The translations under genes were made by a program, and so were the position numbers. Of a stretch of DNA of 41,642 nucleotides, positions 1 through 41,642 are shown piece after piece; the stretch's first letter is position 1, and every line of letters starts with the position of its first letter. The notes beneath the pieces were generated by a model, which searched no databases, was not told the origin of the DNA, and was given only the letters and a program-made list of their open reading frames with translations. Source of the DNA: Alistipes sp. (GTDB lineage: Bacteria; Bacteroidota; Bacteroidia; Bacteroidales; Rikenellaceae); the NCBI GenBank assembly GCA_017555695.1, contig JAFZFX010000023.1, forward strand, positions 1-41,642, given 5' to 3'.

Positions 1-145
1 AGGAGGTGGCACACTGAAAGTGTGACGGAGGAGTCTGTAAATTGGTAGAATATATCATTCCAAGACACACTCCCTCCCCCTAAAGGGTACTCCCTCTAAC
101 ATAGAGGGAGAATTTTTATTAATTCTAAAATCCAATTCCGAATTT
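1..145. repeat. Palindrome-rich intergenic repeat, copy 1 (left end cut by window)
   Basis: This stretch matches 443-605 almost base for base. The first 75 bases differ at one position, and copy 2 carries 17 extra bases. It contains a 6-bp hairpin (CACACT/AGTGTG, 10-24) and a 9-bp hairpin with a 3-base loop (CTCCCTCTA/TAGAGGGAG, 90-110). The 9-bp palindrome that opens copy 2 lies off the window edge here. No transposase is attached. A non-autonomous mobile element or a dispersed palindromic repeat are both possible. Confidence 0.85.
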
Positions 146-175
146 ATCTGTGGTGCGAAGCCCAACCGCGGCAGG

Positions 176-409
176 CAAGTTTTCGGACGAAGGGCGGTGC
201 GCAGACGGAGGGTTAAGAAACGGATAACTTTTCACGCAGTAAAAGCGCGTAGGCGTCCGTTTTACCGACGGCAAGCGACGGCCCCGAAAACTTGTCACCG
301 CGCAGGTTTTGGCTCTACCTTTTGCCTGCCAAAAGGTAGAGGCATCAAAAAGATGCCATTTATTAAGTGAGAATCCTCTTACGGCTAATGGAAAGTGTCC
401 CACAGCCGT
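176..409. repeat. Structured core between the two repeat copies (nested inverted repeats)
   Basis: The stretch between the two repeat copies holds several perfect inverted repeats. An 11-bp pair CAAGTTTTCGG (176-186) and CCGAAAACTTG (284-294) encloses about 97 bases. A tight 11-bp hairpin CTCTACCTTTT/AAAAGGTAGAG with a 7-base loop follows (313-341), then a 6-bp hairpin GGCATC/GATGCC (341-357) and a looser ACGGCT/AGCCGT pair (381-409). A 92-codon reading frame crosses this region on the minus strand (403 to 125), but it looks incidental. The structure suggests a mobile, MITE-like element or a structured RNA. I see no known RNA family. Confidence 0.6.
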
Positions 410-427
410 GAGTGGTTAACAAAAATT

Positions 428-605
428 CCTCCTCTAAGCTAGAGGAGGTGGCACACTGAAAGTGTGACGGAGGAGTCTGTAAATTGGTAGAATATATCAT
501 TCAAAGACACACTCCCAAAATTAACACACTCCCTCCCCCTAATGGGTACTCCCTCTAGCTTAGAGGGAGAATTGTTATTAATTCTGAAAACCAATTTTGA
601 ATTCT
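428..605. repeat. Palindrome-rich intergenic repeat, copy 2 (complete)
   Basis: The copy opens with a 9-bp palindrome around a 3-base loop (CCTCCTCTA/TAGAGGAGG, 428-448). The 6-bp CACACT/AGTGTG hairpin follows (452-466). It ends with CTCCCTCTA/TAGAGGGAG (549-569) and a stretch matching 121-145. Relative to copy 1 it has a 17-base insertion that duplicates ACACACTCCC with a 7-base spacer. It lies just upstream of the promoter of the gene at 705. Confidence 0.85.
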
Positions 606-673
606 TAATTTTGAATTCTCCCGCCTAACCCTACATAATACCAAATTATATCGGTGGTTTGAATCTTTTTTTG

Positions 674-681
674 TACCTTTG
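674..681 (+). promoter_or_regulatory. Bacteroidetes -7 element TACCTTTG
   Basis: TACCTTTG matches the Bacteroidetes -7 consensus TAnnTTTG. It ends 23 bases before the ATG at 705, a normal short leader. A TTTG at 658-661 is only 12 bases upstream, closer than the usual 19-21, so the -33 part is unclear. Confidence 0.65.
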
Positions 682-704
682 CACGCAATAGAATATTTTA
701 GTAT

Positions 705-1535
705 ATGAAAGTAGGTCGTATTCAAACTCTTAAAGTTAACCGTATATCAGATTATGGTGTTTACCTTGCCGACGAAGAGGGTCAGGAGGTATTGTTGCCC
801 AACCGCTATGTATCGTTAGAGAATGCCGTGGGTGACGAAATCGAAGTGTTCGTATATCACGACTCCGAGGACCGTCTGGTCGCAACTACCGAGACTCCGC
901 TCATTACCGAGGGTAAGGTGGCTTCGCTGAAGGTTGTCGATAAAAGTATTCATGGCGCCTTCCTCGATTGGGGCTTGGCGGGTAAGGATCTCTTTCTGCC
1001 CAATCGCAATCAGCAGGGTGGTGTGTTGGCTGGCCACAGCTATGTTGTGTGGATGTATGTCGATAACATCACAGGTCGCTGTGTGGCTACAATGAAGCTC
1101 AAGCCTTACATCGATAATGAGGTGATTACCGTAGAGCCTCGCCAAAAGGTGGATATCCTTATTGCCTCGGAGAGTCCTATTGGCTATCGCGCCATAATCA
1201 ATTCTCGCCATTGGGGCATGCTCTATAAGAATCAGATTTTCAAGCCGGTTAGGGTTGGTGATGCCCTTGAGGGTTATGTGCGCCGTATTACCGAGGACAA
1301 CCGTATTGACCTTACACTGCGCCGCGAGGGCTACGATGGTGTTGCCGTGTCGGCAGACTCTCTGTTGCAGTTGTTGCAGGATAATGGCGGTTATCTGCCC
1401 GTTGGTGATGACTCTTCACCCGAGGATGTACACCGCCTGACGCAGATGAGTAAAAAGGTCTTCAAGCGTGCCGTAGGTATGCTGCTCAAGAGCGGCAAAA
1501 TCGTAGCCGAGGGTCAAAGCATTAAACTCAAATAA
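705..1535 (+). CDS. cvfB: CvfB/YitL-type S1 RNA-binding protein
   Basis: The 276-residue protein has the layout of the CvfB/YitL family: consecutive S1-like beta-barrel RNA-binding modules followed by a winged helix. An S1-type segment at about residues 1-60 carries ISDYGVYLADEEGQEVLLP. A second one at about 70-130 carries GAFLDWGLAGKDLFLP. A third follows at about 150-205, ending in RIDLTLRREGYD. The last 60 residues form a winged-helix-like region (MSKKVFKRAVGMLLKSGKI). Family members bind RNA; in Staphylococcus aureus CvfB affects virulence gene expression, but the role here is unknown. The ATG lies 23 bases after a TACCTTTG promoter element. The methyltransferase gene starts 8 bases after the stop, so the two probably form an operon. 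Confidence 0.85.
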   Translation: MKVGRIQTLKVNRISDYGVYLADEEGQEVLLPNRYVSLENAVGDEIEVFVYHDSEDRLVATTETPLITEGKVASLKVVDKSIHGAFLDWGLAGKDLFLPNRNQQGGVLAGHSYVVWMYVDNITGRCVATMKLKPYIDNEVITVEPRQKVDILIASESPIGYRAIINSRHWGMLYKNQIFKPVRVGDALEGYVRRITEDNRIDLTLRREGYDGVAVSADSLLQLLQDNGGYLPVGDDSSPEDVHRLTQMSKKVFKRAVGMLLKSGKIVAEGQSIKLK

Positions 1536-1543
1536 TCTATCCT

Positions 1544-2311
1544 ATGGCAAAGTTGCACACAGCCGAGCGAGTCTCTAACCGCGATGCGTCGGATAATTTT
1601 GTCTTCCAGCGCTCTATCCTCGCCTACTATAAGGCTGCGGGTATAGTGTCGGGCGATGTTCTGGAGATTGGCACGGGCGTGGGCTATGGTGTTGATGTCG
1701 TTGCGCCGTCAGCGCAGTCTTATACTACGATTGATAAGACTGCCCCACACTTCGATAAGCCTCTGCCGCAAAATGCGAAATTCTGCCAGATGTCTGTTCC
1801 GCCCATCGGTTTTGCTGATGAGAGTTTTGACTATGTTATTTCATTTCAGGTCATTGAACATATCGAGCAAGATAAGGAGTTTGTTAAGGAGGTGAGCCGC
1901 GTCCTTCGCAAGGGTGGTCGCTTCATCGTCTCTACTCCCAACGCCCCGATGTCGCTGACGCGTAATCCGTGGCATATCAGAGAGTACCGTGCCGACGAAC
2001 TGCGTGAGTTGCTCGGTGGCTCATTCTCTCAGGTCGAGTGTCTGGGCGTTAGTGGAAACGAGAAGGTGATGGAGTATTTCGAGGCCAATCGTCGTGGTGT
2101 TGAGCGCATCACACGATTCGATATCTTCGATTTTCAGCACCGCCTGCCTCGTTGGATGTTGCAGATTCCCTATGATATCCTCAATCGTCTGAATCGCCGT
2201 CGTCTGCTTGATGATAATCAGGATTTGACTACATCTATTAAGATGGATGATTACGCCATTGGCCCCGTTGCGGATGATAGCTTCGACCTCTATTTTATAG
2301 CCACTAAGTGA
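1544..2311 (+). CDS. Class I SAM-dependent methyltransferase
   Basis: The 255-residue protein has a Rossmann methyltransferase fold of the Methyltransf_11/UbiE-like kind. SAM motif I is VLEIGTGVGYG (about residues 40-50). The post-motif region is FDYVISFQVIEHIEQ (about 97-111) and motif III is VLRKGGRFIVSTPN (about 120-133). The HxxE-type segment EHIEQD is typical of small-molecule or lipid methyltransferases, but the substrate cannot be read from the sequence. The C-terminal third has a basic stretch (NRLNRRRLL) that may bind a polyanion or membrane. The gene starts 8 bases after the cvfB-like gene and is followed by a strong terminator, so the two genes likely make one transcript. Confidence 0.85.
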   Translation: MAKLHTAERVSNRDASDNFVFQRSILAYYKAAGIVSGDVLEIGTGVGYGVDVVAPSAQSYTTIDKTAPHFDKPLPQNAKFCQMSVPPIGFADESFDYVISFQVIEHIEQDKEFVKEVSRVLRKGGRFIVSTPNAPMSLTRNPWHIREYRADELRELLGGSFSQVECLGVSGNEKVMEYFEANRRGVERITRFDIFDFQHRLPRWMLQIPYDILNRLNRRRLLDDNQDLTTSIKMDDYAIGPVADDSFDLYFIATK

Positions 2312-2349
2312 TAATTTTTGCTTCTAGAGTAAAGTAAAATATGATTTTT

Positions 2350-2381
2350 GCAGATAAATTTTTTTATCTGCATTTTTTTTT
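2350..2381 (+). terminator. Rho-independent terminator
   Basis: A 9-bp perfect stem GCAGATAAA/TTTATCTGC with a 4-base loop (2350-2371) is followed by A and then a run of T. It lies 38 bases after the methyltransferase stop. Confidence 0.85.
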
Positions 2382-2445
2382 CTATTTTTATCAACTGACT
2401 TTGCGGTTGTGAGGGTCGGGATGAATTGATGAAAATTTTTTAGCT

Positions 2446-3243
2446 ATGGGCGAATACGCGGTAGAGTTGGTATTGGTGCTGTCGGGCGTTCTGGTCGGTG
2501 TGATTAACACATTGGCTGGCGGTGGCGCTATTATCACTGTCACACTCTTCACTGTGCTCGGTCTGCCCATTGGCGTTGCTAACGGAACGAACCGTATTGC
2601 CGTTGTTCTGCAGAATTTTGCAGCCTCGGTGGCCTTTATCCGCAAGCGTATGTTGGATATAAAGAGCGGTGTTAAGTTGGCTCTGCCTGCCGTTGTCGGT
2701 AATATCGTGGGCTCGTTAGTTGCCACTCGTATCAGCGACACTATTTTTACCATCTGTATGGCTGTGGTGCTTACCGTGGTGCTGCTCTATATGATTTTTG
2801 ACCGTAGTCACAATCATCCCAATATTCACGGTGGCCGTCCGCTTAACCCCAAATTCTACCACTATATCTGGTTCTTGCTGTTGGGCTTCTATGGCGGTTA
2901 CATCTACATCGGTTTGGGCTATGTAATTCTGGCGGTCACTATCTGGTCGATGAAGCTGGATATTATTACGGCCAATGTCATCAAAGGTTTTATTATATTT
3001 CTGGCAACGCCGTTTTCGCTGGCTGTCTTTATGATTAATGGCCAGGTGGACTACACCTATGGCCTGTGGCACGGTTTAGGTAATATCGTGGGCGCTATGT
3101 TGGCTTCCCATTTTGCTTTGACTTGGGGCGTGAAGTTTGTGCGTTGGTTTACGATGGCCATTCTTGCCGTCTGCTTCGCTGATTTGATTGGCATCATTTC
3201 GCTGCACGATTGGTTGAACGCTCTGCTCAATCTCTTTAGTTGA
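2446..3243 (+). CDS. TSUP family (TauE/SafE) permease
   Basis: The 265-residue integral membrane protein has about eight hydrophobic segments in two halves, as expected for the TauE/SafE/TSUP family. The N-terminal half carries the family signature around NTLAGGGAIITVTLF (about residues 22-36). The second half repeats a related glycine-rich turn, GGYIYIGLGYVILAV. Family members export or import sulfonates, sulfite or other organosulfur anions across the inner membrane, but no neighbour points to a substrate. The ATG at 2446 directly precedes the first hydrophobic segment. uvrA follows 22 bases downstream on the same strand and may share the transcript. Confidence 0.88.
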   Translation: MGEYAVELVLVLSGVLVGVINTLAGGGAIITVTLFTVLGLPIGVANGTNRIAVVLQNFAASVAFIRKRMLDIKSGVKLALPAVVGNIVGSLVATRISDTIFTICMAVVLTVVLLYMIFDRSHNHPNIHGGRPLNPKFYHYIWFLLLGFYGGYIYIGLGYVILAVTIWSMKLDIITANVIKGFIIFLATPFSLAVFMINGQVDYTYGLWHGLGNIVGAMLASHFALTWGVKFVRWFTMAILAVCFADLIGIISLHDWLNALLNLFS

Positions 3244-3265
3244 GCCTAGTTAGTTTGTTGGTTTT

Positions 3266-6097
3266 ATGAAGAAGATTTCTGAAGAGGATAAGATTATAGT
3301 AACGGGCGCGCGTGTCCACAATCTCAAAAATGTCGATGTAGAACTTCCCCGCAACTCGCTGGTTGTGGTGACTGGTTTGTCGGGTTCGGGTAAGTCGTCG
3401 CTCGCCTTCGATACCATCTATGCCGAGGGTCAGCGCCGATATATGGAGACGCTATCCACCTATGCCCGCCAGTTTGTCGGTAGTATGGAACGCCCCGATG
3501 TCGATAAGATTACGGGCTTGAGCCCCGTTGTTGCCATCGAGCAGAAGACTACTAACAAGAATCCTCGCTCGACTGTGGGTACTGTCACCGAAATCAATGA
3601 CTTTCTGCGACTACTCTATGCCCGTGCAGCTCGTGCCTATTCGCCTATTACCAACGAGGAGATGGTACACTATAGCGATGAGCATATCTGCGACCTTATC
3701 ATCGGTGGTTTTGAGGGACGCAAAGTGGCCTTTATGGCACCCATCATCAAGGGTCGTAAGGGTCACTATCGTGAACTCTTCGAGTCGCTTGCCAAGCGTG
3801 GCTATATCTACGCCCGCATCGACGGCGAAGTGCGTGAGATTACGGCGGGAATGAAACTGGACCGCTATAAGGTCCACACCATCGACCTTGTCGTGGACCG
3901 TATGCGAGTGGGGGAGTCGTTGCGTGAGCGCGTTATGACCTCGCTCAAGGAGTCAATGCGCCAGGGTAAAGGCACAATGGCTATCTACGACTACGATGCT
4001 GACGGCTTGCGCTACTACTCGCGTCATCTGATGTGCCCCTCTACGGGAGTCGCCTTCGAAGACCCCGCACCTCATACCTTCTCGTTTAACTCGCCGCAGG
4101 GCGCCTGCCCACGATGCAGTGGTTTGGGTGTCGAGGCTGTGTTTGATAGAGATAAGATTATTCCCGACGATAGCCGCTCGTTGCGTGATGGCGCCATCGA
4201 GCCTATCGGTAAATATAAGAACAATAAACTCTTCACTCTGCTCACGATGCTGGGTAATCGTTATGATTTTACTCTCGATGACCCAGTTAATACCATCTCC
4301 GAGGAGGGTATGAATGCTATACTCTATGGCGATGCCAAACCCCTTGCGGTCGATTTGTCGGAGTTTACTTCAATCTCTGGCCGTCGTATGATTCCGTGGG
4401 AGGGTATTGCCGAATATGTGCAATCTACCGAAGACGAAGAGTCGAAGCGTGGCCAAAAGTGGCGTGACCAATTTATGGCCTATCGTCCGTGTAGCGTTTG
4501 CGGTGGTACCCGCCTGAAGAAAGAGTCACTGCAGTTTCGCATCGGTGGTAAGAACATCGCCGAGGTGTCGATGATGTCTATTGCCGACTTCGCTGTGTGG
4601 ATGTCCACTGTCGAGGAGCATCTCAACGATAAGGAGCGTAAGATTGCCGCCGAGATAATCAAGGAGATTCGTGAACGACTGCGCTTCCTTCTGGATGTGG
4701 GTTTGGGCTATCTCTCGCTCAGTCGTTCTGCCCGCTCGCTTTCGGGTGGTGAGAGTCAGCGCATACGCCTTGCTACACAGATTGGCTCAAAGTTGGTCAA
4801 TGTACTTTATATCCTCGACGAGCCGAGTATCGGTCTCCATCAGCGCGATAACCACCGCTTGATTCACACTTTGCAGGAGTTGCGCGATGCGGGTAACTCG
4901 GTTATTGTCGTTGAGCACGACGAAGAGATGATGCGCTCGGCGGACTTCATCGTCGATGTTGGCCCCAAGGCAGGCCGCCGTGGCGGTCAGATTGTGGCTG
5001 CGGGTACACTCGACGATATTCTGAAATCAGATACCATCACGGCTGACTATCTGTGTGGCCGTCGTAAGATAGAAATCCCCTCGGAATTGCGACCTGGAAC
5101 GGGTCAGTCAATCACAATTCGTGGCGCACGAGGCAATAACCTCAAAGGCGTTGATGTTAGTTTCCCGTTGGGTAAATTCATTTGCGTTACGGGCGTCAGT
5201 GGTTCGGGTAAATCCACTTTGGTGAACGAGACTCTGCGACCTATCCTCAGCCGTCACCTCTATCGCTCATTCGACCAACCGCTGGCCTACGATACTATTG
5301 AGGGCCTTGAGAATGTCGATAAACTGGTAGTGGTGGATCAGTCGCCCATTGGCCGTACTCCGCGCAGTAACCCTGCAACATACTCAAATGTCTTCTCTGA
5401 TATCAGAAAGCTCTTTGAAGCTACGCCCGATGCCCAAGTGCGAGGCTTCAAGGCTGGCCGTTTCTCGTTCAATGTCAAGGGCGGTCGTTGTGAGGAGTGT
5501 CGAGGTGCGGGTGTTCAGACCATCGAGATGAACTTCCTTCCCGATGTCTATGTGCGCTGTAAGTCGTGTGGCGGTAATCGCTACAACCGCGAAACGCTTG
5601 AGGTGAAATATAAGGGTAAGAACATCAACGAGGTGCTCAATATGACGGTCAATATTGCCGTCGATTTCTTCGCCAATATTCCCTCTATATATCAGAAATT
5701 AAAGGCCATCCAAGATGTCGGTCTTGGCTACCTTACACTCGGTCAGCCTTGTACTACACTTTCGGGAGGTGAGAGCCAGCGCATAAAACTCGCTGCTGAG
5801 TTGTGTAAGAGTGACACGGGTCGCACACTCTATATCCTTGATGAGCCCACTACGGGACTCCACTTCGAGGATGTACGCCAGCTGCTCGCCGTTATCAATA
5901 AGTTGGTCGATAGAGGCAATACAGCCATCGTTATCGAGCATAACCTCGATGTTATAAAGGTTGCCGACCATATTATCGATATCGGCCCTGAGGGTGGTGC
6001 TGGCGGTGGTTATGTCGTAGCTGAGGGTACTCCCGCCGAGATAGCCCATAACAAGAATAGCGCTACGGGCGAATTTCTGCTCAATATGTTGGAGTAG
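3266..6097 (+). CDS. uvrA: Excinuclease ABC subunit A
   Basis: This is full-length UvrA (943 residues), the damage-recognition ATPase of nucleotide excision repair, which works with UvrB. Walker A of the first ATPase is GLSGSGKSS (residues 37-45), and the second is GVSGSGKST in the C-terminal half. Both ABC signatures are present ([14 protein letters not shown] and [14 protein letters not shown]). The UvrB-binding region around [12 protein letters not shown] is present, so this is a UvrA1 type. Zinc sites include [25 protein letters not shown] and CKSCGGNRY. The first zinc module has CPST where Escherichia coli UvrA has CPIC, so that site has lost a ligand; I believe this is usual in Bacteroidetes. 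The ATG precedes the conserved [14 protein letters not shown] start. Confidence 0.98.
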
Positions 6098-6163
6098 TTT
6101 TTATTGAAATTATAGCCTTAGGCAAGAATTTTGGAGTCGTTTCAGGTGTAAACATTTTATACT

Positions 6164-6715
6164 ATGAAACGACTCTATTTAATTTTCGCGTGCATCCTAT
6201 TTTGCACCTATTGTGGCCCCAATGTCCAGCGTGTCGCAGCGCAGACCAACCACCATTACACCAATTTAAGTCACGAGGAGCGCATCGAGCGTCGTGAACA
6301 GCGTATTGCCGAGTATGAGCATTTTATCGACTCGCTGGTGCTGTCGCGTAACTTCGAGTTCAATCCACAGACTGTTCAGCAACTCCCTGCTGGCGGTACG
6401 GTTTTGCTCTCTAATCCTACCTACACCGTTACGCTGTGGCGAGGCTCGGTCGATGTCTGCATCCCTTACTATGTGGGTTATGTTCCACCGTATCGTTATA
6501 TCCTTATCAATACGGTAGTCCCCAATGTCAACAATGTGCAGATACATCAAACTGCTACGGGCTGGAATGTCGAATTCAAATGCTCGCTCTATGCTACGGG
6601 CGAATATACTTTCGTTTTCGATATCGACTCTCGCAATGGCGGAGCTACGCTCACCATATCCTATCCGTGGTATAGCCCCGTGCAATATACGGGTACACTC
6701 TCAAAGGTATATTAG
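6164..6715 (+). CDS. Secreted DUF4251-type protein, first of a tandem pair
   Basis: The 183-residue protein begins with a signal peptide (MKRLYLIFACILFCTYC, probable cleavage near VAAQ). A charged helix follows (HEERIERREQRIAEYEHF), then a beta-rich domain. The segment IDSLVLSRNFEFNP, a hydrophobic strand around VDVCIPYYVGYVPP and a terminal YTGTLSKVY match my recollection of the Bacteroidales DUF4251 family, which has no known function. The next gene has the same layout and similar landmarks, so the two look like diverged duplicates. The protein is probably periplasmic or surface exposed. The family call rests on pattern recognition. Confidence 0.7.
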   Translation: MKRLYLIFACILFCTYCGPNVQRVAAQTNHHYTNLSHEERIERREQRIAEYEHFIDSLVLSRNFEFNPQTVQQLPAGGTVLLSNPTYTVTLWRGSVDVCIPYYVGYVPPYRYILINTVVPNVNNVQIHQTATGWNVEFKCSLYATGEYTFVFDIDSRNGGATLTISYPWYSPVQYTGTLSKVY

Positions 6716-6733
6716 CCGTAAATCGTATGAGTT

Positions 6734-7441
6734 ATGACTAAATATATCTACGCACTCTATGCAACACTTGTCGTAACTATGCTCGTTGTGGTGGTAGCCT
6801 CGGCCCATAATATCTTCGCCGATGAGCAATCGGGCGGTGGGCCTTTGTCATCTAAGGGTAAGTCGGGGCAACTCTCCGAACAGGTGTCTGTGAGCCGTTC
6901 TACGGTGCCTACACTCACGGTTGTCCCCGTGTTAGGTCCCGATTACAATACGGCCGATACACTTATCAGAGAGAAGCGTTGCACTGATCCTACGACTCGT
7001 GCCGAACGCCGTGCTTGTCGCGCAGAGGCCTTCGCTTTCTCCATCGATTCGTTGGTTTCGACCCGCTCGTTTGCCTTCTATCCTACGACTATGCAGGCCT
7101 CTCCTCGTGGCGAACTGCGAAGTATATATGCACAATACTATTATATCTTTGTCAGCCCCGTCGATTTGGAGGTGCATCTGCCCATTGAGTTCGGTATTAC
7201 GCAGTATGTGTCGATGCTCAACTTCGACACCGATACGGTCAATGATTTCCACACCACGAAACACCTATCGCAGTGGGTTATCACCTTCTCGGCTGCAACT
7301 CTCAGCGACACCTACTACTTCAATATGCTTATCTCTACCATCACGGGCGAGACCGAACTATTGGTGCAGAGTTCCCGTGTGGCAATGCGCTATGTGGGTA
7401 CCATCGGTAGTCGTATGAAGATTCGTCATATCGAGGAGTAG
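6734..7441 (+). CDS. Secreted DUF4251-type protein, second of a tandem pair
   Basis: The 235-residue protein starts with a hydrophobic signal or anchor segment (LYATLVVTMLVVVVASAH). A low-complexity, Ser/Gly-rich linker of about 60 residues follows, then a domain parallel to the upstream gene product. IDSLVSTRSFAFYPTTMQ matches IDSLVLSRNFEFNPQTVQ, and both end in a YVGTIGSR/YTGTLSK strand. It starts 18 bases after the upstream stop and is followed by a strong terminator, so the pair is one transcription unit. Function is unknown. The longer N-terminal linker is the main difference between the paralogues. Confidence 0.68.
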   Translation: MTKYIYALYATLVVTMLVVVVASAHNIFADEQSGGGPLSSKGKSGQLSEQVSVSRSTVPTLTVVPVLGPDYNTADTLIREKRCTDPTTRAERRACRAEAFAFSIDSLVSTRSFAFYPTTMQASPRGELRSIYAQYYYIFVSPVDLEVHLPIEFGITQYVSMLNFDTDTVNDFHTTKHLSQWVITFSAATLSDTYYFNMLISTITGETELLVQSSRVAMRYVGTIGSRMKIRHIEE

Positions 7442-7475
7442 GGTAGAGCGTCCAGCGTCACCCCTTAAGAAACAG

Positions 7476-7512
7476 AAAGAGGCTGCCGATATAAATATCA
7501 GGCAGCCTCTTT
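7476..7512. terminator. Bidirectional terminator between convergent genes
   Basis: A 12-bp perfect stem AAAGAGGCTGCC (7476-7487) / GGCAGCCTCTTT (7501-7512) has a 13-base loop. The loop can itself pair (GATAT/ATATC). A- and T-rich ends on both sides let it serve both the plus-strand gene ending at 7441 and the minus-strand gene ending at 7531. Confidence 0.88.
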
Positions 7513-7530
7513 GGTGTGGTAATATAAGTG

Positions 7531-10500
7531 TTAGTTAATTCCAATCTCTGTCACATTCTGCGAGTCAATCATCGTTGAAGGGTCTGTGCCAGGCTGAATC
7601 AACTCTTCGTCTGTATAGCCGAATGTACGCAGGTAGTCGTTAAACTGCTTAACGATGCTATCTCTACGGGCAAATGCCGCAATGTAGTAGAGTTCCAAAA
7701 GACTGTCCATACGCTGTGTAATCTGCGATGATACCAGGTCGGCCTTCACGCCGTCGAACTGCAGATAGTACTCGATATATTCACGCAAGATGTTGAAGTA
7801 ATCTACCAACAACTCGTCTCCCTTTTCCATCTGGCCCATTGTGTAGTATGCCTCGATGAAGGGCAGAGTGTTGTTGTCGCTGTAGCGAATCTTGGGCGAA
7901 GGCAATACCTCCAAACCACGGTCGAGCATAGCCTCGGCCTCGTCGTTCTTACCCTCGCGGATAAGCTGTTTTGCTACGCGGGCAAACGCCTCACGCGCCT
8001 TCGATGCACTCAGGTTATACTGTGTAAAGTGGTCTGCCAATACATCGGGATCAGCCAAGTTGCCATATCTAAATGTGTTCATCAACAACGGCGCTGCGTG
8101 GTCGGTGTCGATGCGGCCAATGTCCCACGATGACTGGTAGGGTGTGTAGATAGGTACAAGGCGATAAGCGTAACCGTCAAACTGCAGGTAATCGAGCAAA
8201 CCGAAGTTCTGCAGGATATACACCTGTGTGAAGCAAATCGGACGATTCCACTCGAAGTTTGCCAGCAAATCCATCAACATCATCTCGCTCTTGTCGATTG
8301 AGCTCTTGCCCTCCGAAATTCTGATATATACCGTATCCACCATTCTGTCGCGATCCTTCTCGCTTACGATGCCCGACTTGATAGCGTTCTCGTGATTTAC
8401 GGGGATAGCTATATTGCGTGTGGGGATATAGTCGAGCATTGTGCCGTCAGTAAGTTGCAGCTTTGTCACCTGCTGCTCGCTCTCGATAAAGGCCATAATC
8501 TCCTTGATATCGACTGTGCGGTTTACCTTTTCGCGTATGGGCAGCAAGTCATTCACGAATGAATACTTGCTTGCGGGCAACTTGAAAGGTACGGGCGCAG
8601 CCTCGTTGGCGCGGGTCTTCATCTCGTCAATGTACCACTCGCCACCCAGATAGCTCGAGTTCATAATTCTCACATCGGTACGCACGCCATCCACCTCCTG
8701 GTTGAACCACAACGGGAATGTGTCGTTGTCGCCGTAGTTAATCACAATGGCATTCTGTGGCAAAGAGTTCAAGTAGTTCCAGCCGATGTCGCGCGCCATC
8801 GTACGGCCCGAGCGGTCGTGGTCGTCCCAGTTCTCTGCAGCCAAGATTGTAGGTACGCTCAAGCACACTACGGTAGATGCAATGGCGATGGCGCGACTAT
8901 CTCGCTTCGCTACCTTTGTGATAGCCTCACGAATAGCCAATACACCCAAACCAATCCATATACAGAATGCATAGAACGAACCTGCATATACATAGTCACG
9001 CTCGCGAGGCTCCGATGGGCCAGTGTTGAAATATACCACCAATGCAATACCCATCATTACGAACAACCACATCACCACCACAAAGTTCTTCTGGTCGCGA
9101 TTGAGCTGGTAAACCAAACCAATCAATCCCAAAATAAACGGCAGGAAGAAGTATGTGTTGCGTGCAGGGTTGTTTGCCATCTCGCTCGGTAGATTCTCCT
9201 GCGGGCCGAGGTAAGCCTCATCCAAAGCCTTGATGCCCGAGAGCCAGTTGCCATGAACGATTGTCTCGCCCGAAGCCTGGATATCGTCCTGACGACCTAC
9301 GAAATTCCACAAGAAGTAGCGCCAGTACATATAGTTCAGCTGATAGGTGAAGAAGTAGTAGAGGTTCTCTGCAAATGTAGGCTCTACGAAACTCTCTCCT
9401 GTTGCGCTGTCATACACCGTGCGACCATAGTCTAACACCTTGCCCGTTACGGCACGACCCTGTTCGTCGCGTACAATCTCGCCATTCTCGTCACGCAACA
9501 CATCGGTTTTGGTGCGGAATGCGGCCCAAGGCTTGTACTCCTTCTCGCCTTTGTGTGAATTCCACAATCGGGGGAAGAAGTGCTGGAACTCCGACGGATA
9601 TTTATATCCCGAAAGCGAAGTAACCTTATCGTACTGCTTTGTCTCGGGGTTGTAGTGATATGATGTAGACTCGATATAGTCCTCAATCGGTGATGAGTAG
9701 TAGGGACCATAGAGCAACGGACGGTTGCCATACTGGTCACGATTCAACACCGAGAGCAATGCGTGCGGGTTGTTGGGGTTGTTGCTGTTCATTGGCGGGT
9801 TGGCCGCAGCACGGATTGTTACGGTTGCGTAAGACGAAAAACCGATAAGAATCATTGTTGTAGATACCAACACCAGATTCCATAATCTCTTACCTGCTTT
9901 GTGTGTGCGGAATATGCCATAGAACAGAGCGGCAAACATCGCGAGTGCAAAGACTGTAATACCCAAATTCACAGGCAAGCCGAGCGAATTAACGAAGAAT
10001 AAATCGACCATCGCTCCGATGTAAACTGTGTAGGGAATGATGATGCCGTTGATAAAGCCCAAGATAGCCAACGCTACCAAAGTAGCATAGATGCAACCTT
10101 TGATAGTGATATTCTCGTACTTACGGAAGTAGTAGATGAATACCAGCGCGGGGATGGTCAGCAAGTTCAGGATGTGGATACCGATTGACAAGCCCATCAG
10201 GTAGGCAATCAATATAATCCATCGTGTAGAGTGCGGCTCGTCGGCCTGCTCCTCCCACTTGAGCATCAACCATACAACCATTGCCGTAAAGAGCGATGAC
10301 TGCGCATATACCTCACCCTCCACAGCTGAGAACCAGAATGTGTCGGTAAATGTATATGCCAACGCTCCTACAGCTCCCGCTCCAAGTGCAATAAGTTTGC
10401 TGCCATCGGTAAACTCCTTACCCGATGCAGTGAGCATACGGCGTGCAATGTGCGTAATGGTCCAGAATAGGAACAAGATGCAGAATGCACTCGTGATGCA

Positions 10501-10743
10501 GTTCATTGCATTTACCATATGCGGAACATAGTGTGTCGAGGGTGCCAACATTGTGGCAATACGCGCCAATAGCATAAAGAGTGGCGCTCCAGGCGGGTGA
10601 CCCACCTCCAGCTTATAAGATGTTGCTATAAACTCGGCGCAGTCCCACAGACTCGACGAAGGCTCCATTGTCAGCAGATATGTGATGGCGGCAATCGCAA
10701 AAACCACCCATCCTGCTATTTTGTCCCAGCGTTTGAAATTCAT
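7531..10743 (-). CDS. DUF2723 multi-pass membrane protein (TMEM260/GT117-like)
   Basis: The 1070-residue protein has an N-terminal polytopic membrane half (about residues 10-600, roughly 12 hydrophobic segments) and a soluble C-terminal part with helical repeats at about 900-1000. The family signature WDCAEFIATSYKLEVGHPPG follows the first membrane segment (about residues 33-52), with conserved acidic residues in the first periplasmic loop as in GT-C glycosyltransferases. DUF2723 is related to eukaryotic TMEM260, a protein O-mannosyltransferase. A lipid-linked sugar donor and a role in Bacteroidales periplasmic protein O-glycosylation are plausible but inferred. A TATCTTTG element lies 41 bases before the ATG. 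The gene stands alone and ends at a bidirectional terminator. Confidence 0.85.
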   Translation of the reverse strand: MNFKRWDKIAGWVVFAIAAITYLLTMEPSSSLWDCAEFIATSYKLEVGHPPGAPLFMLLARIATMLAPSTHYVPHMVNAMNCITSAFCILFLFWTITHIARRMLTASGKEFTDGSKLIALGAGAVGALAYTFTDTFWFSAVEGEVYAQSSLFTAMVVWLMLKWEEQADEPHSTRWIILIAYLMGLSIGIHILNLLTIPALVFIYYFRKYENITIKGCIYATLVALAILGFINGIIIPYTVYIGAMVDLFFVNSLGLPVNLGITVFALAMFAALFYGIFRTHKAGKRLWNLVLVSTTMILIGFSSYATVTIRAAANPPMNSNNPNNPHALLSVLNRDQYGNRPLLYGPYYSSPIEDYIESTSYHYNPETKQYDKVTSLSGYKYPSEFQHFFPRLWNSHKGEKEYKPWAAFRTKTDVLRDENGEIVRDEQGRAVTGKVLDYGRTVYDSATGESFVEPTFAENLYYFFTYQLNYMYWRYFLWNFVGRQDDIQASGETIVHGNWLSGIKALDEAYLGPQENLPSEMANNPARNTYFFLPFILGLIGLVYQLNRDQKNFVVVMWLFVMMGIALVVYFNTGPSEPRERDYVYAGSFYAFCIWIGLGVLAIREAITKVAKRDSRAIAIASTVVCLSVPTILAAENWDDHDRSGRTMARDIGWNYLNSLPQNAIVINYGDNDTFPLWFNQEVDGVRTDVRIMNSSYLGGEWYIDEMKTRANEAAPVPFKLPASKYSFVNDLLPIREKVNRTVDIKEIMAFIESEQQVTKLQLTDGTMLDYIPTRNIAIPVNHENAIKSGIVSEKDRDRMVDTVYIRISEGKSSIDKSEMMLMDLLANFEWNRPICFTQVYILQNFGLLDYLQFDGYAYRLVPIYTPYQSSWDIGRIDTDHAAPLLMNTFRYGNLADPDVLADHFTQYNLSASKAREAFARVAKQLIREGKNDEAEAMLDRGLEVLPSPKIRYSDNNTLPFIEAYYTMGQMEKGDELLVDYFNILREYIEYYLQFDGVKADLVSSQITQRMDSLLELYYIAAFARRDSIVKQFNDYLRTFGYTDEELIQPGTDPSTMIDSQNVTEIGIN

Positions 10744-10784
10744 TCTTAAATATCTGTTTTTTTGTTAAAATCGTTAAAACTCGC

Positions 10785-10792
10785 CAAAGATA
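10785..10792 (-). promoter_or_regulatory. -7 element TATCTTTG for the DUF2723 gene
   Basis: Reading the minus strand, TATCTTTG matches TAnnTTTG and lies 41 bases upstream of the ATG at 10743. A perfect AATAATAT/ATATTATT palindrome (10807-10825) sits just upstream. I cannot say whether it is an operator. Confidence 0.65.
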
Positions 10793-10947
10793 CGAAATAA
10801 ACGCCAAATAATATGTAATATTATTGTTTCTCGACGAAAATTTTTCCTGCGGCCCTATATTTAGGCTCTTTTGTTTCAACGGCCAGGAGTTTTTTGTTTC
10901 AGAAACGGAGCGCTGTGATGACAGATCAGATACTCCCTAAAAGAAGT

Positions 10948-10979
10948 AGAGCCTGTCAAACTTCTGTTCGGCAGGCTCT
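10948..10979 (-). terminator. Terminator of the metallophosphoesterase gene
   Basis: An 8-bp stem AGAGCCTG/CAGGCTCT closes a 16-base loop. On the minus strand it is followed by a T-rich tract (ACTTCTTTT). It lies just after the stop codon at 10987. Confidence 0.7.
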
Positions 10980-10986
10980 GTTGTTG

Positions 10987-12003
10987 CTATCTCTTGTTTA
11001 TGTCGGCGGGGTAGTTCACATGGTTTATTACCACTCCATCTTTGAGTCTTATCCAGCTCTGGAACTCGCGCTTGCCCTCGGTGAGTTCAATCACGCGTGC
11101 ACCGTTACCCTGCGGGATGTCGTTGTATGTTGTGTTGCCGCCAGTCAAACGACCGTAGCAGAGCAAGATGCCTCTCCAGTTCACTGCGTAGTCGTTCACA
11201 TGGTCGTGTCCTACGAATGTAGCCATCACATCACCCGCAGCAAGCATTGCTGTGCCAAGACCAGAGTTGATCTCGCCAGAGCAAGCTCTCTCCTTGCGTG
11301 TTCCAATCATAAAGTTGCTCTCTGTCTGTACAGCCTCGTGATATTCGGGGATGGGGATGTGGAAGAATGCCAACGCGGGTAGGGGTGTTCCGCCGTTTGC
11401 TGCGGTAAATGCTGCGCTACTCTTCTTATACCAGCCAACCTGATCGTGCTCAATCCAGCCGTAACCCTTCACGCCTTTGATGGTAGAGTATGAGTTACTG
11501 TCAAATACATAAAGCACGGCTGCTGCTCTGTCGTCTGCCGAAGCCTTGATGGGAAGTAAATAGTTTGTTACGCCAGTTATTCCCTCTGTCGTTGTTGTCA
11601 GATTGCCCTCCATTCCCTGCAGTATTGCGAACAGCTCTTTTCTTGAGAGGTCGTTCTCATCGTCGTGATTGCCAAATGTGAGTGCAAACGGAATCTTGCG
11701 CTCAACAATCGGAGCCAATGCCTCCTTCAGACCCTTCTCTGCAGGCTTAGATGTCACTACATCGCCTGTCAATACTACCAAGTCTGGCTTTTCGGCGTCC
11801 AAAACCTCAATCATGCGCTCGCGAGCGGGTTTTGAATTGTCGCTATTATACACCCAGTGGATGTCGGTAAACTGTACGATTTTGAATTTGCCATCGGTGT
11901 TGAACTTCAGAGGTTGAGTCTGTGCATTAATGCTCTGTGCTGCAAGCAGTATGCTACCTACGAGCATCGCCATTGAAAGCGAGAAAAGTCTTAAATGTTT
12001 CAT
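10987..12003 (-). CDS. Secreted calcineurin-like metallophosphoesterase
   Basis: The 338-residue protein has a signal peptide (MKHLRLFSLSMAMLVGSILL, cleavage near SINAQ) and then a calcineurin-like phosphoesterase fold. The metal-binding motifs occur in order: FTDIHW (D and H), LTGDVV (D), GNHDD (N and H), FFHIPIP (H) and GHDHVND (H and H). All ligands expected for a binuclear metal centre are present. The layout resembles the Dcr2-like purple-acid-phosphatase-type branch common in Bacteroidetes. The substrate is not evident. It is probably periplasmic, given the signal peptide without a lipobox cysteine. A TATATTTG promoter element lies 47 bases upstream. It diverges from the GH110-type gene, with 164 bases between them. 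Confidence 0.88.
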   Translation of the reverse strand: MKHLRLFSLSMAMLVGSILLAAQSINAQTQPLKFNTDGKFKIVQFTDIHWVYNSDNSKPARERMIEVLDAEKPDLVVLTGDVVTSKPAEKGLKEALAPIVERKIPFALTFGNHDDENDLSRKELFAILQGMEGNLTTTTEGITGVTNYLLPIKASADDRAAAVLYVFDSNSYSTIKGVKGYGWIEHDQVGWYKKSSAAFTAANGGTPLPALAFFHIPIPEYHEAVQTESNFMIGTRKERACSGEINSGLGTAMLAAGDVMATFVGHDHVNDYAVNWRGILLCYGRLTGGNTTYNDIPQGNGARVIELTEGKREFQSWIRLKDGVVINHVNYPADINKR

Positions 12004-12050
12004 ATTGTTTTTGTGTTTAGATTATTTCTGTTTCTTTGTGTTAATATATG

Positions 12051-12058
12051 CAAATATA
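12051..12058 (-). promoter_or_regulatory. -7 element TATATTTG for the metallophosphoesterase gene
   Basis: On the minus strand this reads TATATTTG, a full match to TAnnTTTG. It ends 47 bases before the ATG at 12003. Confidence 0.65.
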
Positions 12059-12132
12059 AGATAAATAAATGATAAAATTTATCTGTGTCGCCAAAAATAA
12101 GATGGCTCAACGGTTTTTATACTGGTCTTAAT

Positions 12133-12163
12133 TTTGAATTCTCCGTTACGCTTTATATCTTTG
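12133..12163 (+). promoter_or_regulatory. Promoter TTTG-N19-TATCTTTG placed against the GH110 start codon
   Basis: TTTG at 12133-12136 and TATCTTTG at 12156-12163 are spaced 19 bases, an ideal Bacteroidetes promoter. Only four bases separate the -7 element from the ATG at 12168, so transcription should start at or inside the start codon. The -33 TTTG lies inside an AATTTTGAATT motif. Confidence 0.65.
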
Positions 12164-12167
12164 TTGT

Positions 12168-13985
12168 ATGAAACGAATATTTACACTCATCATCTCGTTT
12201 GTTGCGCTTGCCATCTCAGCGCAGGCTCAACAACGCATCAGCGTAACTGATTTGGGCGCCAAGCCCGACAGCCGTGAAGATACCAGCGCAGCCTTTGCCC
12301 GAGCCGTAGAGGCTTGTGGTGGACGCGATGCCATCATTGAGTTTCCGCAGGGTCGCTACGACTTCTGGCCCGATAGCTTGCAAAGCGTTCCTACGGCTAT
12401 GCATCTGCGTGATGTGCGTAATATCACAATCGAGGGCAATGGCTCCGAATTTGTCTTCCATGGCAAGATGCGAATTGCATTTGTCGAGCGCTCGCAGAAT
12501 GTTATGTTGCGTAACTTCTCTACCGATTGGGATCGCCCATATATCAGTCAGGGAGAGTTTGTTTCTATCACTGATGAGTATGTTGATTTGCGTATAGACC
12601 CCGAGCAGTATCCCTTTCGAATCGAGAACGACCGCATCCGCTTTTTGGGTGAGGGTTGGAGCTATGGCGTACACGATAGTTATATGAATATTCATGAAAA
12701 GGCTACTGGCGAAATTGCCTATCGCACGCGTGACTCTCATACGGGCAATATTTTCAATAAAAGCGCTGAGTTGTTGTCGTCGGATGTGGTGCGTTTTTAT
12801 GGCAAAATCAAACCACGCGAAGTGCCCGTCAAGGTGGGTCAAATCATAACCCTCTATCACGGCACATATATTATGAATGGTATTGAAATTGGCGATAGTA
12901 AAGATGTTGAGTTAGAGGATATTACTCTCTATCACGCTTTGAGTACGGGAATCTATGGCCACCGCTCCGAGAATATCACTCTGCGCAGGGTAAGCACTCG
13001 TCCCCGCCTCTCAAAGGGGCGCGTCTTTAGTACCGTTGCCGATGCCTCGCACTTTACTTGCTGCCGTGGCGAAATTCTTATCGATGGATGTGCTCACGCA
13101 GGTCAGGGTGACGACTTTATGAATGTGCGCGGCGTCTATTCTCGCATCAATAAGGTCGAAAGTCCAAATTCAGTGCGTGCCATCCGTGCTTGGTTTATTG
13201 AGCCAGGTGATACCTTGTGGGCTGTGGACCACGCCACCCTTAGCCGCCGCGAGGAACTCATTGTGAAGGGTAAAAAGCAACTTCCCGCCACTGAAGGTGA
13301 GCAGGAGTGGCTCATTGAATTCGAACAAGCCGTACCCGCTACGGCAAAAGAGGGTAACTTCTTCGAAAACAAGAGCTGGACACCCTCGCTCACGGTTCGC
13401 AACTGTCGATTTGAGAAGCGTAATCGCGCTCGCGGTATGCTCGTTACAACACCTAAACCTGTGCTTATCGAGAATAACTACTTCAACACTGCGGGTACTG
13501 CTATTTTGATTGAGGGCGATCTCGACCATTGGTATGAGTCGGGCGCACATACCAACCTCGTCATTCGTAACAATGTGTTCCATAATTGCTCTACATCGGG
13601 TTGCGAAACGGGTGACCGTTGGGAGTGGGGTGAGGCGCCTATTACCATATCGCCTTCCTATCGACCTTCGTCAGCGGATAGCCCCGCCTATCACCGCAAT
13701 ATCACTATCGAGGATAATGAATTCCGCTGCTTCGATGCTCCCGTGCTGTTTGCCCGTTCAGTTAATGGACTTTATTTTGCGGGTAATAGCTTGAAGTCTA
13801 CCCGCGACTATGAGCCTTTCCTCTGGCAGCGCTCGAATCTATACCTCGATGGCTGTCGCAATGTTACGGTTGAACGCAATAAGATACATCGTCGCTTCCC
13901 CGCTAAACTTATCGAGCTGCACCATATGCGCCCCAGCGATGTGAACTGTTCCAATTCTGAATTAAAAATTCAGTTGTCAGAGTAA
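12168..13985 (+). CDS. GH110-type alpha-1,3-galactosidase (secreted beta-helix)
   Basis: The 605-residue protein carries a signal peptide (MKRIFTLIISFVALAISAQA) and a right-handed parallel beta-helix body with many NITL/NVTV-type rungs. The N-terminal DLGAKPDSREDTSAAFARAV block is typical of pectate-lyase-like helices. The central ADASHFTCCRG and AGQGDDFMNVRG segments, with paired aspartates D315-D316, match the active-site region I recall for GH110 alpha-1,3-galactosidases of Bacteroides. Those enzymes remove terminal alpha-1,3-galactose from host glycans such as blood group B antigen. Length and signal peptide fit. A different beta-helix hydrolase is possible. There is no SusC/SusD pair nearby. 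The promoter almost touches the ATG. A terminator follows at 14041. Confidence 0.78.
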   Translation: MKRIFTLIISFVALAISAQAQQRISVTDLGAKPDSREDTSAAFARAVEACGGRDAIIEFPQGRYDFWPDSLQSVPTAMHLRDVRNITIEGNGSEFVFHGKMRIAFVERSQNVMLRNFSTDWDRPYISQGEFVSITDEYVDLRIDPEQYPFRIENDRIRFLGEGWSYGVHDSYMNIHEKATGEIAYRTRDSHTGNIFNKSAELLSSDVVRFYGKIKPREVPVKVGQIITLYHGTYIMNGIEIGDSKDVELEDITLYHALSTGIYGHRSENITLRRVSTRPRLSKGRVFSTVADASHFTCCRGEILIDGCAHAGQGDDFMNVRGVYSRINKVESPNSVRAIRAWFIEPGDTLWAVDHATLSRREELIVKGKKQLPATEGEQEWLIEFEQAVPATAKEGNFFENKSWTPSLTVRNCRFEKRNRARGMLVTTPKPVLIENNYFNTAGTAILIEGDLDHWYESGAHTNLVIRNNVFHNCSTSGCETGDRWEWGEAPITISPSYRPSSADSPAYHRNITIEDNEFRCFDAPVLFARSVNGLYFAGNSLKSTRDYEPFLWQRSNLYLDGCRNVTVERNKIHRRFPAKLIELHHMRPSDVNCSNSELKIQLSE

Positions 13986-14040
13986 TTCGCTCCTTGCTAT
14001 CTAAAGTCGCAATATCTAAAAGCATAATTCTGCTAATTAC

Positions 14041-14076
14041 AACGCCTATTCCTTACCGAGGAATGGGCGTTTTTTA
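14041..14076 (+). terminator. Terminator of the GH110-type gene
   Basis: A 13-bp stem with one G-T wobble (14041-14053 with 14059-14071) has a 5-base loop and is followed by a T run. It lies 55 bases after the stop codon. Confidence 0.85.
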
Positions 14077-14109
14077 CCTTTTTTACGCGCATTTTGCGTT
14101 TCAAAAGGC

Positions 14110-14137
14110 TAATTTTGAATTTTGAATTTTGAATTTT
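14110..14137. repeat. AATTTTGAATT-type short tandem repeat
   Basis: Three to four overlapping TTTTGAA units lie here. Related single motifs occur at 592-618 (two copies) and 12130-12142. The last unit supplies the TTTG of the cysS promoter. Confidence 0.6.
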
Positions 14138-14160
14138 TCGCGAGAAAAAGATTATCTTTG
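14128..14160 (+). promoter_or_regulatory. cysS promoter TTTG-N21-TATCTTTG
   Basis: TTTG (14128-14131) and TATCTTTG (14153-14160) are separated by 21 bases. The -7 element lies 19 bases before the ATG at 14180. It also rules out an upstream in-frame ATG at 14129, which would precede the transcription start. Confidence 0.75.
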
Positions 14161-14179
14161 TACAAATAATTGCAATTAT

Positions 14180-15661
14180 ATGGATTCAAAACTTGTTTTA
14201 TACAATACGCTCACTCGCCGCAAGGAGGTGTTTGAGCCACTCAACGAAGGTCGTGTGGGTATGTATGTATGCGGTCCTACCGTTTATGGTGATCCCCATT
14301 TGGGACACGCCCGCCCCTCTATCACATTCGATTTGATGTTCCGCTACCTCAAGGCTTTGGACTACAAGGTACGCTATGTTCGCAATATTACCGATGTAGG
14401 CCACCTCGAACACGATGCCGACGAGGGTGAGGATAAGATTGCCAAGAAGGCTCGCCTCGAGCAGTTGGAGCCTATGGAGGTTGCTCATTACTACACCGAG
14501 CGCTACCACAAAGCTATGGAGCAGCTCAATGTGCAGACACCCTCTATCGAGCCCCACGCATCGGGTCACATCATCGAGCAGATAGACTTCGTTAAGCGCA
14601 TCTTCGACGCTGGCTATGCCTACGAGTCTAACGGCTCGGTATATTTCGATGTTGAGAAATATAATAACGACTACCACTACGGCAAGCTCTCTGGTCGTAA
14701 TCTTGACGATATCGTTGCTAATACTCGCGACCTCGACGGTCAGGGCGACAAGCGTCACTCTTACGACTTCGCTTTGTGGAAAAAGGCCTCTCCCGAACAT
14801 ATTATGCGTTGGCCCTCACCCTGGAGCGATGGCTTCCCTGGTTGGCATATGGAGTGCTCGGCTATGAGCTGCAAGTATCTCGGTGAGCAGTTCGATATCC
14901 ACGGTGGTGGTATGGATCTGATGTTCCCTCACCACGAGTGCGAGATTGCACAGGCTACAGCCGCTTTGGGTAAGGATTCAGCCCGCTATTGGGTACACAA
15001 CAATATGATTACTATCGACGGTCAGAAGATGGGTAAGTCATACGGTAACTTCATCACTATGGAGCAGCTTTTCAATGGTCAGCACCCCAAGTTGGAGCAG
15101 GCCTACTCTCCGATGACTATCCGCTTCTTTATCCTTCAGGCTCACTACCGCTCGACGCTCGACTTTTCTAACGCTGCATTGCAGGCAGCCGAGAAGGGCT
15201 TTGACCGTCTGATGAAGGGTGTCGAGACTCTGGGTAAGATCAAGCCTGCCGCCGCTACATCAGAGACTGTCAATGTTGCCGAATTGGAGAAGCGTTGTCG
15301 CGAGGCTATGGATGACGATTTGAACTCGCCGATGGTTATCTCTGCACTGTTTGACTATGTACGCATCATCAACCAGATTGCCGAGGGTCAGCAGACCATT
15401 TCAGAGACTGACTTGGCTGAGCTCAAGCGCATCGTAAACCTCTATGTATTCGATATCCTCGGTCTTCGCAATGAGAAGCAGGAGGGTGCCGCTGGCGGTA
15501 GCGATATGCTTGGCAAAGTTGTCGATATGATTCTTGCAGTGCGCCAGGACGCCAAGGCTAATAAGGATTGGGCTACATCAGATAAGATTCGCAACGAACT
15601 CACCGCTATCGGTATCCGCGTTAAGGATCGTAAAGACGGTGTAGACTGGGAGCTTGAGTAA
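14180..15661 (+). CDS. cysS: Cysteinyl-tRNA synthetase
   Basis: This class I synthetase (493 residues from the chosen start) charges tRNA-Cys. The HIGH-like motif is PHLGHARP and the KMSKS-like loop is KMGKSYGN. Zinc ligands lie in YVCGPTVYG, in MECSAMS and in FPHHECE. The C-terminal anticodon-binding helices are present. The open frame extends 17 codons upstream to 14129, but the promoter at 14153-14160 lies inside that extension, and [16 protein letters not shown] is the usual N-terminus, so the start is at 14180. A hairpin with a T tract follows at 15798. Confidence 0.97.
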
Positions 15662-15797
15662 AACTTCTTCTGATTGGCTCTTTTTGCGCCTGGCTCGATT
15701 TCGGATTGCTCACATACTTCGAGTATGCTCCGCATCCTAACTCTTCGACCAGCCTCAAAATAGCCTAATCATAAGAGAGTTTTCGATAAAGATAATG

Positions 15798-15832
15798 AGA
15801 GGGGTTTGCCCACGGGAAAATCCCTCTTTTTT
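15798..15832 (+). terminator. Probable terminator downstream of cysS
   Basis: AGAGGG (15798-15803) pairs with CCCTCT (15822-15827), with a possible inner CCC/GGG pairing, and is followed by a T run. It separates cysS from the small gene at 15847. Confidence 0.6.
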
Positions 15833-15846
15833 CAATTTCTGAAGTT

Positions 15847-16023
15847 ATGGCAGAGGTGAAGAAAAATTTTGATGGCAAGTGGTTAGCCATTGGTGTTGCT
15901 ATTGGTCTTGCCATAGGTGCGGCAATGGGAAATATCTCGCTTGGTATTTGTATTGGTCTTGGTATCGGTACAGCGGTGGCACTTAACGAGAAGAATAAGA
16001 AAAAAGACAAAGAGGAAAAATAA
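15847..16023 (+). CDS. Small glycine-zipper membrane protein (58 residues)
   Basis: The ATG opens a 58-residue frame: a short basic N-terminus (MAEVKKNFDGK), a glycine-zipper hydrophobic core (AIGVAIGLAIGAAMGNIS and LGICIGLGIGTAVA) and a lysine/glutamate-rich tail (NEKNKKKDKEEK). The GxxxG spacing suggests a helical hairpin packed in the inner membrane. The in-frame composition, clean start and stop, and typical charged ends support a real gene. I do not recognise a specific family; glycine-zipper or YtxH-like are loose matches. It lies between cysS and prfB with 75 bases before prfB and may share a transcript with it. Confidence 0.65.
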   Translation: MAEVKKNFDGKWLAIGVAIGLAIGAAMGNISLGICIGLGIGTAVALNEKNKKKDKEEK

Positions 16024-16026
16024 ATC

Positions 16027-16066
16027 CTTCCGAATTTTCGGCGGCCGTAAGGTTTGCCTTCGGAAG
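16027..16066 (+). other. Hairpin between the small gene and prfB
   Basis: CTTCCGAA (16027-16034) pairs with TTCGGAAG (16059-16066) around a GC-rich interior. No T run follows, so it is a weak terminator candidate. It could be an RNA structure or processing site ahead of prfB. Confidence 0.4.
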
Positions 16067-16098
16067 AGAGATAACTTAAATAAATTAGCAAAAACAAA

Positions 16099-17215
16099 AT
16101 GGTATCAGACGACCAGATTAAAGAGGCTATAAGACGACAGGATTCGTTGGGGAGGTGTCTTTGACATCGCTCAGCGTAGAATAGACCTCCAGAACGAGGA
16201 GGAGAAGACTCACGACCCAGCTTTTTGGGAGGATGCCGACGCAGCGCAGAAACAGTTGCGTAAGGTGGCATCAATCAAATCGTGGGTTGTCGATTACGAT
16301 GCTGTAGCCAAAGCTGTTGAAGATTTGCAGCTTATGCCCGAATTTGTGGCGGCAGAACTCGCCTCCGAGGCCGAGATGGAGGAGCACTATGCCCACACCA
16401 TCGAACTCATCGAAGCCCTCGAACTTCGCAATATGTTGCGTGGCGAAGAGGATAAGATGGGCGCCATTATGGATATCAACGCCGGCGCAGGCGGCACCGA
16501 GGCTCTGGATTGGGCCTCAATGTTGTTGCGTATGTACACCCGCTGGTGCGATGCTCACGGCTATAAGTATCGTATGATGGACTATCAGGCGGGCGACGAA
16601 GTGGGTGTTAAATCGTGTACCCTCGAAATCGAGGGCGACTATGCCTACGGCTACCTCAAGAGCGAAAATGGCGTACATCGTATGGTGCGCCTCTCGCCAT
16701 TCAATGCCAATAACAAACGACAGACCACATTTGCATCCGTATTTGTGTCACCTGCGGTGGATGATTCTATCGAGATTGTCATCAATCCTTCTGATTGCGA
16801 GTGGGATACCTTCCGTGCAAGCGGTGCGGGTGGTCAGAATGTGAACAAGGTCGAGACGGCTGTCCGTTTGCGTTACCACGGCAAGGATGCCGATACGGGC
16901 GAACCTATCGAGTTCCTTATCGAGAATATGGAGACGCGCTCACAGCTCGACAACCGCAATAACGCACTGCGCATCCTGCGCTCAAAACTCTATCAGCGCG
17001 AGATGGAGAAGCGTATGGCTACACAGCAAGCTCTCGAAGCCACCAAGAAACGCATAGAGTGGGGCTCACAGATTCGCTCCTATGTCTTCGATGATAGGCG
17101 AGTGAAGGATCATCGCACAGGCTTCCAAACCTCGGCCGTAGAGTCGGTTATGGATGGCGACTTGGATGGCTTTATCAAGGAGTACCTGATGCAGACAGGT
17201 GGCGCAAGTGAGTAA
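16099..17215 (+). CDS. prfB: Peptide chain release factor 2, programmed +1 frameshift
   Basis: RF2 recognises UGA and UAA stops and releases the finished peptide. The zero frame starts at ATG 16099 (MVSDDQIKEAIRR) and meets TGA at 16162-16164. The context GGGGAGG TGT CTT TGA C is the classical RF2 autoregulatory slip site: a Shine-Dalgarno-like stretch three bases before CTT, then TGA followed by C. Shifting +1 after CTT (codon 21, 16159-16161) continues as DIAQRRIDLQNEEEK from 16163 to the stop at 17215, giving about 371 residues. The GGQ catalytic motif (GAGGQNVNKVE) and the anticodon-like SPF motif (LSPFNANN) are present. An ATG at 16256 is internal and not the true start. The broken barrel gene follows after 20 bases. 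Confidence 0.96.
16151..16165 (+). promoter_or_regulatory. RF2 programmed +1 frameshift site
   Basis: The signal reads GGAGGTGTCTTTGAC: a Shine-Dalgarno-like stretch, three bases, the CTT slip codon and the TGA stop followed by C. Low RF2 slows termination at this TGA and favours the shift, so the factor controls its own synthesis. Confidence 0.95.
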
Positions 17216-17235
17216 TCAAACGAAATAATCTTACT

Positions 17236-17727
17236 ATGAAACAAAGAGTTGTCTATTTGTTTGCTGCGTTGCTTGTAATGCTATCTGCTCAGTGTGTAAA
17301 TGCTCAGAATACCATTAATAAAGGCTATCGCGGTTTGGTTGATTGGGTAGGCGTTGTGATGCCTGTCGATGGTGGTCAGTCTGAGTATACGGCTCTGTTT
17401 ACCTATCACGGCTATCAGTTTGTGCCGCAACTCTTTGCAGGAGTAGGTGTAGGCGCTTTGACCGACGGCTTTTGCGCTGGCGATGTGTTAATGGTAGTGC
17501 GTCTGCGTAGCGATATCCTTTAACGCAAAATTACACCCTTCGTTGAGGCCGATTTGGGCGGCAGGGTATACAATGGTAGCGATTCTTGGAATCCTTCGGG
17601 TGTTTATGTTTCGACATATGGTGGTTGCCGATTCAAACTCTACAAAAAACTCGGTTTAAATGTCGGTTTGGGTTACTCCTATTATCACTTTGGTGGCGCG
17701 AGCTTCAAAGTTGGAATTGATTTTTAG
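17236..17727 (+). pseudogene. Small outer-membrane beta-barrel protein gene broken by in-frame TAA
   Basis: The gene starts MKQRVVYLFAALLVMLSAQC with a signal peptide (cleavage near VNAQ) and continues in amphipathic strands such as GYQFVPQLFAGVGVGALTDG. A TAA at 17521-17523 (codon 96) stops it. The same frame stays open after the TAA for 67 more codons and reads like the missing C-terminal barrel half (ITPFVEADLGGRVYNG, GLNVGLGYSYYHFGG), ending with a terminal phenylalanine (KVGIDF) typical of barrel proteins, then TAG. No frameshift is needed, so one point change (for example AAA to TAA) explains it. A recent nonsense mutation or a sequencing error are the main options. It sits 20 bases after prfB and 14 bases before the DUF1343 gene. 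Confidence 0.85.
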
Positions 17728-17741
17728 AAAACTTTTAACCT

Positions 17742-18902
17742 ATGAAACATTTTATTCTTACACTTTTCTCATTGTTGGCTCTTGCCAATACGGCTTGTGC
17801 CGATAAGACGCTCACTGTTGGTGCCGAGCGCACGGGTGAGTATCTCCCGCAACTCAAAGATAAACGCGTTGCTGTGCTTGCCAATCATACCGCTATGGCT
17901 GGCGAGGAGCATCTGGTCGATATGCTTGTTGGCAAAAGTGTCAATGTTGTCGGTATCTTCTCTCCCGAGCATGGTTTTCGTGGTGGTGCCGATGCGGGTG
18001 AGCATGTCAAGAGTTCGGTAGATGAGAAGACAGGCATCCCCATCTGGTCACTCTATGATGGCAAGTCGGGTCGCCCCTCTGACGAGAAGATGGAGGCATT
18101 TGATGTGTTGATTGTCGATATGCAGGATGTGGGTCTTCGCTTCTATACCTACTACATCTCGATGCTCAAGATGATTGATGCCGCTGCCGATTTCTCGCGC
18201 AAGGTTATCATCCTCGACCGCCCCAACCCCAACGGAATGTATGTCGATGGTCCTATCCTCGATATGGAGAATTATAAGTCAGGCGTGGGTGCTCTGCCTA
18301 TCCCCGTTGTTCACGGTCTTACTATGGGCGAGATTGCTTTGATGGCACAGGGTGAGGGTTGGAGCAAGAAGTGTGATGTAGAGGTTGTCGCTTGTAAGAA
18401 CTACACCCACCAAACTCGCTACGATTTGCCTATCGCTCCGTCGCCTAACCTCCCCACACAGCACTCTATCTACCTCTATCCCTCTACTTGTCTGTTCGAG
18501 GGTACTATCTGCTCGCTGGGTCGTGGTACATCATTCCCTTTCGAGTGCTATGGTCACCCCGATTATAAGGATGGTTCGTTTACCTTCACACCCCGCAGTG
18601 TGGCTGGTGCGAAGAATCCACCGCTCAAGGATGTTGAGTGCTATGGTGTCGATTTGCGCGGTATTGACGACGAGCAGGTAATCAAGCAGGGCTTTAACCT
18701 CGAGTATGTTATCGACGCTTACAACAAAGTCGGCAAGTCCGAGAAGTTCTTTACTCGTATGTTCTTGCTCTTGACAGGCGTAGATTATATCAAGGAGATG
18801 ATTATTGCTGGCCATTCGGCCGATGAGATTCGTGCCCGTTGGCAGAAAGATGTCGAGGAATTCAAACTCTTGCGTCGCAAGTACCTCTTGTATGAGGAGT
18901 AA
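17742..18902 (+). CDS. DUF1343 protein, NamZ-like exo-beta-N-acetylmuramidase
   Basis: The 386-residue protein has a signal peptide (MKHFILTLFSLLALANTACA). It matches the DUF1343 family, whose characterised member NamZ of Bacillus subtilis removes terminal MurNAc from peptidoglycan fragments. Landmarks are VAVLANHTAM, GIFSPEHGFRGGADAGE (about residues 72-88), IPIWSLYDGKSGRPSDE, VDMQDVGLRFYTY, LDRPNPNGMYVDGP and EGTICSLGRGTSFPFE. All are intact and the length fits. A role in cell-wall turnover or muropeptide salvage in the periplasm is a reasonable inference. The gene begins 14 bases after the broken barrel gene, so it likely shares its transcript with prfB. Confidence 0.88.
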   Translation: MKHFILTLFSLLALANTACADKTLTVGAERTGEYLPQLKDKRVAVLANHTAMAGEEHLVDMLVGKSVNVVGIFSPEHGFRGGADAGEHVKSSVDEKTGIPIWSLYDGKSGRPSDEKMEAFDVLIVDMQDVGLRFYTYYISMLKMIDAAADFSRKVIILDRPNPNGMYVDGPILDMENYKSGVGALPIPVVHGLTMGEIALMAQGEGWSKKCDVEVVACKNYTHQTRYDLPIAPSPNLPTQHSIYLYPSTCLFEGTICSLGRGTSFPFECYGHPDYKDGSFTFTPRSVAGAKNPPLKDVECYGVDLRGIDDEQVIKQGFNLEYVIDAYNKVGKSEKFFTRMFLLLTGVDYIKEMIIAGHSADEIRARWQKDVEEFKLLRRKYLLYEE

Positions 18903-18926
18903 TCTCTCTTAAGAAGAAAAAGTTAA

Positions 18927-18964
18927 TGGGCTGTCCGACCTAAAGTGGTTTGACAGCCCATTTT
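18927..18964. terminator. Bidirectional terminator between convergent genes
   Basis: A 9-bp stem TGGGCTGTC/GACAGCCCA (18927-18935 with 18952-18960) is followed by TTTT on the plus strand and by a T-rich tract on the minus strand. It serves the DUF1343 gene and the ChrA gene ending at 18966. Confidence 0.85.
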
Positions 18965-18965
18965 G

Positions 18966-19517
18966 TTACACTATATTCGGTAAATAATATATCGCAACTC
19001 CCGCTACGGCCGATAGGATAATTAGCAATATCGGATTTGCTTTTTTGTATGCCGCTACCATCGCCGCGATAAACAACGCCCAACTCCAACCGTCGATAAA
19101 ACTTGCGCCATCATTCGACTTGGGGAACATCAGTAGCAGTGCTGCCGCACCAATCATTCCTACCACTACGGGACGCATACCTGCTATTACACCCTTTACA
19201 TAGCTGTTGTCGCGCAATAGAATAAAGAATCTCGTTATGAGTATCATCAGTGTCAGTGCAGGTAGACATACCGCTACCGTTGCTACCACAGAGCCCCAAA
19301 AGCCTGCCACCGTATAACCAATATATGTGGCCGAGTTTATGGCTATCGGCCCTGGTGTCATCTGCGATATGGCCACGATGTCGGCAAACTCGGCATTTGT
19401 CATCCACTGATTCTGTACAACCACCTCGTTCTGTATGAGCGACAGCATTGCATATCCGCCACCAAAACCGAAGAAGCCAATCTTTAGATAACTATATAGC
19501 AACTGCAAATATATCAT
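18966..19517 (-). CDS. chrA: Chromate transporter family, short ChrA half (second gene)
   Basis: This 183-residue protein is a single-domain member of the CHR (chromate ion transporter) family. The signature YSYLKIGFFGFGGGYAMLSL opens the protein, followed by the conserved QMTPGPIAINSATYIGY loop and four to five hydrophobic segments. Short ChrA proteins work as hetero-pairs encoded by adjacent genes, as here. The real substrate may be chromate, sulfate or another anion. The open frame extends 39 codons further upstream, but the start at 19517 matches the family and overlaps the upstream partner by four bases (ATGA), which points to translational coupling. Confidence 0.88.
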   Translation of the reverse strand: MIYLQLLYSYLKIGFFGFGGGYAMLSLIQNEVVVQNQWMTNAEFADIVAISQMTPGPIAINSATYIGYTVAGFWGSVVATVAVCLPALTLMILITRFFILLRDNSYVKGVIAGMRPVVVGMIGAAALLLMFPKSNDGASFIDGWSWALFIAAMVAAYKKANPILLIILSAVAGVAIYYLPNIV

Positions 19518-20053
19518 CTCTCGACCTCCTTTCCTCTTGCGGCATACACCAATCCAACCACTGCACCCACTACCAAAATCAATACGGGTGAAACTCCAAA
19601 GTGCCATATAGCCAACGCCGCCACGGCCGCACAAACGGCTGCTACGCCATTCAGACTGCGAATGAAGCCTATTGCCGGTGCAAGCATCAATGCTACCACT
19701 ACGGGGCGTATGCCCTTGAATGCAGCATCTATTACGGGGTTTTGCCTAATCTGCGAGAAGAATATTGCAACGGTCAGTATAATCAAAAATGAGGGCAATA
19801 CCACGCCCGCCAGTGCTGTCAATGCACCTCGGTAGCCATACATCTTGTAACCGACGAATACCGATGTGTTTAACGATATGGGGCCTGGTGCCGACTGCGC
19901 AAGCGTCAGCAAGTCGAGAAACTCGCGTTTCTCAACCCACCCACGATTGTCAATCACCTCCTTCTGTATGATGGGTATCATTGCATACCCACCACCAAAG
20001 GTGAATACTCCAATCTTAAAGAATGATATAAACAGCCTTAAATATTTGTTCAT
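19514..20053 (-). CDS. chrA: Chromate transporter family, short ChrA half (first gene)
   Basis: The 179-residue partner of the downstream gene has the same family plan. FFKIGVFTFGGGYAMIPIIQ lies at the start, APGPISLNTSVFVGYKMYG at about residues 54-72, then several membrane segments. Together the two short proteins equal one full-length ChrA with two homologous halves, in the inner membrane. It follows the DUF5009 gene with three bases between stop and start, so all three genes are probably one operon. Nothing else nearby indicates chromate resistance, and in gut Bacteroidales the physiological anion is unknown. Confidence 0.88.
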   Translation of the reverse strand: MNKYLRLFISFFKIGVFTFGGGYAMIPIIQKEVIDNRGWVEKREFLDLLTLAQSAPGPISLNTSVFVGYKMYGYRGALTALAGVVLPSFLIILTVAIFFSQIRQNPVIDAAFKGIRPVVVALMLAPAIGFIRSLNGVAAVCAAVAALAIWHFGVSPVLILVVGAVVGLVYAARGKEVER

Positions 20054-20056
20054 TGC

Positions 20057-21223
20057 CTAAATTTTCATTCTGATGCGAGCTTTGCTCATTCCACCCGCAA
20101 TCCATACTACGATGAGCGAGAAGACGAGCGATTTGATTATGCCGCCCATTCCCGTTCTGCATATCTCGGGGTAGTGCCAACCCAACAAACCCTGTATAGC
20201 ATACCACAAGTAGGGTATCATATAGCAGGTAAGTGTAGCTACGCCCGCAGGCTTTATGATGTCGAACCACGCCTTCTTACCCTTTACATCGGTCAGGTAA
20301 TACAATATTGCCACTAATGTGAACGCAATAGCGTTACAAGCAAACAACCAGGTTGGCGTAGATCTTATCTTCGAGATAATCCAATGGTCGTGCGCCCAGA
20401 ACATCAGCGCCAGCATCACGGCCGCCAAACCGAGCATCAGAGCGATAAACTTTGCGGGTCGCTCCTTGTCGGCAACCTTCATTATCATTACCGATGTGAA
20501 CGCTCCAGAGATGCCAAGTGCGTGCAGTGTCATATCGACAGGTATTACTGATAAATCTATCATGTGTGAATGTGTCAGTAGCGATGCCGCAATAGCAGCT
20601 ACCCACGCTATTGTCATCGGAACGAGCCTATCTCTGACGAGAGAAAATACTACCGCCGTAACGAAGTAACACCAACCTATAAGTCCCAAAATTCCCCACC
20701 AGTGACGAGCAAAAGGTGCGCCATCATCACCTCGGTAGTAGTGGAAGAGCACACATAGAAGTGCCACGCCCGCAACCTTTAGTGCAGTGAATATATGTCG
20801 CTTTTTACCTTCAATGCGAGGATAGTCGTTCCAGAGCAAGAAGAATGCCGAGATAAGCATAATCATATACCAGCGATAGGGTATTATGGCTCCTCCCCAA
20901 TCGTATGACTCCATATTCACGAGGAAGAGTCCCATCACAATCAGCGCTATGGTACGCAAGATTATGTGTAGACCTATCTTCAGCGATGAATCACCACGCC
21001 TTTCGCGGTTGAGTATTGCAAACGGAATAGACATACCCATCGCAAAGATAAACAGCGGAAATATCGTGTCGGCAAAACCTAGCATATCCTCGTTCCATTC
21101 AGCGTGCTGAATCCAGTGAGGAATGTTTTTTGCTGATGGCACATCGTTTACGAACAACATAAAAAACATTGTCAGCGCTCTGAATACATCAATTGTCGCA
21201 ACTCTTGTCATCTTCTTAATCAT
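20057..21223 (-). CDS. DUF5009/HGSNAT-like membrane acyltransferase
   Basis: The 388-residue protein has about ten hydrophobic segments and the start RVATIDVFRALTMFFMLFVN, typical of the DUF5009 and DUF1624 group related to human heparan-alpha-glucosaminide N-acetyltransferase. The conserved FADTIFPLFIFAMGMSIPFA segment (about residues 51-70) and LRTIALIVMGLFLVN follow. Family relatives move acetyl groups across a membrane onto amino sugars. The acceptor here is unknown, and an acetylated cell-envelope glycan would be a reasonable guess. It heads a tight three-gene unit with the ChrA pair (three-base gap). Confidence 0.8.
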   Translation of the reverse strand: MIKKMTRVATIDVFRALTMFFMLFVNDVPSAKNIPHWIQHAEWNEDMLGFADTIFPLFIFAMGMSIPFAILNRERRGDSSLKIGLHIILRTIALIVMGLFLVNMESYDWGGAIIPYRWYMIMLISAFFLLWNDYPRIEGKKRHIFTALKVAGVALLCVLFHYYRGDDGAPFARHWWGILGLIGWCYFVTAVVFSLVRDRLVPMTIAWVAAIAASLLTHSHMIDLSVIPVDMTLHALGISGAFTSVMIMKVADKERPAKFIALMLGLAAVMLALMFWAHDHWIISKIRSTPTWLFACNAIAFTLVAILYYLTDVKGKKAWFDIIKPAGVATLTCYMIPYLWYAIQGLLGWHYPEICRTGMGGIIKSLVFSLIVVWIAGGMSKARIRMKI

Positions 21224-21267
21224 ACTCTCCTGCTGTTTTGCGTGGTTAATCCATGTTTTAGGAAATC

Positions 21268-22164
21268 CTATTTTCCTCGGTTGAATCGGCAGAATGTACC
21301 GAGCGGCAACTCCTTGCCAGCACGGTCGCTAAAGTATAGCTCGCCAGCCTCCTCTGAACCCGTATTGTCAAATGTCTGACGCAGCGCAGTGCGTGCCAGA
21401 GTGGCAGAGAGGCCCATCGAGTAGAGATTCAGCACCAGGAAGCCGTGCTTTTTGTCGAGTAGCTCGGCGCAGCACTCCAACATCTCGCTGATGTTCTCCT
21501 CCAATACCCACTTCTCTCCGTTGGCACCTCGGCCGTATGCGGGCGGGTCGAGAATGATGCCGTCGTATGTGTTACCTCGTCTAACCTCGCGCTTCACAAA
21601 TTTCATTGCATCCTCCACAATCCAGCGTACACCCTCCAGATGGCTGCTCTCCATATTTTCACGCGACCATGTTACCACTTGCTTAACAGAATCCACATGC
21701 GTTACATCAGCTCCCGCTGCGCGTGCCGCCAGTGTAGCACCTCCCGTATATGCAAACAGATTGAGGACCTTTGGCGTATAGCCCGACTCCTTCAACTTCT
21801 CGATGTTGTCGTAAATGTAGTTCCAATTTGCCGCCTGCTCGGGGAATATTCCCACATGCTTGAACGAAGTGAGTCCCAGACGCATCTTTAGGTGCATCTT
21901 TTTGTACTCATACTCTATGTTCCAGCGGTCGGGCATTTGCGGTTTGCGATGCCACTCTCCGCGCTCGTCGCTCTTCGATTGCGATGTGCGCAGGAATGAA
22001 GCATCGGCCTTTGCTCTCCATTCCTCCTCGCTCAGACTCTTGTGCCATATGGCCTGAGGCTCGGGGCGGCGAGTGATGAATTTGCCGAAACGCTCCAATT
22101 TTTCGTAATCTCCCGAGTCAATCAACTCATAGTCGGGAAATGCGGGTGTAAGTAACTGATGCAT
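21268..22164 (-). CDS. Class I SAM methyltransferase, RlmI/RlmK-like, no PUA domain
   Basis: The 298-residue protein has the RlmI/RlmK-type Rossmann core. The SAM site is VLNLFAYTGGATLAARAAGA (about residues 138-157), with an acidic THVDSVKQVV strand end and the catalytic-region motif ILDPPAYGRG. The usual N-terminal PUA domain is absent. The SCSG-type cysteine motif of E. coli RlmI (23S rRNA m5C1962) is replaced by LNLYSMGLS, so m5C chemistry is doubtful. It is best called an RNA methyltransferase-like protein with an unresolved target. It starts 52 bases after the U32 gene on the same strand, so the two RNA-modification genes may be co-transcribed. Confidence 0.82.
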   Translation of the reverse strand: MHQLLTPAFPDYELIDSGDYEKLERFGKFITRRPEPQAIWHKSLSEEEWRAKADASFLRTSQSKSDERGEWHRKPQMPDRWNIEYEYKKMHLKMRLGLTSFKHVGIFPEQAANWNYIYDNIEKLKESGYTPKVLNLFAYTGGATLAARAAGADVTHVDSVKQVVTWSRENMESSHLEGVRWIVEDAMKFVKREVRRGNTYDGIILDPPAYGRGANGEKWVLEENISEMLECCAELLDKKHGFLVLNLYSMGLSATLARTALRQTFDNTGSEEAGELYFSDRAGKELPLGTFCRFNRGK

Positions 22165-22216
22165 ATGATAATTATCTATTTTTGTCTAAATCTTTGGTTT
22201 AGCTTAAAGCGTTGCT

Positions 22217-24028
22217 TTAATTCAAATGCCATAACTCCATCTGACACAGTTTGCAATCGAACTTTAACGCATACTTTGTGAAGCCGTGCTCAATATAGAG
22301 GTCGCCCTTCAATTTTGGAGACTCTTTCAAGCATTCACCCATCTCGCGGCGTATGCAGTAGCTAGATACCATAACTCTCTCGCCGATGGTGGGCTTCAGC
22401 TCCAGTGCGGGTTCAATCTCCTTCACTCCGTGTTTGCGATAGAACTCCTCTGCCAGATGGTTAGTCACATTCTCGTGTCGAGTGATTTTGCTGTGCGGAT
22501 AGCGAGCCGAACCGTCGTCGGCTACGATGCAGTGGGGTAGCGGAGTCTGCACTCTCTTTAGGCGCAATGCTTCCAACACCTCACGGCGCAACTCGCTCAG
22601 AAGCGATGCGGGCGCAAAGTATTCATTGCCCGTAACCTCAATATCGGTCAGTGTAAATATTGTTCCACCACACTTCTCTATCTGGCGGCGTGCTGTATCC
22701 AACATCTTCTCAGCATTGGTCGCGGGTTGCAATTCCATAGTGCGACTTAGCGTAACACTTACCCCCTCACAATCTTCAATCGTGAGTGTAGCCCCTTCGG
22801 CCGAGAGCGCGAGTTGTGCCTTGGTCTCTATTGTGCGCTGTGTTTTGCTGCGCTCCAGTGCCATTGTGAACTTGTGGTCGTAGTTGCGGTAAATCTTGCT
22901 GCCAACCTCAATGCCATCTCTCTTGTTCGGAGTGATGATGCCATCCTCCACGCTGTTGATGTTTGTGCCACCGAAACCATCCTTGCCAAGTGTGCAGATG
23001 CCATCACCTGCCGATACCACGACATCGCTGTCGAGTCTGAACCCTTTTCTGCTTAATGATTCCACGCGGCCGATGTACTCTCCCACGGCCTTTGGCGTGT
23101 CGAACGATGCCACATCGCGGCGCTTGCCGTAGAGCATATAGGGTGAAGCCCCTCGTGTGAAACTCTTTGCAGGGTTGGGGGTAAAGTCCATCTTCGACTC
23201 TCCGACCGATGCTCGGCGCAGTTCTGGGCGTCGTGCTATAATCTTATCCAACAGCTGGCGGTAGTGGCCAACGATATTTTTAATGTATCGGCTATCCTTC
23301 AGTCGGCCCTCAATTTTGAATGATGATACTCCTGTGTCAATCAACTCCTCTAAACTCTCCGAAAGGTCGAGGTCGCGTACCGAGAGTAGATGTTTGCCCG
23401 TGAGTATCTTTCTGCCCGAACTATCCACCAAATCGTAGGGTAGGCGGCAGGGTTGCGAACACTCGCCTCGGTTGCCACTGCGCCCCGATGTGGTGCGCGA
23501 GAGGAAACAACGACCGCTATATCCCACACAGATGGCTCCGTGGATAAAGCACTCTATTTCGGCTGATGTGGCAGCGCTGATTTTGCGTATCTCGTCAAGT
23601 GTAAGAGATCGCTCTAAAATCACTCGAGAAAACCCACACTCCTCCAAAAACTTGACTCCTTCGGGAGTGGTGTTGTTCACCTGTGTTGATGCGTGCATCT
23701 CAATCGGCAGATTCATTGCACGCAGAGCCATATCCTGAACGATGAGTGCATCTACGCCTATTCCGATTAGCTCTCTTGCTGTCGCTTCGGCCTGTTGCAA
23801 CTCGTCATCGAAGAGTAGTGTGTTGAGTGCTATGTGTACCCTCACGCCATATTGGTGGGCGTACTCTACGGTGCGAGCTATATCCTCAATGGTGTTGCCC
23901 GCAGCACGACGAGCGCCAAAGCGCTCTGCTCCCATATATATGGCGTCGGCTCCATAATCTATGGCCGCCATAGCCGCCTCAAGATTTTTGGCTGGCGCAA
24001 GCAGTTCTATCGGATAGTTTCTCATCAT
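22217..24028 (-). CDS. U32 peptidase-family protein, RlhA-like RNA hydroxylase
   Basis: From the chosen start the protein has 603 residues. The N-terminal U32 barrel begins IELLAPAKNLEAAMAAIDYG. The signature with cluster-binding cysteines follows: IHGAICVGYSGRC, then RGECSQPCRLPYDL, with a further CKLC near the C-terminus. The central region matches the collagenase-like DUF3656 extension. That length and layout resemble E. coli RlhA (YdcP), which hydroxylates 23S rRNA C2501, more than the shorter TrhP. TrhP-like tRNA hydroxylation remains possible. The open frame starts at 24061, but a TACCTTTG promoter (24049-24056) lies inside that extension. ATG codons at 24037, 24028 and 24025 are the realistic starts, with 24028 or 24025 giving a normal leader. 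Confidence 0.88.
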   Translation of the reverse strand: MMRNYPIELLAPAKNLEAAMAAIDYGADAIYMGAERFGARRAAGNTIEDIARTVEYAHQYGVRVHIALNTLLFDDELQQAEATARELIGIGVDALIVQDMALRAMNLPIEMHASTQVNNTTPEGVKFLEECGFSRVILERSLTLDEIRKISAATSAEIECFIHGAICVGYSGRCFLSRTTSGRSGNRGECSQPCRLPYDLVDSSGRKILTGKHLLSVRDLDLSESLEELIDTGVSSFKIEGRLKDSRYIKNIVGHYRQLLDKIIARRPELRRASVGESKMDFTPNPAKSFTRGASPYMLYGKRRDVASFDTPKAVGEYIGRVESLSRKGFRLDSDVVVSAGDGICTLGKDGFGGTNINSVEDGIITPNKRDGIEVGSKIYRNYDHKFTMALERSKTQRTIETKAQLALSAEGATLTIEDCEGVSVTLSRTMELQPATNAEKMLDTARRQIEKCGGTIFTLTDIEVTGNEYFAPASLLSELRREVLEALRLKRVQTPLPHCIVADDGSARYPHSKITRHENVTNHLAEEFYRKHGVKEIEPALELKPTIGERVMVSSYCIRREMGECLKESPKLKGDLYIEHGFTKYALKFDCKLCQMELWHLN

Positions 24029-24048
24029 TTGATACATTTTATTACGGA

Positions 24049-24056
24049 CAAAGGTA
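24049..24056 (-). promoter_or_regulatory. -7 element TACCTTTG for the U32 gene
   Basis: On the minus strand this is TACCTTTG. It excludes the upstream ATG at 24061 as the start and places the leader just before 24037-24025. Confidence 0.7.
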
Positions 24057-24182
24057 CGCAAAGAATATGAGATATTACTATTTTGACGATAATTTTGCCT
24101 ACGAAAGATGTAGAAGTAAACTTGCTAATGGTTCAAAGTATAAAAAAGCGCCATCTGATGGTGTAATGAATAAGATTTTTTG

Positions 24183-24190
24183 TAACTTTG
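24183..24190 (+). promoter_or_regulatory. -7 element TAACTTTG for serS
   Basis: TAACTTTG matches TAnnTTTG and ends 23 bases before the serS ATG at 24214. It rules out upstream in-frame ATG codons such as 24067. Confidence 0.7.
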
Positions 24191-24213
24191 CGAGCAAACA
24201 AAAATTTAAGGTT

Positions 24214-25485
24214 ATGCTTACACTGAAACAGATCAGAGAAAACAAAGAGGTGGCCATTGCACGCTTGGCAAAGAAGGGCGTAGATGCCACATCTATAATA
24301 GCTAAAATCGAGGAGTTGGACGACAAGCGTAAGGCCGTTCAAGCCGAGTTGGATAACTGTCTTGCCGAGCAGAATGCTGCCGCTAAGCAGATTGGCGCAC
24401 TTATTGGACAGGGCAAGAAGGAGGAGGCCGAGGAGAAGAAGCGTTTTGTGGCTTCGCTCAAGGCTCGTTCAACCGAGCTTGCTGCCGAGCACCAGGCTGT
24501 TGAAGGCGAGTTGCAGTCACAGATCGTGCTGTTGCCTAACTTCCCTGCCGATATCGTCCCCGAGGGTCGTACAGCAGAGGACAATGTAGTTGTTAAGTTG
24601 GTTGAGAATGGCTCAACACTTCCCGAGAAGGCTCTTCCTCACTGGGAGTTGGCTTCGAAGTACGACATCATCGACTTCGACTTGGGTGTTAAGCTCACAG
24701 GCGCTGGTTTCCCCGTATATAAGGGTAAGGGTGCGCGTCTGCAGCGAGCTTTGATTAACTACTTCCTCGATTGCAACACAGCGGCGGGCTATCAGGAGGT
24801 TGAGCCTCCTGTATTGGTAAACGAGGCTTCTGGTTTCGGTACTGGTCAGTTGCCCGATAAGGAGGGTCAGATGTATCACGCTACGGCTGATAACTTCTAC
24901 CTCGTACCTACAGCCGAGGTTCCCGTGACTAACATCTTCCGTGATGTTATTCTCGAGCAGAGTGAGTTGCCCGTCAAGATGACTGCTTACACTCCCTGCT
25001 TCCGTCGTGAGGCTGGTTCTTATGGTAAGGATGTGCGTGGCTTGAATCGTCTGCACCAGTTCGATAAGGTTGAGATCGTGCAGGTTGCTTTGCCCGAGAA
25101 CTCATACGAGGCTTTGGATGGTATGGTAGCTCATGTAGAGTCTATCGTGGCTTCACTCGGTTTGCCTTATCGTATCCTGCGTTTGTGCGGTGGTGATATG
25201 TCGTTCACCTCTGCTTTGACATACGATTTCGAGGTTTACTCACAGGCACAGCAGCGTTGGTTGGAGGTATCTTCAGTCTCTAACTTCGAGTCATTCCAGG
25301 CTAACCGTTTGAAGTTGCGTTACCGTGACGACAACCGCAAGACACAGTTGGCTCATACGCTCAATGGTTCGTCTTTGGCTCTGCCTCGTATTGTAGCTGC
25401 CTTGCTTGAGAATAATCAGACCGAAGAGGGAATCCGCATCCCTGAGGTCTTAATTCCTTACACAGGCTTTGATATTATAAAATAA
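24214..25485 (+). CDS. serS: Seryl-tRNA synthetase
   Basis: This class II synthetase (423 residues from the chosen start) attaches serine to tRNA-Ser. The N-terminal coiled-coil arm covers about residues 1-110 (MLTLKQIRENKEVAIARLA, then charged heptads such as EEAEEKKRFVASLKARSTEL). Motif 2 is PCFRREAGSYGKDVRGLNRL. Motif 3 is the C-terminal block ending GSSLALPRIVAALLENNQT. The serine-site segment VSSVSNFESFQANRLKLRYR is also present. The open frame reaches up to 24067, but the promoter at 24183-24190 and the family N-terminus place the start at 24214. The ferredoxin gene follows with its own promoter overlapping the serS end. Confidence 0.97.
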   Translation: MLTLKQIRENKEVAIARLAKKGVDATSIIAKIEELDDKRKAVQAELDNCLAEQNAAAKQIGALIGQGKKEEAEEKKRFVASLKARSTELAAEHQAVEGELQSQIVLLPNFPADIVPEGRTAEDNVVVKLVENGSTLPEKALPHWELASKYDIIDFDLGVKLTGAGFPVYKGKGARLQRALINYFLDCNTAAGYQEVEPPVLVNEASGFGTGQLPDKEGQMYHATADNFYLVPTAEVPVTNIFRDVILEQSELPVKMTAYTPCFRREAGSYGKDVRGLNRLHQFDKVEIVQVALPENSYEALDGMVAHVESIVASLGLPYRILRLCGGDMSFTSALTYDFEVYSQAQQRWLEVSSVSNFESFQANRLKLRYRDDNRKTQLAHTLNGSSLALPRIVAALLENNQTEEGIRIPEVLIPYTGFDIIK

Positions 25486-25497
25486 TTGCTATATTTG
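25468..25497 (+). promoter_or_regulatory. Ferredoxin promoter TTTG-N18-TATATTTG
   Basis: TTTG (25468-25471) and TATATTTG (25490-25497) flank 18 bases. The -33 part lies inside the last codons of serS. The ATG at 25552 is 54 bases downstream. Confidence 0.65.
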
Positions 25498-25551
25498 CAG
25501 TAGGAATTATTGAAAGAGAACTTTTTAACTTAACATAAAACAAACAAAATT

Positions 25552-25719
25552 ATGGCTTACAAAATTTCTGACTCGTGCGTTGCTTGTGGTTCTTGCATCG
25601 ACGAATGCCCTGTAGAGGCTATCTCAGCTGGTGATATCTATGTTATCGACCCCGATAAGTGTATCGATTGCGGTACTTGTGCAGGTGTTTGCCCCAGCGA
25701 GGCTATCTCTGCAGAGTAA
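25552..25719 (+). CDS. 2[4Fe-4S] bacterial-type ferredoxin
   Basis: This 55-residue protein is a classical clostridial-type ferredoxin. Two complete cysteine motifs are visible: CVACGSCIDECP (residues 9-20) and CIDCGTCAGVCP (residues 37-48). Each follows the CxxCxxCxxxCP pattern and is followed by an EAIS turn. Such ferredoxins carry low-potential electrons in the cytoplasm for fermentative enzymes such as pyruvate:ferredoxin oxidoreductase and hydrogenases. It has its own promoter and a perfect terminator, so it is a single-gene unit. Confidence 0.97.
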   Translation: MAYKISDSCVACGSCIDECPVEAISAGDIYVIDPDKCIDCGTCAGVCPSEAISAE

Positions 25720-25737
25720 ACTGAATCAGATTAGACT

Positions 25738-25772
25738 AAAAGAGCGACACCCTTGTGGAGTGTCGCTCTTTT
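25738..25772. terminator. Bidirectional terminator, perfect 13-bp stem
   Basis: AAAAGAGCGACAC (25738-25750) pairs perfectly with GTGTCGCTCTTTT (25760-25772) over a 9-base loop. The A and T ends make it symmetrical. It ends both the ferredoxin gene and the minus-strand gene at 25801. Confidence 0.92.
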
Positions 25773-25800
25773 GGTTTATGCCGTTGGGCTTTTGTCTTAC

Positions 25801-26382
25801 TTATGCGAGTAGGTCGGCCTCTACGCTTGCAATGATAGCGGGAGTGAGTACGCTTGCATCGTTCATTGCGATGGGCTTCTGTGCCTCTTCGGGCTTGGGC
25901 ATATCGTCGAACATTTTGCGATTGCGGTTAAACTCCTGCTTGGGGAAAGGCATCTGGCCACCCTGCTGGAACGGAGGACGCTGGAACTGAGGCTGCTGCG
26001 GGCCATTGTTGCGATTGCGGTGGCTCTGCACATTGAACTTGCCGAAGTTAGGGCGGGGAGCCTGCTGCTTCTCGTAACGCTCATACTGAGCCTCGTTGAG
26101 AATACCCTTCATATCTTTGTTGAAAGCCTCCTTCTCGGCCTTCATCTGCTCGCGACGCTCAAACTCCTTCTTTGTCTGCTTCAGACACAATTTGTAAACC
26201 TTGTCATACTGGTCGTTGCCGAGCAACAACTCCTGACGCATACGGTCGGCCTTACGCTTGGCTACCTCCTCTACAGTAGGGGCCTTGCGCTCCTTGGGCT
26301 GGTCGTTTGACTCGTTCTGCTGTGCAAATGATGCTACGCTAAACATTAACGCGATGAGCGAAAGATAAATTGACTTTTTCAT
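25801..26382 (-). CDS. Secreted DUF4890-type protein
   Basis: The 193-residue protein has a clear signal peptide (MKKSIYLSLIALMFSVASFA, then QQNE). A charged helical middle (residues about 35-110) follows, with repeated KADRMRQELLL and KEFERREQMKAEKEAFN patterns like CpxP/Spy-type periplasmic helix hairpins. A Pro/Gln/Asn/Arg-rich segment (about 110-165) then ends in a short conserved tail. This matches the Bacteroidetes DUF4890 group, which has no proven role. A periplasmic chaperone-like role is a guess from the CpxP-like helices. A TAGTTTTG element at 26423-26430 lies 40 bases upstream. Confidence 0.7.
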   Translation of the reverse strand: MKKSIYLSLIALMFSVASFAQQNESNDQPKERKAPTVEEVAKRKADRMRQELLLGNDQYDKVYKLCLKQTKKEFERREQMKAEKEAFNKDMKGILNEAQYERYEKQQAPRPNFGKFNVQSHRNRNNGPQQPQFQRPPFQQGGQMPFPKQEFNRNRKMFDDMPKPEEAQKPIAMNDASVLTPAIIASVEADLLA

Positions 26383-26422
26383 AACTGTTATTTTTTTAGA
26401 TTATTGCTTTGTTTCTTTGTCA

Positions 26423-26430
26423 CAAAACTA
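26423..26430 (-). promoter_or_regulatory. -7 element TAGTTTTG for the DUF4890-type gene
   Basis: The minus strand reads TAGTTTTG, matching TAnnTTTG, 40 bases before the ATG at 26382. I see no convincing -33 element. Confidence 0.45.
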
Positions 26431-26539
26431 ACGCAAAAAACAGCTTAAAAGATATGCCAATCGGGTGAATCGTCGTAAATGAGGGGTGAAGTGTCTGTCG
26501 AACGAGTTGAAATTTTCCCGCTCAGGCAATAATTATCGT

Positions 26540-27943
26540 CTACCAACACTCTATGCCGTCGTTGTCGGCAAACTCTTTGATGTCCTTTTTCGAGAATATG
26601 GGGTTGCGGCCTTCGCGCAACTGATGGCGATAATCGTCAAGCAGAATGATGGCCTCACGACCCAAGAATATTAATGCCACCAAGTTGCAAAGCGTCATCA
26701 GTGCCATCGTTACATCGGCAAGTCCCCACACGGTCTTTAGGCTCATCATAGCTCCCGCCATAACCATCGCACCTACTAGAAGACGATAGGTCGTCAGTAG
26801 GGCCTTTGACTGCGACATAAAGCGTATGTTTGCCTCGCCATAGTAGTAGTTGCCGAAGATAGAGCTGAATGCAAAACAGAATATGGCTACAGCCACGATG
26901 ATGCGTCCCGCACCGCCTATCTCCATTGTCAGAGCCTCCTGTGTGAGCTGAACGCCATCAGATGAATCTAATGATACACCGCTGGCAAGAATGATAAATG
27001 CTGTACTGCTGCAAATGATGAGCGTATCGGTAAATACGCCGAGAGTCTGAATCAAACCCTGCTTTACGGGGTGTGAAGTGGTGGCTGTCGCTGCGGCGTT
27101 AGGTGCAGAACCCATACCAGCCTCGTTGCTGAAGAGGCCACGCTTGATGCCCTGCATAACAGCGGCTCCCATACCACCGCCCACAATCTGCTCCAAGCCG
27201 AAAGCGCTGTCGATAATTTGACGGAATACTGCGGGCAGATGCTCGATGTTCAGTGCCACAACGACCATTGCTATGGCGAGGTAGCTGACAGCCATAAACG
27301 GCACCACGATGTTGCTCACTTTGGCTATGCGCTGAATACCACCGAATATAATTATCAGCGTCGAGACGGTCAGCACGATGCCCGTATAGAACTTATCAGC
27401 ACCAAACGCATTCTCCAACGCAGCACATATCGTGTTGCTCTGTACTGTGTTGAACGCAAAGCCGAATGTGACGATAATCAGTATGCAGAAAATTATTGCT
27501 AGCGGTCGGCATCGCATACCATACATTATATAATATGCAGGACCACCGATATATGAGTCCGACGAATGGCGTTTGTATAACTGCGCCAGCGTACTCTCCA
27601 CAAAGGCATTGGCGGCGCCTAACAGCGCTATTATCCACATCCAGAATGTGGCTCCAGGGCCACCAATCACGATGGCTGTAGCTACACCCGCCAGATTGCC
27701 TGTGCCGATGCGACTTGCCAACGAAACCACGAAGGCCTGGAATGGCGATATGCGCTTTGGCGCTTTGCCGTTTGTTGGCTTGTGCTTGTCATCACTTTGC
27801 ACCAGCAGACGACACATCTCACCTATCATACGGAACTGCACAAAGCGGCTGCGCAGCGTAAAGTAGGTGGCGCATATCAGCAGTGCGGCTATCATTACAT
27901 AGCCCCACAATATGTCGTTGGCCCAGTTGATGATGTCAAGCAT
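26540..27943 (-). CDS. AGCS family amino acid/cation symporter
   Basis: The 467-residue protein has about eleven membrane segments and the AGCS (alanine or glycine:cation symporter) landmarks: SLASRIGTGNLAGVATAI (about residues 74-91), GGPGATFWMWIIALLGAANA, then FVESTLAQLYK, and GLFSNEAGMGSAPNAAATA. It imports alanine, glycine or a similar amino acid with Na+ or H+ across the inner membrane. The start lies 12 bases after the stop of the small hydrogenase-like subunit on the same strand, with no terminator or promoter between them. It is therefore likely the last gene of that operon, an unexpected partner for such a complex. Confidence 0.92.
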   Translation of the reverse strand: MLDIINWANDILWGYVMIAALLICATYFTLRSRFVQFRMIGEMCRLLVQSDDKHKPTNGKAPKRISPFQAFVVSLASRIGTGNLAGVATAIVIGGPGATFWMWIIALLGAANAFVESTLAQLYKRHSSDSYIGGPAYYIMYGMRCRPLAIIFCILIIVTFGFAFNTVQSNTICAALENAFGADKFYTGIVLTVSTLIIIFGGIQRIAKVSNIVVPFMAVSYLAIAMVVVALNIEHLPAVFRQIIDSAFGLEQIVGGGMGAAVMQGIKRGLFSNEAGMGSAPNAAATATTSHPVKQGLIQTLGVFTDTLIICSSTAFIILASGVSLDSSDGVQLTQEALTMEIGGAGRIIVAVAIFCFAFSSIFGNYYYGEANIRFMSQSKALLTTYRLLVGAMVMAGAMMSLKTVWGLADVTMALMTLCNLVALIFLGREAIILLDDYRHQLREGRNPIFSKKDIKEFADNDGIECW

Positions 27944-27955
27944 AGTGGCTGTGGG

Positions 27956-28729
27956 TTATCGTTGTTTCTTGCCCGTTATATTCATTACTCCATCGATGAA
28001 TGTCATCGGGTGTGTGGGTGCGCCAGGCAACCACAAATCCACGCGGTTATTTTCAATGAAGCTGCGATCTACGGCCTTACTCTCGCTGAAGAGTCCGCCC
28101 GAACAAGCCTCCGAACCACATACGATAACAATCTTCGGGTCGGGGATGGCCTTGTAGCAAATGTCGAGTGGCTCGGCCATATTTTTCGATATGGGGCCCG
28201 TGATAACAACACCATCGCTGTGGCGAGGTGATGCCGTAAACTCCACACCATAGCGGCCGAAGTCAAAGTTCACATTACCCGTTGCGTTTAGCTCCATCTC
28301 CACCGAAGCATCTCCTCCTGCCGACACCTGTCTAAGTTTCAGCGCGTGCGAAAAGAGCTGCGGAATCTCTGGACGGATGTTTTCGGGGTGGAACTCAATT
28401 TTCTCGGTCTGGGGTGTCACGACGAGTGCTTCGCGCGATGTGCTACCCAACTTATAGTCGTTTGTAAAGCGAATGTTCTTTGGCGCACGCAATGCACATT
28501 CACCGCAGAAGAGGCAACGACCCAAGTCGAGTGTAAAGGGTGCGACGCTCAACGCTTGGGTGGGGCAGAGCGTCGCGGCAGCCTCCACATCCGACATATC
28601 ATCCGTAGGTGTAAGTACGGGGCGGCCACGGAACTCCTCGGTCAGTGTAACATCGTTCAAGTCGGGTATATACTGTTTGCCGTGTGAACGCAGAACTTTT
28701 ATCTTTGAAAATATCATAGTTGTATCCAT
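27956..28729 (-). CDS. Fused ferredoxin/NuoB-like small subunit of a hydrogenase-related complex, degenerate cluster sites
   Basis: The 257-residue protein fuses a HyfH-like ferredoxin domain (about residues 40-90) to a HyfI/NuoB-like small subunit (about 125-250). The ferredoxin domain keeps C55, C72, C75 and C78, enough for one [4Fe-4S] cluster. The last cysteine of CxxCxxCxxxCP is Ala82, and the first motif is reduced to LCP. In the NuoB-like domain the CxxC of the proximal cluster reads AGGDAS (G138 and A141), the PGCPP cysteine reads PGAPTHP (A237), and only C209 (EACSGG) is kept. That domain cannot bind a normal proximal cluster, so electron transfer to an active site is unlikely. It starts six bases after the large subunit. 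Confidence 0.85.
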   Translation of the reverse strand: MDTTMIFSKIKVLRSHGKQYIPDLNDVTLTEEFRGRPVLTPTDDMSDVEAAATLCPTQALSVAPFTLDLGRCLFCGECALRAPKNIRFTNDYKLGSTSREALVVTPQTEKIEFHPENIRPEIPQLFSHALKLRQVSAGGDASVEMELNATGNVNFDFGRYGVEFTASPRHSDGVVITGPISKNMAEPLDICYKAIPDPKIVIVCGSEACSGGLFSESKAVDRSFIENNRVDLWLPGAPTHPMTFIDGVMNITGKKQR

Positions 28730-28735
28730 TTACTT

Positions 28736-30253
28736 TTATAGGTCGTGACCACAATACGAAAGGTTGAAACTTTTGTTGCAAATCGGGAAGTCTGAGATTC
28801 CCTCGCCTCTTACGGCCAGCGCCAACGCCAGCCAGTTGTGCAAGCTCGGCTCCTTCACCTTATATGTATCAATCTTGCCCTCCTCGTTGGTGATGGCTAT
28901 GTGGCAGATCTCACCTCGCCATCCCTCTACCAAACCAAATGCAAAGTGCTCGGGTGCGAGTGTCTGCTCATAGTTAGGTGCGGGTACGGCCTCGGTGGTG
29001 TCGATTGTCGCAAGCAACTGCTTGATGTACTCTACCGATTGACTCACCTCCTGACAGCGCATCATAAGTCGTGCCATCACATCGCCATCGTGCTGTGTGA
29101 TGCTCTCGTGATTGAGTTTAGTTGAGTATGCCGCGAAGGGGTGTGATGTGCGCAAATCGCGACCAAGTCCGCTTGCTCGTGCTGCCATACCTACGCCACC
29201 GATGCGATGCATCTCGGTGCGGGGAACTATGCCACACTGCTCGAAACGCGAGAGTAGGGTGGGCGAACTCTTTATGTCGTCGCTTACCTCCGCATAACGG
29301 CGGCCAACCTCCTCCACATTCTTGCGAATCATCTCTATCTTTTCGCTTGTCAGCGGCTTGTTGCTACCAGCAGGGCGAATCAAACCCTTGCCAAATCGGT
29401 TGCCACACCACGCCTGTGTGGTGTTGATGGTGACTGTTCTCAGCGCCTCACACGCAACTTGTCCGAGCTGATAACCTACATCCATCGACAATGCGCCCGT
29501 ATCGGCAATGTGCATAGCCATACGCTCCAACTCAAGAGCAATGGTGCGCTCGGCCTGCAGACGCTGCGAGGTCTTGTTGTTAGACAATCTCTCGACTGCC
29601 ATAGCAAAAGCCGACGAGTGTGCAATGGCGCTATCACCCGCGATGCTCTCCGATAGAAGAGTCTGACGCAAACGGTTATCGGTAGCAACGAACTCATCCT
29701 CTACGCCTCGGTGCTGATAGCCCAACGCAATCTCCAGGTGCAAAACATTCTCTCCGTTACAAGTGAAACGGAATGCACCCGGTTCGATGATACCTGCGTG
29801 GATAGGACCCACATTCACCTCGTGCAGAGAGTCTCCTTCAATCGAGTAGAAGGGGTATGTGTCGATTGTTGATGTGCGGCAACGGCGGTTCTCGTCAAAA
29901 CGCAACGGCTTCTTCCAGGGCATAGCGCCAAACTCCACATTGTAGAGCTCGGCTATCTCGCGCTCGAAGGGGTGTACTGCAGGGTGCAGAGCCGTGAGCG
30001 ACGGCAACGCTATGTCGTCGTAATACTCCATAGCAAATCGTGCCACCATAATCTGATGCTTCTCGTCATCGAGCAGAATGAGGTAGAACATCAGTCGAGA
30101 CTGCTCGGGACGGGCAAAGTAGTGGGCAATGTGATACTGCTCCTGCTTCAGACGCTCGCTCAAATCCTCATACAAGGCTGCATACTCCACTTCGGGAATA
30201 TCTTTCAGGGCGATTGACTGCGTCGATGTGTTATCAGTTATATAGTAATTCAT
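28736..30253 (-). CDS. NuoCD/HyfG-like large subunit without Ni-Fe ligands (Ehr type)
   Basis: The 505-residue protein joins a NuoC-like domain (about residues 1-120, with HPFEREIAELYNVEFG) to a NuoD/hydrogenase large-subunit domain. Landmarks are VGPIHAGIIEPGAF (about 148-161), EIALGYQHRGVEDEF and SESIAGDSAIAHSSAF (201-216). True group 4 [NiFe] hydrogenases have ICGxC at this place and DPCxxC near the end. Here they read IAGDS (A205, S208) and FPICNKSFNLSYCGHDL (C492 and C501 not in CxxC). No CxxC occurs anywhere in the protein, so it cannot hold the Ni-Fe site. This is the pattern of energy-converting-hydrogenase-related (Ehr) complexes, whose reaction is not established. Confidence 0.88.
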   Translation of the reverse strand: MNYYITDNTSTQSIALKDIPEVEYAALYEDLSERLKQEQYHIAHYFARPEQSRLMFYLILLDDEKHQIMVARFAMEYYDDIALPSLTALHPAVHPFEREIAELYNVEFGAMPWKKPLRFDENRRCRTSTIDTYPFYSIEGDSLHEVNVGPIHAGIIEPGAFRFTCNGENVLHLEIALGYQHRGVEDEFVATDNRLRQTLLSESIAGDSAIAHSSAFAMAVERLSNNKTSQRLQAERTIALELERMAMHIADTGALSMDVGYQLGQVACEALRTVTINTTQAWCGNRFGKGLIRPAGSNKPLTSEKIEMIRKNVEEVGRRYAEVSDDIKSSPTLLSRFEQCGIVPRTEMHRIGGVGMAARASGLGRDLRTSHPFAAYSTKLNHESITQHDGDVMARLMMRCQEVSQSVEYIKQLLATIDTTEAVPAPNYEQTLAPEHFAFGLVEGWRGEICHIAITNEEGKIDTYKVKEPSLHNWLALALAVRGEGISDFPICNKSFNLSYCGHDL

Positions 30254-30258
30254 AATCT

Positions 30259-31665
30259 CTACAAAGTTGATATTGTGTCGATAATCTCTTTAAGCGGAGC
30301 GGGTTGCCAGAGGCCAATTATGATTGCTCCGATAAGCAAAATAAGTGCACTGTATGACAGACGGCGGTTGATATTCGAGATGTGTAGCTCGTCCTGATTA
30401 GGCTGATAGCACAATTTGATAATGCGCTGACATACCGAATAGATTACAATACACATCAGCAACATCATCAGCGCTGTCAGCCACCAGTTGCCAGCTGTGA
30501 TGGTCTCGGCCAAAATCATCAGCTCCGACACGAAGAGTGGCGAGGGCGGGAATGCCAATATCACCACCATTCCAGCCATCAAGCCTATTGCGCCCACTTT
30601 GTTGATATTGATGTAGTCGCCGATACGGTTGATACGATAGCCGTTGTAGATGTGGCGCACAATACCAATCTGCAGGAAGAGGCTGCTCTTAATCAGCGAG
30701 TGGCACACCACATGGAATACTGCGGCCCATACGCCTATGCCACCAATACCCAAACCGATGGCTGCGATACCCATATTCTCTACCGTAGAGTACGAGAGGA
30801 ATCGCTTGTAGTTGTTTGTTCGGCGCAGGAATAATGCACCCACGATGAGGCTCAATACTCCAGTTGCGAGTATCACATTCTTCACCCAATCAAATACGGG
30901 TGTGTCGGCAAAGAGTTTATATATGCGGAAGATGGCCAAGAATCCAGCATTGACCAGTCCCGTAGATATCATAGCTGACGCGGGCGCAGGCGCTGCAAAG
31001 TTGGCATCCACACCGATAGTATAAAGCGGGAAAATCTCCATCTTACAGCTGTAACCCGTCAGAATCAGGATAAACGCCACCTTCAAATAGAGGGGGTTGC
31101 CGTTTGCCAAAAGTGTCTTCAATTCTGTATAGTTCAGCGATGCATTTTCGGCAGCGGCGCACAGCAGCAAGATGCCCAAATATGCAATGGCAATACCTGT
31201 AGAACATACGAACAGATACTTCCAAGTTGCCTCAAGCGTGGGCTTCGAGCGGCGGTAGTAGAGTATTCCTGCACCGCAGAGTGTTGTGGCCTCCAATAGA
31301 ATCCAAGTGATTGCAACATTGTTGGCAAAATATACACCCGTGATGGCTGTAGTGAGCAACATCAATAGCGAGAAGTAGAGTCTGTAATGCTCGATAGCAT
31401 CATCTTTCAAGTACTCCTCCGAGTGGCGGAATACGAAAAGTGCAACTATTGCCAGCAGTATGTAGAATAGTGTACCAGCCTCGTCGAAGGTGAAGAATGC
31501 ACCCGATGTCGAGAGGTATCTGCCTCTGAATAGCAGGCTGTCGATAAATACTGCGTGGATAGTAAGGTAGCATCCGCACAGAATATGAACCATTCGGCGT
31601 GAGCGCGCAACGAGTGTCGATGCGGCTGTTGCGAGCCATAATGCAAAGAATATATATATGTTCAT
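30259..31665 (-). CDS. HyfF-like antiporter-type membrane subunit
   Basis: The 468-residue protein belongs to the Mrp/NuoL-M-N antiporter-like family and has about 13-14 membrane segments. It is most like HyfF of group 4 complexes. Residues expected for ion pumping are kept: E125 in ITWILLEATTLCG, K208 in TGYSCKMEIFPLY, and the histidine/lysine segment HVVCHSLIKSSLF (about 325-337). It starts six bases after the HyfE-like gene and its stop lies five bases before the large-subunit gene. It is the second of two antiporter-like subunits in this operon; E. coli Hyf has three (HyfB, HyfD, HyfF), so HyfD is missing here. Confidence 0.88.
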   Translation of the reverse strand: MNIYIFFALWLATAASTLVARSRRMVHILCGCYLTIHAVFIDSLLFRGRYLSTSGAFFTFDEAGTLFYILLAIVALFVFRHSEEYLKDDAIEHYRLYFSLLMLLTTAITGVYFANNVAITWILLEATTLCGAGILYYRRSKPTLEATWKYLFVCSTGIAIAYLGILLLCAAAENASLNYTELKTLLANGNPLYLKVAFILILTGYSCKMEIFPLYTIGVDANFAAPAPASAMISTGLVNAGFLAIFRIYKLFADTPVFDWVKNVILATGVLSLIVGALFLRRTNNYKRFLSYSTVENMGIAAIGLGIGGIGVWAAVFHVVCHSLIKSSLFLQIGIVRHIYNGYRINRIGDYININKVGAIGLMAGMVVILAFPPSPLFVSELMILAETITAGNWWLTALMMLLMCIVIYSVCQRIIKLCYQPNQDELHISNINRRLSYSALILLIGAIIIGLWQPAPLKEIIDTISTL

Positions 31666-31671
31666 AATCTT

Positions 31672-32304
31672 TTAGTCCTTTACATGAGTTAATGAATCAC
31701 TGTCGTCGGCGTGAATCTTGTCATCCACTTTGGTGAGAAACATTCCGAGCATAAGAATCGAGATGAGGATATCGAGCATAATTGCCATATTGATAAGTAT
31801 CGGCATCTCAACTCCGATAGCCATCGAGAAGAGGAATACTCCATTCTCGATTACCAGGAATCCCACAACATGAGTGAAAATTCTTGAACGCATCACAATC
31901 AATATAAGTCCGCTCAGCAGTGCATACAGCGCAACGCCAAAGAAGAGCATATGTACACGCGAGTCGGCTACATAATAGGTGGTAACGGCGCTCACCACAA
32001 GTGCTGCAATAGAGAGCATCTGTGAGTTGAACTGCGACGAACTCGACGAAGTGCTTACACGGTTGATGTTGGTCTTCTTGATTACATTCATCAGGATGGC
32101 AGGCACAACGATGGCCTTAAAGATGAGTGTCTCAAGAATTACAAAACCCAACTCCACCCAATTCAGTGTATGAAGCTGCAGAAGGGCAATGCCCAGCAGA
32201 ATCCAGCCCTGCACAGCAATGATTGAAGTGTAGTTGCGGAAACGCTCTACGGTTGAAAGGTATATGAGCGTTATGACATACAATATAATAAGTGTCAAAA
32301 CCAT
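31672..32304 (-). CDS. HyfE-like membrane subunit
   Basis: The 210-residue protein has about seven membrane segments. Its C-terminal region, GFLVIENGVFLFSMAIGVEM (about residues 149-168), has the ENG/ENA pattern of NuoK/MrpC-like proteins that are part of HyfE. It likely links the antiporter-type subunits in the membrane arm. The C-terminus ends in a charged tail (KVDDKIHADDSDSLTHVKD). It lies four bases after the HyfC-like gene and six bases before the HyfF-like gene, which fixes it within the operon. Confidence 0.85.
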   Translation of the reverse strand: MVLTLIILYVITLIYLSTVERFRNYTSIIAVQGWILLGIALLQLHTLNWVELGFVILETLIFKAIVVPAILMNVIKKTNINRVSTSSSSSQFNSQMLSIAALVVSAVTTYYVADSRVHMLFFGVALYALLSGLILIVMRSRIFTHVVGFLVIENGVFLFSMAIGVEMPILINMAIMLDILISILMLGMFLTKVDDKIHADDSDSLTHVKD

Positions 32305-32308
32305 AGCC

Positions 32309-33223
32309 TTAGATGTTGATGTTTAACTGCAGCAGGAAGCCGATGAAGAATATCAATGCCGCCAATGCCGAGATGGTTACTATAAATGTGGTGTTACGCA
32401 ACAACTTGTTACGAGCCTGTGTAGACTCCACAACGCCTACCGATACACCCGTAAGCAATATCGCAAGCGGAGTGGCCAGCCACCAGTGGAAACAGCCCGT
32501 TGCTGCAATAGCGTTTGCTGCAAGCATCGAGAGTGATGCAGTCTTGAGCCATCCTGCAATCTGAATCATAGCCATATCCACACCGCAGTAGTCCAGACAC
32601 ATCACCTCGTGAATCATCGTCAGCTCGAGGTGTGTGCGGGGATCATCCACGGGAACACGGCCCGACTCTACGAATGTAATTTTGATGAACAGATACGCTG
32701 TCAGCAACATCACTATAGTCAGGTGAATATTCAACGACTGCTCGTGGGCGAAGATGTCAGCGAATGATGTGTAGCCGCAGAACATAGCCAACGTAGCGAA
32801 GCCAATCATCATAGCAGGCTCGATGAGCGCACCATAGAGCGCCTCGCGCGATGCTCCCATACCCTCGAATGAACTGCCTGTATCCATAGCCGCCAGAATC
32901 AGTGCTACGCGACCCAACGCCAACAGATAGGCGAAGCATATCACATCACCCTCAAACGAAATGAGAGGGTAGAGGTCCGCAACGGGAATAAATAACATTG
33001 CCACTATGGCCGCACCAAGATATACGGCGGGCGCTATCTTGAACAGCGCAGTTGTAGTGGTTGAATATACAGCGCCCTTACGCAACATCAGGCGTGCGTT
33101 GTAGATATGCTGAAGGAAGGGCAGACCCTTACGGCCAGCCAGGAGTGCGCGTGTGCGGTTAATCACTCCCGTAATCGATACGGCAACAATCAGCATTAAA
33201 AGTGTATTTAGTGCTATACCCAT
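32309..33223 (-). CDS. HyfC/NuoH-like membrane subunit
   Basis: The 304-residue protein has about eight membrane segments and is the NuoH/HyfC/EchB-type subunit that joins the peripheral arm to the membrane arm. Signatures are SFEGMGASREALYGA (about residues 118-132) and VESGRVPVDDPRTHLELTMI (185-204), followed by HEVMCLDYCG. The acidic residues used in coupling (E186, D193, D194, E200, E206) are kept. Its stop lies four bases before the HyfE-like gene and its start two bases after the HyfB-like stop, so translation is probably coupled. The intact coupling residues contrast with the lost metal sites of the peripheral subunits. Confidence 0.88.
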   Translation of the reverse strand: MGIALNTLLMLIVAVSITGVINRTRALLAGRKGLPFLQHIYNARLMLRKGAVYSTTTTALFKIAPAVYLGAAIVAMLFIPVADLYPLISFEGDVICFAYLLALGRVALILAAMDTGSSFEGMGASREALYGALIEPAMMIGFATLAMFCGYTSFADIFAHEQSLNIHLTIVMLLTAYLFIKITFVESGRVPVDDPRTHLELTMIHEVMCLDYCGVDMAMIQIAGWLKTASLSMLAANAIAATGCFHWWLATPLAILLTGVSVGVVESTQARNKLLRNTTFIVTISALAALIFFIGFLLQLNINI

Positions 33224-33225
33224 AA

Positions 33226-35214
33226 TTAGATGATATTAAGGAGTGAAAGAATAAATATCGCAACCAGGAATAACAACGCAAAGAGAATGTAGTGGTTGAT
33301 CTTTCCCGTTCTGAGTCGCATAATGCGCTTGTTGATGATGTGTAGCAACTCTACCCACCACTCAGTGAAGAGTCTGTCAATCTTATCCTTATGGCGCACA
33401 TCGTAGTTGTGTGCCGAGGGGAAAATCTCGCTCTTGCTTACAGCACGACCCTCTACTGTGTTCTGAGTGAGTGATGTGGCTACTGCCTCCAGGTTCTCGG
33501 AGAATGACTCTCCAGTATACTGCATACGGATGTTGGGCGATGTGAAGCCGCAACCCCAAGTGGGACCACTCTCTACGGTGCGCTTACGCAATGCACGGCT
33601 CTTGATAACATAGAGCAGCGCAATCACCAGAATTACCAGCAATGCTGTGAGCGAAACCTTACTCAAGGTGGGAGTGATGTAATCTCCGATAATGGCATCA
33701 GCCGAAGGTGTGAATAGCATTGTTACCTGCTTTACGGCGTTGATAGCAACCTGAGGTACGATACCTATCAGTATTATACCCGCCGTAGGTATAGCCATAG
33801 CCACCAGGCGTGTGCTGTCCACCTCTACAGACTCGGCAACGCTGTGATCGCGAGGCGAGCCAAGGAAAATGGTGCTATAGAGTTTTGTAAATGCAAATAC
33901 CACGATACCTCCAATGAGCGCCAACGCAATGATACCACCAGCCGCAGCCAAAGTATTCACTCCGTCGCGTACGCTGTTGAGCATACCCAGATAAATCATA
34001 AACTCACCTACAAAACCGTTGAGAGGTGGCAATGCGCATATTGCAGCCGTAGCAATCAAGAACAGAATTGCTGTCACGGGCATACTCTTCGCTACGCCAC
34101 CAAACATATTCAGGTGTGTAGTGTGCATTTGTGAGTAGAGGTTACCTGCGCCGAAGAAGAGTAGCGACTTAAACAACGAGTGGTTGATTGTGTGCATCAA
34201 TGCACCACACATCGCCAGCGTAGCCACGATGCTGTTGCCCGATGCCTGACCCAAAGCCGCAATGCCCAAGCCGATGAATATAACGCCGATATTCTCGATA
34301 CTTGAATATGCCAACAAACGCTTTACATCGTTCTGGAATGCAGCGAGGATTACGCCCCACAAGCCGGTAATGATACCTACAGCCAAAACAATGAAACCGA
34401 TGATTTGCAATTCGCTGTAGTCTTGTACCATCCATATAACTCTCAAGACTCCATATACACCCATCTTAATCATCACGCCCGACATAATTGCCGATACATG
34501 TGAGGGTGCTGCGGGGTGTGCCTCGGGTAGCCACACATGCATAGGAAACATACCTGCCTTCATTCCGAAGCCAAGCAGGAAGAGTACGAATAGCAATATA
34601 GTCTTGCCCTCAGCAAATGCCATGGGTAGAGCGCTGAATGCTGCCGAACCCGTAACTGAATGCAACGACGCGAAGCCCGCCACCAAGAAGATGAAGCCGA
34701 CATGCATCATAATCAGGTAGGCCAGCGCAGCACGCAGTACCTCAGCCTTTTGTGCGTCGAATATAATCAGTATGAACGACGCGATAGTCATCAACTCCCA
34801 CGCCAGCAGGAACGAGAAACCACCGCTCGACATCACCACCAGCATCATCGACAGAATGAGCGTCACCAACGCCACATAATGCAACGAGATGTGGGCCGAT
34901 GATTTCTTGCCGAGGTATTGAGCCAGGTAGCCACGCGAGTAGATGAGCGTCGCTATACCTGCTATACCTATAATCACCAGAAATAGAGCCGACAGAGGGT
35001 CGATAGAAAACCTCTCCACTCCGAAGATGGGGCCAGCGGCCTCGGCCAGAGTGATGGGTTTAGAGCCTGCAAGCACCGAGATGGCATAGCAAGCGACCGC
35101 TATCGCGGCAGTAGTTACAAATGCCAATGCCGTCCAGACTTTGTAGCGTAGCGGTGTGATAAACAGCGCTGCCACCAGCAAGGCAAGTGTCAAAAGTAAT
35201 CCGAGATAGAACAT
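33226..35214 (-). CDS. HyfB-like antiporter-type membrane subunit (first gene of operon)
   Basis: The 662-residue protein of the NuoL/HyfB type has about 16 membrane segments. Pumping residues are present: E140 in FLLAWELMTIAS, K219 in GFGMKAGMFPMHVWLPEAHP, K250 in SGVMIKMGVYG, and H345/K349 in HTINHSLFKSLLFF. A soluble loop near the C-terminus (about residues 555-640, with EGRAVSKSEIFPSAHNYD) precedes a last membrane segment, as in HyfB. It is the first gene of the hydrogenase-related operon, 92 bases after rsmE. I see no confident promoter in that gap, so read-through from rsmE is possible. Confidence 0.9.
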   Translation of the reverse strand: MFYLGLLLTLALLVAALFITPLRYKVWTALAFVTTAAIAVACYAISVLAGSKPITLAEAAGPIFGVERFSIDPLSALFLVIIGIAGIATLIYSRGYLAQYLGKKSSAHISLHYVALVTLILSMMLVVMSSGGFSFLLAWELMTIASFILIIFDAQKAEVLRAALAYLIMMHVGFIFLVAGFASLHSVTGSAAFSALPMAFAEGKTILLFVLFLLGFGMKAGMFPMHVWLPEAHPAAPSHVSAIMSGVMIKMGVYGVLRVIWMVQDYSELQIIGFIVLAVGIITGLWGVILAAFQNDVKRLLAYSSIENIGVIFIGLGIAALGQASGNSIVATLAMCGALMHTINHSLFKSLLFFGAGNLYSQMHTTHLNMFGGVAKSMPVTAILFLIATAAICALPPLNGFVGEFMIYLGMLNSVRDGVNTLAAAGGIIALALIGGIVVFAFTKLYSTIFLGSPRDHSVAESVEVDSTRLVAMAIPTAGIILIGIVPQVAINAVKQVTMLFTPSADAIIGDYITPTLSKVSLTALLVILVIALLYVIKSRALRKRTVESGPTWGCGFTSPNIRMQYTGESFSENLEAVATSLTQNTVEGRAVSKSEIFPSAHNYDVRHKDKIDRLFTEWWVELLHIINKRIMRLRTGKINHYILFALLFLVAIFILSLLNII

Positions 35215-35306
35215 TAATTTACTATTTTAATACAAACAAATTTTTATTAATAGATACCCTTTTCTTGAATCCGAAGGCTGAGTGAGAATCAAGTTAGCTC
35301 ATCTGC

Positions 35307-36017
35307 CTACTTGGTGTTTTCCACCGCCACCATCACCGTAGCTATCGTAGCTGCAGTCTCGGTGCGCAGGCGCTGCGTGCCGAGTGAGATTGCTTCGAAT
35401 CCATTTTCGAGCGCAAAATTAATCTCTTCGGGTGAAAAATCTCCTTCAGGGCCAATTAAAATTAAAACATTTTCGTTTTTGTTGATAATCGAGGGTAGAT
35501 ATCGGCGCTCACCCTCCTCCGAGTTGCAGTGCGCGATAAACTTTCGACCCTCAAAGCCCGATGCAATCACCTTTTTTACGGGTGTTAGTTCGTCGAGCGC
35601 AGGGTGGTAGGCCTTCAGCGACTGCTTTACGGCTGAGGTGATAACTCTGAACTCTCTGTCGTACTTAATTGTGCGTCGTTCGCTATGGTCGCACTCGATG
35701 GGGATAAAGCGCGTTACACCCACCTCGGTGGCTTTTTCCAAGAACCACTCAAAGCGCTCGATGTGCTTTGTAGGTGCTACGGCCATCGTCAGGCGGTAGG
35801 GCATCTTCTCCCACTCGCTTTTGGTCTCTATTACCTCTATGGTGCAGTGGTGCTGATGTGCCTCCACTATGCGGCATAGGTGTAAGTTGCCCTTGCCGTC
35901 AGTGATGTGTATCTGGTCGCCTTCGTGTAGGCGCAACACTCTGACACAATGTTTCGACTCCTCGTCGCTCAGTGTATAGAGCGGAGGAGTAATATCAGGA
36001 GCATAAAATAGTTGCAT
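35307..36017 (-). CDS. rsmE: 16S rRNA m3U1498 methyltransferase RsmE
   Basis: The 236-residue SPOUT-fold protein matches RsmE, which methylates N3 of U1498 in 16S rRNA. An N-terminal OB/PUA-like part carries HCVRVLRLHEGDQIHITDGK (about residues 23-42). The C-terminal knot carries LIGPEGDFSPEEI (about 185-197) and SLGTQRLRTETAAT (about 210-223), the SAM-binding loops of the family. The LEKATEVGV segment (about 93-101) is also typical. Its promoter overlaps that of the divergent M3 peptidase gene in a perfect palindrome. The HyfB-like gene lies 92 bases downstream on the same strand. Confidence 0.95.
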   Translation of the reverse strand: MQLFYAPDITPPLYTLSDEESKHCVRVLRLHEGDQIHITDGKGNLHLCRIVEAHQHHCTIEVIETKSEWEKMPYRLTMAVAPTKHIERFEWFLEKATEVGVTRFIPIECDHSERRTIKYDREFRVITSAVKQSLKAYHPALDELTPVKKVIASGFEGRKFIAHCNSEEGERRYLPSIINKNENVLILIGPEGDFSPEEINFALENGFEAISLGTQRLRTETAATIATVMVAVENTK

Positions 36018-36050
36018 ACTTTTTACTTAAATATTATCTTTGCAAAGATA
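36012..36050. promoter_or_regulatory. Overlapping divergent promoters in a 16-bp perfect palindrome
   Basis: TATCTTTGCAAAGATA (36035-36050) reads as a -7 element on both strands. The plus element (36035-36042) has TTG at 36012-36014 with a 20-base spacer and lies 25 bases before the ATG at 36068. The minus element (36050-36043) lies 25 bases before the rsmE ATG at 36017 and lacks a clear -33 box. The two promoters cannot both be occupied at once. Confidence 0.75.
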
Positions 36051-36067
36051 TTAAATATTAATAAGTA

Positions 36068-38344
36068 ATGAAACGCTTTTTTGGAATATTCGCAGTAGCG
36101 ATGATGATTATGACACTTTTTGGGTGCAACAAAACGGATAATGGGGTAGATAACCCATTTTTTGAGGCTGTGTGGGATACTCCCTACGGAGCTCCGCCGT
36201 TTGATAGAATTAAATTTGAACACTTCGAACCCGCTTTCGAGCAGGGTATGTCGTTGCAGAACGAGGAGATTGCAACAATCGTAGAGTCGAAGGAGGAGCC
36301 TTCGTTTGAGAATGTAATTTTGGCCTACGACAACTCTGGTGAGATGCTTTCGCGCGTCAGCCGTGTCTTCTCGATGCTTAACTCTGCAGAGACCAACGAT
36401 CAGATGCAGGCTCTGTCGGCCAAGTTAAGCCCGTTGCAGGCGGCTCACCGCGATGCAATAGCACTTAACGATATTCTCTTTCAGAAGATTAAGTCTGTAT
36501 ATGATAGGCGATTGGCTATGGACCTTACACCCGAGCAGTTGCGTCTGGTTGAGAAAATCTATGATGGCTTTGTGCGCTCTGGAGCATTGCTTGGCGAAGA
36601 GGATAAGGCTCGACTCAAGCAGATTAACGAGCAACTATCTGCTTTGAGCGTAAAGTTTGGCCAGAATCTTTTGGCTGAGACAAATGCCTCTACATTGGAG
36701 GTTACTCGCGAGGAACTTAATGGCGTTCCCGCCACTGTTCTAGATGCAGCCGAGGATCAGGCTCGCAAGATGGAGCGCGGCGAGGGAAAGTATGTCTTTA
36801 CACTTCATAAGCCAAGTATGTTGCCTCTGCTTACCTATGCCGAGAATCGCTCTCTGCGTGAGCAAATCTACAAGGCCTATATCTTGCGTGGTAACAACGA
36901 CAATGAGAATGATAATAAGTCGGTGATTGCCGATATTATTTCTCTGCGCTACGAGAAGGCTAAGCTCCTTGGCTATAAGACTTTCGCCGACTATGTTGTC
37001 TCTAACCAGATGGCAAAGACTCCCGAGGCTGTCTATAATCTGCTCGAGCAGGTTTATGAGCCCGCCCTTGAGCAGTCGAAGAAGGAGTTGGAGCGAATGA
37101 AGAGTATGTTCAAACGCGATGAGGGTAGCGATGCCGAGTTCGCCTCGTGGGATTGGTGGTACTACGCCGAGAAGGTTCGCAAGGCCGACTACGACTTGGA
37201 GGAGGAGAAGGTGCGCCAGTATCTCTCGCTTGACAATGTTAAGAGTGGTATTTTCTTCCTTGCTAACCGTCTGTATGGTGTTACTTTCCGTCCGCTGAAT
37301 GCTCCGCTGTATCACCCCGAGTGCGAGGTGTATGAGGTTGTCGATGGTGACGATAAACCTTTGGGTGCCCTCTATTTCGACTTCCATCCCCGTCCTGGTA
37401 AGCGTGCCGGTGCGTGGTGTGGAACATTCCGTCGCCAGTCGTATAAGGATGGCGAGCGTGTAGCTCCTGTGGTTAGCATCGTTTGTAACTTTACTCGCCC
37501 TTCGGGCAGTACTCCCGCTCTGTTGTCGATTGACGAGACCGAGACTATGTTCCATGAGTTTGGTCACGCCCTGCACAATCTCTTTGCTGATGTCAAGTAT
37601 CAAGGCTTGGGTGGCGTAGAGGGTGACTTCGTGGAGTTGCCTTCGCAGATTATGGAGAATTGGGTCTTCACCAGCGAAATGCTCAAGCAGTATGCTGTTC
37701 ACTACCGCACAGGAGAGGTAATGCCCGACGATATGATTGAGCGCATCCAGCGTAGTGCTAAATTCAATAAGGGCTTTACTACTACCGAGCTTGTTGCTGC
37801 AGCACTCTCTGATATGGATATCCACTCTGTTGCAAGCGCCGATAAGGTTGATGTTAATGCCTTCGAGAAGGAGTCTCTCATCACCAAGCGAGGACTTATT
37901 CCACAGATTGAGCCCCGCTACCACTACACCTATTTCAACCATGTTTTCAATAGCGGCTATTCGGCTGGTTATTATTTCTATATCTGGGCCGAGGTGCTTG
38001 ATAAGGATGCACACCGTGCCTTTGTCGAGAGTGGTGACCTCTTCAATCGCGATGTCGCCGAGCGTTTCCGTCGCGAGATTCTTTCGCGTGGTGGCGAGCG
38101 TGATGGTATGGATATGTACCGCGCCTTCCGTGGTGCCGACCCCGACAAGAACGCAATGCTCATTGCTCGTGGTTTGATTGATGAGTCAAATATGGAGTCT
38201 GCTGATGATAACCGCGTCCGCGAGGTGGGTAGGGTAGATACTCGTGCCCAGGCTCGTGCTCGTGCCGAGCGTTCGCGCCGCGAAAGAGCCGAGGCTCGTG
38301 CTGCGGCTGACTCATTAGCAAAGGCAGAGCCATCAGAGGAGTAA
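36068..38344 (+). CDS. M3 family metallopeptidase lipoprotein (Dcp/OpdA-like), first copy
   Basis: The 758-residue protein has a lipoprotein signal peptide with lipobox cysteine (MTLFGCNK, Cys20), so it is likely anchored to a membrane outside the cytoplasm. The M3 zinc site is HEFGH (H496-H500) in ETMFHEFGHALHNLF, followed by the third ligand in the downstream helix GGVEGDFVELPSQIMENW. The rest matches peptidyl-dipeptidase Dcp/oligopeptidase A enzymes, which cut short peptides. After the catalytic domain the last 40 residues are a charged Arg/Ala/Glu-rich tail (RAQARARAERSRRERAE) not found in its neighbour. It is the first of two tandem paralogues and has its own promoter. Confidence 0.92.
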   Translation: MKRFFGIFAVAMMIMTLFGCNKTDNGVDNPFFEAVWDTPYGAPPFDRIKFEHFEPAFEQGMSLQNEEIATIVESKEEPSFENVILAYDNSGEMLSRVSRVFSMLNSAETNDQMQALSAKLSPLQAAHRDAIALNDILFQKIKSVYDRRLAMDLTPEQLRLVEKIYDGFVRSGALLGEEDKARLKQINEQLSALSVKFGQNLLAETNASTLEVTREELNGVPATVLDAAEDQARKMERGEGKYVFTLHKPSMLPLLTYAENRSLREQIYKAYILRGNNDNENDNKSVIADIISLRYEKAKLLGYKTFADYVVSNQMAKTPEAVYNLLEQVYEPALEQSKKELERMKSMFKRDEGSDAEFASWDWWYYAEKVRKADYDLEEEKVRQYLSLDNVKSGIFFLANRLYGVTFRPLNAPLYHPECEVYEVVDGDDKPLGALYFDFHPRPGKRAGAWCGTFRRQSYKDGERVAPVVSIVCNFTRPSGSTPALLSIDETETMFHEFGHALHNLFADVKYQGLGGVEGDFVELPSQIMENWVFTSEMLKQYAVHYRTGEVMPDDMIERIQRSAKFNKGFTTTELVAAALSDMDIHSVASADKVDVNAFEKESLITKRGLIPQIEPRYHYTYFNHVFNSGYSAGYYFYIWAEVLDKDAHRAFVESGDLFNRDVAERFRREILSRGGERDGMDMYRAFRGADPDKNAMLIARGLIDESNMESADDNRVREVGRVDTRAQARARAERSRRERAEARAAADSLAKAEPSEE

Positions 38345-38399
38345 TCTCCGTTTCCCAAACTGACGATAACTTAAGAGACCAAAAAATAAATAAAAAATT

Positions 38400-40523
38400 A
38401 TGAAAAAAGTATTATTGATGATGACCTTTAGTGCATTGGTTGCAGGTTGCTCAGGCGATGGAATGCCTGTTGCAGTGCTGCCCGAAATTGATTCGTCGAA
38501 TCCTCTGCTGGCTGAGTGGGATACCCCATATGCCACACCTCCTTTCGACAAGATTAAGATTACAGATTATGAGCCCGCATTCGAGACTGCCATTGCAGTG
38601 TCGCGTGCAGAGATTGACGCTATCGTGAACAATCCCGCAAAGCCCACATTCAAAAATACCATCGTGGCTATGGAGCGTCAGGGTGTGTTGTTGAACCGCA
38701 TCGCAGGTATCTTCTACAACTTGCGTGAGGCAGACACTTCAGACGAGTTGGATGCCATCGCTTTGCGTATTCAGCCCAAGATGACCGAGCTCAGCAATGA
38801 TATCGCTCTTAACCCTCAGCTCTTTGAGCGTGTTAAGGCTGTATATGAGGGTTCGCGTCGTGGCCTTTCAGATGTTGATATCAAACTTCTGGAGGATACC
38901 TACAAGAGTTTCTCTCGTTCTGGTGCAGCTCTCTCTGACGAGGATAAGGAACTTTATCGCCAGTACACATCAGAGCTTTCAGAGGCCACTCTGCTCTTTG
39001 GTCAGAACTCGTTGTCTGCCACTAACGCCTTCGCAATCAACCTCACTAACCCCAAGCAGGTTGCCGAGTTGCCCGCTTTTGTTAAGGAGTCTTTGGCCGC
39101 CGACGCCAAGGCTCGTGGTGAGAAGGGTTGGACCGTTACACTCAAGGCTCCGAGCTATATTCCCTTTATGACATACTCTTCGCAGCGTGATATCAAAGAG
39201 AAGCTCTACCGCGCATACAACACCCGTGCTTTGGGTGGTGAGTTCGATAACTCTGACATCATTCGCAACATTACATCGTTGCGTCTGAAGATTGCCAACT
39301 TGTTGGGTTATGAGACTTATGCTGACTATGTTCTTGAGGAGCGTATGGCCGAGTCTGCACCTACAGTAAATGGCTTCTTGGCCGAGTTGCGTGATGCTAC
39401 TGTTGAGTATGCTCGCAAGGACTACTCTACAATCAACGAGTATGCAGCATCGAAGGGTCACAAGGGTGATGTTATGCCTTGGGATTGGGCTTACTACACC
39501 GAGAAATATAAGTCAGAGATGTACTCTTTGGACGACGAGCAGGTGAAGCCTTACCTCAAACTCGACAATGTAATCAATGGTGTGTTTATGCTTGCCGAGA
39601 AACTCTACGGTCTTACATTTGTTGCTAACGAGAATATCTCTGTTTATCACCCCGATGTAACTGCTTACGAGGTGTACGATAACGCCAACGGCAAGAACGA
39701 GCTTATCTCTATCCTTTACCTCGACTTCTTCCCCCGCGAGTCAAAGCGTTCAGGTGCTTGGATGACCGAGTTCCGTGGAACAAAGGTTGTGGAGGGTGTG
39801 GAGACTCGTCCTCTGGTGTCGCTCGTTATGAACTTTACAAAGCCTACCGAGACAACTCCTTCGTTGCTTACATTCGATGAGTTCACCACTTTCCTCCACG
39901 AGTTCGGTCACGCCCTTCACGGTATGTTGGCCAAGGGTGAGTATGAGTCAATGAATGGTACAAATGTTTACCGCGACTTCGTTGAGTTGCCTTCACAGAT
40001 TTTGGAGAATTGGGCTGTCGAGAAGGAGTATCTCGATATGTGGGCTGTTCACTACCAGACTGGCGAGCCTATCCCCGCCGAGTTGGTGCAGAAGATTGTA
40101 GATGCCAAGAACTATCTGGCTGCTTATGGCAATGTTCGTCAGCTCTCATTCGGTATCTCAGATATGGCTTGGCATACACTTACTGCTGCATACGAAGGCG
40201 AGATTGAGCCTTTCGAGAAGCAGGCTATGTCATCTGTTCAGGTAACACCTTGGGTTGATGGCACTGCAATGTGTCCTTCGTTCACTCACATCTTCTCTGG
40301 TGGCTACGCTGCTGGTTATTATGGTTACAAGTGGGCTGAGGTGTTGGCTGCTGATGCATACTCACTCTTTAAGGAGAATGGTATTTTTGATGCTGCCACT
40401 GCAAAGGCTTTCCGTCATCTGCTCGAGCAGGGTGGACAGCGTCATCCTATGGATATCTATGTTGAGTTCCGTGGTCACAAGCCCGAGACAAAGGCTTTGG
40501 TTGAGTCTATGGGACTTAAATAA
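38400..40523 (+). CDS. M3 family metallopeptidase lipoprotein (Dcp-like), second copy
   Basis: The 707-residue paralogue of the upstream gene has a lipobox (LVAGCSGD) and the same N-terminal pattern, EWDTPYATPPFDKIK against VWDTPYGAPPFDRIK. The zinc motif HEFGH is at 500-504 in TTFLHEFGHALHGML, with VYRDFVELPSQILENW after it. It lacks the charged C-terminal tail of the first copy and ends at KALVESMGLK. It starts 55 bases after the upstream stop without a clear promoter, so both may share a transcript. Peptidyl-dipeptidase activity on oligopeptides outside the cytoplasm is inferred from the family. Confidence 0.93.
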   Translation: MKKVLLMMTFSALVAGCSGDGMPVAVLPEIDSSNPLLAEWDTPYATPPFDKIKITDYEPAFETAIAVSRAEIDAIVNNPAKPTFKNTIVAMERQGVLLNRIAGIFYNLREADTSDELDAIALRIQPKMTELSNDIALNPQLFERVKAVYEGSRRGLSDVDIKLLEDTYKSFSRSGAALSDEDKELYRQYTSELSEATLLFGQNSLSATNAFAINLTNPKQVAELPAFVKESLAADAKARGEKGWTVTLKAPSYIPFMTYSSQRDIKEKLYRAYNTRALGGEFDNSDIIRNITSLRLKIANLLGYETYADYVLEERMAESAPTVNGFLAELRDATVEYARKDYSTINEYAASKGHKGDVMPWDWAYYTEKYKSEMYSLDDEQVKPYLKLDNVINGVFMLAEKLYGLTFVANENISVYHPDVTAYEVYDNANGKNELISILYLDFFPRESKRSGAWMTEFRGTKVVEGVETRPLVSLVMNFTKPTETTPSLLTFDEFTTFLHEFGHALHGMLAKGEYESMNGTNVYRDFVELPSQILENWAVEKEYLDMWAVHYQTGEPIPAELVQKIVDAKNYLAAYGNVRQLSFGISDMAWHTLTAAYEGEIEPFEKQAMSSVQVTPWVDGTAMCPSFTHIFSGGYAAGYYGYKWAEVLAADAYSLFKENGIFDAATAKAFRHLLEQGGQRHPMDIYVEFRGHKPETKALVESMGLK

Positions 40524-40534
40524 TCTCTTGCCCG

Positions 40535-41548
40535 ATGAAGCATATATTTAGAATTCTATCAATCTCTCTGGCCGTAGCTTGCTCTGTTGCAGCCTATGGT
40601 CAGAAGATGTCGGGTAACCCCCTCTTTGATGGCGATTACGCAGACCCCGAGGGTGTGGTATTTGGTAAGACTTACTGGATTTATCCCACCTTTTCTGCGC
40701 CGTTTGAGGAGCAGCTCCACCTCGACTGTTTCTCGTCAAAGGATCTTGTTACCTGGACCAAGCACGAGCGCATTATCGACAATTCGAGCATCAAGTGGTT
40801 GCGTCTTGCTTTGTGGGCTCCCGCAGCGTTGGAGAAGGATGGCAAGTACTACCTCTTCTTTGGTGCTAATGATGTACACGAGGGCGAGATTGGTGGTATC
40901 GGCGTTGCAGTTGCCGATAACCCTGCAGGTCCGTTCAAGGATTTGTTAGGTAAACCGCTTATTGGTGAGATTGTGAATGGCGCACAGCCTATCGACCAAT
41001 ATGTATTCAAGGATAAGGATGGCTCATACTATATGTATTATGGTGGCTGGAGCCATTGTAATGTTGTGAAACTGGCCGACGACTTCAAGAGTATCGTGCC
41101 TTTCGACGATGGTACGCTTTATAAGGAGGTTACTCCCGATAACTATGTCGAGGGCCCCTTTATGTTTATCCGTGATGGTAAGTACTACTTTATGTGGTCA
41201 GAGGGTGGCTGGACAGGTCCTAACTACAAGGTAGCCTATGCAATCTCAGACACTCCGTTTGGTCCCTTCGAGCGCAAGGGTGTAATCTTGCAGCAGGACG
41301 ATAAGATTGCTCGTGGTGCTGGTCATCACTCGGTGGTCTATAACAAGCGTAGCGATAAATACTATATCATCTACCACCGCCGTCCCATCGACTCAAATAA
41401 GCGCGACAACCGCGTAACTTGTATCGAGGAGATGCGTTTCAACGAGAATGGCGAAATCTTGCCCGTTGTTATGACTCACGAGGGAGTGAAGAAAGATAAG
41501 CTGGCTTATTGGTCAAAATTAGTAGATAAAATCGGTATAATCGATTGA
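40535..41548 (+). CDS. GH43 family glycoside hydrolase, secreted
   Basis: The 337-residue protein has a signal peptide (MKHIFRILSISLAVACSVAA, then YGQK) and a five-bladed beta-propeller of GH43 type. Landmarks are the catalytic-base region DGDYADPEGVV, blade 2 WAPAALEKDGKYYLFFG, the pKa-modulating aspartate region (INGAQPIDQYVFKDKDGSYY-like blade), the acid EGPFMFIRDGKYYFMWSEGG, and GAGHHSVVYNKRSDKYYIIY. GH43 enzymes act on arabinan, xylan or related plant glycans. The exact linkage cannot be assigned. It begins 11 bases after the second M3 gene, so it may be part of that transcript, although no functional link is obvious. Confidence 0.9.
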   Translation: MKHIFRILSISLAVACSVAAYGQKMSGNPLFDGDYADPEGVVFGKTYWIYPTFSAPFEEQLHLDCFSSKDLVTWTKHERIIDNSSIKWLRLALWAPAALEKDGKYYLFFGANDVHEGEIGGIGVAVADNPAGPFKDLLGKPLIGEIVNGAQPIDQYVFKDKDGSYYMYYGGWSHCNVVKLADDFKSIVPFDDGTLYKEVTPDNYVEGPFMFIRDGKYYFMWSEGGWTGPNYKVAYAISDTPFGPFERKGVILQQDDKIARGAGHHSVVYNKRSDKYYIIYHRRPIDSNKRDNRVTCIEEMRFNENGEILPVVMTHEGVKKDKLAYWSKLVDKIGIID

Positions 41549-41554
41549 TTTACT

Positions 41555-41562
41555 TATATTTG
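41555..41562 (+). promoter_or_regulatory. -7 element TATATTTG for the gene at the window end
   Basis: TATATTTG fits TAnnTTTG and lies 17 bases before the ATG at 41580. Confidence 0.6.
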
Positions 41563-41579
41563 TACTATTTGAGTTAGAA

Positions 41580-41642
41580 ATGGATAAAAAGTTTGTCCAA
41601 AATGTGGGCAAAAGGCCCTCGTCAGAGATGGCTACAACGGGG
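41580..41642 (+). CDS. Start of an unidentified gene (cut by window end)
   Basis: The ATG opens a frame with no stop to the window edge (MDKKFVQNVGKRPSSEMATT, 21 codons visible). It has a promoter element at a normal distance. The visible residues are basic and Ser/Thr-rich with no signal peptide. Too little is visible to name a family. Confidence 0.5.
   Translation, partial: MDKKFVQNVGKRPSSEMATTG

Follow-up and report, generated by a model that had tools for sequence, protein, structure and literature searches.

An Ehr complex of Alistipes without cysteine ligands for either the Ni-Fe site or the proximal iron-sulfur cluster

Overview

The stretch of DNA analysed here (the window; 41,642 nucleotides of contig JAFZFX010000023.1 from an Alistipes sp.) contains an operon for a six-subunit complex that is an Ehr, of a variant in which the ligands of the proximal (N2-type) iron-sulfur cluster are absent. 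Loss of the Ni-Fe cysteines is already known for Ehr, but loss of the N2-type ligands is not general among them and comes close to fixation in the order to which the window belongs; no report of it was found in the parts of the literature searched, which did not extend to Marreiros 2013, reportedly the main Ehr paper. We are highly confident both of the classification as Ehr and of the loss of the electron wire, and the pattern of conserved residues suggests that in many Bacteroidota ion movement by the complex probably does not depend on electron transfer of the ordinary kind.

It has long been asked how complex I links electron transfer to proton pumps that lie far away. In complex I, MBH and MBS no further iron-sulfur cluster stands between the proximal one and the substrate or the Ni-Fe site (PMC7684303, in excerpt), and a conserved natural complex that lacks the proximal ligands, with its pump residues intact, could serve directly to test where in the coupling redox chemistry is needed at all. 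In a sample of 150 genomes of the window's family 62 carry the complex, and the nearest named relatives are gut metagenome-assembled genomes labelled Alistipes or Rikenellaceae.

Organization of the operon

Six open reading frames on the minus strand run from 35214 down to 27956 in the order hyfB-C-E-F-G-HI, with spacings of 2–6 bases, confirming the intact frames and close packing described in the initial annotation. The first encodes a HyfB-like antiporter-type subunit of 662 residues (33226..35214) that matches NCBIfam NF005086 (hydrogenase 4 subunit B) at 512 bits, below the cut-off of 667. It is followed by a HyfC/NuoH-like subunit of 304 residues (32309..33223; PF00146) containing the loop PVDDPRTHLELTMIHE, a HyfE-like membrane subunit of 210 residues (31672..32304) for which the Pfam search gave no matches and NF008556 (hydrogenase 4 membrane subunit) scored 3.4e-11, short of its cut-off, and a HyfF-like antiporter-type subunit of 468 residues (30259..31665; PF00361, with NF005044 short of cut-off). 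Family matches and alignments identify the last two products as a HyfG/HycE/NuoCD-like large subunit of 505 residues with 30 kDa and 49 kDa domains (28736..30253), and a 257-residue fusion of a ferredoxin-like (HyfH/NuoI) protein to a small subunit of the HyfI/NuoB type (27956..28729); both frames are intact.

The gene rsmE lies upstream of the operon, and agcS, a sodium:alanine symporter gene, begins 12 bases downstream. With a possible redox partner encoded next to the operon in mind, we clustered flanking open reading frames of at least 90 residues at 80 loci (4 kb downstream and, as far as the locus extended, as much as 2.5 kb upstream); no family was present at more than 20 loci. An Rfam scan of 25000–36200 gave no matches.

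Ehr large subunits are described as HyfG/NuoD-like proteins without the Ni-Fe CxxC motifs (PMC6349859, PMC10284858, PMC4378227, each in excerpt), and the window combines such a large subunit with a small subunit of the group 4 type and with HyfB, HyfC, HyfE and HyfF in one operon. Plasmid-borne Ehr share with it the hyfB-C-E-F-large gene set and a NuoB-like small subunit, the replacement of the Ni-Fe cysteines by (S/A)GD(T/S) and Y(S/A)G, and a HyfC loop of the THLE(L/V)TM(I/V/L)HE type; they differ in keeping the four N2 cysteines and in having no fused ferredoxin half, where the window has a fused one-cluster ferredoxin. The gene order and the HyfB and HyfF pump residues also resemble those of E. 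coli hydrogenase-4 and formate hydrogenlyase (Hyf/Hyc; hyfB-C-E-F-G-H-I), but the window's operon has no hyfA, D, J or R, the complex has neither Ni-Fe nor N2 ligands and only one HyfH cluster motif out of two, and no HypD was found in the genome.

The large subunit and the former Ni-Fe site

The columns of the four Ni-Fe cysteines, set by alignment to E. coli HycE, HyfG and NuoCD and to the 6cfw, 7z0s and 2fug chains, are occupied in the window by A205, S208, S499 and G502: VCGIC of HycE aligns with IAGDS, and CYSCTDR with SYCGHDL. The initial annotation had noted that IAGDS stands in place of ICGxC, that the subunit has no CxxC, and that Ehr complexes are without the Ni-Fe cysteines. The alignment bears this out, with all four columns changed as is the known hallmark of Ehr, and none of the nine cysteines (125, 165, 268, 283, 340, 400, 450, 492 and 501) forms a CxxC. 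Nor does either of the window's two proteins contain a CxxC or PGCPP elsewhere, other than the ferredoxin motif described below.

The relatives behave in the same way. A cysteine occupies column 205 in one of 103 large subunits, column 208 in one of 103, and columns 499 or 502 in none (a set that is partly motif-biased), and none of the 53 aligned large subunits of the window's family, the window's own included, has a cysteine in any Ni-Fe column, with two rows gapped at 205 and 208. D207 occurs in the Ehr rows but not in HycE, HyfG or NuoCD, and D207, S499, Y500, G502 and D504 are invariant in all 71 aligned rows, both those that have lost the N2 ligands and those that keep them.

The view that this is not a hydrogenase also holds up, as does the view that neither cluster ligands nor Ni-Fe ligands are left at the old active site. 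Among the features of a group 4 [NiFe] hydrogenase, the two CxxC motifs, HypD and the proximal [4Fe-4S] ligands are all missing. HypD, the Hyp protein that was searched for genome-wide, has no match in the window's genome (88% complete) and is absent from 33 of the 44 complex-bearing genomes searched, this one included; the other 11 have it. PF00374 has no match in the genome either, but the window's own large subunit also gives none, which makes the result hardly informative on enzymes of group 4.

The small subunit and the proximal ligands

Alignment to E. coli HycG, HyfI and NuoB and to the HycG and MbhJ chains places the proximal-cluster ligands in columns 140, 143, 207 and 237, which in the window are D, V, E and A; GGCNGCE, GAC and PGCPP of HycG align with GGDASVE, GSE and PGAPT. 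The loss is of four ligands out of four, with carboxylates at 140 and 207, and not of three out of four as first proposed. That proposal had named G138, A141 and A237 as the altered positions and C209 as the remaining ligand; A237 is correct, but G138 and A141 lie two residues too early, and C209 is no ligand. We considered C209 as a surviving proximal ligand and rejected it, because it aligns two residues past the ligand column and, once the gut clade of Rikenellaceae is set aside, is an isoleucine in 88 of the 90 small subunits.

The states of these columns are all-or-none. Every tabulated row has either four cysteines or D/E at 140 and, if any cysteine at all, a single one at 143, and no tabulated row has a partial set of two or three. 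All 62 family rows have D or E at both 140 and 207, while 143 and 237 drift, the latter being A, T, N, H or S. The alanine found at 207 in 3 of 110 small subunits, together with the variability of 237, indicates that any new site is not fully fixed.

The prevalence of D-C-D-N, the commonest state outside the window's clade, raises the question of whether a proximal cluster is still built with carboxylate and amide ligands (D140, C143, D207, N237). In the window's clade, however, position 143 is mostly V or I and 237 mostly A or T, leaving two carboxylates, and 26 of the 90 rows outside it carry A, G, N, S, T or V at 143, and we regard such a cluster as very improbable. One Bacteroidales genome has a further, separate Ehr (L111), which shows D, C, D and D at these columns and takes no settled position in either the large- or the small-subunit tree, so the same replacement may have arisen twice.

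Distribution and age of the ligand loss

As had been anticipated, the loss is not peculiar to one strain. Among genomes sampled without a motif filter, the N2 ligand set is kept in none of the 62 small subunits of the window's family, single-contig genomes included (one small subunit per genome, with one of two copies taken in G945; for the large subunits, 9 of 61 fetched loci gave none, and two of the 53 aligned rows are gapped at 157–212). It is lost in 43 of the 44 complex-bearing genomes of the same order (the exception being L192), in 13 of 14 in the rest of the class (L179 keeps it), and in only one of 11 (L135) in the rest of the phylum, where the other 10 keep all four cysteines. These counts derive from 198 genomes of the order, 44 with a full family match and two more, G012 and G017, left uncounted because they showed contig-end fragments; from 395 of the class, of which 16 are complex-bearing, including the window's own and one genome of the order; and from 296 of the phylum, of which 12 are complex-bearing at E < 1e-40, including the window's own, a second and weaker match in G462 (with an internal stop) being left out. 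From this table we dropped L186, a duplicate of L175, and L001 and L136, which are copies of the window; L194–L199 repeat genomes of L137–L146. A separate motif-based set comprises the best 80 of at least 543 relatives and is biased toward rows with N237, because its patterns included NPxHPL.

Relatives that keep the proximal cysteines do exist, but they lie mostly outside the window's order, a pattern that speaks for an ancient loss rather than a lesion. All seven plasmid-borne Ehr small subunits (seven of 245 matching records, from Rhodococcus, Paraburkholderia, Methylocalor, Rhizobium, Methylovirgula, Azospirillum and Variovorax) retain the four N2-type cysteines, although the Ni-Fe cysteines are replaced in the same seven complexes, and the Ni-Fe loss thus came first.

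The operon is conserved and its large subunit is under purifying selection, with dN/dS values of 0.077, 0.101 and 0.122 against L031, L032 and L039; these are three of five pairs, dS being saturated in the other two and in all five small-subunit pairs. The window does come from an 88% complete draft assembly, which could be taken to suggest a pseudogene, an assembly error or a strain lesion. The intact frames, the purifying selection and the absence of the ligand set from all 62 family small subunits leave such an explanation with next to no likelihood, and the earlier conclusion that this is not decay stands, the antiporter residues being kept as well.

Phylogeny of the subunits

In a large-subunit tree (like all of our trees a quick one), rooted on HycE, HyfG and L114, the last on a long branch, and including no Geobacter Ehr, 49 rows, the window's and the plasmid-borne Ehr among them, are split from those three with support 100. 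The N2-keeping fused Ehr lie at the base with the N2-lost rows above them, except that the N2-keeping L192 is nested among the latter and L137 sits without clear placement at the edge. The fewest changes of N2 state on this tree is four, and a grouping of 28 N2-lost rows against all others, L192 among them, is rejected (p-AU 0.0008); when L192 is removed, or added to the group, the N2-lost rows fall on one side of a branch whose support is modest (70 and 71).

The small-subunit tree, built with the ligand columns removed, groups 27 fused N2-lost rows at 93, with L192 branching off basally among the fused rows. L192 thus has an N2-keeping small subunit paired with a large subunit of the lost type, and its different placement in the two trees makes it look like a mixed pair of subunits. 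By reading, none of the four open reading frames of at least 120 residues in its 8 kb is an obvious membrane subunit.

The ferredoxin half and remaining cysteines

The N-terminal part of the fused protein, aligned to E. coli HycF, HyfH and NuoI, contains one complete [4Fe-4S] motif that the initial annotation had overlooked, made up of motif two (C72, C75 and C78) and the last cysteine of motif one (C55). By column this is the N6b type of NuoI; the N6a-type motif is lost. The N6b-type motif is present in all 110 small subunits compared (80 of them from the motif-biased search) and in all 62 of the window's family. The complex is therefore not free of cofactors, and the initial annotation's absence of any redox cofactor does not extend to the complex as a whole.

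The N6a-type set has its own history. Read by eye, nine of 12 distinct N2-keeping rows from Bacteroidota retain it and three do not (L139, L141 and L145), so its loss is not tied to that of N2. No full motif one turned up when 137 N2-lost rows were searched by pattern (13 apparent matches being motif two, and L049 and L193 being unreadable, the latter without a ferredoxin half because its gene is split over contigs), and every readable N2-lost row lacks both ligand sets.

In the large subunit, C450 is found in 99 of 109 N2-lost rows outside the near clade and in 19 of 20 near-clade rows, but in one of nine fused N2-keeping rows; C492 and C501 are found in 87 and 95, respectively, of the same 109. 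The N2-lost rows outside the near clade (116 and 109) include the motif-biased set, and the fused N2-keeping rows comprise 10 small and 9 large subunits.

These observations bear on whether the complex is still an electron-transfer enzyme, in which electrons would pass from reduced ferredoxin to the N6b-type cluster and from there to some other acceptor, or into a newly formed site of the cavity to which C450, C492 and C501 might contribute. The invariance of the N6b-type motif among the relatives and the appearance of C450 together with N2 loss speak for this. Against it, C492 and C501 vary, the three cysteines form no CxxC, and with N2 gone N6b should lie farther from the old cavity than electrons usually tunnel, going by complex I structures. 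On balance we consider continued electron transfer rather unlikely, though redox roles have been proposed for other Ehr, and the literature on them leans that way (PMC7894505 and PMC6349859, in excerpt): in Geobacter, for which subunits EhrL and EhrS are named, Ehr is more abundant on formate (PMC7894505), and an electron path from formate dehydrogenase to Ehr has been suggested (PMC6349859).

The ion-translocating arm and coupling residues

The Glu/Lys/His/Lys/Glu residues characteristic of antiporter-like subunits in the complex I superfamily are present in the window's complex. In HyfB, E140, K219, K250, H345, K349 and E404 are each conserved in 60–61 of 61 family rows, and in HyfF, E125, K208, H322, K326 and E381 are conserved in all 69. 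HyfC keeps E135 and E200 in 65 of 65 rows and D193 in 64; it has H198, with mostly K or R at 196, and E. coli HyfC and NuoH have glutamate there. The loop with H198 is common to the other Ehr compared, and its sequence, THLELTMIHE, which we considered as a mark of N2 loss, was ruled out as such because it also occurs in Ehr that keep N2.

Three residues of MbhL can be traced in the large subunit as well. E157 aligns with MbhL Glu21 and H212 with His75, and D504 is put at Asp379 by its spacing from the C-terminal cysteine columns, beyond the reach of the alignment; among readable family rows they are kept in 51/51, 46/51 and 53/53, respectively. All three MbhL residues are discussed as part of the proton and coupling path of Mbh, in which Lys24 is the partner of Asp379 (PMC11228991, in excerpt). 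The Lys24 column is A160 in the window and H in most of the relatives shown.

The conservation of the antiporter residues could also mean that the hydrophilic core is a mere scaffold or regulator of a stand-alone Mrp-like Na+/H+ antiporter, with a functionless cavity, and in the two closest pairs (L031 and L032) HyfE, HyfF and HyfC do show greater similarity than either the large or the small subunit. A passive scaffold, however, would need none of the five invariant residues of the large subunit (D207, S499, Y500, G502 and D504), nor D/E at position 140 in every tabulated N2-lost small subunit and at 207 in nearly all, and we think a scaffold unlikely.

A proposed mechanism

In complex I and MBS, which have lost Ni-Fe, it is the proximal cluster itself that reduces the substrate (PMC7684303, in excerpt). 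MBS of Pyrococcus, likewise a member of the complex I superfamily without Ni-Fe ligands, is described in the same excerpt as using a three-cysteine proximal cluster as catalyst; the window's complex differs in having no cysteine ligands there, so neither a Ni-Fe nor a proximal-cluster mechanism fits as it stands.

The reading that we favour has several parts, held with differing confidence. That this six-subunit Ehr has lost its electron path to the membrane arm is highly probable, and the residues of its ion-translocating arm are kept; the reading as a whole seems to us evenly balanced between likely and not. Ion transport by the complex that would be either non-redox or redox-gated is plausible at a little short of even confidence, and of the roles considered ion translocation with no electrons reaching the old site seems the most likely. 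More tentatively, a widespread branch of the complex I and group 4 hydrogenase superfamily may have been turned into a redox-independent ion-translocating machine, its wire dismantled, its terminal site rebuilt as an acidic ligand or proton site, and its pump driven or gated in some other way. The non-redox or regulatory ion-translocating role suggested in the initial annotation fits the data, as far as conserved residues can indicate.

In such a scheme the Ni-Fe site would have been dismantled first and N2 later, with N6a lost along the way. The old Ni-Fe/N2 cavity would be polar and acidic, lined by E157, D207, H212 and D504 of the large subunit and by D140 and D/E207 of the small one; by analogy with related complexes we infer that these acids cluster in one cavity, which could bind protons or ligands and so take part in coupling, rather than form the end point of an electron path. 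HyfB and HyfF would move H+ or Na+, or exchange them, without delivery of electrons to the old site, with gating either by proton or ligand binding in the cavity or through the oxidation or reduction of the remaining [4Fe-4S] cluster, which may act as a redox sensor, a gate or a structural element.

Some observations sit awkwardly with this scheme. An invariant ferredoxin-type motif is odd if redox plays no part, and C450, which comes with N2 loss, could belong to a new metal site; the mixed pair of L192 and the alanine at the MbhL Lys24 column likewise count against it.

Comparison with complex I and other pumps of the cell

Respiratory complex I (Nuo) shares a NuoB/C/D/H/L/M/N-homologous core without Ni-Fe cysteines, but differs in having the N2 ligands and the N6a motif. 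The columns of Nqo4 Tyr87 and His38, which we take to be quinone-site residues, are G206 and I156 in the window. For His38 this role is also given in PMC11228991.

Complex I also differs in its NuoF, since no separate NuoF was found in the window's genome (88% complete): a search for this 51 kDa protein gave a single PF01512 match, which we read as RnfC because it lies about 0.6 kb from an NqrB/RnfD-type gene. This match and the genome's two NqrB/RnfD-type genes are interpreted as Rnf together with Na+-NQR, and redox-driven pumps therefore seem to be present elsewhere in the cell.

Variation in Ehr operon composition and ligand state

An additional antiporter-like open reading frame lies immediately 5′ of hyfB in ten of the 80 loci of relatives compared (the best 80 of at least 543, from a motif-biased search), at the start of each locus (L064, L070, L071, L079, L088, L089, L090, L093, L095 and L096). 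These reading frames are clipped by the locus end, such that their length of at least 419 aa is a minimum, and their presence suggests that these operons encode three antiporter-type subunits. In the window, the sodium:alanine symporter gene agcS (26540-27943) starts 12 bases past the Ehr genes; agcS is found downstream of the operon in 5 of the 80 relatives, some of the 80 loci being too short to reach that position.

A second kind of Ehr is present in a Bacteroidales genome (L111; G012:C386:500-8370, positions 40-7259), in which the small-subunit gene is placed at the opposite end of the operon. In the alignment, the four columns of the N2 ligands read D, C, D and D in its small subunit, and this loss of N2 ligands may be convergent. 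An apparently mixed large and small subunit pair (L192; G162:C368:1-8000, positions 4275-6579) was recognized from ligand readings and trees: its small subunit contains the N2 cysteine set together with both ferredoxin cysteine sets, while its large subunit clusters in the tree with the clade that has lost the N2 set. No obvious hyfB-F gene was seen near this pair among reading frames of at least 120 aa in the 8 kb taken.

One N2-lost copy (L135; G206:C31) comes from a genome that does not belong to the window's class; N2-keeping copies (L138 and L140) occur as well in the family of that genome. Horizontal transfer is a possible origin of L135.

Other genes in the window

Two chromate-transporter half-proteins (PF02417) are encoded side by side at 18966-20053, and their reading frames overlap, provided that the first start codon is correctly called. 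M3 peptidase genes form a tandem pair at 36068-40523.
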